Source of the DNA: Candidatus Thiodiazotropha sp. (ex Monitilora ramsayi)
Lineage (GTDB): Bacteria; Pseudomonadota; Gammaproteobacteria; Chromatiales; Chromatiaceae
Reading direction: 5' to 3'
Assembly: GCA_025655575.1 (NCBI GenBank)
Contig: JAHXIP010000010.1
Span: 58,807-122,806, forward strand
DNA length: 64,000 nt
The stretch's first letter is position 1. Each line of letters begins with the position of its first letter. Position numbers and translations under genes: made by a program. The notes beneath the pieces were generated by a model. It had not been told where the DNA came from. It did not search any database and saw only the letters and a program-made list of their open reading frames with translations. Shown here in pieces: positions 1-64,000 of this stretch.

Positions 1-235
1 AGCTGGATGACTGACTGTCGGAATTGCTGCCCTTGTCTTCTGATTTCTTTTTGCCGCCCTTGAAATCTGTCTCGTACCAACCGCTACCCTTGAGGCGAAA
101 ACCTGCCGCGGTAAGTGCCTTCTTTAGAGATGCCTGCTTGCATTCAGGACATTCCGTAAGCAGCGGGTCACTCATCTTCTGTAGTGCTTCTAGTTCATGG
201 CCACAGGATTCACAGCGGTATTCGTAGATCGGCAT
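1..235 (-). CDS. FmdB-like zinc ribbon protein (partial, runs off the left edge)
   Basis: Reverse complement from ATG at 235 reads MPIYEYRCESCGHELEALQKMSDPLLTECPECKQASLKKALTAAGFRLKGSGWYETDFK; CxxC...CxxC zinc ribbon typical of the FmdB family. Confidence 0.85.
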   Translation of the reverse strand, partial: MPIYEYRCESCGHELEALQKMSDPLLTECPECKQASLKKALTAAGFRLKGSGWYETDFKGGKKKSEDKGSNSDSQSSS

Positions 236-650
236 GTCGATTCCTCAATGATCAATTTCAGCTTGGTACGGCTCCGAGCGCACCACTAAAAGCCGGGAAT
301 CCTAACATACTGACAGCCGATAAGGGCCATTTCCTGGTTTGTGACACCCCAGTTGAATCGTCATTTTAGACAGACGAAGACCACAAACGACAAAGTGCAA
401 GACAATTCCAGTTGAAAATGACAGCACATTTCATGTGTCGATTTAACACTATTCGGGTCCCTTATGGTGGACGAATACCGTCAGGTTAATTCACAGGCGT
501 TACTGGGAGGAATTTGAATTGTTTTGGGGGAAAGCAGGATCATTCAAAACAATGGCCTGTTTTTGATCCATGCATCAGATAATAAAACTGCAGGGCAGCC
601 GTTTGGTGGGTTGTAACAATAACTCAAAAACCACACCGCACAATCAAAAC

Positions 651-682
651 GGCTGGTATCTTAAATGATACCGACACCAGCC
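651..682 (-). terminator. Possible hairpin terminator downstream of the PilJ-domain gene
   Basis: Inverted repeat ggctggtatc-ttaaat-gatacc...accagcc just past the stop at 691. Confidence 0.4.
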
Positions 683-690
683 ATGACTTT

Positions 691-1491
691 TCAGGCAGCA
701 GCCTTCACGTACATACCTGTAATGTTGTTCATATGTTCCATAATTTTATCTGTGGTCGCAAATACGGTAACAGGCAACCCGCCCTTCTCAACATCCATGA
801 AGAAGGGGCGAATAACCCGCCAGAGCAAGGTGACCCGTGAGAGATTAGCCGTGATCTCAGGAGTATTGATCTTTTCGACCTTGAGGAGCGCCAATGCGGT
901 CTCAAACTCTCTAACCGCTTTTTTGATTTGATTGATGGAGTCCTGGTCCTTGAATCCTGACTGATAGGCTATGTAGTATTTCGCAATGCGTTGAGAGAGC
1001 ATACGCTGTCTGCCGGAAACATTTATTATCTTCGGCTTTGCAACATTGGCGAGTGCCTCAATCTTGACCACGATGTCATGACTGGCTTCCAAAATAGTCT
1101 CACTCATGTCGAGTACTTGTGCTGCACTCTCTTTGCTGTAAGGGCGGCCAGCCAGTTCAATGTACTCCTCAATGACAATATCCACAAAAGCCAACATTTT
1201 CTGTACATTCTGATTGCTGATTTCAGCCTTTAATTCAGAATGATTCTTTTTAAATTCAGCGATGCTCATTTGCAACTGCTGCTTGGCTTTGTCACGCCTC
1301 ACACCATTGCCAAGAAAGAAGTAAGCCTTGGCGATTCTCTGCGAGAGCATACGTTGCTTGCCAGCTTTATTGACAGCCTTGGACAGATTTACTTCAGCCG
1401 AATAAGCAGAAAATGAAAACGCCAGCATGAAGGTAAGGCAAAAGGTTAGTAGATATCTTGAGATGTTCATAATTTCTTTCCTGCAATACAT
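691..1491 (-). CDS. Periplasmic protein with two PilJ-like (type IV pili MCP N-terminal) domains
   Basis: Signal peptide and two repeats of the motif (GKQRMLSQRIAKAYF and SGRQRMLSQRIAKYYI); real start may be MNISRYLL, 6 codons in. Confidence 0.75.
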   Translation of the reverse strand: MYCRKEIMNISRYLLTFCLTFMLAFSFSAYSAEVNLSKAVNKAGKQRMLSQRIAKAYFFLGNGVRRDKAKQQLQMSIAEFKKNHSELKAEISNQNVQKMLAFVDIVIEEYIELAGRPYSKESAAQVLDMSETILEASHDIVVKIEALANVAKPKIINVSGRQRMLSQRIAKYYIAYQSGFKDQDSINQIKKAVREFETALALLKVEKINTPEITANLSRVTLLWRVIRPFFMDVEKGGLPVTVFATTDKIMEHMNNITGMYVKAAA

Positions 1492-2170
1492 CCTGGAAGA
1501 GTGACTTATCTCATAAAGCTCAATCGCATCTTTCCGAATCGGATTAGGATGCAGTCAGCGGGCACAAAAAAGAGCGCGGAGACATGCTTTGCACTCACAA
1601 TAAAGTGAAAGGGATCATGACCCCTCTCACCTGCTTTCAATAAATACATTATTGAAAATTTGCATGAAATATGTATCGACGACTACCCCAAAAGATTTAG
1701 TCGGTTAGTTCTTACATTTGATGCTGCAATTCAAATAAATGGCTATATCAGAAAATAATTCCTAATGTGACCTTCACAAGGCGACTCGAGACTGATCACT
1801 CATAGATTATTCACCTCGTAACTATGGCTCCTCTTCAGCAAACTGAAACTAATTATTAGCGTTTCTCTTGAGGACAGACTAGCCTCGTTAATTCAGCCAA
1901 TAGTAAACGGGGAATTACGCACTGACGTGTTTGTTGTGAAAGATACGGATATTGCTTTTTTGAAGGACTGCTGATCATTAATGACCAACCTATGACTCGT
2001 GAACGCTGACAGGAGCTGTGCGTGATGTCAGAAGGAGGAAAAATACAGCTGGGTCCAAAGTCAGCTAAAGAGCTTAACTGAGTTTATATTTCGTGGTTTC
2101 TAAGCATGTGTTGACTGCTTGGAAAAATGAGCAAATTCAGTGGGACTCAGCAACGCCTGCAAACACGACA

Positions 2171-2782
2171 CTAAGTCAGCTCCTGCTGTTCCCTGCGCTG
2201 TCGCAACATCTCACCCTGGCGTCGCATGATGTGGCGTATCAGGGCATCCTGATCACTGTTGCGAATAAGAGAAAAATTGATACGGACATGATGCGGATAG
2301 CCGGCATCTCCATCTTGAGAGGCATCCACCCCCACTACCTCGCCATAAGCCAGCACACCGGTATAAGAAGGTAACAAGAGCAACTTGATTTCGACTAAAT
2401 CACCAAGTTCCAGGGGGTCAGCGATATCCATCGCCAACCCGCCGGCACTCAGGTTGACAGAGCGGGATGGCTGACCCAACAGCTCACTCTCTTCCGCCAG
2501 GAAACTCTGTCCCAACAGATTGATTTTCTCATCCAGTGCTTTGAGGTAATCGGCTACATCCGGATCCCGCTGCTCGATACGATGCAGGGGGGCCGAGAGG
2601 TGTTGGCTGATTGCCTGCATGCGTGTCATCACGCTGAATCTGTCATCCTGCAACCGGTCATCAATACTGGCAGGCAGATCCGCCGCCTGGATGACGGTGT
2701 AACTCACCTGGATGGCATCATCGATTCGAAAGAACTCTCTACGTTCGTCAGTCATCTTGTCCTGCTCTCCTCTCGTCATCAT
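2171..2782 (-). CDS. PilZ domain-containing protein
   Basis: RREFFR and NLSAGG motifs; directly downstream of motB. Confidence 0.75.
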   Translation of the reverse strand: MMTRGEQDKMTDERREFFRIDDAIQVSYTVIQAADLPASIDDRLQDDRFSVMTRMQAISQHLSAPLHRIEQRDPDVADYLKALDEKINLLGQSFLAEESELLGQPSRSVNLSAGGLAMDIADPLELGDLVEIKLLLLPSYTGVLAYGEVVGVDASQDGDAGYPHHVRINFSLIRNSDQDALIRHIMRRQGEMLRQRREQQELT

Positions 2783-2811
2783 GCTCTGACTTGGTATTGC
2801 TCATCAGGTCT

Positions 2812-3681
2812 TCAGCTTTCACTGGCCTGTATCACCTCACCACTGTCCATATCTTCTCCACGCTGGATGATTAGCTCCACCCGGCGGTTCTGCGCCCGAT
2901 TCTCGCGGGAATCATTGGGCATCAGCGGTTGTGAATCGGCAAAACCCTGAATCAGGAAGCGATTCTCATCAAGGGCGGCATTACTTAACATTGCATGTAC
3001 CACAGTTACCGCTCTTGCAGAAGAGAGTTCCCAATTGGAACGGAACCGCTTAGTCGAGATCGGTATGTTGTCAGTATGGCCGGCGACGATGATCTTGCCA
3101 GGTGTATCAGCAATAACATCGGTGATCTTTGAGATTACCTCGAAAAAATCTGGGTTCAGGTTTGCACGGCCTGACGGGAAAGAGCCCTTCTCCTGAATGC
3201 GGATAATGATCTTGGTATCTTCCCTTTCAACATCAAGCAACCCTTCTTCGATCTCCTGATCGAGTTGCTCTTTCAACTCTTCCGCTTGGGCCTCCACCTC
3301 TTTTTCCAACTCGGCCTGCATCGCTGCCTTGGCAGCATCGATATCCAGCGACTCTTGGGATTGCTGCTCCAAATCGAGATGCTCCTTCTCAATATCAGTA
3401 GTCTGCTGGCGAATCTCCTTGATCGGCGTCGGTTCTGGCTTGCCGGAGCTGAACTCCTGCATAATCACGCTGGTGCCCTTGACGATTTCGTTGGTCGGTA
3501 TCTCCCGCTGTACGCCAAACGCATCCTTCATCGACTCTGCCATCTTCTTGAATCGCACAGCATCCATCTCAGCAAATGACAGCAACAGCACGAAGAAACA
3601 CATCAGGAGTGACATCAGGTCCGCAAAAGTTGCCAGCCAGGCCGGTAACCCAGCATCACATTTGGGGCATTCATCCGCCAT
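2812..3681 (-). CDS. motB: Flagellar motor protein MotB/PomB family (OmpA domain)
   Basis: Single N-terminal TM (PAWLATFADLMSLLMCFFVLLLSFAEMD) plus OmpA-like IIVAGHTDNIPI...NRRVELII. Confidence 0.9.
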   Translation of the reverse strand: MADECPKCDAGLPAWLATFADLMSLLMCFFVLLLSFAEMDAVRFKKMAESMKDAFGVQREIPTNEIVKGTSVIMQEFSSGKPEPTPIKEIRQQTTDIEKEHLDLEQQSQESLDIDAAKAAMQAELEKEVEAQAEELKEQLDQEIEEGLLDVEREDTKIIIRIQEKGSFPSGRANLNPDFFEVISKITDVIADTPGKIIVAGHTDNIPISTKRFRSNWELSSARAVTVVHAMLSNAALDENRFLIQGFADSQPLMPNDSRENRAQNRRVELIIQRGEDMDSGEVIQASES

Positions 3682-3685
3682 TGCG

Positions 3686-4471
3686 TCAGGCTTCCTGAGT
3701 CGGGCGCTTGCCGGTTGGCAGGTAGGTACTCAATAACTGTTCAAGTACCCGTGGGTTCATACCTTCCTGTATCCCGGATATGGTCTCGATAATCAGAGAC
3801 TTGTTAGTCTTTTCCATACTGCTGGCACGTGCCAGCTTTTCGGACATAGGTTGGGCGAAAGCATTGGCGATGACCGCACCATAGAGTGTGGTCAACAAAG
3901 CCACGGCCATGGCGGGGCCTATGCTCGCCGGATCTGACATATTCGCCAGCATCTGTACCAGACCCACAAGCGTACCGATCATGCCCATGGCAGGAGCCAT
4001 GGTCGCCATGTTCTTGAACATGGTCTGCCCGACTTCATGACGCTGAATGGTCAGATCGATGTCCTTGGTCAGCAGCTTGTTGACCAGGGCAGGATCATGC
4101 CCATCGACACACAGACTGATACCCTGTTGGAGGAAGGTATTGCCGATCTCCTGTCCCTCCAGGGCCAGCAAGCCATTTTTACGTGCGATGTCCGCCAGCT
4201 CCACCGCTTCCTCAATCAGTTTTTTTGGATCGTCGGTCTTGTAGAAGAAGGCCTTCATGCCGATACTGAAGGAGCCTAGAAAATCCCCCAGGGAGACCTG
4301 CATCAGGGTCACCATGAAGGTGCCACCCACAACAATGAGAATCGAGGGGACATTGACGAACAGCATGACATCGCCGCCCGAAGCAATGGCGCCGATGATG
4401 ATGCCGAACCCACCCAGCAAACCAACCAGTGTAGCAATATCCACCTGTGTAAACTCCGACTCCCCGATCAT
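3686..4471 (-). CDS. motA: Flagellar motor stator MotA/PomA family
   Basis: DIATLVGLLGGFGIIIGAIASGGDVMLFVNVPSILIVVGGTFMV...AMGMIGTLVGLV; PomA-like N-terminus. Confidence 0.9.
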   Translation of the reverse strand: MIGESEFTQVDIATLVGLLGGFGIIIGAIASGGDVMLFVNVPSILIVVGGTFMVTLMQVSLGDFLGSFSIGMKAFFYKTDDPKKLIEEAVELADIARKNGLLALEGQEIGNTFLQQGISLCVDGHDPALVNKLLTKDIDLTIQRHEVGQTMFKNMATMAPAMGMIGTLVGLVQMLANMSDPASIGPAMAVALLTTLYGAVIANAFAQPMSEKLARASSMEKTNKSLIIETISGIQEGMNPRVLEQLLSTYLPTGKRPTQEA

Positions 4472-4680
4472 TAACGTTATATCGAAGAAGCAAGCTATTC
4501 TGGCTCATTTTCCTTGTATATAAGGCAGACTGGCTGAGGCTGCTTCTTCGATCCCACTCTGATTTGTTTAGCGGACATCTGTGGTGAAACTTTAATTCCT
4601 TTTACGTCATTAAAGTGACGAAAAGTTTACATTTCTCAAGTACGAGACAATGATGAACCTAATCGAGTATTCTTTGGCGC

Positions 4681-5529
4681 ATGTCAGGTAAAAAAACTGT
4701 ACTCATCACCGGTTGCTCCAGTGGCATCGGGTACTGTGTCGCAAAGGGACTGAATGCCCGTGGCTATCGTGTCATTGCTACTGCAAGAAAGGCACACGAT
4801 GTCCAGGAACTGCAACAGCAGGGGTTTGAGGCGCTCCCCCTGGACCTGGATGACAGTCACTCCATCACCCTTGCGGTTGAGCAGGTGCTGGCTCTCTCAG
4901 GGGGTAAGCTTTACGCACTTTTCAACAACGGTGCCTATGGACAACCAGGCGCAGTGGAGGATCTGTCTCGTGAGACCCTACGTCACCAGTTTGAGACCAA
5001 TCTATTCGGCTGGCATGAATTGACCTGCCTGCTCATACCCCACATGCGTCGACACGGGGAAGGCCGCATCATTCAAAATAGCTCCATCCTGGGATTCATG
5101 ACTCTACCCTACCGTGGCGCCTATGTAGCCAGTAAATATGCCCTGGAGGGTTTGAGTGATACTTTACGGCTGGAACTAGCAGGCAGTGGCATCCATGTCT
5201 CCCTGATCGAACCCGGTCCCATTGAGAGTCGCTTTCGCATCAATGCATTAGCGCATTGGCGTAAAAACATCGATCAGGCACACTCCTTTCACAAAGATCA
5301 CTACCAATCCATGCTTGCGCGATTGGAGAAAGAGGGACCGGCTGCCCCCTTCACCCTGCCACCAGAGGCGGTTTTAAAGAAGGTGATTCATGCCCTGGAG
5401 AGCCCCCATCCCAAACCCCGCTATCACGTCACCTTTCCCACTCATCTATTCGCAGTTCTGCGTCGACTGCTTAGCAGCCGAGCCATGGACAAGGCTTTGC
5501 TTTCTGTCTCTGGCAAGGGCCAGAGATGA
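4681..5529 (+). CDS. SDR family oxidoreductase
   Basis: TGCSSGIG nucleotide-binding motif, YxxxK active site (YVASKYALEG). Confidence 0.9.
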   Translation: MSGKKTVLITGCSSGIGYCVAKGLNARGYRVIATARKAHDVQELQQQGFEALPLDLDDSHSITLAVEQVLALSGGKLYALFNNGAYGQPGAVEDLSRETLRHQFETNLFGWHELTCLLIPHMRRHGEGRIIQNSSILGFMTLPYRGAYVASKYALEGLSDTLRLELAGSGIHVSLIEPGPIESRFRINALAHWRKNIDQAHSFHKDHYQSMLARLEKEGPAAPFTLPPEAVLKKVIHALESPHPKPRYHVTFPTHLFAVLRRLLSSRAMDKALLSVSGKGQR

Positions 5530-5761
5530 GGGTCCGCCACAATATTAACCTGACCTAATTGCGACTCACCCTTATCAGCCAAACAATCGACCTGAAAACC
5601 GGCTGAATCGATAAAAGCAAGGATTTGTAGATTTTTCCTGCTCAGATGAGGTCCAATAATCACTGATCCCGGTTCGCTCATAGAGACTCCCCCGGTTGAA
5701 GCCGGATACCAAATCATGACATCATCCCGCTCCCTGCCCCGCAAGATTGATCGGTATCAGC

Positions 5762-6400
5762 ATGAGCAAAGAGATCCCCATCCCCGTGGAAATCAACCTG
5801 CATCAGAAGTCGCGCCTTCTGGCCCTGAGCTTTTCGGATGGAGCCAGCTTCGAATTACCCTGTGAATATCTCCGTGTCTTCTCCACTGCTGCCGAGGTCA
5901 AGTCCGGCAAAACGCTGGTGACCGGCAAGGAGTCGGTCAACATCGAGCGGATTGAACCTCAGGGTCAGTACGCCATCAGGCTGATCTTCGATGATGGGCA
6001 CGATACGGGCATCTATTCCTGGGAAACCCTATACCAACTCGGACAAGATAAGGAGAAGAACTGGCAGACCTATCTAGACAAGCTGGAGGCCCTGGGTTAC
6101 CAGCGTAAAGAGACCGTCGATCAGGAGCGCAATATCAAGCTCTTCTATTTCGCCTGGCTGGCCAACAAAGCAGGCAAGGAGAGTGAGGAGATCAACCTAC
6201 CTAAATCGGTCATCACTATCTCCGATCTGTTGAAGTTGTTACGTACTCGGCGCCCTCAGCTGGCGCCCATATTTGATGAATCGCTGCTGCGACCAACGAT
6301 TAATAAGCAATTTGCGGAGTATTTCACCAAGCTTGAGCAGGGAGATGAAGTTGCTCTGGTGCCCAACCAACCCACACCACCGGCAACACCGGATCTCTGA
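5762..6400 (+). CDS. DUF971 domain fused to a MoaD-like (ubiquitin-fold) domain
   Basis: N-terminus is DUF971 (gamma-butyrobetaine hydroxylase-like N-terminal); C-terminus IKLFYFAWLANKAGKESEEINLP...LEQGDEVALVP matches the MoaD pattern; start ATG at 5762 within the ORF at 5747. Confidence 0.8.
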   Translation: MSKEIPIPVEINLHQKSRLLALSFSDGASFELPCEYLRVFSTAAEVKSGKTLVTGKESVNIERIEPQGQYAIRLIFDDGHDTGIYSWETLYQLGQDKEKNWQTYLDKLEALGYQRKETVDQERNIKLFYFAWLANKAGKESEEINLPKSVITISDLLKLLRTRRPQLAPIFDESLLRPTINKQFAEYFTKLEQGDEVALVPNQPTPPATPDL

Positions 6401-6440
6401 GAAGCCCCCTGAAATCCACCAACAGCAGCAAGACGATGGA

Positions 6441-7370
6441 TCAGTTGAGATTAAAATTAAGCGACTGTGGCTGGCCGTTTCTGACAATATCGACCTGAAC
6501 CGAGCTGGCATCCTTGAGCATTTGAATCAACTTCATGGCCTCCTTGTCATTGGTTAGCGTCACACCATTGACTCCCGTCACAAGATCCGAGGGGCGGATG
6601 CCAAGCTTGTTGTAGAGTTCACGATTTTTCTGTGGGAGTACTCGATAACCTTTCAGGCCATCTCTTGACCTGACGGGTACAAATCGCACATGTTCGAAGA
6701 TCTTGAGTGGTTCCTTCTGAAAAACCTCTCGATATTCACTCAGAGAGGCAGCATTCACAGCACCAGCCCCCCTCGACCGGGTCGATGTCGCAGGCCTGAC
6801 AGACGCCACATTGGCACTCCTGTTGGACACCTTCGGAAACCGCAGAACCTCCGACTGACCATTCCGCAGCAGCACCACGCGATCATCGAAAACCCCCTGG
6901 AGCTTCACCCCGCTCATCACATTGGCGCCCACTTTATAGTATTTCTGTTTGGCACCGGATGTACCAATGATGGCCGCCCCCTGCTCTGGATTATCCTCCA
7001 CAAAAACACCATGCAGGGTCAGGTTTAAACGTGTCTCGGGAGCTTTGCGTTCAATCTGCTTGACCGGCTTAACCGTTCCAGCCTCACCGAAGAGATGAAG
7101 ATTCGCAGTTTGCTCCAACTGCACCTTGTCGTCCTTGCGGTTACCACTTGGCAAAGGCTTGCGTACGATTTGCTGCTTGGCAGACTGACCGCTGTCGGGC
7201 GCAGGAATCAGTCGCCAGGTAAGCTCAGCCAGCTTGGCACCAACAATCACAACCAGCAGAAGCGTTACAACCATTGGAAGGGTGTTGGAGATAAAAGACT
7301 CCAACCACTTTGGCGGATTTTTATCTAAAAGACCGTTGAGGACTGATTGGGCTTGTGTTGCTATATTCAT
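6441..7370 (-). CDS. gspC: Type II secretion system protein GspC
   Basis: N-terminal TM, T2SSC HR domain (LNLTLHGVFVEDNPEQGAAIIG...YKVG), C-terminal PDZ-like domain. Confidence 0.85.
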   Translation of the reverse strand: MNIATQAQSVLNGLLDKNPPKWLESFISNTLPMVVTLLLVVIVGAKLAELTWRLIPAPDSGQSAKQQIVRKPLPSGNRKDDKVQLEQTANLHLFGEAGTVKPVKQIERKAPETRLNLTLHGVFVEDNPEQGAAIIGTSGAKQKYYKVGANVMSGVKLQGVFDDRVVLLRNGQSEVLRFPKVSNRSANVASVRPATSTRSRGAGAVNAASLSEYREVFQKEPLKIFEHVRFVPVRSRDGLKGYRVLPQKNRELYNKLGIRPSDLVTGVNGVTLTNDKEAMKLIQMLKDASSVQVDIVRNGQPQSLNFNLN

Positions 7371-7395
7371 GTTTCAGGTGAGTTAACAGGGCCTA

Positions 7396-7659
7396 GTGTG
7401 GTGTAACGTATAAATGGCACATATCAGCGTGACGAGAAGTCGTTAGCTGTAAGGCGCGTCTCACAGGGAATGGCTTGCCCTTTCCAAGAGGCGCAACGCC
7501 ACAGATGACGGCTTCTCGCCGCGCCCGAAGGGAGGCCCGCAAATGGCCCAATCCTGCGTTGCAGCCCTTGTTAAGGGAACAACCATTAACGGCGGACTGC
7601 GTCTTGTCTTGGACCATTTGTGGGCCTCTGATATGTGCCATTTATACGTTACACCACAC
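7396..7659. mobile_element. MITE-like element, perfect long terminal inverted repeats, TA target duplication in CTAG
   Basis: 7393-7427 ctagtgtggtgtaacgtataaatggcacatatcag is the exact reverse complement of 7628-7662; no transposase inside. Confidence 0.8.
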
Positions 7660-7662
7660 TAG

Positions 7663-8190
7663 CTATTCGGGATAGCGCATGACCTTTGGTGTCAATTTGA
7701 AATCACGTTTGATTTTTTTCGCCATCCGTTCAGCGGTCTTGAAATCCACTTCAGGGCCGACACGCACACGATAGTGTTTTTTACCCGCTACCGCGACCTT
7801 TTCCAGTTGAGCAGGCATGTCGGCTTTTTTTAAATCGGCAACCAGCTTTTCCGCATTTTTCTGAACCGTCAGACTCGCAACTTGAATCATCCAGGCCGTT
7901 GGTGCCTTTCTTTGCTCTTTTTGAGCCACCGGTTTCTTAACCGGCTCTGGCGCTGCAGGCTTCGGTGGGACTTCCGGCACCCGTTCAACAGGTTTCTCAG
8001 TGGGTGGTTTAGCAGGCAGAATCTCCGGCATAGGCTTGACCAGTGCAGGTGGCTTGGCAGGGATCGTGTGATCTGACACCAATTTGCTGTCAATGGGTTC
8101 ATCGATCAGCATGGGCACGAAGATCACCACCAGCGCCACCAATACGGCAGCACCGATCAACCGCTGCTTTAATCTCTCCTCCAAGGCCAT
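7663..8190 (-). CDS. SPOR domain-containing protein (DedD-like)
   Basis: N-terminal TM, Pro-rich linker, C-terminal SPOR (WMIQVASLTVQKNAEKLVADLKK...YRVRVGPEVDFKTAERMAKKI). Confidence 0.85.
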   Translation of the reverse strand: MALEERLKQRLIGAAVLVALVVIFVPMLIDEPIDSKLVSDHTIPAKPPALVKPMPEILPAKPPTEKPVERVPEVPPKPAAPEPVKKPVAQKEQRKAPTAWMIQVASLTVQKNAEKLVADLKKADMPAQLEKVAVAGKKHYRVRVGPEVDFKTAERMAKKIKRDFKLTPKVMRYPE

Positions 8191-8283
8191 AGATCAGATC
8201 CACTTATACGTATTTGACAGGTCAGAACTACTGTCCACCGAGTCCACTTCGTCCAAGTATATCAGCTGGGTAGTGGATATCGG

Positions 8284-9552
8284 CTACTCAATACTCAAAT
8301 ATTGCATTGCTTCACCAACCACGAGAAATGAGCCGAAGATTAGAATCAGACCTTGTCCTTTTGCCTCTGATCGCGCAGCGTCAAAAGCTTCAGTGAAAGT
8401 CTGGTAGCCATGTATTGGGGCAGTAATGCCCGTCTCCCTCAATGTCTCCGCCAGCGCATGGGATAAGCGTCCGCGATTACCCGGCAGATCCATCAGGTGC
8501 CAGGCCTCGATACTGTCACTCATAATCGAGGCGACAGCCGTGGCATCCTTGTCATGCAACAGGCCAAAAACAGCCCTAATGGGGCTCTGCTCAGGGTGCC
8601 TGGCAAGATATGAGCGCAGACTTCTCACCGCCTGCGGATTATGCGCCACATCCAGTAATACATTTGGCCTGCCGGTAATCAGCTGCAGGCGACCTGGGAG
8701 CCTGGCCTGCTCAAGTCCCGCTGCCAAATCCTCATCTCTGCATTCAAGCTGCCGTTGCAAACATCGACAAGCCATCACAACGGCAGCGGCATTCTGAAGT
8801 TGCCATTGTCCCGGCAGCGCCGGTACGGGCAGATTGAGTGGAATTTCGTCAGGCCCTGACCATCGCCAACCCGCGGCGGTTTGCCGAAAGTGATAATCTC
8901 GTCCGAGCGTTAATGTACGTGCCCCTACCTGTTGTGCGGCGGTGAAGACTGAGGTGGGCATTTCGGGATCCGCCAATACTGCCGGCCTGCCCGGTCGCAT
9001 GATGCCCGCCTTTTCCATACCGATCTCTTCCCGGGTTTCACCCAGCCAATCGGTATGATCAAGATCAATGGAGGAGATCAGTGCAAGATCGGCATCAATG
9101 ATATTAACGGCATCCAGTCTGCCACCAAGCCCCACCTCCAGAATCACCAGATCCGGATGTTCTTCAGAAAAAATATAGAGTGCCGCCAGGGTGCCGAACT
9201 CAAAATAGGTCAGGGTTGTATCGCCACGCGCCTTGTCGATAGCATCAAAAATCTCGCACAGACGCCTGTCCTCGACAGGTTTGCCGTCCAGCTTGATGCG
9301 CTCGTTATAACGGATCAGATGCGGTGAGGTGTAGACTCCGACTCGATACCCCGCTTGACGGTAGATGCTGTCCAGCATCGCCACACAGGAGCCCTTGCCG
9401 TTGGTTCCAGCCACAGTAATCACCAGGCTTGCGAGTCCATCAGGTTTGAGACGCTGCCAGACATCGGCAACCCGCCCAAGTCCCAGCTCGATCTCCTGTG
9501 GATGCAGTGTCGACTGCCAGTCTAACCACTGATCCAGCGTGTCGAATCGCAT
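8284..9552 (-). CDS. folC: Bifunctional folylpolyglutamate synthase/dihydrofolate synthase
   Basis: VAGTNGKGSCVAMLDSIYRQAGYRVGVYTSPHL; LEVGLGGRLDAVN. Confidence 0.95.
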   Translation of the reverse strand: MRFDTLDQWLDWQSTLHPQEIELGLGRVADVWQRLKPDGLASLVITVAGTNGKGSCVAMLDSIYRQAGYRVGVYTSPHLIRYNERIKLDGKPVEDRRLCEIFDAIDKARGDTTLTYFEFGTLAALYIFSEEHPDLVILEVGLGGRLDAVNIIDADLALISSIDLDHTDWLGETREEIGMEKAGIMRPGRPAVLADPEMPTSVFTAAQQVGARTLTLGRDYHFRQTAAGWRWSGPDEIPLNLPVPALPGQWQLQNAAAVVMACRCLQRQLECRDEDLAAGLEQARLPGRLQLITGRPNVLLDVAHNPQAVRSLRSYLARHPEQSPIRAVFGLLHDKDATAVASIMSDSIEAWHLMDLPGNRGRLSHALAETLRETGITAPIHGYQTFTEAFDAARSEAKGQGLILIFGSFLVVGEAMQYLSIE

Positions 9553-9565
9553 AGAGCAGTTAGGC

Positions 9566-10426
9566 TCAGGGACGCGCTTTGTCCATCATGATGCTCAGCA
9601 GGTCGGCAACCCGGTCACGCATATCCCTGCGATCAATGATCATGTCGATAGCGCCATGTTCCAGCAAAAATTCACTGCGCTGGAATCCCTCGGGCAGTTT
9701 CTCCCGTACCGTCTGCTCGATAACCCTGGGGCCGGCGAAGCCGATCAGCGCATTGGGTTCGCCGATATTGATGTCGCCCAACATTGCCAAGCTGGCTGAA
9801 ACACCACCCATGGTGGGATCGGTCATTATGGAAATGAAGGGCAAACCCCGCTTTTGCAGGCGTTCCAAGGCGGCACTGGTCTTGGCCATTTGCATCAGCG
9901 AGAAGAGTGACTCCTGCATCCGCGCACCACCGCTGGCAGAGTAACAGACCAGTGGTATATGCCGCTCCAGGGCCATGTTGACGGCTCGCACAAAGCGCTC
10001 ACCCACGACCGAACCCATGGAGCCCCCCATGAAACTGAACTCAAAAGCGGCAACCACTACATCCAGGCCTTTCACCTGACCACGCACAGCAACCAATGCA
10101 TCCTTTTCACCGGAAACCTTTTGTGCCTGACTGATACGTTCCTTATATTTTTTGCTGTCCTTGAATTTCAGCGGATCGACCGACTCGAGACTGGCACCAA
10201 TCTCCTCCTGCGGTTCCGGATCGAGGAAGGTTTCGATACGGCGACGTGCGCTAATCCGATTGTGATGATTGCATTTGGGGCAGACATCGAGATTACGCTC
10301 CATCTCAGCCCGATAGAGGATTGCGTTACACCCGGGGCATTTGGTCCAAAGCCCCTCTGGCACCGCTCGTTTATGGCCGGCATCCGTACGAATGCGGCTT
10401 GGCATTAATTTTTCGAACCAACTCAT
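9566..10426 (-). CDS. accD: Acetyl-CoA carboxylase carboxyltransferase subunit beta
   Basis: Zinc finger [23 protein letters not shown] and carboxyltransferase domain. Confidence 0.97.
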
Positions 10427-10459
10427 GGTTGTTTTCGGCCCTTCATCTTTATGGTTTGT

Positions 10460-11266
10460 TTATGCCTCATCCATGGCTTTTCGCATGGATGCAATGACCT
10501 CTTCCAGGGCGCGGCCAATTTTTTCCGGCTCTTCAGCCAGCGCCTCCACTCGGGAGACCAGCGCGCTACCCACAACTACCGCATCTGCCAGACGAGAGAC
10601 CGCAGCAGCCGTCTGGGCGTCCTTGATACCAAAACCAACACCTACCGGCAGGTGAGTAACGGCTCTGATATCCCGCAGTTTACTCTCCACTGCTTGGAGA
10701 TCGAGATGGCTGGCGCCCGTCACGCCCTTCACTGAGACATAGTAGACGAAGCCGCCTGCTGCGTCACAGATGGTTTTTATCCGCTCCGGTGTGCTGGTCG
10801 GTGCAATCAGGTAGATCTGATCAAGCCCTCTACCCTTCATTGCCGCTAATAATTCTGCACCCTCTTCCGGGGGAAGATCCACTACCAATATACCATCCAC
10901 CCCCGCTTCAGCTGCCTGCGCGGCAAAGGTCTGGTAACCCATAATCTCGATGGGATTAAGATAGCCCATCAGCACCACAGGAGTCTCGTTGTCCAACTCT
11001 CGGAAACGGCTCACCATCTGCATGACATCTCGCAGACTGACGTGGTGCTCCAGAGCCCGTTCGCTGGCACGCTGTATCACCGGCCCATCTGCCATAGGGT
11101 CTGAAAAGGGCACGCCCAACTCGATGATATCGGCCCCGGCAGAAACCAGGTCCTGCATCAGGTCCACGGTAATATCCGGTAACGGATCACCGGCGGTAAT
11201 GAAGGGGATCAGTGCCTTTTTACCCGTCGCCTTGAGCTGACTGAATCTTGCTTCGAGACGGCTCAT
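10460..11266 (-). CDS. trpA: Tryptophan synthase alpha subunit
   Basis: [31 protein letters not shown]. Confidence 0.97.
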
Positions 11267-12480
11267 ATTTCGATACCCTCCCTGGCAGCCACGGTATGCA
11301 TGTCCTTGTCCCCTCTGCCAGAGAGGTTGATCAAGACAGCTTGATCACGCTTCATCCCGGGAGCCAGTTTCTTAGCGTATGCAAGCGCATGACTCGATTC
11401 AAGGGCAGGAATAATTCCTTCAATACGCGTCAGATCGTGGAAAGCTTCCAGCGCTTCATCATCAGTCACTGCCACATATTTTGCCCGGCCGCTATCTTTC
11501 AACCAGGCATGTTCAGGTCCAACACCTGGGTAATCCAGACCCGCCGAAATCGAGTGGGTCTCAATAATCTGCCCATCAGTATCTTCCATCAGATAGGTGC
11601 GGTTGCCGTGCAGTACCCCAGGCTTACCCGCACACAGGGGTGCGGCATGAAGACCGGTATCCACTCCGTTTCCGGCTGCCTCGACACCGTAGATCTTCAC
11701 ATCCTGATCATCGAGAAAAGGATAGAAGAGTCCAATTGCATTGGAACCCCCACCGACACAGGCCACCAGTGCATCAGGCAACCGGCCTGTCTGGTGCTGC
11801 ATCTGCTCACGTGCCTCCCGGCCGATCACAGCCTGAAAATCTCTCACCATTGCCGGATAGGGATGCGGGCCGGCAACCGTGCCGATGATATAGAAAGTAT
11901 TGTCTACATTGGTCACCCAGTCGCGCATCGCCTCGTTGAGTGCATCCTTCAAAGTCTTGGAGCCTGAAGAGACTGCTCTCACTTCAGCACCCAGCAGACG
12001 CATTCGATAGACGTTGGCCTCCTGACGGGCAATATCCACAGCACCCATGTAAACCACGCACTCCAAACCCAGACGAGCTGCCACCGTTGCAGTTGCCACA
12101 CCGTGTTGACCGGCACCGGTCTCAGCAATGATCCGGGTCTTACCCATACGCCGGGCAAGCAGGGCCTGACCAATGGTGTTATTTACCTTGTGGGCGCCGG
12201 TATGGTTCAGATCCTCCCGTTTCAGATAGATCTGAGCCCCACCCAACTGCTCACTCCAGCGCCGGGCATGGTAGATCGGTGAGGGTCTCCCCACATAGTT
12301 GGCCAGATCCTCGTCAAGCTCACGGAGAAAGTCTTCGTCCTGCATATAGCGCTCGTAGGCCGCTCGCAGTTCTTGCAAGGGTTCCATAAGGGTCTCAGAG
12401 ACAAACAGTCCCCCATAGGGGCCAAAATGCCCCTGTGCGTCCGGCAGGGTACCGATAATCTTTTCAGCTGTTGTCGACAC
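11263..12480 (-). CDS. trpB: Tryptophan synthase beta subunit
   Basis: [18 protein letters not shown] motif; [19 protein letters not shown]. Confidence 0.98.
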
Positions 12481-13090
12481 GATTTACTCCTGCGATAAAA
12501 TCCGCTATTTTCTGAGCATCTTTGATGCCTTTGGCCGCCTCAACACCACCACTTACATCCACCGCATAGGGATGGATCTGATCGATCGCCAGCTCCACAT
12601 TGTGTGAATTCAGCCCGCCTGCAAGGATGACATTTGATGCCATATCATGCGGAATTCTACACCAGTCAAAGGATTGGCCTGTTCCGCCGGGCATACCTTT
12701 CTGATAGGTATCCAGTAACAGGCCTGAGGCCTCTGAATAAATCTGCCCCATTTGTTGCAGATCGACAGACTCTCGCATACGAATCGCCTTAATCCAGGGT
12801 CGGTGATATCCCGTGCAATCAGTCGGCAGTTCGTCTCCATGAAACTGCAACAGATCCAGGGGTACCTCTTTTATCACCTGTTCGATATGCTCCCTGGTCT
12901 CATTCACAAATAGTCCAACCACTGTTACAAACGGTGGCAGACACTTCACAATAGCGCTCGCCTGCTCAATAGTGACAGCTCGAGGACTGGGCGGATAAAA
13001 GACCAGTCCGATGGCGTCGGCACCAAGCCGCACAGCCTCCAAAGCGTCCTCCATCCGGGTGATGCCACAGATTTTAATACGGGTTCTCAT
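12464..13090 (-). CDS. trpF: Phosphoribosylanthranilate isomerase
   Basis: [32 protein letters not shown]; upstream of trpB. Confidence 0.97.
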
Positions 13091-13156
13091 AAGCTTCGGA
13101 AAGATACAGCATGGCGTTAACTGACGCCATGTTTAGCCGGGATTTCTCGCGGGTAA

Positions 13157-13912
13157 TCAGCCATAAAGCCCAAACTCATCCGGGTACTCCACTCGGGTCA
13201 AGCAGAGCCCCTGAGGTGGCGCCGTCACACCGCCAAGGGTGCGATCCCGAAGACCCAGTACCTCCTCTGTCCAGGAGACCGGCCGCTCTCCTTTACCAAT
13301 GGCAATAAGAACCCCTGCGATATTTCGTACCATATGGTGCAGAAAGGCATTGGCATGCACCGCTATCGTTACCATCTCCCCCTCACGATTCACATCAAGA
13401 CTATGAATGGTTCTGACCGGATGCTTCGCCTGACAAGCCAGGGCCCGGTATGAGGAAAAGTCGTGGGTACCCACTAAATGCTGGGCTGCAAGGTGCATCC
13501 GTGAAGCATCCAGGGGATGGTGTATCCAGACGGCACGGTCTCTCCAGAGCGCAGAGCGAAATGCCCGGTTGATGATTCGGTAACGGTAATGACGGCCAAT
13601 CGCCGAGAAACGTGCATGAAAGGCTTCCGGCATCTCTTTTGCCCAGGAGATACTGATGTCGTTCGGGAGATTGCTGTTGGTCCCAAGTATCCAGGAGCGC
13701 ACTGAGCGAACTGCCTCAGTGTCAAAGTGGACCACCTGACCGGTGGCATGCACACCGGTATCCGTGCGACCGGCACACTGAACTGTGACCGGATGGTCAG
13801 CCACTTTTGAGAGGGCAATCTCCAGTGATTCCTGGACGCTTCGCACATCCCCCTGAAACTGCCAACCATGGAAGGCACTGCCATCGTATTCAACGCCCAG
13901 AGCAATCTTCAT
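13157..13912 (-). CDS. truA: tRNA pseudouridine(38-40) synthase
   Basis: YDGSAFHGWQFQ, CAGRTDTGVHATGQVVHFD. Confidence 0.97.
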   Translation of the reverse strand: MKIALGVEYDGSAFHGWQFQGDVRSVQESLEIALSKVADHPVTVQCAGRTDTGVHATGQVVHFDTEAVRSVRSWILGTNSNLPNDISISWAKEMPEAFHARFSAIGRHYRYRIINRAFRSALWRDRAVWIHHPLDASRMHLAAQHLVGTHDFSSYRALACQAKHPVRTIHSLDVNREGEMVTIAVHANAFLHHMVRNIAGVLIAIGKGERPVSWTEEVLGLRDRTLGGVTAPPQGLCLTRVEYPDEFGLYG

Positions 13913-14203
13913 CGTCTATTTACCAGCCGGTAATGATTAACCCGGCAAACAAAAATATTGCATTCGGCCAGTGCGTACCTGCCTACAGCAAAGCGCCAAA
14001 ATCCCACTGTACTACTCATATAATCATTTTTAATAATGCAGTTTGTAGGCTGGTACACATCGGCCTTTCTTGCTTATATAAATCGGTATGGGGCTTCAAG
14101 CACGCCCTTACACTGCGTTGTAACTCTTGCCTGGGGCAAGCTTGGAGTCCTGAACACAATCAATTTGGTTGCCGGATTACTGTTATCTGACACCATAAAA
14201 AAA

Positions 14204-14224
14204 GGGGCGCACAAGGTGCGCCCC
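14204..14224 (-). terminator. Rho-independent terminator after fimV
   Basis: ggggcgcac-aag-gtgcgcccc stem, followed on the minus strand by a run of T (a's at 14197-14203). Confidence 0.85.
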
Positions 14225-14245
14225 CTACGAACAATCAAAGAGTCG

Positions 14246-16945
14246 TCAGGTACCGATAGTACCCATCAGCTCCTCAGCCTCCTGCTTCTGCTGATCACTC
14301 CCTTCACTGGCCACTTCTTCCAGGATACTCTTTGCGCCTTCATTATCACCCATATCAATGTAGGCTCGGGCCAGGTCAAGTTTGGTGGTCACCTCATCAG
14401 TGGAGTCCAGATCAAGAGAGATCTCTTCACTATCCACATCCGGCAGCTCAAGGGGTTCAGCCGGCTGACCGTCGAGATCTTCTGAAAGATTCTCAAGCTC
14501 CTGCTCAATGCTTTCAAGATCCAGGTCGTCCAGAGATTCAGAATCTTCCAGCTCGATAGCATCTGCACCTTGCCCATCGAGTCCAGCCAAATCAAGGCCC
14601 GCAGTTTCATTCTGCTGAGAAGAGGTTTCAGATCCGGCATCAAGGTCGCTCAGATCGATATCCAAGGCATCGCCAGATTCATCCGCGATGCCAGATTCCA
14701 TCTTATCGAGGAATTCCGAGTCGAGAGAAAGATCGGCCTCAAGATTCTCTGAATCCATTTCATCCAGATTATCCAAACCGCTCAGATCCATGGAATCGAT
14801 TTCTTCACTATCGAGCGCTTCCTCTGGCTCTGGCTCTGGCTCTGGCTCTGGCGCTTTTACAGGCTCTGAAAAATCAGAACCAAGATCCAGACCAAGATCA
14901 TCCAGGCCATCATCATCCGACAGCGCCACGCCAGCAGCACCTGCTGCACCAGCAAAGAGTGCATGGGATGCATTGAGTTCCTTACCCATGGAAGCGATCT
15001 TGGACCACGCATCCGGATTATTGCTCTCGAGGCCTCCATTATGCAGTTCCTCTGCAAGGCCGGTGAACTCTTTGCCCTTCTTGGCTGAAAAGTAGATTTC
15101 CAGCAGCTTATGCTTGAGTTCTTCACGTTCGGGAAACTTTTCGATCGCCTGTTTAATCAGCTCTTCTGCCTGCTGATAGCGGCCATAGGCAATATAGACA
15201 TCCGCCTCGGAGAGAGGATCGACCTCACCTGTTTCATCCTGCAAGGCGTCGATATCGCTGGGAGAAAAATCACTCATGAAGGAGGTTTCATCACTCGCCT
15301 CATGGAGAGAGTCCCCGTCATCCTTACCGGCAGCTATAGCCTCACTATCAGGTGAAACAAGAATACTTTCTGCAAATTCAGCCTCGGCCTCTTTGCGTCG
15401 ACGCATGATCATCCACAGCATACCGATCAGTAGCACAGCCACTGCACCGATGATGCCCATCATGGTGGTATTCCCTTTGAGATTGTCGAAGTAAGTGACC
15501 TTCTTCTCGGGAGTCCTGGAAACCGGAGTTTCGACTGGCTCAGGTTTCGCAGGTGTTTCTGCCACAGCAGGTTTCTCTGGCACCTCTGCAACAGGCGGTT
15601 TTGCCTCCATTGCGGGAGTAGCCGGCTCTTCCGCCATACCCGCCTGGGTAATAATCTCCTCGATGTTGGCCTCTTCTATCACCGTTCCTTCAGGGATAGG
15701 AATGACAGGCGTCTCAACTGTTTCAGCGGGTGCCGGAGCCATCGCAGTCTCTTTTTCAGGCTCGACGGCCTCCACCACCTCAGGCTTTTCTTCCGGCTGC
15801 ATCTCAGCCATTTTCTCTGAGGAGATCTGCTGTGCTGTCTGCATCTCGGCCAGTTCATCACTCTTGAGCGTGACCAGGCGCTGGATATCTTCTATCTGCT
15901 TCTCGAGTTCACTCACACGATCACGCAGAGAATCGTTCTCCTGCAGTGCGCTTTCGTTGGATTCACGTACCAGCAATATCTCCTGCTGGAGGCGATCAAT
16001 CTCCGCATCCGCCCCTTCCCGGGTCATGGCCTCGCCACCCTCAGGTTTGGAGGAGATCAGCTTGAGCCTATCCTCACTCGGTTTGCTGGGTGCTGACGGC
16101 TTAGGCGTACCGGTTGCTGCTACGGGCTTGCCCGATCGCCAGGCGCGAGTCTGTGCAAGAAACTCCTCTCTTGCTGCCTGTTTGGAAAGTGACTGGACAT
16201 CCGCTTCTTCCGGCAGACGCAGCACCTTACCAACCTTCAGGTTGTTGACGTTATTGTTGATAAAGGCGTCGGGATTGTGACGCTGCAACGCCATCATGAC
16301 CTGTTCAACAGACTCTCCCTGCGCACGCAGCATCTTTGCGATTGTCCAGAGATTGTCATTGCGTTGCACAGGGCCATACTCCCTGCCACCCGTAGCAGAT
16401 GTTGTCGCAGAAGATGCACGCGGGGCCGTCATAGTCTGGCGTGCGGGCGGCCTTGTCACTTGACGGGCCGGCGACGTACTCACCCTGGGTGCCGCAACTG
16501 CTTGCGGTGCACGATTAATCGTCACCGGAGGATCAAGCAGGACGGTATACTCGCGTACCAGTCTCCCCTTCGGCCAGTTGACCTCTAACAGGAAATTGAG
16601 AAACGGCTCTCTGATCGGATCGACACTGGTGACTGCAATCACCGGTTTCCCCGACGGGCTCATCATCGGTTGAAATTTCAGTCCGGAGAGAAGAAATAGT
16701 CTTTCGATACCCGCTCTGTCGAAAGCCTCTTGGGAGGCCAGCCCGACGCGGATGTCCTGAACCTCTTCCTGGTCGACGGATAGCAGATCGATCTCGGCGT
16801 TGAAGTCTTGGTTGAGTGCCGATTTAGAATTAATGTCACCCAACCCAAGCGCCCATGCGCCCATAGGTGACAGGGCTGTTGCTACAGCCACTGCCAGAGA
16901 CAGCTTACGAATCATGCTTCCTCCTTGCCAGAAAACATACCCCAT
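14246..16945 (-). CDS. fimV: FimV/HubP-family protein with LysM domain (start probably at 16915, MIRKLSLAVAVA)
   Basis: LGLGDINSKSALNQDFNAEIDLLSV N-terminus, LysM-type YGPVQRNDNLWTIAKML, acidic C-terminus ending in the FimV domain (TKLDLARAYIDMGDNEGAKSILEEV). Confidence 0.93.
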   Translation of the reverse strand: MGYVFWQGGSMIRKLSLAVAVATALSPMGAWALGLGDINSKSALNQDFNAEIDLLSVDQEEVQDIRVGLASQEAFDRAGIERLFLLSGLKFQPMMSPSGKPVIAVTSVDPIREPFLNFLLEVNWPKGRLVREYTVLLDPPVTINRAPQAVAAPRVSTSPARQVTRPPARQTMTAPRASSATTSATGGREYGPVQRNDNLWTIAKMLRAQGESVEQVMMALQRHNPDAFINNNVNNLKVGKVLRLPEEADVQSLSKQAAREEFLAQTRAWRSGKPVAATGTPKPSAPSKPSEDRLKLISSKPEGGEAMTREGADAEIDRLQQEILLVRESNESALQENDSLRDRVSELEKQIEDIQRLVTLKSDELAEMQTAQQISSEKMAEMQPEEKPEVVEAVEPEKETAMAPAPAETVETPVIPIPEGTVIEEANIEEIITQAGMAEEPATPAMEAKPPVAEVPEKPAVAETPAKPEPVETPVSRTPEKKVTYFDNLKGNTTMMGIIGAVAVLLIGMLWMIMRRRKEAEAEFAESILVSPDSEAIAAGKDDGDSLHEASDETSFMSDFSPSDIDALQDETGEVDPLSEADVYIAYGRYQQAEELIKQAIEKFPEREELKHKLLEIYFSAKKGKEFTGLAEELHNGGLESNNPDAWSKIASMGKELNASHALFAGAAGAAGVALSDDDGLDDLGLDLGSDFSEPVKAPEPEPEPEPEEALDSEEIDSMDLSGLDNLDEMDSENLEADLSLDSEFLDKMESGIADESGDALDIDLSDLDAGSETSSQQNETAGLDLAGLDGQGADAIELEDSESLDDLDLESIEQELENLSEDLDGQPAEPLELPDVDSEEISLDLDSTDEVTTKLDLARAYIDMGDNEGAKSILEEVASEGSDQQKQEAEELMGTIGT
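14822..14851 (+). repeat. Hexanucleotide tandem repeat (ctctgg)x5 inside fimV
   Basis: Direct reading cctctggctctggctctggctctggctctggcgc; encodes an (EP)n tract. Confidence 0.9.
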
Positions 16946-17030
16946 CGGTTGAACTCGCTCCTGTACAGAGGGTAATTAGCACCCCCCTGATCAGCTCCGA
17001 TAGGTTTAGAATAAACATAACAATGTGCCG

Positions 17031-18107
17031 CTAACTATAGCTGAGAAATAATCTTTTTACCAAAACTTCAATGATCTTCACAGCATTTCCTGCAATACCG
17101 TAGCGCAGGTTGTCCGCAACCCCCAAAAGTGAGAAATCCGTCTTACTTTCCGCCCTTGCGATCAGGTTTCCCACCACTAAAACATTCTTTCCAGATGCGT
17201 CGGTCACCGCAGTGGGTGGATTCTGCGCATCCTCGTTGAATTCAACATACGGCGTCTGCCGGTAGATTCTTTTCAGGCTTTCAAGGTCAGTCTCTCTCGA
17301 AGTACTGAAATGAATCGCCTGCGTGTGCCCGAAAAAGACCGGCACCCAACAGCAGCTGACCGTCAACGGCAAAACCGGACTGTCCAATAACTGGCAAACA
17401 TGTTGCGTGACAGCCTGTTCATGTACTTGAGTATCCCGGCTATCCGTTTCCAACGCCAGAGGCACCAAGTTGAATGCCACCTGTTTGGGAAACAGCAGCG
17501 GTCTTGCCGGTTTACCATTCAACATCTGGGCACTCTGTCTTGCGATCTCCTCGACCCCTGCCTGGCCAAGCTCAGAAACAGCCTGGCAACTAAAAAGACT
17601 CACACGTTCCAGTCCCACCTTATCCATCAGTGGCTTGAGCAGCGTGGCGCACTGTAGTGTTGCCGCGTCGGGCAGGGATATAAAACTCCCCCGAGTCACC
17701 CCATCGAGTACACCTGGGTTTACCTCAGCTGCCACAAGTGGCAAATCTGAATGTGCACGCAATTGGCCGCCGATATCCAATACCACACAACCGGCATCCC
17801 GGGCCTCTGCAAGCCAGTCGCTATCACAAGGCGCTTCACCGGTGGACACCAGAATGTCAACCTCACTGAAGTCACACAGCGCAGCCTCGGCAATAATCAA
17901 CGTCTGGCGCCCGAATTCCACGGGCTCTCCCGCGTTATCTTCGTCACCCATCAGCACAATCTCACCTTGCAGTGTCTGGTGGTCTGCAATCAACCCCAGT
18001 AGTGATTCCGTGACCAAGCCATTGGCGCCGAAGATGGCCAGTTTCAGCGAATTATCCACTTGATCTATCACTACCCTTAAAAACGGAAAAACCCCGTCGC
18101 CAGCCAA
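17031..18107 (-). CDS. usg: Aspartate-semialdehyde dehydrogenase-like protein (Usg-like); true start likely downstream of 18107
   Basis: Divergent Asd-family sequence, located between asd and fimV as in other gammaproteobacteria. Confidence 0.8.
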   Translation of the reverse strand: MAGDGVFPFLRVVIDQVDNSLKLAIFGANGLVTESLLGLIADHQTLQGEIVLMGDEDNAGEPVEFGRQTLIIAEAALCDFSEVDILVSTGEAPCDSDWLAEARDAGCVVLDIGGQLRAHSDLPLVAAEVNPGVLDGVTRGSFISLPDAATLQCATLLKPLMDKVGLERVSLFSCQAVSELGQAGVEEIARQSAQMLNGKPARPLLFPKQVAFNLVPLALETDSRDTQVHEQAVTQHVCQLLDSPVLPLTVSCCWVPVFFGHTQAIHFSTSRETDLESLKRIYRQTPYVEFNEDAQNPPTAVTDASGKNVLVVGNLIARAESKTDFSLLGVADNLRYGIAGNAVKIIEVLVKRLFLSYS

Positions 18108-18127
18108 ACAACTTCACGACGGGGTTT
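18089..18127 (-). terminator. Rho-independent terminator downstream of asd
   Basis: aaaccccgtcg...cgacggggttt inverted repeat with a T-rich tail on the minus strand. Confidence 0.8.
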
Positions 18128-18153
18128 ATAAAACACTCAATGTCCATCGCGTT

Positions 18154-19272
18154 CTATTGTTCCAGCAGAATCCCCAGCATACGTCTGAGCGGTTCTGCCG
18201 CACCCCATAAAAGCTGATCACCTACCGTGAAAGCGTTGAGATACTCGCTACCCAGGTTCATCTTGCGCAGACGTCCAATCGGGACACTTAGCGAACCGGT
18301 TACCTTGGCCGGACTCAACTCAGATACGGTAATATCACGCTCATTGGGTATTAACTTGATCCAATCGTTAGCGCTACTCAGTATCGACTCAACCTCGTCT
18401 ATCGGCACATCCTGGCGTAACTTTATGGTCAAGGCCTGGCTATGGCAGCGCATAGCGCCGATTCTCACGCATGTGCCGTCAATCGGTACCGGATTTTCAC
18501 TACGACCAAGAATCTTGTTGGTCTCCACAAAACCCTTCCACTCTTCCTTGCTCTGACCATTCTCTAACGGTACGTCAATCCAAGGGATGAGACTGCCCGC
18601 CAAGGCCGCACCGAAATTCTCCGTTGGGAAGCTGTCACTGCGCAGATTTTCTGCCACCGCTTGATCAATTTCGAGTATGGCGGAGGCGGGATCGGCCAGT
18701 TTGTCTTCAACCGCACGTTCGATACTACCCATCTGGCTGATCAACTCACGCATATTACGTGCACCGGCACCAGAGGCGGCCTGATAGGTCATCGATGTCG
18801 TCCACTCCACCAAGTCTTCCCGAAAAAGCCCACCAAGGGCCATCAGCATCAAACTGACGGTGCAGTTACCACCAATGAAATCTTTCTTGCCATTCACCAG
18901 TCCATCACGAATGACTGAATCATTGACCGGGTCGAGCACGATCAAGGTGTGATCCTTCATGCGCAGACTGGAGGCAGCATCTATCCAGTACCCCTGCCAA
19001 CCGGCAGCACGCAGCTTTTCGTAGATCGCATTGGTATAGCCGCCACCCTGGCAGGTAAGAATCGCCTCCATTTTCATCAGCTCATCAATATCGGTGGCAT
19101 CCTTTAGCGGCGGAATATCCTTACCGATGTCGGGACCTGCCTGGCCCACCTGGGACGTGGTAAAGAAGACCGGCTCCTCAATCGAAGCAAAATCATTCTC
19201 TTCCAGCATGCGGTTCATAAGCACTGAACCCACCATACCTCGCCAACCCACAAAACCGACTCTTTTCATCAT
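18154..19272 (-). CDS. asd: Aspartate-semialdehyde dehydrogenase
   Basis: [50 protein letters not shown]. Confidence 0.97.
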
Positions 19273-19314
19273 TCAGACCTAATTAACGTTATCGCTGCCG
19301 AAAGCAGCAGAATC

Positions 19315-20394
19315 CTAGCTATTCAGCGCAGCGGTGACCGCATCACCCATCGCTTCGCAACTCACTTCAGTCATATCCTCAGACATGATATCCGGCGTGC
19401 GCAGGCCATCGTCGAGTACCTTATCCACAGCCCGTTCAATTCTATCGGCCATGGCCGGCTCATCCAGACTGTAACGCAACATCATCGCCACGGAGAGGAT
19501 GGTCGCCAGCGGATTGGCAACGCCCTGCCCGGCAATGTCGGGGGCTGAGCCATGGATCGGCTCGTACATGCCCTTTCCGTTCTCGTCCAGGGAGGCTGAA
19601 GGCAGCATGCCGATGGAACCGGTCAGCATCGCAGCGCAATCCGACAGGATATCGCCAAACATGTTAGTCGTCACCATCACATCGAACTGTTTCGGCCACT
19701 TGACCAGTTGCATAGCGGCGTTATCCACATACATGTGACTCAGTTCAATATCGGGGTGTCCTTCACCAACCTTCATCATGACTTCACGCCAGAGTTCCGT
19801 ACACTCGAGAACGTTGGCTTTGTCCACCGAACAGACCCGGCCGCCCCGCTTGCCGGCAATATCGAAGGCGACCCGGGCAATCCGCTCAATCTCAGATTCG
19901 GCATAGACCAGGGTGTTGAAACCCTGGCGCTCACCATTATCCAGTTCCCGGACTCCCCGAGGCTGCCCAAAATAGATACCGCCTGTCAGCTCACGCACGA
20001 TCATGATATCGAGCCCGGCCACAATATCGGCCTTGAGACTGGAAGCATCCGCCAGTTGCGGATAGAGAATAGCGGGACGCAGATTGGCGAACAAATTGAG
20101 CTCGGAGCGCAGGCCTAACAAACCCTTCTCAGGCCGAATTGAGATATCGAGCGATTCCCATTGGTGTCCGCCCACAGCCCCCAGCAGGATGGCGTCCGCC
20201 TCTTTAGCCAATTCCAGCGTGGCATCCGGCAAAGGGCCGCCAGTGGCATCAATGGCGGCACCGCCTATCAGCGCTTCATCAAGATCGATATCCAAATCCA
20301 CCTCATCGCGCAGTGTTGCCAGGACCTTGACCGCTTCAGCGACAATCTCGGGGCCGATGCCGTCACCCGGCAATACCAGAATTTTTTTACTCAT
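19315..20394 (-). CDS. leuB: 3-isopropylmalate dehydrogenase
   Basis: [39 protein letters not shown]. Confidence 0.97.
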
Positions 20395-20458
20395 TTCAAT
20401 TGGTTACCTTTAGTTATTCATTCTGACTTGAAGACATTGCGATCTTTATAATGCCATT

Positions 20459-21097
20459 TCAGGTGAAGAACCAGGGTGCTTCAGATCGCCGTCGCGCTTC
20501 ATAGGCCTTGATATCGCCCACATGCTCAAGCGTCAGACCGATATCATCCAGGCCGTTGAGCAGACAGTGCTTGCGGAAGGGATCGACCTCGAAGGGAATC
20601 GTCTCCCCATCTGCCAGTGACAAGTGTTGCCCCTGAAGATCCACAGTCAACGTCAAAGCCTGTTGATTGCCTGATATCGAAAACAACTTCTCCACTGTCT
20701 CTTCATTTAAAACAATAGGAAGAATTCCATTTTTAAAGCAGTTATTAAAGAAGATATCTGCAAAACTTGGCGCAATAATCACCCGCAACCCATAGTCTTC
20801 AAGCGCCCAGGGGGCATGCTCGCGAGATGAGCCGCAGCCAAAATTCTTTCTTGTCAGCAGAATTTTAGCGCCCTGATAACGGGGATCGTTAAGCACGAAA
20901 TCGGGATTCAATGGCCGCCGGCTGTTATCCATACCCGGTTCCCCCTGATCGAGGTAGCGCCACTCATCGAACAGATTGGGTCCGAAGCCCGAACGCTTGA
21001 TCGATTTCAGAAACTGTTTAGGGATAATGGCATCTGTATCCACATTGGACCTGTCGAGGGGACAGACAATACCGGTGAATGTCTCGAATTTTTCCAT
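20459..21097 (-). CDS. leuD: 3-isopropylmalate dehydratase small subunit
   Basis: [44 protein letters not shown]. Confidence 0.96.
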
Positions 21098-21113
21098 CGC
21101 TATCTCCTTCCTC

Positions 21114-22529
21114 TTAATCCAATTTGCCAACATCAATAAAGTGACCCGCAACTGCAGCTGCGGCCGCCATTGCCGGGCTGACTAAATGTGTACGGCCCCC
21201 CTGTCCCTGCCTGCCCTCAAAATTTCGATTTGAGGTAGAGGCACACCGCTCGCCTGGCTGCAGACGATCTGCATTCATGGCCAGACACATGGAACAACCC
21301 GGCTCACGCCACTCAAATCCGGCCTCGATGAAGACCTCGTCCAAACCTTCTGCTTCGGCCTGCGCTTTGACCAGTCCTGAACCAGGTACTACCAGCGCCT
21401 GCTTGATGCTATCGGCGACTCGGCGGCCCTTTGCCACCTCGGCAGCGGCACGCAGATCCTCGATGCGCGAGTTGGTACAGGAGCCGATAAAGACCCTGTC
21501 GAGACGAATCATTTCCATGGGGGTCCCGGCTTCAAGTCCCATGTACTCGAGTGCCCGACGCATACCACCCGCCTTGACGTCATCCGCTTCCCCGGCTGGG
21601 TCGGGTACGGATTGATCGATTGACACCACCATTTCAGGAGAGGTGCCCCAGGTCACTTGGGGTTTGATGACACTGCCATCGAGTACCAACACCTTATCGA
21701 ACTCGGCACCCTCGTCACTATGCAAAGTGCGCCAATTGGCCACAGCCTGCTCCCAATTTTCATCACTCGGTGCATAGGGTCGCCCCTTGACATAGTCAAT
21801 GGTCTTCTCGTCCACCGCCACAAAACCGGCCCTTGCACCTGCCTCAATGGCCATGTTGCAAAGGGTCAGTCGGCCTTCAATGGAGAGGTCACTGATCGCC
21901 TGACCGGCAAATTCTATGGCGTATCCGGTACCACCGGCCGTCCCAATTTCACCGATAATTGCCAAGACGATATCTTTCGCCGTAACACCGGGAGCCACCG
22001 GACCATCAACGCGAATCTGCATCGCTTTCGATTTCTTTTGGATCAGGCACTGGGTGGCCAGTACGTGCTCCACCTCTGAGGTGCCGATACCGAAAGCCAG
22101 CGCACCCATGGCGCCATGGGTCGATGTATGTGAATCACCACAGACAACCGTCATACCGGGAAGGGTGGCACCCTGTTCCGGCCCTACGACATGCACGATA
22201 CCTTGTCTCGGGTCGAGCATCTTGAATTCCGGAATGCCAAAACTGTTGCAGTTTTCATCCAGGGTCTCTACTTGAGTTCGAGAGATTGGGTCGACAATGG
22301 TGCTCACGCCACCTGAACGCTCCGTGGTCGGTACATTGTGATCCGGTGTCGCCAGGTTTGCGCTGACCCGCCAGGGTTTGCGGCCAGCCAGGCGCAGCCC
22401 CTCGAAGGCCTGCGGTGATGTCACCTCATGCACCAGATGACGATCAATGTAGATCAATGCGGTACCGTTCTCATCTGTCCGTACCACATGGGACTCCCAG
22501 AGTTTGTCGTAAAGCGTCTTGGCACTCAT
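21114..22529 (-). CDS. leuC: 3-isopropylmalate dehydratase large subunit
   Basis: [43 protein letters not shown]. Confidence 0.97.
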
Positions 22530-22626
22530 ATCTCATTCCTCTTTCTCGGTAGGCAAAACATAGGGGAGTGTGCTACATAATACAAATTCATATTTTTCAT
22601 TTTATATATTCTTTTTTGGAATAGTT

Positions 22627-23511
22627 ATGGAACTCGCCACTCTTCGTGCCTTTGTTGAAGTTGCCCGTGAGGAATCCTTCTCCCAAGCGGCAGAAAACCT
22701 CTTTCTGACCCAACCCGCCATCAGTAAGCGCATAGCGGGATTGGAGGAGGAACTGTCAATCCGGTTGCTCGATCGTGCAGGGCGCCAGGTAACCCTGACA
22801 GAAGCCGGCCGCCATCTGTTGCCCAGAGCGGAACGGATCATTCATGAATTGACAGATATTCGCCGGGAGCTGACCAATCTCTCTGGTGAGATTGGAGGCA
22901 GGCTGGCCATGGCCACCAGTCACCATATCGGCCTACACCGTTTACCGAGGGTTTTACGTGAGTACAGCGACAACTACCCCGACGTGGCATTGGACATCCG
23001 TTTTATGGAATCGGAAAAAGCCTGCCATGCCGTGGAGCATGGAGAGCTGGAACTGGCTGTGGTGACCCTCCCCCTGGAACCCGCCACATCGTTGGCAACG
23101 GAGATTATCTGGAGTGACCCGTTAAGGCCGGTGGTAGGACTTGATCACCCGCTGGCAAAATACAAGCAGGCCGGACTCAGCGACCTGTTGGAGTATCCTG
23201 CCGTGTTGCCGACACGTGGCACCTACACGAGAACCATTCTCGAACAGCGGATCAGCACATTCAGCCGAGAGGTGGACTGTACCCTCTCCACAGACTATCT
23301 CGAAACATTGAAAATGATGGTGAACATCGGTTTGGGCTGGAGCCTGCTGCCACTGATCATGATCGACAAGCACCTGCTGCCGCTTGATGTGGTGGAGCTA
23401 AATCTCTCAAGGTCTCTCGGTATCGTAACGCATCGAAAACGCACGCTCTCTAATGCTGCGCTGGCAATGCGGGAGCAGCTGTTGATGATAGCCAATTCAT
23501 CAGCTTCTTGA
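22627..23511 (+). CDS. LysR family transcriptional regulator
   Basis: MELATLRAFVEVAREESFSQAAENLFLTQPAISKRIAGLEEEL HTH; divergent from leuC. Confidence 0.92.
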   Translation: MELATLRAFVEVAREESFSQAAENLFLTQPAISKRIAGLEEELSIRLLDRAGRQVTLTEAGRHLLPRAERIIHELTDIRRELTNLSGEIGGRLAMATSHHIGLHRLPRVLREYSDNYPDVALDIRFMESEKACHAVEHGELELAVVTLPLEPATSLATEIIWSDPLRPVVGLDHPLAKYKQAGLSDLLEYPAVLPTRGTYTRTILEQRISTFSREVDCTLSTDYLETLKMMVNIGLGWSLLPLIMIDKHLLPLDVVELNLSRSLGIVTHRKRTLSNAALAMREQLLMIANSSAS

Positions 23512-23515
23512 CCTA

Positions 23516-23715
23516 GGGCCTGTTAACACTAATCCAATGTGCCCTGTTGAGTCTGAAGGGCTGGGGCTGTTTTTGCACCCAGCGGCGTTATCATTCGCTC
23601 ATGTAGCCGGGCTACACCACGCTCATTCTGCCTTGCTGGGCACAAAAATAGTCCCAGCAGGGCGTACCCCAAGGGCACTTCCTTCGGGGCGTATTGGATT
23701 AGTGTTAACAGGCCC
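23516..23715. mobile_element. MITE-like element, 26-bp perfect inverted ends counted with CTAG, nearly whole-length imperfect palindrome
   Basis: 23513-23538 ctagggcctgttaacactaatccaat is the exact reverse complement of 23693-23718; no transposase inside. Confidence 0.8.
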
Positions 23716-23782
23716 TAGACGAATCACCTAAAGCATTTTAGGTAAAAAGAAGGAGATGATGCCCAAGTCTCAAGCAACAAAG

Positions 23783-24724
23783 TCAGCTAAGCAATTTTCT
23801 CATAATCCGTTTGAAACGAACTGACGGCCTGACCTCAATCCAACCTTCTCGGTGATAAATGCGATAGCCTTGCGTGTCAGCAACTACTGACCCCCATGAT
23901 GTATCATGCATTCCCGTCACACCCAGACCGATCCGCCAGTCCACCCACTTACGCCAACCTGACATTTTAGGTAGCTTGTATTTCCAGAATGAGTGGCAAC
24001 GCAACATGTGCCAGGTATGCTCCAGCGACCATGACTGCCAATCAATCATCTGCCAGAGTTCTTCCGGTTTTTTTCGATAAGCGTAAGGTGTGGGGCTAGT
24101 TTCACTCTGCATTATCTTTATGGAACTCCCAGACTGGAGTTTCTTCAACGCCTGAATTGACAGTGGGATACCCTGTTGAAAAACGGCCTGTCGTTCAACT
24201 TCCTCTTCACTGGCGCCGGGCTTTATGAGGAACTCTCCCTGTTCAAGTATGGGTCCCCTGTCTTCTTTCTCCTCCATATAGTGAATCGTTACCCCACCCT
24301 GTAAATCATAGTCCTTCGCCATCCAGAGAATTGGATGACCACCACGATATCTGGGAAGCAATGATGGGTGCAAATTAATAAATCCCAATCTTGGGATTGC
24401 CAGGGTCTTTTTATTCAATATGGGTATGCGATAGGCGAGGACAACATCCGGTTTCAATTCTATCAGCCGGTTTTCCATTTCCTCAAGAGATCTGTTTTTA
24501 ATACGAATATATCGGCATGACTTTTTTCGTGTCAGATGACTGAGTCTCAATCTGCATATCTGGATGAGTTTCAGGCGATTGAAAATCCTGATTAGAAAAC
24601 GCTCTTTGGCCTCCTTTGAATCAGAGGATTTTCTCATATCCAAAATGCCAACAATGTTGAGGTCTGCCTCAAGGTAAGGCAGAAAAAAAACAGCACCAGC
24701 AGAAGAAACTATTACTGTTCTCAT
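23783..24724 (-). CDS. Formyltransferase family protein (methionyl-tRNA formyltransferase-like)
   Basis: Formyltransferase core LGFINLHPSLLPRYRGGHPILWMA...GGVTIHYM; start MRTVIVSSAGAVFF at 24724. Confidence 0.8.
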   Translation of the reverse strand: MRTVIVSSAGAVFFLPYLEADLNIVGILDMRKSSDSKEAKERFLIRIFNRLKLIQICRLRLSHLTRKKSCRYIRIKNRSLEEMENRLIELKPDVVLAYRIPILNKKTLAIPRLGFINLHPSLLPRYRGGHPILWMAKDYDLQGGVTIHYMEEKEDRGPILEQGEFLIKPGASEEEVERQAVFQQGIPLSIQALKKLQSGSSIKIMQSETSPTPYAYRKKPEELWQMIDWQSWSLEHTWHMLRCHSFWKYKLPKMSGWRKWVDWRIGLGVTGMHDTSWGSVVADTQGYRIYHREGWIEVRPSVRFKRIMRKLLS

Positions 24725-24837
24725 AGATTCTGCCTCGGTATTCGACGGCGCGTAAATTCTGCATTTCGTCACGATCCGTCATAGGTAAAGTGATTAATAC
24801 CTGCCGTTAAATAGAACATCACAAGAATTTCCTCTCT

Positions 24838-25914
24838 TTAGAACCTCAAATGACTCGATGCGTTCAGGCTCTTCTGCTGACCTCGCCAGTTGTCGATATG
24901 GAACTTGGTGAAGGGTAGTTCCGTCAGTTCAAAGAAACGGGGCCAACCTATGCGTTCAACCCAGTCGTTGATTCTTTCCCAGTCTCTCGCATTCTTTTGA
25001 TAGCTCTTGAGGATACGCATAACAATGGCGGTTGCCTCCGGCCAGCGTGGCGGGTTGTTGGGGATCCCGGCAGCCACCAGCTTCTGGAAGCACGGTCGTC
25101 CGCGGGCATTGGAATGGTTTCCACCAATCCAGACCGCCAGTTTGGAGTGTTCCGGATCGTTGATCTGCATGGGTGGACAAGGCGGATAACAAGCGCCGCA
25201 GCAGACACACTTGCGCTCGTCTACTTCTAATGATGGCTTACCATTGACCATGGCGGGCCGAATTGCCGCCACTGGACAGCGAGCCACCACGGAGGGACGC
25301 TCACAAACGTTAGCAACCTGGGTGTGATCGATCTTGGGTGGTTTTGTGTGCTGGATATTGATCGCGATATCACCCTGCCCACCACAGTTGATCTGGCAAC
25401 AGGAGGTGGTGATATGTACCCGGTTGGGCATATTCCAATTGCGGAACTCATCGATAAGCTGATCCATCATCGACTTGACCACACCCGAAGCGTCTGTGGC
25501 CGGAATATCACAATGCAGCCAACCCTGAGTGTGAGAAATGGCTGCTACCGAGTTACGCGTGCCGCCAACAATGAAGCCGTTCGCCTCCAATGCCGCGATC
25601 AGGGGCTCTACCCGCGAGCCATCCGATAGCATGAATTCAATGTTGCTGCGGATGGTAAATCGCACATAGCCATCAGCATACTCATCGCCAATTTCACAAA
25701 GTTTTCGCAAGGTAAAGAGGTCAAGAATGCGCTGGGTACCGGCACGCACCGTCCAGATCTCGTCTCCGCTTTCTGCCACATGCCGCAAGACGCCTGGCTT
25801 CGGGTCTTCGTGATAGCGCCAATGGCCGAAGTTCTCACGCATCACGGGATGCATGTATTGGATACCGTCTGGACAACCGCTCTCGATGGGGACTCTACGC
25901 TCGGCATGTGCCAT
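24838..25914 (-). CDS. dsrB: Dissimilatory (reverse-type) sulfite reductase beta subunit
   Basis: TTSCCQINCGGQGDIAINIQHTKPP and ferredoxin motif CVCCGACYPPCP. Confidence 0.96.
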   Translation of the reverse strand: MAHAERRVPIESGCPDGIQYMHPVMRENFGHWRYHEDPKPGVLRHVAESGDEIWTVRAGTQRILDLFTLRKLCEIGDEYADGYVRFTIRSNIEFMLSDGSRVEPLIAALEANGFIVGGTRNSVAAISHTQGWLHCDIPATDASGVVKSMMDQLIDEFRNWNMPNRVHITTSCCQINCGGQGDIAINIQHTKPPKIDHTQVANVCERPSVVARCPVAAIRPAMVNGKPSLEVDERKCVCCGACYPPCPPMQINDPEHSKLAVWIGGNHSNARGRPCFQKLVAAGIPNNPPRWPEATAIVMRILKSYQKNARDWERINDWVERIGWPRFFELTELPFTKFHIDNWRGQQKSLNASSHLRF

Positions 25915-25928
25915 AGATCATCGCTCCC

Positions 25929-27191
25929 TTAGGCCGCATCCGCCGATTTTTTACGACGAGGATGTTGTTCAAACCACTTGTCGGCTTCCTCATCCCAATG
26001 ATCGGTTCGTATATAAGAGTTTTCCCGTGGATGCACGATCATATTTGGGTCCATCTCGATACCTAATGCCTCAAGGAAGTTGACCAGACCGATACGCTCG
26101 ATCATCTCACCGATGCGCTCGTGCTCTAATGCATTCTCAGCGAAGAAGTCGATGGTCTCTTCAGCAATATCAACCAGATGCTGATAGTCAGATTCATTCT
26201 CCAGCTTCATGAATGGAATAATCACAGTCCCGAAACGGTCACCGATTTTCAGCGTACGCTTGCCGCCTATCAGCAGACTGACACCTCTGTCTTTACCAGG
26301 CGAAAGCGCCTTGGGCATCACGTTGAGACAGTGCATGCAACGAACACAATCGGTGTTATCCACACTCAAGGTGTCGTCATCGTTCAGTGAGAGGGCACGG
26401 GTCGGGCAGCGAGTAATAACATTGTCGATGAGATACTGCCGGCCTTTTGTGGCCACATACTGTTTCACCTCGTCCTGATCCACCTGCATATCATCCCGCC
26501 AGGTGCCGATGACGGCGAAATCAGCCCGCTCGATTGCATTCATGCAATCATTGGGACAGCCGGAAACCTTGAATTTGAATTTGTAAGGGAGCGCCGGTCG
26601 ATGCATCTCATCGAGAAAGTTATTCACCAACCGGCGATGAATCTCATGTTCATTGGCACAGGACTGCTCACAGCGACCGGCACCGACGCAGGACTGGGCA
26701 GTTCGTACGCAGGGACCTGCCCCACCCAGATCAAACCCATACTCATTGATCTCGTTGAAGAAGTGCTGAGTGTTGTCAGTGGTGGCGCCAATGAACATGA
26801 TATTGCCTGTCTGGCCATGAAAAGTAACCAGACCGGAACCCCATTTCTCCCAACTATCAGCCAATCGACGCAGAATATCGGTGGTGTAGTAGTTGCCGGC
26901 AGGAGGTTGCACACGCAGAGTATGGAATTCTCTGGACTTAGGGAATTGGTCTCCCACTTCGGAGAAGCGGGGAATAATGCCACCCCCATAGCCAAAGACG
27001 CTCACCGTACCGCCTTTCCAATAACCCTTTCGGGTCTCGTAGGAGTGTTCCAGTTGGCCCAGCAAATCGTTGGTGGTTTCGCGGATACGACTATCGGGAT
27101 GGTTATCACGCAATCGTTTGATGCCAGTGACAAAACTTGGCCACTCGCCGCTCTCCAGCTGATCGAGCATGGGGGTCGGGTGCGATTTCAT
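25929..27191 (-). CDS. dsrA: Dissimilatory (reverse-type) sulfite reductase alpha subunit
   Basis: TPMLDQLESGEWPSFVTGIKRL; YETRKGYWKGGTVSVFGYGGGIIPRF; CVGAGRCEQSC; ferredoxin CVRCMHCLNVMP. Confidence 0.97.
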   Translation of the reverse strand: MKSHPTPMLDQLESGEWPSFVTGIKRLRDNHPDSRIRETTNDLLGQLEHSYETRKGYWKGGTVSVFGYGGGIIPRFSEVGDQFPKSREFHTLRVQPPAGNYYTTDILRRLADSWEKWGSGLVTFHGQTGNIMFIGATTDNTQHFFNEINEYGFDLGGAGPCVRTAQSCVGAGRCEQSCANEHEIHRRLVNNFLDEMHRPALPYKFKFKVSGCPNDCMNAIERADFAVIGTWRDDMQVDQDEVKQYVATKGRQYLIDNVITRCPTRALSLNDDDTLSVDNTDCVRCMHCLNVMPKALSPGKDRGVSLLIGGKRTLKIGDRFGTVIIPFMKLENESDYQHLVDIAEETIDFFAENALEHERIGEMIERIGLVNFLEALGIEMDPNMIVHPRENSYIRTDHWDEEADKWFEQHPRRKKSADAA

Positions 27192-27618
27192 CAAGTACCT
27201 CCTCTGACACCTGGCTGCCCGCCAGAGCAGATTTGAGCAGTGAGAATGATTACCGTCCGTATTACCTAACAATAGTTGATTAATTTAGTGAGTTAATATC
27301 ACCTTTGGAATAGATGGCTCAGTCAGCGGGGATACTGATTTTCCACTCACACCTCTGAATATCAGTTTCCAATTGAAGCAGGCATTTCAGTGATTTCATA
27401 TAGACGATGTGCCGAGCTGGTCTGAAAAAGAAGTGGTTTACGACCTACTGAAAAACAGAGCATATCGACCTTTCTGTTCCCGGTGTCCGGTAAAGCCAGT
27501 GAATTTCTACGCTTCCACAAATGTCCTACAAAACAGAGCAAACTAAGCTTTTGATTTTCTGAAAAAGCAGTAGAATCTTCACTTACTTTTCTTATGGTTA
27601 ATCTGCAGGATCTAAACC

Positions 27619-29931
27619 ATGTCGAAAACTGAAAATCACCTTACCGATGATCTCTCAGCCGAGTTTCAGGCAATCATGAAAAAGATAGAGGCAAGCTGGC
27701 CAATCTTGCCATCAGGCATCTGGAATAGCTCTTCAACTCGACAACTATCACGTCACCTGCATGCGTTTTCACGCCGTTGTGAAGAGACCGGCCAGAAGAC
27801 GCTGATCGGACAGATCACCTCGATAGACGATATGGTTAATGCCGTCATTGACAGCAACACATCACCAAGCAACGAACAGATCAAAAGACTGAATGAGGCG
27901 CTGGACCAACTGAAGGATCATGTTTTCAACTCGACGGCATCTGAACCGGCTCGCGCAGGGGATGTCATCCCGTTCGATCTGATCTATCTGCCACAAGCGG
28001 CGGACAAGAGTGACCCGATTTCTCAAGCCCTTGAGACTCAACCGTGGCGGCATCTCACACTGGACCAAGCTGATGAGCTCTATGCCATCCTCTCCCGTGA
28101 GGGGGCAAAAGTACTTCTGATCGATGCAGCGTTTCTGGATAGTGACTCGCTCAACCAAGTACTCGAATTGCTAAACAATAAAAAGCACACCACGCAATCC
28201 GAGCTGGTTTTTCTCTCCGAGCACTACAATATGGAAACCCGTTTAAGCGCTATGCGCACGGGCGCCAGACATTTCTTCACCAAACCGATCCATATCGATG
28301 ATCTGATAGACACACTTGAGAGCCGAATCGATCCGAAAGCGATCCCTCGCAAACGGGTATTGATTGTTGAGGATGACGAGTCGCAGGCCAATTTCGCTGC
28401 AAAATTGTTACAGAAGAGCGGTATGGACACGCTCGCCATCTACAATCCCCTGAGTGTCATTGAGGGTGTCACCCAGTTCCAGCCAGACCTTATCCTAATG
28501 GACCTCTATATGCCGGGCGCTGACGGCATTGAACTCACCCGGATGATTCGTGACCGTAAAGAGACGCAAGCCATTCCCATTGTGTTTCTCTCGGGTGAGG
28601 ACGACCTGGAGAAAAAGCTGCTGGCACTCTACGCAGGAGCGGATGACTTCCTTACCAAACCGGTGCGCCCACAACAACTGCTGGCCACCGTCAACACCCG
28701 TATCGATCGCGCCAAGAGCATCTGCGCCGGTGCCGCACAACTTTATACAGACCAGATAACAGGTCTGCCTACAAGAAGAGAGTTTCTCTCGCTGATCGAT
28801 CTGACCCTTTCAAAATCGAATGCCTACCGTTCAATCCTCGTCTGCTGCCTTAGCGATAAGCAAGATGAATCGATTGAAATCGACAATGAGGCAAGGGGAT
28901 CCCTACTGGTACAGGTTGCCAATACGATCAAACCGCTCCTGAAACAGAGCGACACCCTGGCAAGAACTGGTGAACTCAGCCTGTCAATCCTGTTTCAGCG
29001 AGATCAGGAACATGCGGTGGAACAACTGGGAGAAGCTGTCTATACAGCAGTGTTCCCGGTATTAAAAGAAACGGATCATGCCAGGCTCGGTATTGGCATG
29101 ACGCTGCTGGACAGTACAACAGGAAGTGCTCATGAGCAGCTCAGTCATGCCGAATCGAGTGCTCACTTTGCCTATCGCCAAGGTAAAGCAGGCTATCAAC
29201 TCTATGGTGAAAATCAGCCTACCTCAACCGAGGCAAACGAGCATGCCGTCGAACCCTTGCCCAAGGAGAAATTTTTATTCGCTCTTGAAAACGACTTGGT
29301 GACCCTTCAAGAGCAACACTACACCGGCCGAAAGGAACAATCCCTAGAGACTATAGAACTGATACCCATTCTCAATGGTGAGACAAAAAGCCCTTATCAG
29401 ATGGCGACCGATGCCGGCGCCCTGGTTGAATTCGACCATTTCATCTGCGACCAGGCGCTGCAAAGATTGAGCAAACTTGTCATGCAAGGCAGCAGGGGAA
29501 GATTGATCTTCCATCAATCCGCGCAGGTCATTCAAGACACGGAATATCTCGATTTCATTAAGTCGGAGCTGCGCAGACGCCAGATCGTCGGCACCGGTCT
29601 CATGATAGAGTTTGACCTGCCCTCCCTGGCTGCCGATCTGAAACAGGCAAGAGCCCTCATGGGAGAGCTTGCCGGCTTAGGTATCAGTGTCTCACTGGAT
29701 AACTTTGCCTGTAACGACACAGCCTACAAGGTCCTCGCATACCTTCAGGGCAATGCCGTCAGACCGCACCCGTCACTGCTAAAGATCGACAACGAGAAGA
29801 TCCAGCATATCGCCACGCAGGTCCACTCGTTAGGGGCGGAAATCATCCTCCCACGCGTGGAATGCCATGATCAGATAGGCCTCCAGTGGTCAATGTCCGC
29901 CGACTATATTCAGATGAACTTTGACCACTGA
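27619..29931 (+). CDS. Response regulator with receiver domain(s) and degenerate GGDEF and EAL domains
   Basis: REC domain RVLIVEDDESQANFAAKLL...LILMDLYMPGADGIEL...FLTKP; a partial REC-like segment before it; degenerate GGDEF and EAL regions after it. Confidence 0.82.
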   Translation: MSKTENHLTDDLSAEFQAIMKKIEASWPILPSGIWNSSSTRQLSRHLHAFSRRCEETGQKTLIGQITSIDDMVNAVIDSNTSPSNEQIKRLNEALDQLKDHVFNSTASEPARAGDVIPFDLIYLPQAADKSDPISQALETQPWRHLTLDQADELYAILSREGAKVLLIDAAFLDSDSLNQVLELLNNKKHTTQSELVFLSEHYNMETRLSAMRTGARHFFTKPIHIDDLIDTLESRIDPKAIPRKRVLIVEDDESQANFAAKLLQKSGMDTLAIYNPLSVIEGVTQFQPDLILMDLYMPGADGIELTRMIRDRKETQAIPIVFLSGEDDLEKKLLALYAGADDFLTKPVRPQQLLATVNTRIDRAKSICAGAAQLYTDQITGLPTRREFLSLIDLTLSKSNAYRSILVCCLSDKQDESIEIDNEARGSLLVQVANTIKPLLKQSDTLARTGELSLSILFQRDQEHAVEQLGEAVYTAVFPVLKETDHARLGIGMTLLDSTTGSAHEQLSHAESSAHFAYRQGKAGYQLYGENQPTSTEANEHAVEPLPKEKFLFALENDLVTLQEQHYTGRKEQSLETIELIPILNGETKSPYQMATDAGALVEFDHFICDQALQRLSKLVMQGSRGRLIFHQSAQVIQDTEYLDFIKSELRRRQIVGTGLMIEFDLPSLAADLKQARALMGELAGLGISVSLDNFACNDTAYKVLAYLQGNAVRPHPSLLKIDNEKIQHIATQVHSLGAEIILPRVECHDQIGLQWSMSADYIQMNFDH

Positions 29932-29936
29932 GTCGC

Positions 29937-30365
29937 TTAGCGAGTGCGTTCGCAGACGCCCTCAGGAAAGAAGAATGCGATCTCGGCCTTTGCGGTATCG
30001 GGTCCATCGGAACCATGCACTGCATTCTCGTCCACCGTCTGAGCAAAATCGGCTCTGATGGTGCCAGGTGCAGCTTCCTGCGGATTGGTGGCACCCATGA
30101 TTTCACGGTTTCTCGCGATGGCGTTTTCACCTTCCAACACCTGCACCATGACAGGACCGGAGGTCATGAAGTCGATCAGATCATTGTAGAAAGGGCGTTC
30201 TTTGTGTACCGCGTAGAAATCACCGGCCTGTTCTCGGCTAAGATGGAGCATCCTCGACGCCAAGATTTTCAACCCGGCCTCCTCGAATCGACCGTAGATT
30301 TGACCGATTACGTTCTTTGCCACAGCATCGGGTTTGACGATAGAGAAAGTGCGTTCAATGGCCAT
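29937..30365 (-). CDS. ndk: Nucleoside diphosphate kinase
   Basis: [18 protein letters not shown]; active-site region ENAVHGSDG. Confidence 0.98.
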
Positions 30366-30453
30366 TGAGAAGCTCCGGAGTTGTAGTATAAGGTATATAT
30401 GAATTGCTGCAGCGCAGCAACGGTGCGCAAGGTACTGCGCTCTGACGGCTGTG

Positions 30454-31602
30454 TCAAGCCGGCTTCACCCCAACCTCCCGATCGACCCATCGCCAGGCAA
30501 TCAAAACCGCTAACAAAGCATAGCCCGCAGCAACACCATAGGTAGCCGCCGGGCCAATACCTGTCCAGAAATACCCACTCAACAGACTGCCAAAGGCGCC
30601 ACCCGCGCCAAAACTGATACTACTGTATAGCGCCTGTCCCCTACCCTGGTGCCGGCCAACAAAATAGTGGTGTACCAGGTGGATTGCGGCGGCATGAAAG
30701 GTGCCGAATGTTGCTGCGTGCATCACTTGCGCCAACAGGACTAGCAGCAGATTCTCTGGCGCGATACCCACCAGAACCCAACGCACCACAGCAATCGCCA
30801 GACTGACGATCAACACCTGCCGGGCACTCCAGCGATGAAGCAGGCGATGCATGACCAGGAAGATCAAAACCTCTGCAATTACACCCAATGCCCAAAGTTC
30901 GCCAATCGTGCTTCTTGAATAACCGATACCTTCCATATAGATCGAGTAGAAGGCGTAGTAGGCACTGTGGCTAGCCTGCATTAAGAAGCTGACCAACAGG
31001 AAGGCGACCACATCTTTGCGTCTCAGCACCTGCATGATCGAGCCCTGGTGCTGGCTCGGCATCACGGCCCGCTTCTCCGGCACCAGCAGGCTACTGATAA
31101 AGATACCGATGTAGATCAGCAGGACCATTTTCGGTACTAAATCCACACCCATTTCATCAAGCAGGTAACCCAGTACAGTGACTGTCAGGATAAAGCCAAT
31201 GGAACCCCAAAGCCGGATGCGGCTATAGTGTTGGATACGCTCTTTAAGATGACTCATGGTGACCGCTTCGAACTGAGGCAATGAAGCGTTCCAGAAGAAG
31301 CTGAAGAGCATCATCACCAGGGCCAGCAGCCAGAAACCCTCGGCATAGAAGACACCGATAAAACAGACGATGGAGAGTAGTGAAGCCATCCGGACGATGG
31401 GCATGCGCAGGCCGGTATGATCGGCGATCCAACCCCAGATATTGGGTGCAATCAGCTTGGTGATCATGATCACCGCCATCAGCTCACCGATCTCAACCGG
31501 CGTAAAGCCTCTATCCTGCAGGTAGAGTCCCCAAAATGGCAGCAAAGCACCCAGGGAGGCGAAATAGAAGAGATAGAAACCCGAAAGACGCCAGTATGGC
31601 AT
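30454..31602 (-). CDS. MFS transporter (HcaT-like)
   Basis: 12-TM MFS pattern; [52 protein letters not shown]. Confidence 0.85.
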
Positions 31603-31604
31603 CC

Positions 31605-32699
31605 CTATTCTGAACCGAGATCCGTCAGACCTGAGTTGACATCCATATTCTGCCCGCGATGCCTTAGTACATGATCCATCACAACAATCGCCATCATCGC
31701 CTCGGCAATGGGCGTGGCTCGAATACCGACACAGGGGTCGTGGCGCCCTTGGGTGACCACTTCGACCGGGACTCCCTCACGGCTCACCGTATGGCCTGGC
31801 AGGCGCAGGCTGGATGTGGGTTTGAGCGCGATACTGGCAACTAAATCCTGGCCACTGGAGATACCCCCCAAGACACCACCCGCATGGTTGCTGAGAAACC
31901 CTTCCGGAGCCATCTCATCACGATGCTCTGTCCCCTTCTGCTCCACGCAGAGGAAGCCGTCTCCGATCTCCACCCCCTTGACCGCATTGATACTCATCAG
32001 GGCATGCGCCAGATCCGCATCCAGGCGATCGAAGATCGGCTCACCGATACCGGCCATCATACCGGTGGCGACTACGTTGATGCGTGCACCGATGGAGTTA
32101 CCCGCTTTGCGCAGGGCATCCATATAGGCTTCCATCTCCGGCACCATATTGACATCAGGCGAGAAAAATGGGTTCTGCTCTACCTGATCCCAGTCGAATT
32201 TCTCTGGTCTCAGTGGTCCTAGTTGGGCCAGATAGCCCCGAATCTCAATACCGTAGCGCTCTCGCAGATATTTCTTGGCGATCCCCCCCGCCGCCACCCG
32301 CATGGCAGTCTCACGGGCAGAGGAGCGACCACCGCCACGATAGTCGCGAAATCCAAACTTCTGATTATAGGTATAGTCCGCATGTCCGGGACGAAAGCGG
32401 TCCATGATATCGGAATAGTCCTTGGATCGCTGATCCGTATTCTGGATGATCATGCCAATCGGCGTACCGGTTGTTTTACCTTCGAAAACGCCAGATAGAA
32501 TCTGTACCTCATCATCCTCCCGGCGCTGTGTGGTGTGACGAGAAGTCCCCGGTTTGCGGCGGTCCAGATCCGGTTGCAGATCACCGGAGGAGAGTTCGAG
32601 CCCCGGAGGGCAACCGTCCACAATACAACCAATAGCGGGCCCATGGGACTCACCAAAGGAGGTTACCGTGAAGAGTTTGCCAATTGTGTTGCCGGACAT
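31605..32699 (-). CDS. aroC: Chorismate synthase
   Basis: [45 protein letters not shown]. Confidence 0.98.
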
Positions 32700-32705
32700 A
32701 AGAAC

Positions 32706-34034
32706 TCAGGGCTCCAACCAGGCATTCACACGTTGCAAGTCCTCTTCGCTGAGTGTACCTGCTGCGGATTTCAGTGAGAGGCCGTTGAGGATGTAGCCGT
32801 AACGGGAATTAAGATAGTCACGTTGCGAGGAAAAAAGATTTCGCTGTACGTTCAGCACATCGACGATAGTACGCGTACCCACCTCGTAACCGGCTTGGGT
32901 CGACTCCAGCGCACTCTGCGCCGATATGGTCGCCGCCTTCAGCGCCTCCACCTGACTGATGGTAGAGAGCACACCGCGGTAAGCATCACGCACTTGCCGG
33001 TTCACGGCCCGGCGGGTCTGGTCCAGGCTCTGTTGGGCAGCACGAAAGTTGGCCATCGCCTGACGTGTCTGGGCACTCACTGCACCACCTGTATAGATCG
33101 GTACCTCAAGGGATAATCCAATAGAAGCCTGATCAGCTTCAGACGCTGTTTCAGAATCGCTGCGATTCATCGTGTAGCCACCAACCAGATCGAGTGTGGG
33201 ATAGTGGCCGGAACGGCTCACATCGACCTCCTGCTTCAGACTCTCCAGACTGGCGTTGGAGGCGATGATGCCGTAGTTCTGCTGCTGAGCCGTATCGGAC
33301 CAGGCCTGCAGATCCTTCGGTACCGGCGGGTTAAGCCGCAGTCCATCACCCAGTTTGGCGAGATTGCTCTTGGGCTGGGATCCGATGATCTCAAACAGGG
33401 CCTCCCAAGCGTTGTCCAGACTATTCTCTGCTGCGATTTCAGATGCCCTCGCTGCGTCATGTGCCGCCTGGGCCTCATGCACATCGGTAATCGCGATCAG
33501 ACCCACGTCGAATCGTTGTTGCGCCTGCTCCAGCTGACGGCCTGTGGCCTCACGCTCCGCCTTGGCTACCCGAAGATCGTCCTCCGCAGAGAGAATATCG
33601 AAATAGGCAGTGGTGCTTCGCACCATCAGATCAATCTCGGCTGAGGCATACTGAGCTTCCGCCTGGGCGATGGTGCTGTCCGCCTGTTCCAGTTGAATAA
33701 AGCGGTCACGGCGATAGAGCGGTTGTGTCAGATTCAATCCAAGTCCGCTCTCCTGAAAGGTGGTGGTGTCATCAGCCCCCGTCCCGAACGGGCTCGATAT
33801 CAATTTGCGCCTTACAGAATCATAGGTAGCGCCAAGTCCGATTGTCGGTAAAAGTTGAGAGCGCGCGAGACTTTTGCTCTCGCGTGACGCATCCAGCTGC
33901 TCCTTGACGGCCTGTAGTTGGGGATCATTTTGCAGCGCCAGCTGATAGATCGATATCAGATCTTCCGCTTGCACGGCGGTCAGGGTGAATAACAGTGGCA
34001 GCAGCAGAAGACGCTTAATCAGTTTCATTTCCAT
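32706..34034 (-). CDS. TolC family outer membrane protein
   Basis: Signal peptide; LISIYQLALQNDPQLQA; repeated OEP fold; VGTRTIVDVLNVQRNLFSSQRDYLNSRYGYILNGLSLKSAAGTL. Confidence 0.92.
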   Translation of the reverse strand: MEMKLIKRLLLLPLLFTLTAVQAEDLISIYQLALQNDPQLQAVKEQLDASRESKSLARSQLLPTIGLGATYDSVRRKLISSPFGTGADDTTTFQESGLGLNLTQPLYRRDRFIQLEQADSTIAQAEAQYASAEIDLMVRSTTAYFDILSAEDDLRVAKAEREATGRQLEQAQQRFDVGLIAITDVHEAQAAHDAARASEIAAENSLDNAWEALFEIIGSQPKSNLAKLGDGLRLNPPVPKDLQAWSDTAQQQNYGIIASNASLESLKQEVDVSRSGHYPTLDLVGGYTMNRSDSETASEADQASIGLSLEVPIYTGGAVSAQTRQAMANFRAAQQSLDQTRRAVNRQVRDAYRGVLSTISQVEALKAATISAQSALESTQAGYEVGTRTIVDVLNVQRNLFSSQRDYLNSRYGYILNGLSLKSAAGTLSEEDLQRVNAWLEP

Positions 34035-34128
34035 TCCATCGATTGTGACGGGTGATAAGACAGGATACCGCAGGGGACTTTATCATATTTGGTGCTCCCT
34101 GCCGGAATGCGAATTGACAAATTCCCTC

Positions 34129-34983
34129 TTATTTCTCAGGCTTCTCCACCGTCATCGGCGGTACCAGCAGCTGGGGATCGATACGAGCGCTTCGCAGATT
34201 CATACGCCAATCCAGATGGGCGCCGGTAACCCGCCCAGTGGCCCCAATTTCCGCTATCAGATCGCCCTGCTTCACTCGATCTCCCACCTTCACCAGAATT
34301 TTGCTCAGATGCAGAAAAGAGGAGGAGAGTTTGTGCCCATGGTCGACAATCAATGTCCCACCAGAATAGAACATATCGGGATGCGCCAGGGTTACAATAC
34401 CATCCGCCGGCGCATAGACAGGCGTACCTGTAGGTGCGGCCACATCGACACCAAAGTGTGGGCGCCGGGGTTCTCCATTTAAAACCCGCTGACTGCCGTA
34501 AACCCCACTGATGATCCCTTTGGCCGGCCAAATGAACCCCCCCAGAAAGTCGGCTCGTGGATCATCAAGCTTACGTGCCTTTTTGATTTGGGCTGTCTCC
34601 TTTTTGATCCGCTTCCAATCACGTTTGGGAGGTGTCACTTTTGAAGGCGGCAGGCCATCAATCCGCTGTATCTCATAGTCCCGCTTGCCAATCGTGATAT
34701 TCCGTTGTTCGGCGAGCTTGCCATCTCTTCGAACCACCAGGGTATGCTGTAACGCATCGTCCCGGCCGAAACCCAGCAAGAAGAGCCCCTCATCAGAGAC
34801 CCGGATGGGCACCCCATCGAATTTAACCTGATCTCCAGGATCTGTCTGCCCGATCACCATACCGCCCTGAAGAAAATCACCCTCCAGAGAGAGCGCCTGG
34901 GCCAACGGAGAAAATAGCACCAACAGCCAGGAAATCAGCACTGGCGAAAAGACCCGAACAGAACGTTTAGAGATAAAATTCAT
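34129..34983 (-). CDS. M23 family metallopeptidase (LytM domain)
   Basis: PHFGVDVAAPTGTPVYAPADGIV; HGHKLSSSFLHLSKILVKVGDRVKQGDLIAEIGATGRVTGAHLDW; start likely MNFISKRSVRVF. Confidence 0.9.
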   Translation of the reverse strand: MNFISKRSVRVFSPVLISWLLVLFSPLAQALSLEGDFLQGGMVIGQTDPGDQVKFDGVPIRVSDEGLFLLGFGRDDALQHTLVVRRDGKLAEQRNITIGKRDYEIQRIDGLPPSKVTPPKRDWKRIKKETAQIKKARKLDDPRADFLGGFIWPAKGIISGVYGSQRVLNGEPRRPHFGVDVAAPTGTPVYAPADGIVTLAHPDMFYSGGTLIVDHGHKLSSSFLHLSKILVKVGDRVKQGDLIAEIGATGRVTGAHLDWRMNLRSARIDPQLLVPPMTVEKPEK

Positions 34984-35144
34984 ACCGTGTAGCTTCAAGG
35001 AAAAGAATCGATCAGTAATGTAGAAAACTACCACAGGCCTCTAACCTATCCAACCGCTGAACTGCCCCCTGCAACGATTGACAGGCACCGCATCTGGTTG
35101 TAGAGTTCGCGATCTCCAAGCCGGCCCGCCCGGTGACCACATAT

Positions 35145-35231
35145 GCCGAGGTGGTGAAATTGGTAGACACGCTAGCTTCAGGTGCTAGTGGGGGCAACCC
35201 CGTGGAGGTTCAAGTCCTCTCCTCGGCACCA
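35145..35231 (+). tRNA. tRNA-Leu (anticodon CAG), CCA encoded
   Basis: GCCGAGG/CCTCGGC acceptor stem, CTAGC-TTCAGGT-GCTAG anticodon arm, long variable arm, GGTTCAAGTCC T-arm, ACCA 3' end. Confidence 0.96.
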
Positions 35232-35239
35232 AATTCAGC

Positions 35240-35271
35240 AAGCCCCATCGCCATTTGCTTTGGGGCTTTTT
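35240..35271 (+). terminator. Rho-independent terminator after tRNA-Leu
   Basis: aagcccca...tggggctttttc hairpin with T tract. Confidence 0.75.
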
Positions 35272-35400
35272 CATTTCCAGCAATAAGATTCTCTCGAAAG
35301 CAAACCCTTATACAACGCCACACCGTCTGGCTCGAATATCCCTAGCACCCTGGCATGGGGCATGTCATAGTGTTGGCAGACTTGAAATAGACTATTCACG

Positions 35401-35640
35401 ATGCCCGAAGACAACATCCTTCTGTTTCCGAATAAATTCCGCGATACCCTAGATGATACTCAATGGCAGGCCCTGCAGGGTGAGTTCTATCTGGACTGCT
35501 ACCATGCTCACCATGGATATCCGGCAGAAAATCCAGACAGCCTAAGAGACTGGCTGCAGGAAGCCGGTCTTTATGCGGATATGGAAAATGCTTTTTTTCG
35601 TGGCTGGCTTCTCCGCCGTTTATCAGAAACCACTGAATGA
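35401..35640 (+). CDS. Small hypothetical protein
   Basis: 79-aa ORF MPEDNILLFPNKFRDTLDDTQWQAL with plausible composition, no overlap with a stronger ORF. Confidence 0.55.
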   Translation: MPEDNILLFPNKFRDTLDDTQWQALQGEFYLDCYHAHHGYPAENPDSLRDWLQEAGLYADMENAFFRGWLLRRLSETTE

Positions 35641-35926
35641 TTTCGCGTGTGCGTTCGGTTAGAGAAAGCGTTTCCAACCGGCCTGTCTGTGGGTCTTTCC
35701 TATTCTAGACTTGCTTATCTGTTTTAAAACCTCCTGTTTGCCAAACTCCCGTCATGCAATGAGATGGTTTTTGTCGCTTCTTGTTCATCCATGAGGAATG
35801 AATTGCACGGTAGACTGGCGGGTTATTAATCCACCTGCCATACCTATCTACAAGGAATGTTTAGAGGTAGAGTTACATACCACCGCCTCAACATAAAAAA
35901 ACAGTCGATCGCGAGGAGCTAGAGAA

Positions 35927-37057
35927 ATGCCATTGCGTACAATCACTTTCCCCGGCTTAATCTTTCTTCCTCTGCTTTTCATGGGGTGCAGTGAGCCGCC
36001 CCAGACTGCTCCCGTTGAAATTGTACGTCCAGTAAAAACTATACTCATAGAAACGACGGGACAGGGGGTCATTCGAACGTTCCCCGCCCGTATCGATGCC
36101 GGTCGCAAGGCTGAATTATCATTCCGTGTCGCCGGAAAAATTATCGAGATACCTGTAAAGGAAGGAGACCGGATTGCAAAAGGCCAGGTGGTAGCCTCAC
36201 TCGACCCAACCGAATACCGGATCAAGTACAACGACCGCAAGGCAACATTCGATAAGGCCAAGAGAAACTTCAGCCGGGCCAAGGAGCTGGTGGCAAAAGG
36301 CAATATCTCAAAAATGGACTTCGACCGCCTTGAAGCAGAATTCAAGAGCGCCACTGCGTCACTGGAGTCGGCACAACAGGATCTCAACTACACAAAACTG
36401 ACCGCCCCTTTCGGTGGCATCATCGCCAAACGGCATATCCAGGCCTTTGAAGAAATACAGGCCAAACAGCTCATCTTCGACCTGCAGGACCTGACCCAGC
36501 TCGAGGTCAAGTTCGATGTACCGGAAAGTCTGGTGCGCCGGGTAGAGGGCGTCAATGACAGGGATGCTGTACGGGAGCGCAAGCCGATTCCCGCCTTTGT
36601 CTCGTTCTCCGACAATACGCAGGAGCGCTACCGTCTGAAATTCCGCGAAGTCAGCACCAAGGCTGACGCAAATACCCAGACCTTCGAGGTGACCTATACC
36701 ATGGAGGAGGTCGATGGCATCACCATCCTGCCAGGTATGACCGCAAATGTGACTGCCGACCTCAGCAGCCTGAACAACGAAGATACCATTCATACCGTTC
36801 CTTCCAGCGCCATCGTCGGTGACTATAAGCTCGCCCCAACCGCCTGGTTGGTCGATGAGGCGTCGATGACAGTCAAACCCCGACCGGTCAAGGTGGGTCG
36901 ACTCGTCGGAGATCGGGTCCAGGTACTCGACGGCCTGAAGGAGGGCGACCGCATCGTCATAGCCGGCACCCCTTTCCTGGTTGAAGGGATGAAGGTCATG
37001 ATGATGCAGGACAGGGAACAGGCTACCCCCAGGCCCGACGATCTGAAGTACCAGTAA
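35927..37057 (+). CDS. RND efflux periplasmic adaptor (lipoprotein)
   Basis: Lipobox LLFMGC; LSFRVAGKIIEIPVKEGDRIAKGQVVASLDPTEY. Confidence 0.92.
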   Translation: MPLRTITFPGLIFLPLLFMGCSEPPQTAPVEIVRPVKTILIETTGQGVIRTFPARIDAGRKAELSFRVAGKIIEIPVKEGDRIAKGQVVASLDPTEYRIKYNDRKATFDKAKRNFSRAKELVAKGNISKMDFDRLEAEFKSATASLESAQQDLNYTKLTAPFGGIIAKRHIQAFEEIQAKQLIFDLQDLTQLEVKFDVPESLVRRVEGVNDRDAVRERKPIPAFVSFSDNTQERYRLKFREVSTKADANTQTFEVTYTMEEVDGITILPGMTANVTADLSSLNNEDTIHTVPSSAIVGDYKLAPTAWLVDEASMTVKPRPVKVGRLVGDRVQVLDGLKEGDRIVIAGTPFLVEGMKVMMMQDREQATPRPDDLKYQ

Positions 37058-37098
37058 CCACCCTCTCCTGTAAAAAAGAACAATGTAAGGGATATGCG

Positions 37099-40000
37099 AT
37101 GAATATCGGCGAGTATTCGGTCAAAACCCCGGTCATCTCCTGGCTGCTGGTGATCATCATGGTGGGCGGCGGTATCTGGGCCTTCGATAAGATGGGCAAG
37201 CTCGAAGATCCCGCTTTCACCATCAAGTCGGCCAAGATCATCACCCACTATCCAGGCGCCACGGCCGAGGAGGTACGGGACGAGGTCACCTACCATATCG
37301 AAGATGCCATCCAGCGCATGGAGCAGGTGAAACGGATCAAGATGTCGATCTCCCGACCGGGCATGTCCGATATCGCCATCGACTTCAAAGATAAATACCG
37401 GGGTGATGACTTCCCCAACATCTATGACGAACTGCGACGCAAGATAGCGGATATGAAAGCCAAACTGCCCCCCGGGGCTCAGGATCCAATCGTCGTCGAC
37501 GACTTCGGTGATGTCTATGGCGTCTATCTCGCCCTCACCGGCAAAGGCTACACCTGGCGTGATCTGTGGGATACCGCGGACAGGCTCAAACGGGAGCTGG
37601 TGCTGGTACCCGGCATCCGCAAGGTCAATATCGGCGGTAGTCAGAGAGAAGTGGTCTATGTGGGCATTTCGCGCGCCCGCCTGGGCGAACTGGGCATCTC
37701 CCCCGGTCAGATTGCTCAGGTGCTCGAGTCCCAGAATACGGTGGTCACCGCCGGTAAATCGGTGGTGGGAGATGAGTATCTGCGTATTCAGCCCACCGGC
37801 GAACTCACATCCGTCGCGGGTATCGGAGACATTCTCATCGGATCAGGCGATAAGAAGCTGGTCTACCTCAAGGACATTGCCACCATCACACGCGCCTACG
37901 AGGAGATGCCGAGCCAGATGTACTATGTCAATGGCCAGCCTGCGCTGACTCTGGGTGTCTCCATGCAGTCAGGCGAGAATGTGGTGGCTATCGGACAGAG
38001 TCTGGCGGAGAAATTTGAGTCGCTGAAGTCGGTCATTCCTGTCGGTATGCAACTGACCCCAATCTACAATCAGCCGGGAGAGGTACAGAAGTCGGTCAGC
38101 GGTTTCATCGTCAGCGTGGGCCAAGCGGTGGGGATCGTCATCTTTGTATTGCTGATCTTCATGGGTCTGCGTGTCGGTTTCATCATCGGCTCGGTGCTCC
38201 TGATCACGGTCGCCGGCACCCTGTTGATCATGCACCTCAAAGGCATCGAGCTGCAGCGTATCTCCCTGGGTGCTTTGGTCATCGCCCTGGGCATGCTGGT
38301 GGATAACGCCATCGTGGTGGCCGAGGGCATCCTGGTCCGCATGAACGCCGGCATGAGTGCGGCCAAGGCAGCGGGAGAGACGGTCGGTAAGACCATCTGG
38401 GCCTTGTTGGGAGGTACCATCATCGGTATCCTCGCCTTCTCTGCAATCGGTCTCTCCCCCGACAGTACCGGCGAATTCGCCAACTCCCTTTTCTGGGTCA
38501 TCCTCTACTCCCTGCTCCTCTCCTGGATCACCGCCATCAGTACCACACCCTTGCTGTGCGCCCTGTTGATCAAACCGGGAAAAGGTGGCGACGACAAGGA
38601 GGCCGATCCCTATGGCGGCGGACTGTTCAAGGTTTTCCGGGGGATCGTCGACCGGGCGATCCGTCTGCGTTGGATGACAGTCGCGGTGGTTGTGGGTTTC
38701 TTTATCCTCGCACTGATCGGTTTCGGCAATGTGAAGCAGGCCTTTTTTCCTTCGTCGAACACGCCCCTCTTCTTCGTCGACATCTGGGAGATCGAGGGTA
38801 CCGACATCCGTAAGACCCGAGAGGATACATTGATGGTGGCCGAGTTCCTGCGTGAGCAGGAGGGGGTACTGCAGACCAGTACCGTCATCGGCGGCGGCCA
38901 CCAGCGCTTCACGCTGGTCTATGATTCAAAAGAGTCCTCCCCCGCCTATGCGCAGATCATCGTAAAGACAGATTCCCTGGAGCGCATCACCGATGTGTGG
39001 CAGAAAGTAAAGGTCTTTATGGAGGAGCGTCTTCCCTGGACTGACCCCCTGATCAAGAGCATGCGTATCGGTCCCGGACGAGACGGTAAGATCGAAGCCA
39101 GGTTCCACGGACCCGATCCCGATGTACTGAGAAAACTCTCACATCAGGCCATGAACATCATGCACGCCGATCCGGAGGCCAAGGATATCCGGGACGACTG
39201 GCGCCAGCCGGTCAAGCTGATACGTCCAGTCTTCAACGAACAAGTGGGACGCCAACTCGGCATTACCCGCGAAACCCTCGCGGCCTCCCTGGAGTACGCC
39301 TCAGAGGGAATCGCGGTGGGCCGCTTCAGAGACGGCATCCGGGTATTGCCCATCTATATGCGTGCACCTGAAGACGAACGGGCTGACGTGGGCAATCTGC
39401 AGGACATCACGGTCTGGAGCCCGGTACTCAACCAGTCGATACCGGCGGCGCAGGTGATCAGCCACTTTGACACCGTGTTCGAAAACACGGTGCTGCGCGC
39501 CAGGGACCGAGAGCAGACCATCATTGCCTCCTGCAACCCGATCGGTGAACTTGCCACGCCACTGTTCAACCGTCTCAGACCGCAGATCGAGGCGATGGAG
39601 ATACCGCCGGGTTATTCCCTCTCCTGGGGTGGTGAGCACGAAGACTCCAGCAACGCTCAGGCTGGTCTGGCCACCTCTCTACCCATTGGTTTTCTATTGA
39701 TGATTCTGGTCAGCATCCTGCTTTTCGGCAAGGTGCGTCAGCCGCTCATCATCTGGCTGACGGTGCCCCTGGCCGCCATCGGCATCACCGCGGGACTGCT
39801 TCGTTTCAACGGTGCTTTCGACTTCATGTCGCTACTGGGCGCACTCTCCCTGATCGGCCTGCTGATCAAGAACGCCATCGTCCTCATCGACGAGATCGAC
39901 CAGCAGATCGGTGAGGGTAAGGAGGCCTATACCGCGATACTCGACTCCACCGTCAGTCGCCTCAGACCCGTGGTATTGGCAGCAGCAACCACCATCCTCG

Positions 40001-40143
40001 GCCTGATTCCGCTATTGCAAGATGTCTTCTTCATCAATATGTCGATCACCATCATGGCCGGTCTCGGTTTCGCCACCCTGTTGACACTATTATTTGTGCC
40101 GACCCTCTACGCCATCATGTTCAAAATCAGGCCGTCGCACTGA
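37099..40143 (+). CDS. RND efflux permease (AcrB family)
   Basis: 1014 aa, two large periplasmic loops, GALVIALGMLVDNAIVVAEGI. Confidence 0.95.
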   Translation: MNIGEYSVKTPVISWLLVIIMVGGGIWAFDKMGKLEDPAFTIKSAKIITHYPGATAEEVRDEVTYHIEDAIQRMEQVKRIKMSISRPGMSDIAIDFKDKYRGDDFPNIYDELRRKIADMKAKLPPGAQDPIVVDDFGDVYGVYLALTGKGYTWRDLWDTADRLKRELVLVPGIRKVNIGGSQREVVYVGISRARLGELGISPGQIAQVLESQNTVVTAGKSVVGDEYLRIQPTGELTSVAGIGDILIGSGDKKLVYLKDIATITRAYEEMPSQMYYVNGQPALTLGVSMQSGENVVAIGQSLAEKFESLKSVIPVGMQLTPIYNQPGEVQKSVSGFIVSVGQAVGIVIFVLLIFMGLRVGFIIGSVLLITVAGTLLIMHLKGIELQRISLGALVIALGMLVDNAIVVAEGILVRMNAGMSAAKAAGETVGKTIWALLGGTIIGILAFSAIGLSPDSTGEFANSLFWVILYSLLLSWITAISTTPLLCALLIKPGKGGDDKEADPYGGGLFKVFRGIVDRAIRLRWMTVAVVVGFFILALIGFGNVKQAFFPSSNTPLFFVDIWEIEGTDIRKTREDTLMVAEFLREQEGVLQTSTVIGGGHQRFTLVYDSKESSPAYAQIIVKTDSLERITDVWQKVKVFMEERLPWTDPLIKSMRIGPGRDGKIEARFHGPDPDVLRKLSHQAMNIMHADPEAKDIRDDWRQPVKLIRPVFNEQVGRQLGITRETLAASLEYASEGIAVGRFRDGIRVLPIYMRAPEDERADVGNLQDITVWSPVLNQSIPAAQVISHFDTVFENTVLRARDREQTIIASCNPIGELATPLFNRLRPQIEAMEIPPGYSLSWGGEHEDSSNAQAGLATSLPIGFLLMILVSILLFGKVRQPLIIWLTVPLAAIGITAGLLRFNGAFDFMSLLGALSLIGLLIKNAIVLIDEIDQQIGEGKEAYTAILDSTVSRLRPVVLAAATTILGLIPLLQDVFFINMSITIMAGLGFATLLTLLFVPTLYAIMFKIRPSH

Positions 40144-40170
40144 TTTGAAACAATCCACTGATGAATGACA

Positions 40171-40192
40171 GACCCTTCGATTTCGAAGGGTC
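40171..40192 (+). terminator. Hairpin downstream of the RND permease
   Basis: gacccttcga-tt-tcgaagggtc 10-bp stem; weak T tract. Confidence 0.4.
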
Positions 40193-40417
40193 ATTGCCTA
40201 TTTCCAGCGGTGAATATTTCACACACCGACGATGCATAACCGCACAACAGATTCCCGCGGGAAGATTAATAATTTCCTGCAACGGACAGGGGTGTTTCAT
40301 CAAACAGTATTGCCAGCAGACAGTAAGCAGTATCGGCTGACCCGTCTTCGATGATTTCCGCGTTGTCCCGGTCCGATATTTGAATGCTGGATTGACAGAA
40401 ACACGAGGAGAATTGAC

Positions 40418-40711
40418 ATGACGAAAAGCACAATCTGTCTAGTTGCACTACTTGCTTCCACTAACGCTAACGCCGCATGTATCGGCGGTACGCTTGAGAT
40501 CGGGGACATCGGCCCATCAGCCGAATTGATCTGCCACTCACTGGACTCACAGCATCCCAACCACTCGATCGAAATCACCAACCGCCATATCGAATCGGGC
40601 GACCATGTAGCGATTGATTACACCGCTCTTCAGCAAAAGAATCGTGTCAACTACCGCTTGGTCGGTCTGGAATGGATGATGGTTGAACCCATCGTTGCAA
40701 GGTCTGACTGA
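40418..40711 (+). CDS. Small secreted hypothetical protein
   Basis: 97 aa with signal peptide (MTKSTICLVALLASTNANAA), followed by a clear terminator. Confidence 0.6.
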   Translation: MTKSTICLVALLASTNANAACIGGTLEIGDIGPSAELICHSLDSQHPNHSIEITNRHIESGDHVAIDYTALQQKNRVNYRLVGLEWMMVEPIVARSD

Positions 40712-40719
40712 TCATAATC

Positions 40720-40750
40720 AGGGCTGGGGGATGGAATCTCCAGCCCTTTT
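40720..40750 (+). terminator. Rho-independent terminator
   Basis: gggctgg...ccagcccttttg. Confidence 0.8.
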
Positions 40751-40832
40751 GATATCGATTGATATAACCACGTATCTATCACATTGCACAGGGACGAGTA
40801 CCAATGCATTGTATCGACAAGCGGCTATGGTC

Positions 40833-41336
40833 TCAGCTTCCCGTCTTATTTGAAGCCGTTATCTCGTGGATAAAAAGTCTTTTATCTGCCTCTCTGAGCC
40901 GCCGGCAGACCTCACGTCCCAGATTCATATAGATCATCGTATATTGATCAGGACGCCTCTCATAGAGCATTGCCAGTTGAGCCGCTGAGATCTGTATGGC
41001 ACGACACTTGACTATCGCCACCACCTCCGCACTTCGCGGCTGGAAATCCATCAATGCCATCTCTCCAAAGCAGTCACCTTTCCTCAGCTCCCGCAACTTA
41101 TAACGCGTATTTTCCCAATATCGAAAAACAGCTACGTGCCCCTGCTCAAGGACATAGACGGCGTTGTCCCGTTCACCCTCGCGAAAAAAGAATGTGCCCG
41201 CCTCAACTTCTAAACTGTTGGCATCATGCAAAATAAAATCCAGCGTCGTGTCATCCACGCCACCGAAAATCGGCATCTCCTGAAGCATTTTCAGTCGGGT
41301 CTTTTGCATAGCCGCCCCAGGTGTTGAAGAAAGCAA
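40833..41336 (-). CDS. Cyclic nucleotide-binding domain protein without HTH
   Basis: cNMP-binding fold: FFREGERDNAVYVLEQGHVAVFRY...LRKGDCFGEMALMDFQPRSAEVVAI. Confidence 0.88.
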   Translation of the reverse strand: MLSSTPGAAMQKTRLKMLQEMPIFGGVDDTTLDFILHDANSLEVEAGTFFFREGERDNAVYVLEQGHVAVFRYWENTRYKLRELRKGDCFGEMALMDFQPRSAEVVAIVKCRAIQISAAQLAMLYERRPDQYTMIYMNLGREVCRRLREADKRLFIHEITASNKTGS

Positions 41337-41413
41337 TGAGTGAACTGCTCACCCCCTGACTGATTACACTTGTCACAAGGGCTATATTTAGGATAGACGA
41401 GGAGATTGACAAT

Positions 41414-42154
41414 ATGCCCACGCCGCTCACCTTGGCAAGAGGATTTCAGTTTATCCTGGCCTGCCTTTTACCGGTCATTTGCGTCGCTGATGACAGCTTT
41501 CAAAATATGCGCCTGCAGATGATCGAGTTAATCCGGGAGGATGTTAGTCGTACGAGTCTCCATCTGGATAAGGAGGCCTTGGACCAACGGGTCCTGCAAG
41601 TAATGAGTGAGATCCCTCGACACCGTTTCGTGCCGCACTCATTACGCAACCAGGCTTATGAAAACCGTCCATTGCCTATCGGTCACGGTCAGACCATTTC
41701 CCAACCTTACATCGTTGCGATCATGACAGACCTGGTCGCACCGCAAGCCACAGACAAGGCATTGGAAATCGGTACAGGATCCGGCTACCAGGCCGCCGTG
41801 CTGTCTCGACTGGTGAGCAAAGTTTTTACCATGGAAGTAATAGAACCATTGGGTGAACAGGCAAAGGAGCGGTTACAAAAGCTTGGTTACGATAATATTG
41901 AGACCGATATTGCCGACGGCTATTTCGGCTGGCAGACACAAGCCCCGTTCGACATCATCATCGTCACTGCTGCTGCCAGTCACGTTCCACCTCCACTGGT
42001 GAAACAAATCAAGCCAGGTGGACGCATGATCATCCCTGTGGGTAGCCGATTCATGACCCAGCAGCTTTTACTGATCAGTAAAGACCTGCAGGAAAAGATT
42101 ACCATCAAGCAGATTCTGCCGGTCCGGTTCGTACCACTGACCGGAGATCACTGA
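41414..42154 (+). CDS. pcm: Protein-L-isoaspartate O-methyltransferase family, with signal peptide
   Basis: PRHRFVPHSLRNQAYENRPLPIGHGQTISQPYIVAIMTDLV; ALEIGTGSGYQAAVLSRLV. Confidence 0.92.
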   Translation: MPTPLTLARGFQFILACLLPVICVADDSFQNMRLQMIELIREDVSRTSLHLDKEALDQRVLQVMSEIPRHRFVPHSLRNQAYENRPLPIGHGQTISQPYIVAIMTDLVAPQATDKALEIGTGSGYQAAVLSRLVSKVFTMEVIEPLGEQAKERLQKLGYDNIETDIADGYFGWQTQAPFDIIIVTAAASHVPPPLVKQIKPGGRMIIPVGSRFMTQQLLLISKDLQEKITIKQILPVRFVPLTGDH

Positions 42155-42175
42155 TGGCCTGACAGCCGCCAAGCG

Positions 42176-44617
42176 ATGTGCGCCAAACCCCCATTCCTCT
42201 CCATCGCGTTACTCTCCGCTTCTGCTTTGAGTTACGAGATTTTGTTGATGCGGATCTTTTCTATAATTCAATGGCATCACTTCGCATATATGGTCATCGC
42301 ACTGGCACTGCTGGGATATGGTATGAGTGGCACCTTGCTCTCAATATTCCAGCACCAATTGTTGCGCCACTATGCTGCTGGGTATATCGCAGGAATTACA
42401 CTCTATGCCGTCTCAACTCTCTTATGCTTTTTGCTGGCACAGAACATCCCGTTCAATATGGAAGAACTGCTATGGAACTACCGACAGTTCTTTAACCTGA
42501 TCTGGCTTTTTCTGCTGCTGGCACTACCCTTTGTATTTGTGGCAGCCGCCATCTGCCTAACCTTCATGGCTTGCGCTGAAAAAGATATCTCCAGCATCTA
42601 CACAGTCGACCTTTTGGGGGCCGGGGCCGGTTCACTGGCTATCATCGCCCTGATGTATCTGTTCATGCCGGAACAGATTCTGCCCCTCATCAGCCTTTTC
42701 GGTGTGGCGGCTGCGGCACTGGCGATTTGGGAGTTGGAACTACCCCATCCCCGTATTGGGTATGCAGGACTTACCGCACTTGCACTCACACTGGCGGCTG
42801 TCACCCCCCATATTCAACTGATTTATTCTCCCTTCAAAAGTCTGTCACAAACCCTGCAGGTTAAAGGGGCGCATATTGTTGCCCAGCGCTCAAGTCCGCT
42901 CGGACATCTTACTGTTGTTGCAAGTGATGCAGTGCCCCTGCGTCACGCACCCGGACTCAGCATCACTGCAGGCAGTTTACCGCCGACACAATACGGTCTT
43001 TTCAGTGATGCCGATAATATAGCGGCCATTACGGCTTATGAAGGATCCGTCGAAACGTTGGCCTACCTGGATCAGACCACGTCGGCACTGGCGTATCACC
43101 TGCACAAACCCAGCAACCTGCTTGTCATCGGCAGTGGTACAGGAAGTGACCTGCTGCAGGCCCAATACCACCAGGTGGCCTCCATAGACGCGCTCGAACT
43201 CAATCATCAGGTCATCGACCTTGTCAGACATGACTATGCCGAGTTTGCAGGCAGTGCTTATCTCAATCCTCAGACTCATGTACATATCGCTGAGGCTAGA
43301 GATTTTCTGTCGCAAACCGACAAACAGTACGACCTGATACAGATTGCTCTGACCGACTCAGCTGGTGCCTCTTCATCTGGGCTCTACGCCCTGAATGAGA
43401 GTTATCTTTATACCCGTGAGGCGATGCAGCTTTTTATGTCCCACCTCACACCCGGTGGATACCTTTCGATTACCCGCTGGATCAAGATGCCCCCGCGGGA
43501 TACTTTAAAACTCTTTGCCACTGCGGTTGAGGTGCTAGAGACAGCAAACCTTACTGACATCGAAAAACGACTGGCGTTAATCCGTAGTTGGCAGACCAGC
43601 ACGTTACTGGTTAAAAACGACCTGTTCACTGAGCGTGATATTGCCGCCATTGAGAACTTCTGCAACTCACGCTTTTTCGACCTGGCGTATACCCATAATC
43701 TCACCGCTGATAAGAGCAATCGTTACAACCGGCTTAAAGCGCCCTACTTCTATCAAGCAACCCAGGCTATGGTGACAGGCAAACTTGAATCACTTTACCA
43801 ACGCTACAAGTTTAATATCCGGCCAGCAACGGATGACCGCCCCTATTTCCACCATTTTTTCAAATGGCAGAGCTTTATTGAAGCCTTTCAAATGCGTGGC
43901 CAGGGTGGAATGCCATTGATCGAGTGGGGCTATGTTGTCTTGGTGATGACGCTCTTGGTGACACTGATCATAAGCTCACTTCTGATCCTTCTACCTCTCT
44001 CTCTACTGAACCCGGGCAGGGTTATTGAGAAACCAGCACCTATCAAGAGATGGCGGGTACTGCTCTACTTCTTTGGGATCGGCTTGGCATTCCTATTTAT
44101 TGAGATTGCCTTTATTCAGAAATTTCACCGTTTCCTGCACCACCCCGTATATGCCATCGCCATCACCCTGACAGCATTCCTCGTGTTTGCTGGCCTGGGT
44201 AGCTTGAGCAGCCATCGGCTGGCCCATCAGCTCGGACCGCATAAACTCGTGATTCTGGCTGTCGTCTGTATCGGCATACTGAGTATCAGCTACCTGCTGT
44301 TACTCGAGCCACTATTCAACACACTGGGTTATTATCCACTTGCTGTGAAGATGTTAATCTCCCTCCTGCTGATCGCCCCGTTGGCTTTTGTCATGGGTAT
44401 GCCTTTTCCTCTGGCACTCTCAACACTGAAAGCCGAGGCTGAGTCCTTGCTCCCCTGGGCATGGGGCATCAATGGTTATGCCTCTGTCACCAGTGCCATC
44501 CTGGCGACTCTGGTTGCCATCCACTTCGGTTTCCAGGTGGTTATACTCACTGCAGTTCTGACCTATCTATTAGTCCTTTTTGTATTTCCGAAACGACTCC
44601 AGACTGACGCGCCATAG
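42176..44617 (+). CDS. Membrane-embedded spermidine synthase-like protein
   Basis: N-terminal TM block, SAM-dependent Rossmann segment (LLVIGSGTGSDLLQAQYHQVASIDALELNHQVIDLV...), C-terminal TM block. Confidence 0.8.
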   Translation: MCAKPPFLSIALLSASALSYEILLMRIFSIIQWHHFAYMVIALALLGYGMSGTLLSIFQHQLLRHYAAGYIAGITLYAVSTLLCFLLAQNIPFNMEELLWNYRQFFNLIWLFLLLALPFVFVAAAICLTFMACAEKDISSIYTVDLLGAGAGSLAIIALMYLFMPEQILPLISLFGVAAAALAIWELELPHPRIGYAGLTALALTLAAVTPHIQLIYSPFKSLSQTLQVKGAHIVAQRSSPLGHLTVVASDAVPLRHAPGLSITAGSLPPTQYGLFSDADNIAAITAYEGSVETLAYLDQTTSALAYHLHKPSNLLVIGSGTGSDLLQAQYHQVASIDALELNHQVIDLVRHDYAEFAGSAYLNPQTHVHIAEARDFLSQTDKQYDLIQIALTDSAGASSSGLYALNESYLYTREAMQLFMSHLTPGGYLSITRWIKMPPRDTLKLFATAVEVLETANLTDIEKRLALIRSWQTSTLLVKNDLFTERDIAAIENFCNSRFFDLAYTHNLTADKSNRYNRLKAPYFYQATQAMVTGKLESLYQRYKFNIRPATDDRPYFHHFFKWQSFIEAFQMRGQGGMPLIEWGYVVLVMTLLVTLIISSLLILLPLSLLNPGRVIEKPAPIKRWRVLLYFFGIGLAFLFIEIAFIQKFHRFLHHPVYAIAITLTAFLVFAGLGSLSSHRLAHQLGPHKLVILAVVCIGILSISYLLLLEPLFNTLGYYPLAVKMLISLLLIAPLAFVMGMPFPLALSTLKAEAESLLPWAWGINGYASVTSAILATLVAIHFGFQVVILTAVLTYLLVLFVFPKRLQTDAP

Positions 44618-44664
44618 CATTCTTGCCAAATGAATAAAGTCACACAATAAACTGTCATCCGCCT

Positions 44665-44907
44665 ATGCCGTTTAAACAGATACGGATTAATTGCTGCCGC
44701 CATCACCTCGTCTACCAAAACGATAGTTTTCAGGGACTGCTCAACCTGCCCGAGGTGGCCAGTGCCCTGGCTGACAACAATGCCGGAAAAAACCTGCTGG
44801 CCAGTCTTGTCGGTGGTATCACGCTCATAGTGGTACTGGCCGTCATCAGCATGCTGATCCCGCATATCCCAGACATGCCGCAATTCGCTGATCGCACCAT
44901 GAACTGA
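44665..44907 (+). CDS. Possible small membrane protein
   Basis: 80-aa ORF with one TM segment (LLASLVGGITLIVVLAVISMLIP); an overlapping reverse ORF exists. Confidence 0.3.
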   Translation: MPFKQIRINCCRHHLVYQNDSFQGLLNLPEVASALADNNAGKNLLASLVGGITLIVVLAVISMLIPHIPDMPQFADRTMN

Positions 44908-44948
44908 CTGCCAATGGCGGTTACGTCTGATCAAAATCATAATTTCAA

Positions 44949-44978
44949 TCAAACGTTTGACTTAATCGTTTGTTTGAA
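44949..44978 (+). promoter_or_regulatory. Candidate operator for the TetR-family regulator
   Basis: tcaaacgtttga 12-bp palindrome plus nearby cgtttgtttgaa, about 40-70 bp upstream of the TetR start. Confidence 0.45.
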
Positions 44979-45019
44979 CTACATTCTCTCCATTAATAAC
45001 CTCCACTTAAGACCTCACG

Positions 45020-45712
45020 ATGTCCGATAACGAAGAAACCACGCACTCGGCAACAAGAAAACGCCTGTTACAGGCAGCGCTGCAAGCCTTCGGCTCGCGT
45101 GATTATGACGGTGTCAGTACCCGCGAGATCGTGGAGGGAGCCGAAGCCAATATCTCTGCTATCTCCTACCATTTTGGTGGTAAGCGGGGACTCTATCTTG
45201 CCACCGTGGACTTTCTGGCGGAAAAGCTTCAAAGCGGGATGAACGACCAGTTAGAACAGATCCGGCAGACCGCCGAAGAGACACCACCTGACCGAAGCGC
45301 CACGCTGATATGCGACTTTCTACTGCACTTTCTAGAGCATATATTGCTGGGTGAAATGGGAAAACATGCTCCCGGTATTATTTTTAGAGAGCAGAATCAG
45401 CCCACCGAAGCGTTTGATATTCTCTATGAGAAACTTTTGGCTCCCATGCACCACACACTGGCTCTTTTAGTGGCTCGCTACCGGGGACAACAAGCATCGG
45501 ACCCGGCGTCTATCATCATGGCACACGCCTTGATTGGACAAACAGTCATTTTCCGCATTGGACGGACCACGCTGCTGAGACGACTGAACCTGTCTGCCTA
45601 CAGCACTGCTAACATTGAAACATTGAAAAACCAATTGCGGTGCAACTATCTGGCACTGCTCAACTCCCCACCTGACTCGACCGAAACGGATATACGCCAC
45701 CATGCTGAATAA
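45020..45712 (+). CDS. TetR family regulator (CerR-like, DUF1956 C-terminus)
   Basis: RKRLLQAALQAFGSRDYDGVSTREIVEGAEANISAISYHFGGKRGLY HTH. Confidence 0.92.
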   Translation: MSDNEETTHSATRKRLLQAALQAFGSRDYDGVSTREIVEGAEANISAISYHFGGKRGLYLATVDFLAEKLQSGMNDQLEQIRQTAEETPPDRSATLICDFLLHFLEHILLGEMGKHAPGIIFREQNQPTEAFDILYEKLLAPMHHTLALLVARYRGQQASDPASIIMAHALIGQTVIFRIGRTTLLRRLNLSAYSTANIETLKNQLRCNYLALLNSPPDSTETDIRHHAE

Positions 45713-47021
45713 TCATCCTCACTGGCGAAAACTGCTCATACTACCCCCTATCCTACTGGGCGTTTTACTGTTGATGCTGATGGCCGGCAATAAGGAATCG
45801 CCAGTCAAATCGGAAGGCAGCGAACCCACTAAAATGGTTCGCATCATTGAGACGCCTCAACTTGAGTTGATTCCCGTTGCGGAAGGGTTTGGTTCTATTC
45901 AACCTGCGCGCGTCTGGTCCGGTATTGCACAGGTGTCCGGCCGTATAGTGGAACTCCATCCCCGCCTTAGAGACGGAGAGATCATTAGCCAGGACAGCCT
46001 GCTGTTAAAGATCGATCCTGCTGACTATGAGCTCAATCTCGCTCAGGCTGAGGCGGAACTGGCAGAGCTTGAAGTGGAAGAGACCAATGCCAAGGCCTCT
46101 CTTTCCATTGAGCAAAGAAGTCAAAAAATCGCACAGCGGGAATTAGCACGCATCAACAAGCTGGCGGCCAAAGGCACCGCTTCCCAGAGTGATGTAGACG
46201 ATGCTGAGCGAAATCTGCTAAACAGCCGTAACGCTGTACAGAATGTGAAAAACAGCCTGGCGTTGATACCGACAAAACGTAAGGTACTTGTGGCCAAAAA
46301 AACCCAGGCCGAGAGAGACCTGGAAAACACCAGCGTGCACGCACCGTTTAATCTGCGTGTGGCTAACATGGGGATAGAGATCGATCAGTTTGTCAGCAAA
46401 GGAGAGAGGTTGCTGGAAGGTGATGCCGTCGATCGTGTCGAGGTCATTGCAAGATTCCCCATGTCCTCTTTGCGTCGTCTCTTCATCGGTCGCGAACTGG
46501 CAGATATCAGCAGTGATCTCCTGAATGGAAAGCTGGCGGAGTTTGTCGCCTTCCAACCCCAGGTTCGTCTCGACATGGGAACGACCATTGCTGATTGGGA
46601 TGCCGAGTTTGTCCGCTTCAGTGACAATGTGGATCCTGAGACTCGGACTATGGGCGTCGTGGTTGCTGTCGACAAGCCCTTTGAAAAGGTCATACCGGGT
46701 CTCCGTCCCCCTCTCTCAAAAGGTATGTTCGTCCAGGTGCTCCTGCAGGGCAAACCACAACAGAATCGCATTGTAGTACCGCGCTCCGCTGTCAGAGACG
46801 GTATTGTTTATCTGGCTGATAATCAGAACAGATTGCGTCGTCAACCCGTGGAGATTCTGTTCAGTCAGGGTGAAATCAGTATTGTCAAAAAAGGTATCGA
46901 GGCGGGCCAAAAAATCGTGGTATCGGATCTGGTCCCTGCCGTCAGCGGCATGCTGCTGCAGGCCTCAACGGACGAATCCCTGACGGAGTCCATAGCACGC
47001 GCTGCGAGGGGCCAGCTATGA
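45702..47021 (+). CDS. RND efflux periplasmic adaptor
   Basis: Coiled-coil and lipoyl adaptor; start overlaps the TetR stop; 3' end overlaps the permease. Confidence 0.92.
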   Translation: MLNNHPHWRKLLILPPILLGVLLLMLMAGNKESPVKSEGSEPTKMVRIIETPQLELIPVAEGFGSIQPARVWSGIAQVSGRIVELHPRLRDGEIISQDSLLLKIDPADYELNLAQAEAELAELEVEETNAKASLSIEQRSQKIAQRELARINKLAAKGTASQSDVDDAERNLLNSRNAVQNVKNSLALIPTKRKVLVAKKTQAERDLENTSVHAPFNLRVANMGIEIDQFVSKGERLLEGDAVDRVEVIARFPMSSLRRLFIGRELADISSDLLNGKLAEFVAFQPQVRLDMGTTIADWDAEFVRFSDNVDPETRTMGVVVAVDKPFEKVIPGLRPPLSKGMFVQVLLQGKPQQNRIVVPRSAVRDGIVYLADNQNRLRRQPVEILFSQGEISIVKKGIEAGQKIVVSDLVPAVSGMLLQASTDESLTESIARAARGQL

Positions 47022-50000
47022 TCGATTGGTTCGCCCGCCATCCCACAGCAGCCAATCTCCTCATGGCATCCATCATGCTGTTAGGGCTGACCGCCCTGCC
47101 CGGTCTGCAACGTGAAACGCTGCCAGAAATCCAAAATGATGAAGTAGAAATCAGTGTCATCTACAAAGGTGCCACGGCAGACGATGTGGAAGATGCGGTC
47201 TGCCGTCGTCTGGAGGATGCCCTAGAAGGGATCAGTGATCTGGATGAGATGCGCTGTGAATCCCGAGAGGGTATGGGTGTCGCCACCGCGGTTATGATCG
47301 AAGGCGCCGATATGGCGCGTTTCCTTGATGACGTCAATGCGGAGGTCGATGCCATCGACGATTTCCCCGATCAGACCGAACTCCCGGTGATAAAAGAGTT
47401 GGGGCGCACCGAGCCAGTGATCTCTCTCGCTGTCACAGGACCTGAAGATCCGGTGGCACTCAAAGCCTACGCTGAAAATCTGAAATCTCTGTTGCTGACC
47501 CAAGAGGATATCGCCGAAGTCACTATTAACGGTTTCTCCGATCATCATATCCGGATAGAAATCCCGGATTGGCGGTTACGCCAATTCGGCCTATCCGCGA
47601 GCGATGTCGCCAATGCCGTGGGTCGTCACAGTGTCAGTACTCCTGCTGGCCGTCTGGAGGGTGAGCATGAAGATATTTTGATCCGCTTCGATGATCAGCG
47701 TAAACGTGTGGATGAGTTTTACGACCTGGCTGTCATCTCAAGCAGCAGTGGTGCGACCATTCGTCTCGGTGACATCGCAAAGATTACGGACCGGTTTGAT
47801 CGGGACGAGGAGAAGATTAGCTTTAACGGCGAACGGGCGGCCGTCTTAAATATCGCCAAAACACGCTCACAGGATATTCTGAACGTCCTCGATACGGTTA
47901 AACGTTTTGTTGAGCGAGAGAGTCTTAATGCCCCGCAGGGCATCGCCCTGACCCTCACACAGGACCGGGCATCGGTGGTACAGGACCGGCTTGATATGCT
48001 GGTGCGCAATGGTGCACAGGGACTGTTGGCGGTGTTCATGGTGCTCTGGCTGTTTTTCAGTTTACGTTATAGTTTTTGGGTCACCATGGGGCTGCCGGTC
48101 TCGTTTCTTGGTGCACTGTTTGTTCTGCCGATGGTCGGCGTCACCATCAATATGATTTCCATGGTCGGTCTGCTGATCGGTATCGGTCTGTTGATGGATG
48201 ATGCCATTGTGATTGCCGAAAACATCGCTTCTCGCATGACCAAGGGAGACAAACCATTACATGCCGCAATAACCGGTGTACGTCAGGTTTTACCGGGTAT
48301 CGCTTCATCCTTCGCCACCACGCTGATGGTATTCGGTTCCCTTGCTTTCATCACCGGCGACATCGGCCAAATACTTCGTATCATGCCGATCGTGCTGATT
48401 ATTGTAATCAGTGTCAGTCTGTTTGAGGCCTTTTTGATTCTACCGCACCATTTGAGCCACTCATTGGCCCATATGAAGAAGACGCAACCCTCCCGGTTCC
48501 GGCAGGGATTTGAAAGCCGTTTTGATAAATTTCGAGAAAACTGGTTTGGCCCCCTCCTGGATAGGGCGATTGAGTATCGTTATCTCACACTCGGCATCGT
48601 TTTGATGTTGCTGATCCTCGCCATTGCCATGCCGGTTGGAGGCAAACTGAAATTTGTCGGTTTCCCCGACCTGGACGGTGACGTGCTCGAAGCCCGGGTG
48701 CTGCTGCCACAGGGGACGCCACTAGCACAGACTGAGGCCGTCGTCGAAAAAATCACCCAAGCACTGAATCGCACCAACCAGACCTTTTTGCCTGATCAGC
48801 CCGAGTCACAACCGCTGGTGCAAAATATCACCGTCATCTATGGTCAAAACCCGGATGCCTATGAAACAGGTCCCCACGTAGCCCGTGTGGTCGCAGATCT
48901 GTTGAGTGCCGAGATCCGCAACGCCAAGTTGGACGATGTCATCAACCGTTGGCGGGAAGAGACCGGCACACTGAATGACGTCATCTCAGTTAAGTTCACA
49001 GAGCCTGCTTTCGGCCCTGGCGGTCGCCCCATCGATTTAAGGCTATTAGGCTATGATCTGGATCGCCTGAAGATGGCCTCAAGCGAACTGCAGAACTGGC
49101 TCAACAGCTATCAGGGCGTGAATGACCTGAGCGATGATCTGCGTCCGGGCAAGAGAGAGTTCCGGTTACACCTCAAATCGGGTGCCGGTGTCCTGGGGCT
49201 CGATGCACAACAGGTTGCCGAGCAGGTCAGAGCTGCCTATCAGGGTATAAAGATCGATGAGTTTCCGGTGGGACCCGAAACTTATGAGGTCAACCTTAAA
49301 CTAACCGCAGATGATCGTACGGATGCTGAAGATCTCTACAACCTGAGCATCACCGGCCCGAACGGTGCACTGATTCCCCTCTCTGCTGTTGCCGATATCG
49401 AAGAAGTCCGGGGCTGGGCGCGCATCAATCGCGTCAACCGGCAGCGTGCTGTCACAGTACAAGGGGATGTAGACCGCAGTCAGGTCAACGCACAGGAATT
49501 GCTCGGTCTGGCAAATGCCACCTTCATTCCGGGCTTGCTCGAACGCTATCCCGATGTCAAATATGACATACAGGGAGAGAGTAAAGAGTCTGCAAAAACC
49601 GGCCAGTCTATCGTGCGTAACGTGCTACTTGGCTTGATCGGTGTCTATATGTTGTTAGCACTCCAGTTCAAGGGCTATCTGGCGCCGTTGACGGTCATGA
49701 TTGTCATTCCTTCGGCACTGATCGGTGTGGTATTCGGGCATATGGCCCTCGGCCTGGATCTGACCATGCCCAGTATCGTCGGCATGGCTTCCCTGTTCGG
49801 TGTTGTGGTTAACGACTCGATTCTGTTGGTGGTGTTCATTCGGGATACCCGCGCCAATGGCACTGCGGTGGCACTTGCCGCCAAGCAGGCCGCCCGTGCC
49901 CGCTTCAGACCTATTCTGCTGACATCCATCAGTACCATCGCAGGCTTGACTCCCCTGTTATTGGAGAAAAGTCTGCAAGCCCAGATTCTCATCCCCCTTG

Positions 50001-50161
50001 CAGCCAGCATCGCCTTTGGTCTGACAGCAGCCACAATGGTCGCCCTGTTTTTAGTCCCTTCTGTCTACTGCATCCTGGATGACTTCAATCTACTCGGCAA
50101 ACTACACGATGAGACAGATGAGGAAGAAGTCGTCATACCTTCCCAGCAAAACAACGCATGA
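47018..50161 (+). CDS. RND efflux permease (AcrB family)
   Basis: 1047 aa; MVGLLIGIGLLMDDAIVIAENIASRM; two periplasmic loops. Confidence 0.95.
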   Translation: MIDWFARHPTAANLLMASIMLLGLTALPGLQRETLPEIQNDEVEISVIYKGATADDVEDAVCRRLEDALEGISDLDEMRCESREGMGVATAVMIEGADMARFLDDVNAEVDAIDDFPDQTELPVIKELGRTEPVISLAVTGPEDPVALKAYAENLKSLLLTQEDIAEVTINGFSDHHIRIEIPDWRLRQFGLSASDVANAVGRHSVSTPAGRLEGEHEDILIRFDDQRKRVDEFYDLAVISSSSGATIRLGDIAKITDRFDRDEEKISFNGERAAVLNIAKTRSQDILNVLDTVKRFVERESLNAPQGIALTLTQDRASVVQDRLDMLVRNGAQGLLAVFMVLWLFFSLRYSFWVTMGLPVSFLGALFVLPMVGVTINMISMVGLLIGIGLLMDDAIVIAENIASRMTKGDKPLHAAITGVRQVLPGIASSFATTLMVFGSLAFITGDIGQILRIMPIVLIIVISVSLFEAFLILPHHLSHSLAHMKKTQPSRFRQGFESRFDKFRENWFGPLLDRAIEYRYLTLGIVLMLLILAIAMPVGGKLKFVGFPDLDGDVLEARVLLPQGTPLAQTEAVVEKITQALNRTNQTFLPDQPESQPLVQNITVIYGQNPDAYETGPHVARVVADLLSAEIRNAKLDDVINRWREETGTLNDVISVKFTEPAFGPGGRPIDLRLLGYDLDRLKMASSELQNWLNSYQGVNDLSDDLRPGKREFRLHLKSGAGVLGLDAQQVAEQVRAAYQGIKIDEFPVGPETYEVNLKLTADDRTDAEDLYNLSITGPNGALIPLSAVADIEEVRGWARINRVNRQRAVTVQGDVDRSQVNAQELLGLANATFIPGLLERYPDVKYDIQGESKESAKTGQSIVRNVLLGLIGVYMLLALQFKGYLAPLTVMIVIPSALIGVVFGHMALGLDLTMPSIVGMASLFGVVVNDSILLVVFIRDTRANGTAVALAAKQAARARFRPILLTSISTIAGLTPLLLEKSLQAQILIPLAASIAFGLTAATMVALFLVPSVYCILDDFNLLGKLHDETDEEEVVIPSQQNNA

Positions 50162-50303
50162 GACATAAGAGATTGCATTCATTGTGAAGGTATGGAATCA
50201 CCCTCGGATAACATTCCAAACTCAAGATTAGCGATTCAGGTACGCTAACCTTTCTATCAAGCCCGCTGACATGGGCAGTCATATCAAAAAGAATCCAAAA
50301 AAT

Positions 50304-50903
50304 ATGAAAAAGGGACAACTCTTCTATCTGATGGGTGGCTCCGGGGTCGGCAAGGACAGCCTACTGCATTACCTGGAATCCCATCTGGCCCCATCAGCTC
50401 GCGTGGTAGTACCTCGCCGCTATATTACGAGAAAGATCCACAGCGGCGGCGAACCGCATATCGAGATCACCCCTGAAGCCTTTCAGCAGCGTGTGGTGGA
50501 AGGCGGCTTCGCCATGCAATGGCAGAGCCACGGATTCTCCTACGGCATCGGCACTGAAATCGATAGATGGTTGAGTGAGGGTTATCAGGTTATTGTTAAT
50601 GGCTCACGCCACTACCTGGAGACAGCGAGACAGGACTACCCAAATCTCCAGCCAGTATTAGTCACTGTGTCTCACAAGACACTCCACGAACGGCTGACAA
50701 TGCGTGGAAGGGAGAGTCACCAAGAAATTGAAAAGCGCCTGCAGCGGGCCGAAGCGCTAGACCAGGCGCTCATGCACACAGATCTGATCAGGCTGAGCAA
50801 TGATGGGCTTCTCTCCGAAGCGGGTGAGGCTTTAATACATCTCATTCTGTCGAACGATAACCCGCATTTGATGGCATTGGAGCCGAAGACGGCTACTGCT
50901 TAA
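50304..50903 (+). CDS. phnN: Ribose 1,5-bisphosphokinase (PhnN-like)
   Basis: Guanylate-kinase-like P-loop LFYLMGGSGVGKDSLL; RRYITRKIHSGGEPHIEITPEAFQQR. Confidence 0.85.
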   Translation: MKKGQLFYLMGGSGVGKDSLLHYLESHLAPSARVVVPRRYITRKIHSGGEPHIEITPEAFQQRVVEGGFAMQWQSHGFSYGIGTEIDRWLSEGYQVIVNGSRHYLETARQDYPNLQPVLVTVSHKTLHERLTMRGRESHQEIEKRLQRAEALDQALMHTDLIRLSNDGLLSEAGEALIHLILSNDNPHLMALEPKTATA

Positions 50904-50934
50904 GGTAGCGCTGAACAAGTCTTGGCGAACCAGA

Positions 50935-51033
50935 TTGTAAGTTAAAGCTTTCGCGTCAAGGCATGAATCTTGGCAATAGCCGGACTATTGCCAAGCGTTG
51001 GCAATGCAGAGGCGGAAGCTTTTTAGCTCACAA
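50935..51033. repeat. Nested inverted repeat (long imperfect hairpin)
   Basis: Inner perfect stem cttggcaatag-ccgga-ctattgccaag (50969-50995); outer imperfect arms ttgtaagttaaagctttcgc (50935-50954) and gcggaagctttttagctcacaa (51012-51033). Confidence 0.75.
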
Positions 51034-51428
51034 GATGACCGACCATGATTTGGTTGAGTGCTTCCGTTAGCATCGATTCGGCCAATAGCTGACAGCGTTG
51101 ACAAGCAAAATCCCCGGTTATCCACTGTACTTATTTGTCTGCTATTGAAACAAGATAAAGCGACGCCCATCCTAACTTTGTCTCACCATTTGCAGCATTT
51201 CACTTTTCTTTTCGCCCTATCTCCTTTAATATAAGGGATTAATAATATTGGGGCTGCAACGGTCCCTGACTTAAAATCAATAGCTTACAAACAGTTCGAT
51301 TACGCCTCTGCAAAAATCAACTGTGAGCGGTAAATGCATCGTCTGCCACGGACTGTCTATCGATTCCGTCGCGCAATTCGGGGTACGAAGCAACCGGTAA
51401 GCGACCGAACCCATGAGTGAGCGCAAAT

Positions 51429-53210
51429 ATGTGGCAGCATGTACTGAGTCTTATGTCCGGCTGGAAAGGAGCCTTCATCCCGTTTCTGGAATGGATCGGC
51501 GAACTCAAAAATAAAGACACGGTACGAGCGGATGTTATGGCCGGCGTCACCGTGGCCCTGGTGCTGGTGCCCCAGTCCATGGCCTATGCCCAGCTCGCCG
51601 GTCTGCCGGTCTATTACGGCCTCTACGCCTCGTTCCTGCCACCGATGATTGCCGCATTTTTCGGCTCCTCGAGACAATTGGCGACCGGGCCGGTGGCCGT
51701 GGTGTCGCTGATGACCGCAGCAGCCCTGGAGCCGCTAGCAACTTCTCCTGACACCTACCTGGCCTACGCCGTACTACTGGCCTTAATGGTGGGTCTTTTC
51801 CAGATGTTTCTCGGCCTGTTTAAGCTCGGCGTCCTGGTGGACTTTCTCTCTCACCCGGTCGTGGTCGGCTTTACCAATGCAGGTGCGCTGATCATCGCCA
51901 CTTCCCAGCTGGGCAAGGTATTCGGTGTTTTTGCGGAACGCGCCGAACACCATTACGAAACCGTTTGGAATACACTTCTGGCAGCGGTAGAGGGCACCCA
52001 TTTTCCAACATTGATGATGGCAGCTTTGGCCTTCGGCATCATGTGGGGCATCCGCCGCTTCTACCCTGCTCTGCCGGGTGTTTTGATCGCGGTGGTTGTC
52101 ACGACAGTCATCGCCTGGCTGACTGACTTTGCGACAGCAGGTGGTAAGGTGGTAGGCACGATCCCTGATGGTCTGCCTGGCTTCGCCATACCGACCTTTG
52201 ATCTCACCACTGTTTGGTCATTGATTCCTGCCGCCATTACGATCTCCTTAATCGGTTTCATGGAAGCGATTTCAATCGCGAAAGCCATGGCAGCCCGTAC
52301 CAGACAACGCCTTAACGCCAATCAGGAGTTGATAGGTCAGGGCCTCTCCAATGTCGTATCAAGTGTGTTTTCCGGCTATCCGGTTTCCGGCTCCTTTTCG
52401 AGATCAGCGGTCAATATCAATGCCGGCGCCATCACCGGTTTCTCCTCTATCGTCACAGGCCTGGTCGTCGCGATCACCCTGATATTCCTGACACCGCTGC
52501 TCTATCACCTGCCACAGGCCACGTTGGCGGCCGTTATCATTATGGCGGTTATCAACCTGATCAAGATTGAGCCCATCATTCATGCCTGGAAAGCGCAGCC
52601 CCATGACGCTATCGTCGCGGTTGTCACCTTCGTGCTGACACTTGTCTTTGCGCCGCATCTCGACAAGGGCATCATCGTCGGCGTTTTGCTCTCTCTGGGA
52701 CTCTTCCTCTGGCGTACCATGCGTCCACGTTTCGCCCAACTGTCGCGTTACGACGATGGCACCATGCGTGACATTCGAGTGCATCCCCTGCCAACCAGCC
52801 CGGTTATCTCTGTCGTGCGTTTTGACGGCTCACTCTATTTCGCCAGTGCCGGCTATTTTGAAACCAAGATACTCGGCGTGGTTGCAGCCAACCCCGATCT
52901 GAAATACATCATTCTGGACGGTGAGGGTATCAACCAGATTGATGCTACTGGTGAAGAAGTCCTGCACCATCTGTGGGAACGTTTGCAGGCACAAGGTATC
53001 ACGCTGGTGGTTGCGCGCATGAAAAAACAGTTTATGGATACCATTCGCAGAACGGGATTGAGGGAGAAAATGGGTGACAATTTCTTCTCCCGAATCGGCT
53101 TGGCACTGAACTACATCTGGAACCAATTGGGGGACTCCTACGACCGGGAAAACTGTCCCCTGCGTATACCGGAAAAGCCGGAAAAGAGTGACTCCCATGC
53201 TGGCAGATAA
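51429..53210 (+). CDS. SulP family anion permease with STAS domain
   Basis: VTVALVLVPQSMAYAQLAGLPVYYGLYASFLPPMIAAFFGSSRQLATGPVAVVSLM; C-terminal STAS. Confidence 0.93.
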   Translation: MWQHVLSLMSGWKGAFIPFLEWIGELKNKDTVRADVMAGVTVALVLVPQSMAYAQLAGLPVYYGLYASFLPPMIAAFFGSSRQLATGPVAVVSLMTAAALEPLATSPDTYLAYAVLLALMVGLFQMFLGLFKLGVLVDFLSHPVVVGFTNAGALIIATSQLGKVFGVFAERAEHHYETVWNTLLAAVEGTHFPTLMMAALAFGIMWGIRRFYPALPGVLIAVVVTTVIAWLTDFATAGGKVVGTIPDGLPGFAIPTFDLTTVWSLIPAAITISLIGFMEAISIAKAMAARTRQRLNANQELIGQGLSNVVSSVFSGYPVSGSFSRSAVNINAGAITGFSSIVTGLVVAITLIFLTPLLYHLPQATLAAVIIMAVINLIKIEPIIHAWKAQPHDAIVAVVTFVLTLVFAPHLDKGIIVGVLLSLGLFLWRTMRPRFAQLSRYDDGTMRDIRVHPLPTSPVISVVRFDGSLYFASAGYFETKILGVVAANPDLKYIILDGEGINQIDATGEEVLHHLWERLQAQGITLVVARMKKQFMDTIRRTGLREKMGDNFFSRIGLALNYIWNQLGDSYDRENCPLRIPEKPEKSDSHAGR

Positions 53211-53255
53211 GTTAACCGGACTCTCTACCGATAGGACCTGTTAACACACACTGTC

Positions 53256-54716
53256 ATGCCTAGTCTGAGCTACTTACTGTTGGTGCCTCTTACCGGTGCG
53301 CTGTTAATCATACTGTTACCGCGCACGAACAGTTTGGCTATACGCACAACCGCTCTGATTGCCTCAGGAATCACTCTCCTGCTGTCTTGGGCCTATCTGA
53401 CAGAGTTTGATCAAACCCAAGCAGGCGTGCAGTTTTTACAGCAGGCAGCATGGCACACCCGGCTCGGCAGCTCCTTTGCTCTTGCATTGGATGGGTTCTC
53501 TTACCCAATGGTACTGCTCGCTACACTGTTGTGTTTCGTCGCGCTATTGGCGTCTGCCAGTGTGCAGACGCGGGTTAAAGGCTACTACAGCCTGGTGTTG
53601 CTGCTGGAGACTGCAATGCTGGGGGTCTTCATGGCGCAGGACTGGTCCCTCTTCTACATTTTTTGGGAACTCACGCTGATCCCCCTGTTCTTCCTGATCG
53701 ACCGCTGGGGCGGTAAGAACCGTCACGGTGCCGCACTGAATTTCGTGCTCTATACCATGGGTGGTTCTGTCTTCATGCTGATCAGTCTGTTGGTGCTCTT
53801 CGATGCCGTGCCCGGTCATTCCTTCTCCATGGCGGCAATGGCGGAGAGCGGCCGTGGTCTGCCGCAGCATACGCAGGTATTGATATTCCTGGGTTTCCTG
53901 ATCGGTTTCGGCGTTAAAATGCCGATCTTTCCGCTGCACGGGTGGTTGCCACTGGCGCATGTCGAGGCCCCCAGTCCCATCTCAATACTCCTCTCCGGTA
54001 TTCTGCTGAAGATGGGCTCCTACGGGCTGATCCGAGCAGCGGGTATGCTGCCAGAAGCAGTACTGGCGCTACAGGATCTACTCGTTGTACTCGCCTTCGT
54101 CAGCCTGATATATGGTGGGCTACTTGCCTGGCGACACAGTGACCTCAAAGCCATGATTGCCTATTCGTCCATCAGCCATATGGGGGTGGTCCTGCTCGGT
54201 ATCGCCGCACTCAATCTGGCCGGACTGCATGGCGCACTGATGCAGATGGTGGCCCACGGCCTGGTTGCCGGCTCCCTTTTTCTACTGATCGGCCTGCTCT
54301 ATGAACGGACCAAGACCCGGGATGTAACCCACTACAGCTCATTGGTCAGGGTCACCCCCAGATTCGCCTTTTTCACAACGTTTGCCTTCATCGCAGCCGT
54401 CTCCCTGCCCGGCACCGCAGGCTTCGTCGCAGAGCTGAATGCATTGATCGGGGGATTCGCCCGATGGGGCTGGGTTGCCTCCCTGCTGACGGTGGGCGTG
54501 CTGCTGAGTGCCGCCTACGCGGTGCGATCCATCAGTCAACTCTTCACCGGTCCGGTCCGCCCGGGCATGCGCGAGGTAGAGGATCTGAAGCCGGTGGAGC
54601 TGCTGGCAGCGGGAACACTGGCAGCTGGCACGCTCATTTTGGGTTTTATGCCGAGCCCGGTACTCAATCTGGTGAATGCCTCCGCCACCCAGCTGGCCCT
54701 GCTGTTCAACCCCTGA
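53256..54716 (+). CDS. NuoM/MrpD-like proton-conducting membrane subunit (NuoM-like 1)
   Basis: FYIFWELTLIPLFFLIDRWGG and GFGVKMPIFPLHGWLPLAHVEAPSPISILLSGILLKMGSYGLIR. Confidence 0.93.
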   Translation: MPSLSYLLLVPLTGALLIILLPRTNSLAIRTTALIASGITLLLSWAYLTEFDQTQAGVQFLQQAAWHTRLGSSFALALDGFSYPMVLLATLLCFVALLASASVQTRVKGYYSLVLLLETAMLGVFMAQDWSLFYIFWELTLIPLFFLIDRWGGKNRHGAALNFVLYTMGGSVFMLISLLVLFDAVPGHSFSMAAMAESGRGLPQHTQVLIFLGFLIGFGVKMPIFPLHGWLPLAHVEAPSPISILLSGILLKMGSYGLIRAAGMLPEAVLALQDLLVVLAFVSLIYGGLLAWRHSDLKAMIAYSSISHMGVVLLGIAALNLAGLHGALMQMVAHGLVAGSLFLLIGLLYERTKTRDVTHYSSLVRVTPRFAFFTTFAFIAAVSLPGTAGFVAELNALIGGFARWGWVASLLTVGVLLSAAYAVRSISQLFTGPVRPGMREVEDLKPVELLAAGTLAAGTLILGFMPSPVLNLVNASATQLALLFNP

Positions 54717-54732
54717 TGACGGTAACCGAGAG

Positions 54733-57700
54733 ATGAGCGCACAGCAGACCGGCAGCGGAGACATCAGACAACAGATTCGAGAATCCCTCGAGCATCTGGC
54801 CCATGTGCTGCCCGGCCAGGCACCGATCAAGGATTTCGTCCACCACAATACCCTGCACGGTTACCAGCATCTCCCCTTCTCCGAGGCCCTGGCGGCAGCA
54901 CGCCGCCTGACCGGGGCGAGAGGCTACCAGCCGTTGGAGAAGTACCGGGAATACTATCGGCAAGGGAGAATCTCCAAGGAAGATCTGCTGGCCGGCATCG
55001 ACGACGACCCGACGCTTGAGGCAGGCGTCGCCATCGTCGAAGCGGACGAGATCATCATTCGGCGACGGGACATCTACCTCGCTGCGCTCTCACTGCCGCT
55101 GCAACCGGTATCCGGCTGTCAGCTCACCTGGCAGATCGATGAAGCCGGTGCCCTGCAGAAGCTCAATGGCGATCTGCCGGGCGAGATCAGGAAACAACTG
55201 CTCAATCGTGCTGAAGAGAGCGGTCTCTCTTCCGAAACTGCTGCAACGTCCGATCTCTGGCATGCCTGTCTCGAGGCACTGCATCTGCAAGGGACACAAC
55301 CCCATCCGGAAGAGCTGCTCGACCTGGCTCCCGAGCAGGCAGAGACGATGCTGCACGACATGCTGGACGACGCGACCAGCAACGACAACAGCAACGTTTC
55401 CACCGCCACCCAGCTTATGCGGCAGGCCGCCAACGACCGGCTGGCCGAACAGATGGAGCGGATCGGCAAAGACCACAGTGTTCGTGATTTCCTGTTGGGT
55501 CTGACCGGGCATGATCTGATGGACGACATCCGTCCGCAACTGGTGAGGGAACTCTCCAATTTCCTCGACCAGGGTGTCACGGGCTGGCAACCGCAAGGAC
55601 TGGATCAGGGCTTTTACGCCTACTGGTGCGCCCAGGTAGAGAGCGACCCCAACTGGCTGATGCAGGGTATCGAGGGCTGGCGGCAGTATTTCGAATTACT
55701 CCACACCGATCCCATGGACACCATCTTCAGCGAGATGCACCGGATGGGACTGCCGCAGGAGAGATGGGTCGCCTATCTCGAGCGGCTCGCCCTGGAACTG
55801 CCCGGCTGGTCGGGCATGGTGTTGTGGCGTCACAACCATCAGGGCTATGAGGATCTCACTGCGAAGATCGATATGATCGACTACCTGGCGGTTCGCCTGG
55901 TGCTGGAAAGGATCTACGCACACCACCTCTGCGCCAGGCTGTTTCAGATTGAGTCCAGCCTCGACATGCTGCGCTGGTATTTCCGCCGCAACCATGACGA
56001 ATTCAACGTACGGGAAGCGCTCTTCAACGGCCGCCTGCCCGAATACCTCGCCAGCCGCGCACAGCGTGCCGTCCACGCTCCGCTCAGACAGTCGGCACCG
56101 GACTCCAAGTCGCCCTGGACTTACCTCTCCCACCTGATCTGGACCTGGCGTCACAGCGGCATGGAGGAGAAGACCGACCAGCCAACCCTTTGTCAGGGCG
56201 CCTGGCCGCTGTTTCAGATCGTCCAGCGCCTCGGCCTTTATGGCGGTGATGTTCGTACCCTCTCGGACCAACAGATCGAGACGATCTTCAACTGCCTGGA
56301 CAGGCTGGATGAAAATCGGGCCGGCTATCTCTGGCTGCAGGCCTATGAACGGCACTATCGCGAACAGATTCTCAAGGCACTGTCGCAAAACCACGGCCGC
56401 GGTGCCTGGTCCGACAGAGAACAGCAACCTGCCGCGCAACTGGTCTTCTGCATGGACGATCGCGAAGAGGGCATCAGGCGTCACATTGAAGAGCTGCTGC
56501 CGGAGGTCGAGACCCTGGGCGCGGCCGCCCATTTCAACGTCCCCCACAACTGGCGCGGTCTGGACGACAGCGATGCCACCCCCCTGGCGCCGGTGGTGCC
56601 GGCCCCGGTGATACCCGTCCACGAGGTCTGCGAGCGTCCCACGAGCAGTGAACGGGAAACGGGCAAAACACACCAACAAAGGCAAAACCGATTGGTGCAG
56701 ATCGGTGAGATGCTGCTGCAAGAGGGTCGGCGCGGCCTGTTGCTCCCCTCTCTCATGGCAGCGATCACAGCACCTTTCGCCCTGGCACACCTTTCCGGCA
56801 AGATCCTCCTGCCACGCGCTTTCGGTCTCTTCCTGCAGCGAGCCAGAGAGCGGCTGGTGCAGCGAGTCTCCACGAAGATCGATTACATTGCCCCCAATGA
56901 CAGCCCCGATGCGACCGTCGAGGCCCCCCGTCTGGGCTTTACCGATACGGAGCAGGCGGATCGGGTGCAGACCCTGCTGCGAAATATCGGCCTGACCGAT
57001 GGATTCTCTCCCCTGGTCGCCATCATCGGCCATGGTTCCCGCAACCAGAACAACCCCCACGCCTCCGCCTACAACTGCGGCGCCTGCGCGGGACACTTCA
57101 GCGGACCCAACGCCAGACTGGTCGCAGCCATGGCCAATCGGTCCGAAGTGCGCGCCCTGCTGGCCGATCGGGATATCCATATCCCGGCCGAGACCCATTT
57201 CATTGGCGGCGAGCACGACACCTGCAACGATGTGATCGCCTGGTACGACCTGGACGATGTGCCCGCTGAACTTCGCGATCATCTGCAGCATCTGCGAAAC
57301 AAGTTGCAGGAGGCGGCGAATCTGCATGCACAGGAGCGCTGCCGGCGCTTCGCTTCGGCGTCGGAGCGGCTCGATCCCGCTCAAGCCTATGCCCACGTCG
57401 CCGGCCGCGCCCTCGATTTCTCCCAAGCGCGGCCCGAGCTGGGTCACGCCACCAACGCTTGCGCCTTCTTCGGCCGCCGAAGTATCAGCCGGGGCGCCTT
57501 TTTCGACCGGCGTTCCTTTCTGATCTCCTATGACGCCACCCAGGATCCCGAAGGGGAGGTGTTGGAGAGACATCTCCTGATCAACGGTGCGGTGGGGGCC
57601 GGCATTAGCCTCGAGTACTACTTCTCCACGGTGGATAACGAAGGTTACGGCTGCGGCTCAAAGGTGATGCATAACGTCACTGGTTACCTCGGTGTGATGG

Positions 57701-58053
57701 AGGGGGCCAACTCTGACCTACGCACCGGTCTGCCGAGACAGATGATCGAGATCCACGAAGCCATGCGGCTGCTGGTTGTAGTGGAGGCCAAGACGGAGAC
57801 GCTGACCGCCATCTATCAGCGACAGCCACCCCTGCAGGAGCTGGTCGGCAACGGCTGGGTACAACTCACCGCCCTGGACCCGGATGAAGGGACCATCCAC
57901 CTGTTCAAGCCGGACAAGGGCTGGGTCAAGTGGCAGGCGGATGAGAAACCACTGCCTCAGGTGGACCGATCGGCTGACTGGTATCTTGGTTATGACGGAC
58001 CCTTGGCCCCCACGCTGCTCAAGACGGCGGAAACGGGAGGTACCCATGCCTGA
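54733..58053 (+). CDS. dabA: DabA (DUF2309) inorganic carbon accumulation protein
   Basis: FVHHNTLHGYQHLPF; zinc-site motifs FCMDDREEGIRRHIEE and IGHGSRNQNNPHASAYNCGACAG. Confidence 0.94.
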   Translation: MSAQQTGSGDIRQQIRESLEHLAHVLPGQAPIKDFVHHNTLHGYQHLPFSEALAAARRLTGARGYQPLEKYREYYRQGRISKEDLLAGIDDDPTLEAGVAIVEADEIIIRRRDIYLAALSLPLQPVSGCQLTWQIDEAGALQKLNGDLPGEIRKQLLNRAEESGLSSETAATSDLWHACLEALHLQGTQPHPEELLDLAPEQAETMLHDMLDDATSNDNSNVSTATQLMRQAANDRLAEQMERIGKDHSVRDFLLGLTGHDLMDDIRPQLVRELSNFLDQGVTGWQPQGLDQGFYAYWCAQVESDPNWLMQGIEGWRQYFELLHTDPMDTIFSEMHRMGLPQERWVAYLERLALELPGWSGMVLWRHNHQGYEDLTAKIDMIDYLAVRLVLERIYAHHLCARLFQIESSLDMLRWYFRRNHDEFNVREALFNGRLPEYLASRAQRAVHAPLRQSAPDSKSPWTYLSHLIWTWRHSGMEEKTDQPTLCQGAWPLFQIVQRLGLYGGDVRTLSDQQIETIFNCLDRLDENRAGYLWLQAYERHYREQILKALSQNHGRGAWSDREQQPAAQLVFCMDDREEGIRRHIEELLPEVETLGAAAHFNVPHNWRGLDDSDATPLAPVVPAPVIPVHEVCERPTSSERETGKTHQQRQNRLVQIGEMLLQEGRRGLLLPSLMAAITAPFALAHLSGKILLPRAFGLFLQRARERLVQRVSTKIDYIAPNDSPDATVEAPRLGFTDTEQADRVQTLLRNIGLTDGFSPLVAIIGHGSRNQNNPHASAYNCGACAGHFSGPNARLVAAMANRSEVRALLADRDIHIPAETHFIGGEHDTCNDVIAWYDLDDVPAELRDHLQHLRNKLQEAANLHAQERCRRFASASERLDPAQAYAHVAGRALDFSQARPELGHATNACAFFGRRSISRGAFFDRRSFLISYDATQDPEGEVLERHLLINGAVGAGISLEYYFSTVDNEGYGCGSKVMHNVTGYLGVMEGANSDLRTGLPRQMIEIHEAMRLLVVVEAKTETLTAIYQRQPPLQELVGNGWVQLTALDPDEGTIHLFKPDKGWVKWQADEKPLPQVDRSADWYLGYDGPLAPTLLKTAETGGTHA

Positions 58054-59602
58054 ACAGTACGCCGGCCTGATACCCCTGCTCTACTGGTTGGCCGCCGCCT
58101 GGATCGGCGCCGGTTATCTGCTTAACCTGAATCGCGGTGAGTCGGGTGAGAAACATACGGCCCTGGTCGCCACCTTGGCCGCCGCGGCATCGCTCATTCT
58201 TGTGGTTGTTCTCGCCGCCATGTCGTTACTTGAAGGTGCACCGGGTGCGGTTGAACTGGGCACTTGGTTTCGCAGTGGAGAGTATTCCCTGCCGCTTGGC
58301 TTGATGCTGGACCCCTTGGGCCTGTCGATCGCGACCATCGTCTCCCTGATCGCCCTGCTCGTTATCCGTTTCTCAATCAACTACATGCACCGGGAAAGCG
58401 GGTTTCAACGCTTTTTTATGCTTCTGTGCCTCTTTGCCGGTGCGATGAACCTGATTGTGCTGGCGGGCAACAGCCTGCTGATGTTTGCCGGTTGGGAGAT
58501 TGCTGGCGTCAGTTCATTCCTGCTCATCGGCTATGCGATCGAGCGGCCCACCGCCACCCGTAACGGGGTGCGGGCCTTCGTCACCAACCGGATCGGCGAT
58601 GCCGGTTTCATCCTCGGCATGGTCCTCTCCCTGTTGTGGCTGGGCGGGCTCGATTGGCAGACACTATCCCAAAGTGGCGGGGAGATCGAGACCCTGGCTG
58701 CCGGCCTGGTTGCCAGCGGTTTTGTCATTGCTGCCCTGGCCAAGTCGGCTCAACTCCCCTTCTCCCCCTGGATCGCACGGGCGCTCGAAGGCCCAACCCC
58801 CTCATCCGCTATCTTCTACGGCGCACTGATGGTGCACGCGGGGGTCATCCTACTGATTCGTCTGGAGCCGCTCCTGCAGCAGGCACAGGCAGTCATGATC
58901 GGCATCGCTGTGCTGGGTGCACTGACCGTGCTCTATGGCTGGCTCTCCGGCTTGGTCCAGTCCGATGTAAAGAGTGCACTGATGTTCTCCACTACCACTC
59001 AGGTGGGATGGATGTTCATCTGGTGCGGACTCGGCTGGTTTACCCTGGCCGCCTGGCATCTGGGGCTGCATGCCATCTGGCGAGCCTTCCAGTTTCTCTC
59101 CGCACCGGCTCTGCTCTATCAGGTCGAAGGACCTGCCCGTCCGGTACCGGCATGGCTCTCCCGTTTCCGCTGGCTGCATCAGGCGGCCCTGCATCGCTTC
59201 TGGGTTGAACCACTAAGCGACGCCCTGCTGGTACGGCCCACGGCCTCACTCTCCCGCGATGTGCAGTATTTCGATGAGCAGATCGTCACTCGGGTGGTGG
59301 GACTGCCGGCCTATACACGCAGCGTCTCCTCCCTCGCCCAGTGGGAGATGCTGAAGGAAAGAGCGTCTCAGCCGGATGCAGAGGCTGTCGGCAAAGGCAC
59401 CGGATTGGCGGGCAAACTCATGACCTGGCTGGCAGACATCCTCCACTGGTTCGAGTCACGGCTGGTATTGAGCGGCGGCGGCGAGGGGCTGCTGAAACAC
59501 CTGCATCGTATTGGCGGATTGCTCACGAGGGTGGAGCAGCTGCTGGCGGAGCCGCGCTATCTGATCGTGCTGATCGTGGTGACTTTCGTGGTGATTCTGT
59601 GA
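58046..59602 (+). CDS. NuoL-like proton-conducting membrane subunit (DabB-like)
   Basis: LLMFAGWEIAGVSSFLLIGY; AALAKSAQLPFSPWIARALEGPTPSSAIFYGALMVHAGV; start overlaps the dabA stop by 8 bp. Confidence 0.88.
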   Translation: MPEQYAGLIPLLYWLAAAWIGAGYLLNLNRGESGEKHTALVATLAAAASLILVVVLAAMSLLEGAPGAVELGTWFRSGEYSLPLGLMLDPLGLSIATIVSLIALLVIRFSINYMHRESGFQRFFMLLCLFAGAMNLIVLAGNSLLMFAGWEIAGVSSFLLIGYAIERPTATRNGVRAFVTNRIGDAGFILGMVLSLLWLGGLDWQTLSQSGGEIETLAAGLVASGFVIAALAKSAQLPFSPWIARALEGPTPSSAIFYGALMVHAGVILLIRLEPLLQQAQAVMIGIAVLGALTVLYGWLSGLVQSDVKSALMFSTTTQVGWMFIWCGLGWFTLAAWHLGLHAIWRAFQFLSAPALLYQVEGPARPVPAWLSRFRWLHQAALHRFWVEPLSDALLVRPTASLSRDVQYFDEQIVTRVVGLPAYTRSVSSLAQWEMLKERASQPDAEAVGKGTGLAGKLMTWLADILHWFESRLVLSGGGEGLLKHLHRIGGLLTRVEQLLAEPRYLIVLIVVTFVVIL

Positions 59603-59612
59603 GGAACGGGAG

Positions 59613-61127
59613 ATGGTGATAGAAGAGGTCCACTGGTCATCGCAGATCGCCTATCCAATCCTGTCACTGCTGCAGGTACTGCCGATCGGAGCGGTGATAC
59701 TGCTCTGGTTGCTGCGCCGCTCGCAGTGGATGGTCCCTGCCGGTATCGGCGTCGCCGCGCTGGAGTTTCTCATCAGTGTGGATCTGTGGCGAAATTACGA
59801 CGCCAGCCACAGCGGCATGCAGTTCAGCGAGTCGATGAGACTCTTCGACTACCTGCACTACCACACGGGGGTCGATGGCATATCGGTGGTCTTCATCCTC
59901 ATGACCGGCCTGCTGACCCTGCTCATCACCCTCTATGGCGTGGTCAGGAATCTCAAGCCCTTCCATCGTCTCTACACCTTCACCTTCATGGTGCAGGCCA
60001 CCCTGATGGCGCAGTTCGTGACACTCAATCTGCTCTGGTTCGTGCTGCTATCGGCCATACAGCTGGGACTGATCGGCTATCTGCTGTGGCGCTGGGGCAA
60101 TTCACCGGACAAGGATCTGGCGTTACGGCGCTTCTACCAGTTCATGGGTGTCAGCATCCTGTTGCTGATCGGGGGAACCGTCGTCCTCGGTTGGAGCTAC
60201 TCCGACAGCCATACCGGCACCTGGAGTTTCGATCTCATCCAGCTTGCTACTACACCGGTGTCCGAGACCTTCCGCACCGTGGCCTTCTTCCTGCTCTTCT
60301 ATGGCCTGGCGATTCGCACGCCCCTGTTCCCACTCCACGGCTGGCTGCCGATGATCGCCGAGCACGGCAATGTGGCTGTGGCACCCACCTTCCTCCTCGG
60401 TCTCAAGATCGGCATCTACGGCATGCTCAGGTTTGTCCTGCCCCTGTTGCCCACCGCCGTGATGGAGTGGCACAGCTATGTGGTTGCGTTCGCCCTGACG
60501 GGAATCTTCTACGCCGCCTTCCTCGCCATGATGCAGGACAATCTTCGTCGGCTGCTAGCCTACGCAGTGATCTCTCACACCGGCATTCTGGTACTGGGTA
60601 TTTTCAGTCTCGAACATGCTGCCTTTATGGGCAGCGTGATTCTCTCCGCCACTTTCGGCCTGGCATTGGCGGCGCTGGTCTTCACCACCGGCCTGCTCTA
60701 CCGCCGCACCCATACCACGCTGCTGCATAACCTGGGCAACCTGTTCGATAGCCTGCCTTTTCTCGGTATCACCTTTCTGATCGGCGGTCTTGCCATCGTC
60801 GGTATGCCCGGCACACCGGGGTTCGATGCGGTCCATCTGATACTGGAGTCGGCAATCCACCGCTTCGGCGCACTGGTCACCATCGCCGCCGCGCTGGGTA
60901 ACGTGGTGGCGGCCGGTTTCCTGCTGTGGGCCTTCCAGCGGGCCTTTCTCTCCCCCCGTCCGACAGGTGCCCGACCGTTCCAGGTGATACCGGTCTCGCG
61001 AGCGGAGATCTTCGTCGTCAGTGCGCTGATTCTCGTGCTGCTTGGTGCCGGTTTCTATATCGAGCCCTGGTTGACGCTGGTGGATAAACCGCTTTCGGCG
61101 CTGAGTGCGCTCTATGCCACCCCATGA
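59613..61127 (+). CDS. NuoM-like membrane subunit with divergent channel residues (NuoM-like 2)
   Basis: LAIRTPLFPLHGWLPMIAEHGNVAVAPTFLLGLKIGIYGMLRF; TM5 reads LLSAIQLGLIGYLLWRWG instead of WE. Confidence 0.88.
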   Translation: MVIEEVHWSSQIAYPILSLLQVLPIGAVILLWLLRRSQWMVPAGIGVAALEFLISVDLWRNYDASHSGMQFSESMRLFDYLHYHTGVDGISVVFILMTGLLTLLITLYGVVRNLKPFHRLYTFTFMVQATLMAQFVTLNLLWFVLLSAIQLGLIGYLLWRWGNSPDKDLALRRFYQFMGVSILLLIGGTVVLGWSYSDSHTGTWSFDLIQLATTPVSETFRTVAFFLLFYGLAIRTPLFPLHGWLPMIAEHGNVAVAPTFLLGLKIGIYGMLRFVLPLLPTAVMEWHSYVVAFALTGIFYAAFLAMMQDNLRRLLAYAVISHTGILVLGIFSLEHAAFMGSVILSATFGLALAALVFTTGLLYRRTHTTLLHNLGNLFDSLPFLGITFLIGGLAIVGMPGTPGFDAVHLILESAIHRFGALVTIAAALGNVVAAGFLLWAFQRAFLSPRPTGARPFQVIPVSRAEIFVVSALILVLLGAGFYIEPWLTLVDKPLSALSALYATP

Positions 61128-61139
61128 GACACCGGAACC

Positions 61140-62642
61140 ATGACCAGTATTGAACAGATGACCAACCTGCCAGTGCTCTCATCCCTGCTTCTGCTTCCCC
61201 TGCTCGGCGCCGCGGTGATCTGGATGCTGCCGCGGGCAAAAGCGAAAGCTGTGGCGCTGCTCACACTAATCGTTGCACTGGCTCCGGCACTGATGACGGT
61301 GATTGGGCTCGATGCCGCGAATTCTGACTTTCAATTCACCGAGCAGTATCCGTGGATTCCGGCACTGGACGCCCATTTCCGCTTTGGTGTCGACGGTATC
61401 TCAGCACCATTTCTGCCCCTGACCGTGCTGTTGTTCATCGCCGTGGTGCTCGCTTCCTGGACCAGCATCCAGTCCATACCCAGGGTCTACTACACCCTGC
61501 TGATGCTGTTCGCTTCCGCCACGCTGGGCGTCTTCATGAGCATCGATGCCCTGGCCTTCTTCCTCTTCTGGGAGCTGACCCTGGTACCGCTCTACTTCCT
61601 GATCAGTCTGTGGGGCATCGGTCCCCATCGGCGCTACGCGGCCACCAAGTACACCCTGTTCATGCTGGCCGGCGGCATTCCTCTGCTGCTCGCCATCGCT
61701 TTTCTCGCCTTCAACCACGCCGAGGTCATGGGTGCGACCCCGCCCGCGGGCCTCTCGTTCGACTACCGGACACTGCTGGAGACACCGCTGACACCGGGGC
61801 TGGAGACCATCGTCTTCCTCTTCCTGCTGATCGGATTCGCCGTCAAGACGCCGCTCTTTCCCCTGCACACCTGGCTGCCCATCGTCGCCCTGGAGGGACC
61901 GGCCCCGGTCGCCGCCCTGTTGGTGGGTCTCAAGCTGGGCGCTTACGGGCTGATTCGTTTCACCGTGCCGCTGGCGCCCACTGCGGCGCAGGAACTGCAT
62001 TGGCTGCTGGCGGGATTGGGGGTGATCGGTGTTCTCTACGGGGCTTTGGCGGCATTCAGTCAGACCAACCTGCGCCGCATGCTGGCCTACGCTTCCATGA
62101 GTCATGTGGGACTGGTGGTGCTCGGTATCGCATCCTTCAGCCACCAGGGTCTGCAGGGCGCGGTCTTTCAACTGTTGAATTTCGTGGTCATCGCCGGCGG
62201 GCTCTTTCTGTTGACCGGCTACCTGCACCATCGCCTGGGATCGACAGACCTGATCCATCTCGGCGGCATCGCCCAGCGCATGCCCCTGCTGGCGGCCTTT
62301 TTCATGTTTCTGGGACTGGCCTCCCTCGGCATTCCGGGTACCAGCGGTTTCCCCGCAGAGTTTCTGATTCTGTTCAGTGCCCTGCAGTCCCATACCGGCG
62401 CCGGTTTGGCGGCCCTGTTCGGGATGATTATCGGTGCCGGTTATCTGCTCAACAACTATCGCCAGAGTTTCTACGGCCCCGTGACCCAGGACCAGGTCAG
62501 GGTTGCGCAGGATCTACGCACCCGTGAGCTGATCACCATGTTGGCCTTTACGCTGCTGGTGCTGCTGTTCGGCTTTTTCCCCGGCCTTCTTCTCGATCTG
62601 ACCGATGCCACCGTCACCCACTGGCTGACACGGATGCAATAG
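61140..62642 (+). CDS. NuoM-like proton-conducting membrane subunit (NuoM-like 3)
   Basis: FFLFWELTLVPLYFLISLWGIG; GFAVKTPLFPLHTWLPIVALEGPAPVAALLVGLKLGAYGLIRF. Confidence 0.92.
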   Translation: MTSIEQMTNLPVLSSLLLLPLLGAAVIWMLPRAKAKAVALLTLIVALAPALMTVIGLDAANSDFQFTEQYPWIPALDAHFRFGVDGISAPFLPLTVLLFIAVVLASWTSIQSIPRVYYTLLMLFASATLGVFMSIDALAFFLFWELTLVPLYFLISLWGIGPHRRYAATKYTLFMLAGGIPLLLAIAFLAFNHAEVMGATPPAGLSFDYRTLLETPLTPGLETIVFLFLLIGFAVKTPLFPLHTWLPIVALEGPAPVAALLVGLKLGAYGLIRFTVPLAPTAAQELHWLLAGLGVIGVLYGALAAFSQTNLRRMLAYASMSHVGLVVLGIASFSHQGLQGAVFQLLNFVVIAGGLFLLTGYLHHRLGSTDLIHLGGIAQRMPLLAAFFMFLGLASLGIPGTSGFPAEFLILFSALQSHTGAGLAALFGMIIGAGYLLNNYRQSFYGPVTQDQVRVAQDLRTRELITMLAFTLLVLLFGFFPGLLLDLTDATVTHWLTRMQ

Positions 62643-62647
62643 ATCCG

Positions 62648-63718
62648 TTAACCGGGTCTGCTCTCCTGCAACACCTCCAACTCCCGCGATTGCCAATTGA
62701 GTACGGCGGTCTGCTCATACATCTTTTTCGCCAGATCGGGGTATTCGTCTCGGATCTGCTGGGCAGCGAATTCGCGCATGAACTGGGATTTCAACTCGGC
62801 CCTGGCCCTATCCACACCCAGCTCCTGGTAGGGCACCGACGCCAGTAGCAAGAAACCGTCTTCGGGAATCCGCCCGGCACTCATATTGCTCTCTATGATA
62901 CCCGCCGCCTTGTGGATCGGGACCGACAGGTTGGGGCTGTAGGGGCCGATGATCAGAGCCAGATTAGGCATATGGAGAAAATCGAATCCCCGACCGATGC
63001 AGATCATCCACTCACGGTGCACGTTATCGAGCAGTCTATCCGCTCGCCGAGCCTCATCGATATGGTCAAGGTTGCCTGATATCAACGGCAGAAGATCCTG
63101 TCGCATCTGCGCACTCATATCCGGGAACAACCTCTCCAGCCTGGGCAACAGGGTATCCTTGTCGCTCGGGTTTAAGGTGGACATATCGAGCTGCTCACCT
63201 TCGCTGCCGTGCAGGATCAGCGCGTCCTCGTCGGTCTCGAAGCCGCAGACCACAGGATAGACCGTACTGTGACCCACGCCAAAGACCTGCTCCACCTGCT
63301 TTTTGATCTGATAGGTATGGGCCTTCGCCGCCTCGGTATCATAGTTGAAACCGGCACATCCCCGCTGGGGATCTCCCTTTGAGAAGTGATAGGTGATGAG
63401 GAACATCGACCGGCGCCCTTCGGAGACGATGTTCTGCAGATAGTTGGAAAGGACCTCGCCCAGGTGGGGCCAACCCAGATTGAACATCCCCCCGAGATTG
63501 CGAAACGGCTGGATGATGCCCCGCGGTGTATTGGTGGCGACCGGGATGTTGATACGACCATCCATGCATTTCAACACCGCGATCGAAGTGGGATGCTCCG
63601 CAAGATACCGGGTGCGGGCCAGCCAATTGTCTGGGCTACTGTAGTTTTTCGAGTGGCGGCTGGCGTGCCCCAGCAACCATTCAATCCTCTCTTCGATGGG
63701 CTTATTGTGTATATCCAT
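62648..63718 (-). CDS. Divergent beta-carbonic-anhydrase-like protein
   Basis: AVLKCMDGRINI (C-x-D-x-R), FRNLGGMFNLGW, LITYHFSKGDPQRGCAGF (H then C); start MDIHNKPIEERIEW at 63718. Confidence 0.6.
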   Translation of the reverse strand: MDIHNKPIEERIEWLLGHASRHSKNYSSPDNWLARTRYLAEHPTSIAVLKCMDGRINIPVATNTPRGIIQPFRNLGGMFNLGWPHLGEVLSNYLQNIVSEGRRSMFLITYHFSKGDPQRGCAGFNYDTEAAKAHTYQIKKQVEQVFGVGHSTVYPVVCGFETDEDALILHGSEGEQLDMSTLNPSDKDTLLPRLERLFPDMSAQMRQDLLPLISGNLDHIDEARRADRLLDNVHREWMICIGRGFDFLHMPNLALIIGPYSPNLSVPIHKAAGIIESNMSAGRIPEDGFLLLASVPYQELGVDRARAELKSQFMREFAAQQIRDEYPDLAKKMYEQTAVLNWQSRELEVLQESRPG

Positions 63719-64000
63719 GATCACTCCTGCATTGACTGAATGGAACTTGCCGTAACTTTTACACAGTGTCAATTACACCGCTCAATGGGCGTATGCCTCC
63801 ATGACACATGTCAGACCCCCTTTTCGGGAATTGTCGTTCACGACTATACCCACACGGAGAAAGGTCTTGAAAAGGGCTGCCCCCTTTCGCGTATGATGCG
63901 AAAATATTCGCCAATTGATGCACTGCCACCGGTTTTCCAATCCGGCAGTCAACCGCCCGATCAATAGAAAGTGATGAACCATGAATGAAAAAGAGCTTAC

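Follow-up and report, generated by a model that had tools for sequence, protein, structure and literature searches.

A conserved five-gene form of the DAB operon with a putative relocation of ion coupling to added NuoM-like subunits

An operon from a genome of Candidatus Thiodiazotropha, symbionts of lucinid clams, contains a block of five genes, M1–DabA–DabB–M2–M3, which recurs in the same order across distantly placed lineages and encodes a DAB-family catalytic subunit together with four antiporter-like proteins. The residue patterns of these proteins suggest a five-subunit form of the DAB/DAC system, an ion-gradient-driven carbonic anhydrase converting CO2 to cytoplasmic bicarbonate, in which coupling would have moved to M1 and M3; we regard this reading as having somewhat better than even chances.

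The window (the whole stretch of DNA analysed, 64,000 nucleotides) is the end of a 122.8-kb contig of a 3.9-Mb genome, with the contig stopping at window base 64000. The genome's closest named relatives are Candidatus Thiodiazotropha, and the DabA of one surveyed locus (L016) is 95% identical to that of the window. Six plus-strand genes follow one another with gaps of 45, 16, −8, 10 and 12 bases, the negative value being the 8-base overlap of DabA and DabB. The same-strand run given in the preliminary description (SulP, NuoM-like, DabA, NuoL-like and two further NuoM-like genes) is thus present with the order and short gaps or overlaps claimed. A convergent seventh gene was absent from that description's list. 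The genes are as follows:

51417–53210, plus strand: SulP-family permease with a STAS domain (Pfam Sulfate_transp and STAS), an optional accessory gene
53256–54716, plus strand: M1, NuoM-like (NCBIfam NuoM subfamily), in a clade of its own (SH-aLRT 100)
54733–58053, plus strand: DabA, beta-carbonic-anhydrase-like catalytic subunit (PF10070), zinc and Asp–Arg residues conserved
58046–59602, plus strand: DabB, NuoL-like, TM1–11 kept, without the NuoL TM12 region, TM5 Glu144 kept
59613–61127, plus strand: M2, NuoM-like, predicted to be non-conducting, TM5 Glu144 and TM12 Glu407 lost, Arg for Lys234
61140–62642, plus strand: M3, NuoM-like, ion-path residues kept, in a clade of its own (SH-aLRT 98)
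62648–63718, minus strand: CsoSCA2-type carbonic anhydrase (CsoSCA_cat; TIGR02701 domain match), outside the core

The SulP start is a GTG at 51417; the in-frame ATG at 51429 is the start chosen previously. DabA matches PF10070 at 777.7 bits (curated cut-off 25), and the Pfam domain Proton_antipo_M was found in four genes of the operon. Against the NCBIfam NuoM subfamily model (cut-off 263.8 bits), M1, M2 and M3 score 484, 290 and 458 bits, respectively; DabB falls under the NCBIfam NuoL cut-off, with a match covering only its first ~360 residues. None of the six tightly packed genes is a complex I electron-transfer gene, and the operon contains none of the small Mrp subunits MnhB/C/E/F/G.

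The preliminary description had proposed searching DabA (DUF2309) neighbourhoods for conserved multi-subunit clusters. With each species represented by a single genome, the scan yielded 80 DabA loci, and in 53 of the 54 with room on both sides the exact order M1–DabA–DabB–M2–M3 was found (50 by open reading frame calling, three more rescued by tblastn), with median gaps of −8 to 10 bases; the sole exception, L061, carries a tandem duplication of DabA and DabB. These loci span Chromatiales, Thiotrichales, Methylococcales, beta groups and Magnetococcales, and such recurrence rules out chance as the origin of the gene run. SulP lies directly upstream of M1 in 20 of the 80 loci and anywhere in the locus in 27, and the conserved block is therefore the five genes, with SulP an optional neighbour. 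Three loci apparently without DabB or M2 (L024, L062 and L086) proved to be misses of open reading frame calling, and an apparent M1–DabA fusion of 1,610 residues in L119 was discarded, its N-terminal ~520 residues being out-of-frame and tblastn placing M1 in another frame.

The set is also kept where linkage is broken. In G203 and G074, two genomes of a single genus, DabA stands by itself and the other four genes make up an operon of their own, M1–DabB–M2–M3; in G068 and G199, both from a second genus, a single 1,045-residue protein combines DabB and M2 and is encoded beside DabA or not far from it, and M1 and M3 lie singly at other places in the genome. All four of these scattered genomes retain the five genes, so the complete set is maintained without linkage. 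The loci with the DabB:M2 fusion (L132 and L133) had been candidates for a form without M1 and M3, which was rejected because both genomes carry these genes elsewhere. In the early-branching genome G051 all parts are present in pieces on three contigs, and presumably join into a complete set.

For a wider survey, 274 genomes of the taxonomic class were sampled; 70 contained DabA and 77 loci were read. Three operon classes emerged: class A, DabB–DabA, with DabA mostly of 800–870 residues; class B, DabB, a ~250-residue protein and a DabA of ~1,040 residues, often followed by a ~108-codon gene; and class C, the five-gene form. These match the three COG3002 operon types described in 2017 (PMC5700660), where NuoM and SulP genes were noted beside DabA in operons in which DabA precedes the NuoL homologue, along with the suggestion that additional membrane subunits could go with a larger number of ions. 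A 2026 study (PMC13144422) names two- and three-subunit forms only, and no functional work on class C was found in the literature searched, which did not cover subscription papers. The earlier statement that the multi-subunit form is much less described than the two-gene one thus holds for function; the presence of extra NuoM and SulP genes had been on record since 2017 (PMC5700660).

A tree of 96 antiporter-like proteins, from a quick search with SH-aLRT support values and without bootstraps, places M1, M2, M3 and class C DabB in one clade each (SH-aLRT 100, 100, 98 and 100, respectively), with M2 and M3 as sisters (95) and M1 next to NuoM (92). The NuoM, NuoL and NuoN of the host genome fall in the Nuo clades, and no operon subunit is nested with them, so that the tree rejects M1–M3 as duplicates of Nuo proteins from this genome; the grouping of the NuoM-like proteins with the genome's Nuo or Mrp, named beforehand as the outcome that would speak against a dedicated system, did not occur. 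Gene order, scattering with the full set, the DabB:M2 fusion and the separate clades bear out the proposal of a DAB-family system with a larger, complex-I-like membrane set whose members belong together. An ordinary two-subunit DAB could instead be co-transcribed with a separate Mrp-like antiporter, M1–M2–M3, handling the H+/Na+ that arises from bicarbonate accumulation. M1–M3 are indeed full-length antiporter-like proteins, and ion housekeeping does occur in this setting, 8 of the 80 loci having an NhaD-looking Na+/H+ antiporter close by (judged by eye). We nevertheless consider this unlikely, since M1–M3 are not accompanied by small Mrp subunits, one genus has a DabB:M2 fusion, all five genes are kept even when scattered, and the acid needed by the two-subunit DAB has been lost (see below), such that DabA and DabB alone should not work in the manner of DAB2.

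The catalytic site of DabA is preserved. The C-x-D and H...C (15 apart) motifs that had been pointed out from the window are present, the former as C-x-D-x-R, and align to Cys351/Asp353/Arg355 and His524/Cys539 of DabA2; the three zinc ligands Cys351, His524 and Cys539 and the Asp353–Arg355 pair are invariant in all 90 class C DabA sequences, that of the window included. In a Foldseek search, an AlphaFold2 model of DabA (pLDDT 80.8) matched only CsoSCA, a beta-carbonic anhydrase (E 0.012), with DAB2 not among the matches listed. Two positions near the zinc site differ throughout: all 90 class C sequences have Glu for Ser356 and His for Leu658 of DabA2. Leu658 stands in for the transition-state-stabilising glutamine of ordinary beta-carbonic anhydrases, making the His at this position a second class-specific change.

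A further difference lies in the finger of DabA. In the DAB2 structure, Glu444 replaces the charges of NuoL TM12, and both E444A and E444Q abolish activity (PMC13144422). The position is Glu in all 59 class A and class B sequences (32/32 and 27/27), whereas in the window it is Ala676, and in 85 of the 90 class C sequences it is Ala, Thr, Val, Leu, Met, Cys, Ile, Pro, Gly or Ser; the remaining five have Asp. A small misalignment would not alter this result, because every column of the predicted finger helix (670–692) contains an acid in at most 6% of class C sequences. Asp is carried by G051, the DabB:M2 genus, two Methylobacter, and a Methylococcus with G136, all of which branch basally within class C, and the sequences without the finger acid form a single crown clade, so that one loss explains the pattern.

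Ion-path residues were compared in a joint alignment of the antiporter-like subunits, numbered after E. coli NuoM and NuoL. M1 of the window has E144, K234, H241, K265, H322, H348 and E407, with Asn for K173, and M3 has E144, K173, K234, H241, K265, H322 and E407, with Phe for H348; Glu144, Lys234, His241, Lys265, His322 and Glu407 are found in all scored M1 and M3 sequences, bar one truncated end. By contrast, in every complete class C ortholog of M2 scored, position 144 is non-acidic, Lys234 has become Arg and Glu407 has given way to Ala, Val or Ile, with Lys265 kept. The M2 of G051, the deepest lineage, read from two fragments, has Val144, Lys234 and Glu407, and possibly represents an intermediate in this loss.

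DabB presents a mixed picture. Its sequence match to NuoL stops near residue 360, its structural model superimposes on NuoL to ~2 Å over ~360 columns (the C-terminal third of the model is of low confidence and was left uninterpreted), and neither the alignment nor the NCBIfam match reveals a counterpart of the NuoL TM12 region in class C DabB. Arg175, Asp178, Lys229, Lys305, His338 and a basic residue at 342 are kept, and Glu144 is present in 99% of class C DabB, whereas this position is Ile, Leu, Val or Cys in most of class A and His or Tyr in most of class B. In DAB2, this TM5 site is Ile, which has been suggested to keep the path open, and growth fell to half when Glu was put back (PMC13144422). 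A TM12 Glu of a neighbouring subunit facing Glu144, as the reason for its retention in class C DabB, is a conjecture that would depend on the order of the subunits in the membrane. The preliminary description's four ion-conducting subunits are not upheld by these patterns: with the TM5 and TM12 glutamates of M2 lost, and with DabA lacking the finger acid that would complete the DabB path, intact paths are present in M1 and M3 only.

Gene set, order, scattering, clades and residue patterns are properties of the sequences themselves; that the proteins form a physical complex, that it hydrates CO2, and in which direction, with which ion and at what stoichiometry, we infer. The preserved zinc site and family membership argue for CO2 hydration as the activity. 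The intact M1 and M3 paths and the degeneration of M2, taken together with the loss of the finger acid from DabA and the retention of the TM5 Glu in DabB, argue that ion passage has moved to M1 and M3; given the last two, ions would no longer need to cross the DabA–DabB junction. In such an assembly, DabA with its zinc site would be seated on DabB, a NuoL-like subunit without the TM12 region, M1 and M3 would provide intact NuoM-like ion paths, and M2 would be a degenerate copy, probably a structural filler. Ion flow through M1 and M3, most likely of two H+ and possibly of Na+, would drive DabA conformationally through DabB, by a distant coupling like that of the antiporter-like subunits of complex I, with SulP and CsoSCA2 as accessories. 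The most specific version, a carbonic anhydrase driven from a distance, with no ion at the DabA–DabB junction, about two ions per CO2 passing through two NuoM-like subunits, the DabB TM5 glutamate network as relay and M2 as an inert spacer, we put forward tentatively, as something closer to one candidate than to an expectation. If true, the ion-to-CO2 ratio of the DAB family changed during evolution.

Several observations sit uneasily with this explanation. Since R175, D178, K229, K305 and H338 are mostly kept, DabB may still conduct through an exit that is not visible in the alignment. These residues, along with the basic 342, are what would be expected if a single ion per turnover passed through DabB as in DAB2, by another exit path, with M1, M2 and M3 structural or regulatory. 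That arrangement is improbable in our estimation, because the predicted finger helix 670–692 holds no conserved acid, and because every scored M1 and M3 keeps a near-complete set of path residues, needless in a structural role; M2 exemplifies what happens when that constraint is lost. A shift of coupling to M1 and M3 is in turn not simply tied to the gain of extra subunits, as stem lineages with five genes still have the finger Asp.

With Glu for S356 and His for L658 throughout the 90 class C DabA, the chemistry could differ. These changes, near the zinc site and without exception, would suit a DabA that has drifted to the chemistry of another anion or to a redox reaction, the anion being brought in or taken away by SulP. 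The sequence of SulP points to no particular substrate: the protein scores 463 bits against TIGR00815 and 142 bits against the BicA equivalog, under its 880-bit cut-off, and, lying outside the core, it is possibly a parallel bicarbonate route, as suggested previously, with SulP bicarbonate transporters other than BicA remaining candidates. Genomes of the fusion genus and G051 gave no RuBisCO hits, which would also suit a drifted reaction. A drifted reaction is nonetheless decidedly unlikely, given that the zinc ligands and the Asp–Arg pair are all invariant and that RuBisCO is present in the host genome (two genes) and in 8/8 checked class C genomes with an intact, complete cluster; both lone-DabA genomes (G203 and G074) have it too.

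The CsoSCA2 gene lies 5 bases beyond M3 in convergent orientation, and a counterpart was found in 15 of 80 loci. It has the features of CsoSCA2 (named after PMC9164163), namely the catalytic domain, the active residues, a short N-terminus and a position outside carboxysome loci, and its residues C51, D53, R55, H111 and C121 are conserved in 16/16 sequences. The host genome contains no carboxysome (BMC) shell genes. It is puzzling that a carbonic anhydrase of cytoplasmic type should accompany a putative bicarbonate accumulator where carboxysomes are missing; in this position, it would short-circuit a classical bicarbonate pool, a point against our preferred explanation. The enzyme may return CO2 near RuBisCO, or may be expressed at other times.

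Unless CO2 is far from equilibrium, its hydration does not release enough energy for the export of a single ion, which counts against the system running in reverse. That proposal, in which exergonic CO2 hydration or another DabA reaction exports ions and builds a gradient, with more ions for more subunits (first suggested in 2017; PMC5700660), is very improbable, as DAB2 accumulates inorganic carbon and requires a proton gradient (PMC13144422).

On how ion flow is coupled to CO2 hydration in DAB/DAC systems, the 2026 DAB2 structure is only a beginning. Class C is a natural experiment in this respect, being without the residue marked as essential by that structure and having two intact ion paths that are absent from the smaller forms. 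A working class C complex would mean that coupling as modelled for DAB2 is not universal, and would make the ions spent per CO2 testable by comparing classes. Its hosts, sulfur-oxidising symbionts of clams and tubeworms, methanotrophs and Magnetococcales, tie the question to the carbon supply of these ecosystems and to the engineering of CO2 uptake.

Among known systems, the operons of COGNAT clade C share with class C a DabA upstream of the NuoL homologue and nearby NuoM and SulP genes; by their description, rather than by their sequences, the two are almost certainly the same group (PMC5700660). The main text of that study, when function was unknown, does not define a five-gene core, the residue changes, the fusion or the scattering, and, with existence noted in 2017, the five-subunit definition and the shifted coupling residues appear to be new within the literature searched. 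DAB2 of Halothiobacillus neapolitanus (DabA2–DabB2, PDB 9rd0), a two-subunit DAC, has the same PF10070 protein, zinc ligands and Asp–Arg pair, DabA finger helices, and a NuoL-like partner with TM1–11 retained and the TM12 region altered. Class C differs in its five subunits, in having DabA upstream of DabB and ~230 residues longer, in the loss of finger Glu444, in the DabB TM5 Glu (Ile151 in DabB2) and in S356 to Glu and L658 to His. The DAB1-type three-gene DAC (DabB, a ~250-aa protein, a DabA of ~1,040 aa and often a PII-sized gene) resembles class C in its long DabA and its PF10070 and PF00361 domains, but has no extra antiporter-like subunits, retains the finger Glu in 27/27 and mostly has His or Tyr at the DabB TM5 site. 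The complex I arm (NuoL/M/N) and Mrp share antiporter-like subunits with TM5 Glu, TM7 Lys, TM8 Lys and TM12 Glu, whereas class C has no NADH or quinone module and no NuoK/J/H or small Mrp genes, and its subunits form separate clades. Cyanobacterial NDH-1MS is driven by ferredoxin oxidation and uses a catalytic protein of the CupA type. Its likeness to class C lies in a vectorial CO2 hydration attached to antiporter-like subunits (PMC13144422).

Genes near the five-gene operon (M1-DabA-DabB-M2-M3) in the window include the following:

45702-50161 (+), RND-type efflux pair (named by eye), upstream of the operon
50271-50903 (+), PhnN-type ribose 1,5-bisphosphokinase, upstream of the operon
62648-63718 (-), carbonic anhydrase of the CsoSCA2 type, downstream of the operon and convergent with it

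The PhnN-type gene and the RND-type pair are common mainly to the nearest Thiodiazotropha, and because of this limited sharing both are probably unrelated to the operon. Other Thiodiazotropha, and a few further loci (L033, L070, L072, L078), likewise have the CsoSCA2-type gene next to the cluster; the window genome carries this gene and lacks carboxysome shell genes. A Na+/H+ antiporter resembling NhaD, named by eye, lies close to the cluster at 8 of the 80 loci of the one-genome-per-species scan (L031, L039, L049, L053, L057, L060, L062 and L063), hinting at a possible relevance of Na+.

The five-gene set itself also occurs in split and fused forms:

L254 3436-9494 and L255 3452-9510, also L168 and L169: M1-DabB-M2-M3 operon with DabA separate (split system)
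L132 10299-13436 and L133 2353-5490: natural DabB:M2 fusion, a single 1045-residue protein

At the split loci, DabA is encoded at another genomic site, adjoining a PHA-synthase-like gene, and a TerC-like gene follows the operon (both named by eye). Genomes with the fusion gave no RuBisCO matches. Locus L061 is a tandem duplication (M1, DabA, DabB, second DabA, second DabB, M2, M3), one of whose DabA copies clusters with the lone DabA of the split-system genomes G203 and G074.

Elsewhere, one genome carries a class A DAB operon (DabB-DabA) adjoining a class B operon (L097; G172 C5:6000-25000). A multi-subunit DabA system distinct from the five-gene form is found at L109 (G025 C1:75500-92000), where DabA adjoins SulP and a full Mrp/complex-I-like set: MnhE, MbhD/E, MnhB and NuoK-like, MrpD-like, NuoL-like and NuoM-like proteins. 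No separate Nuo set was found among the seven PF00361 (antiporter-like family) matches of this genome, and its L109 DabA has Asp at the finger position, equivalent to Glu444 of DabA2.
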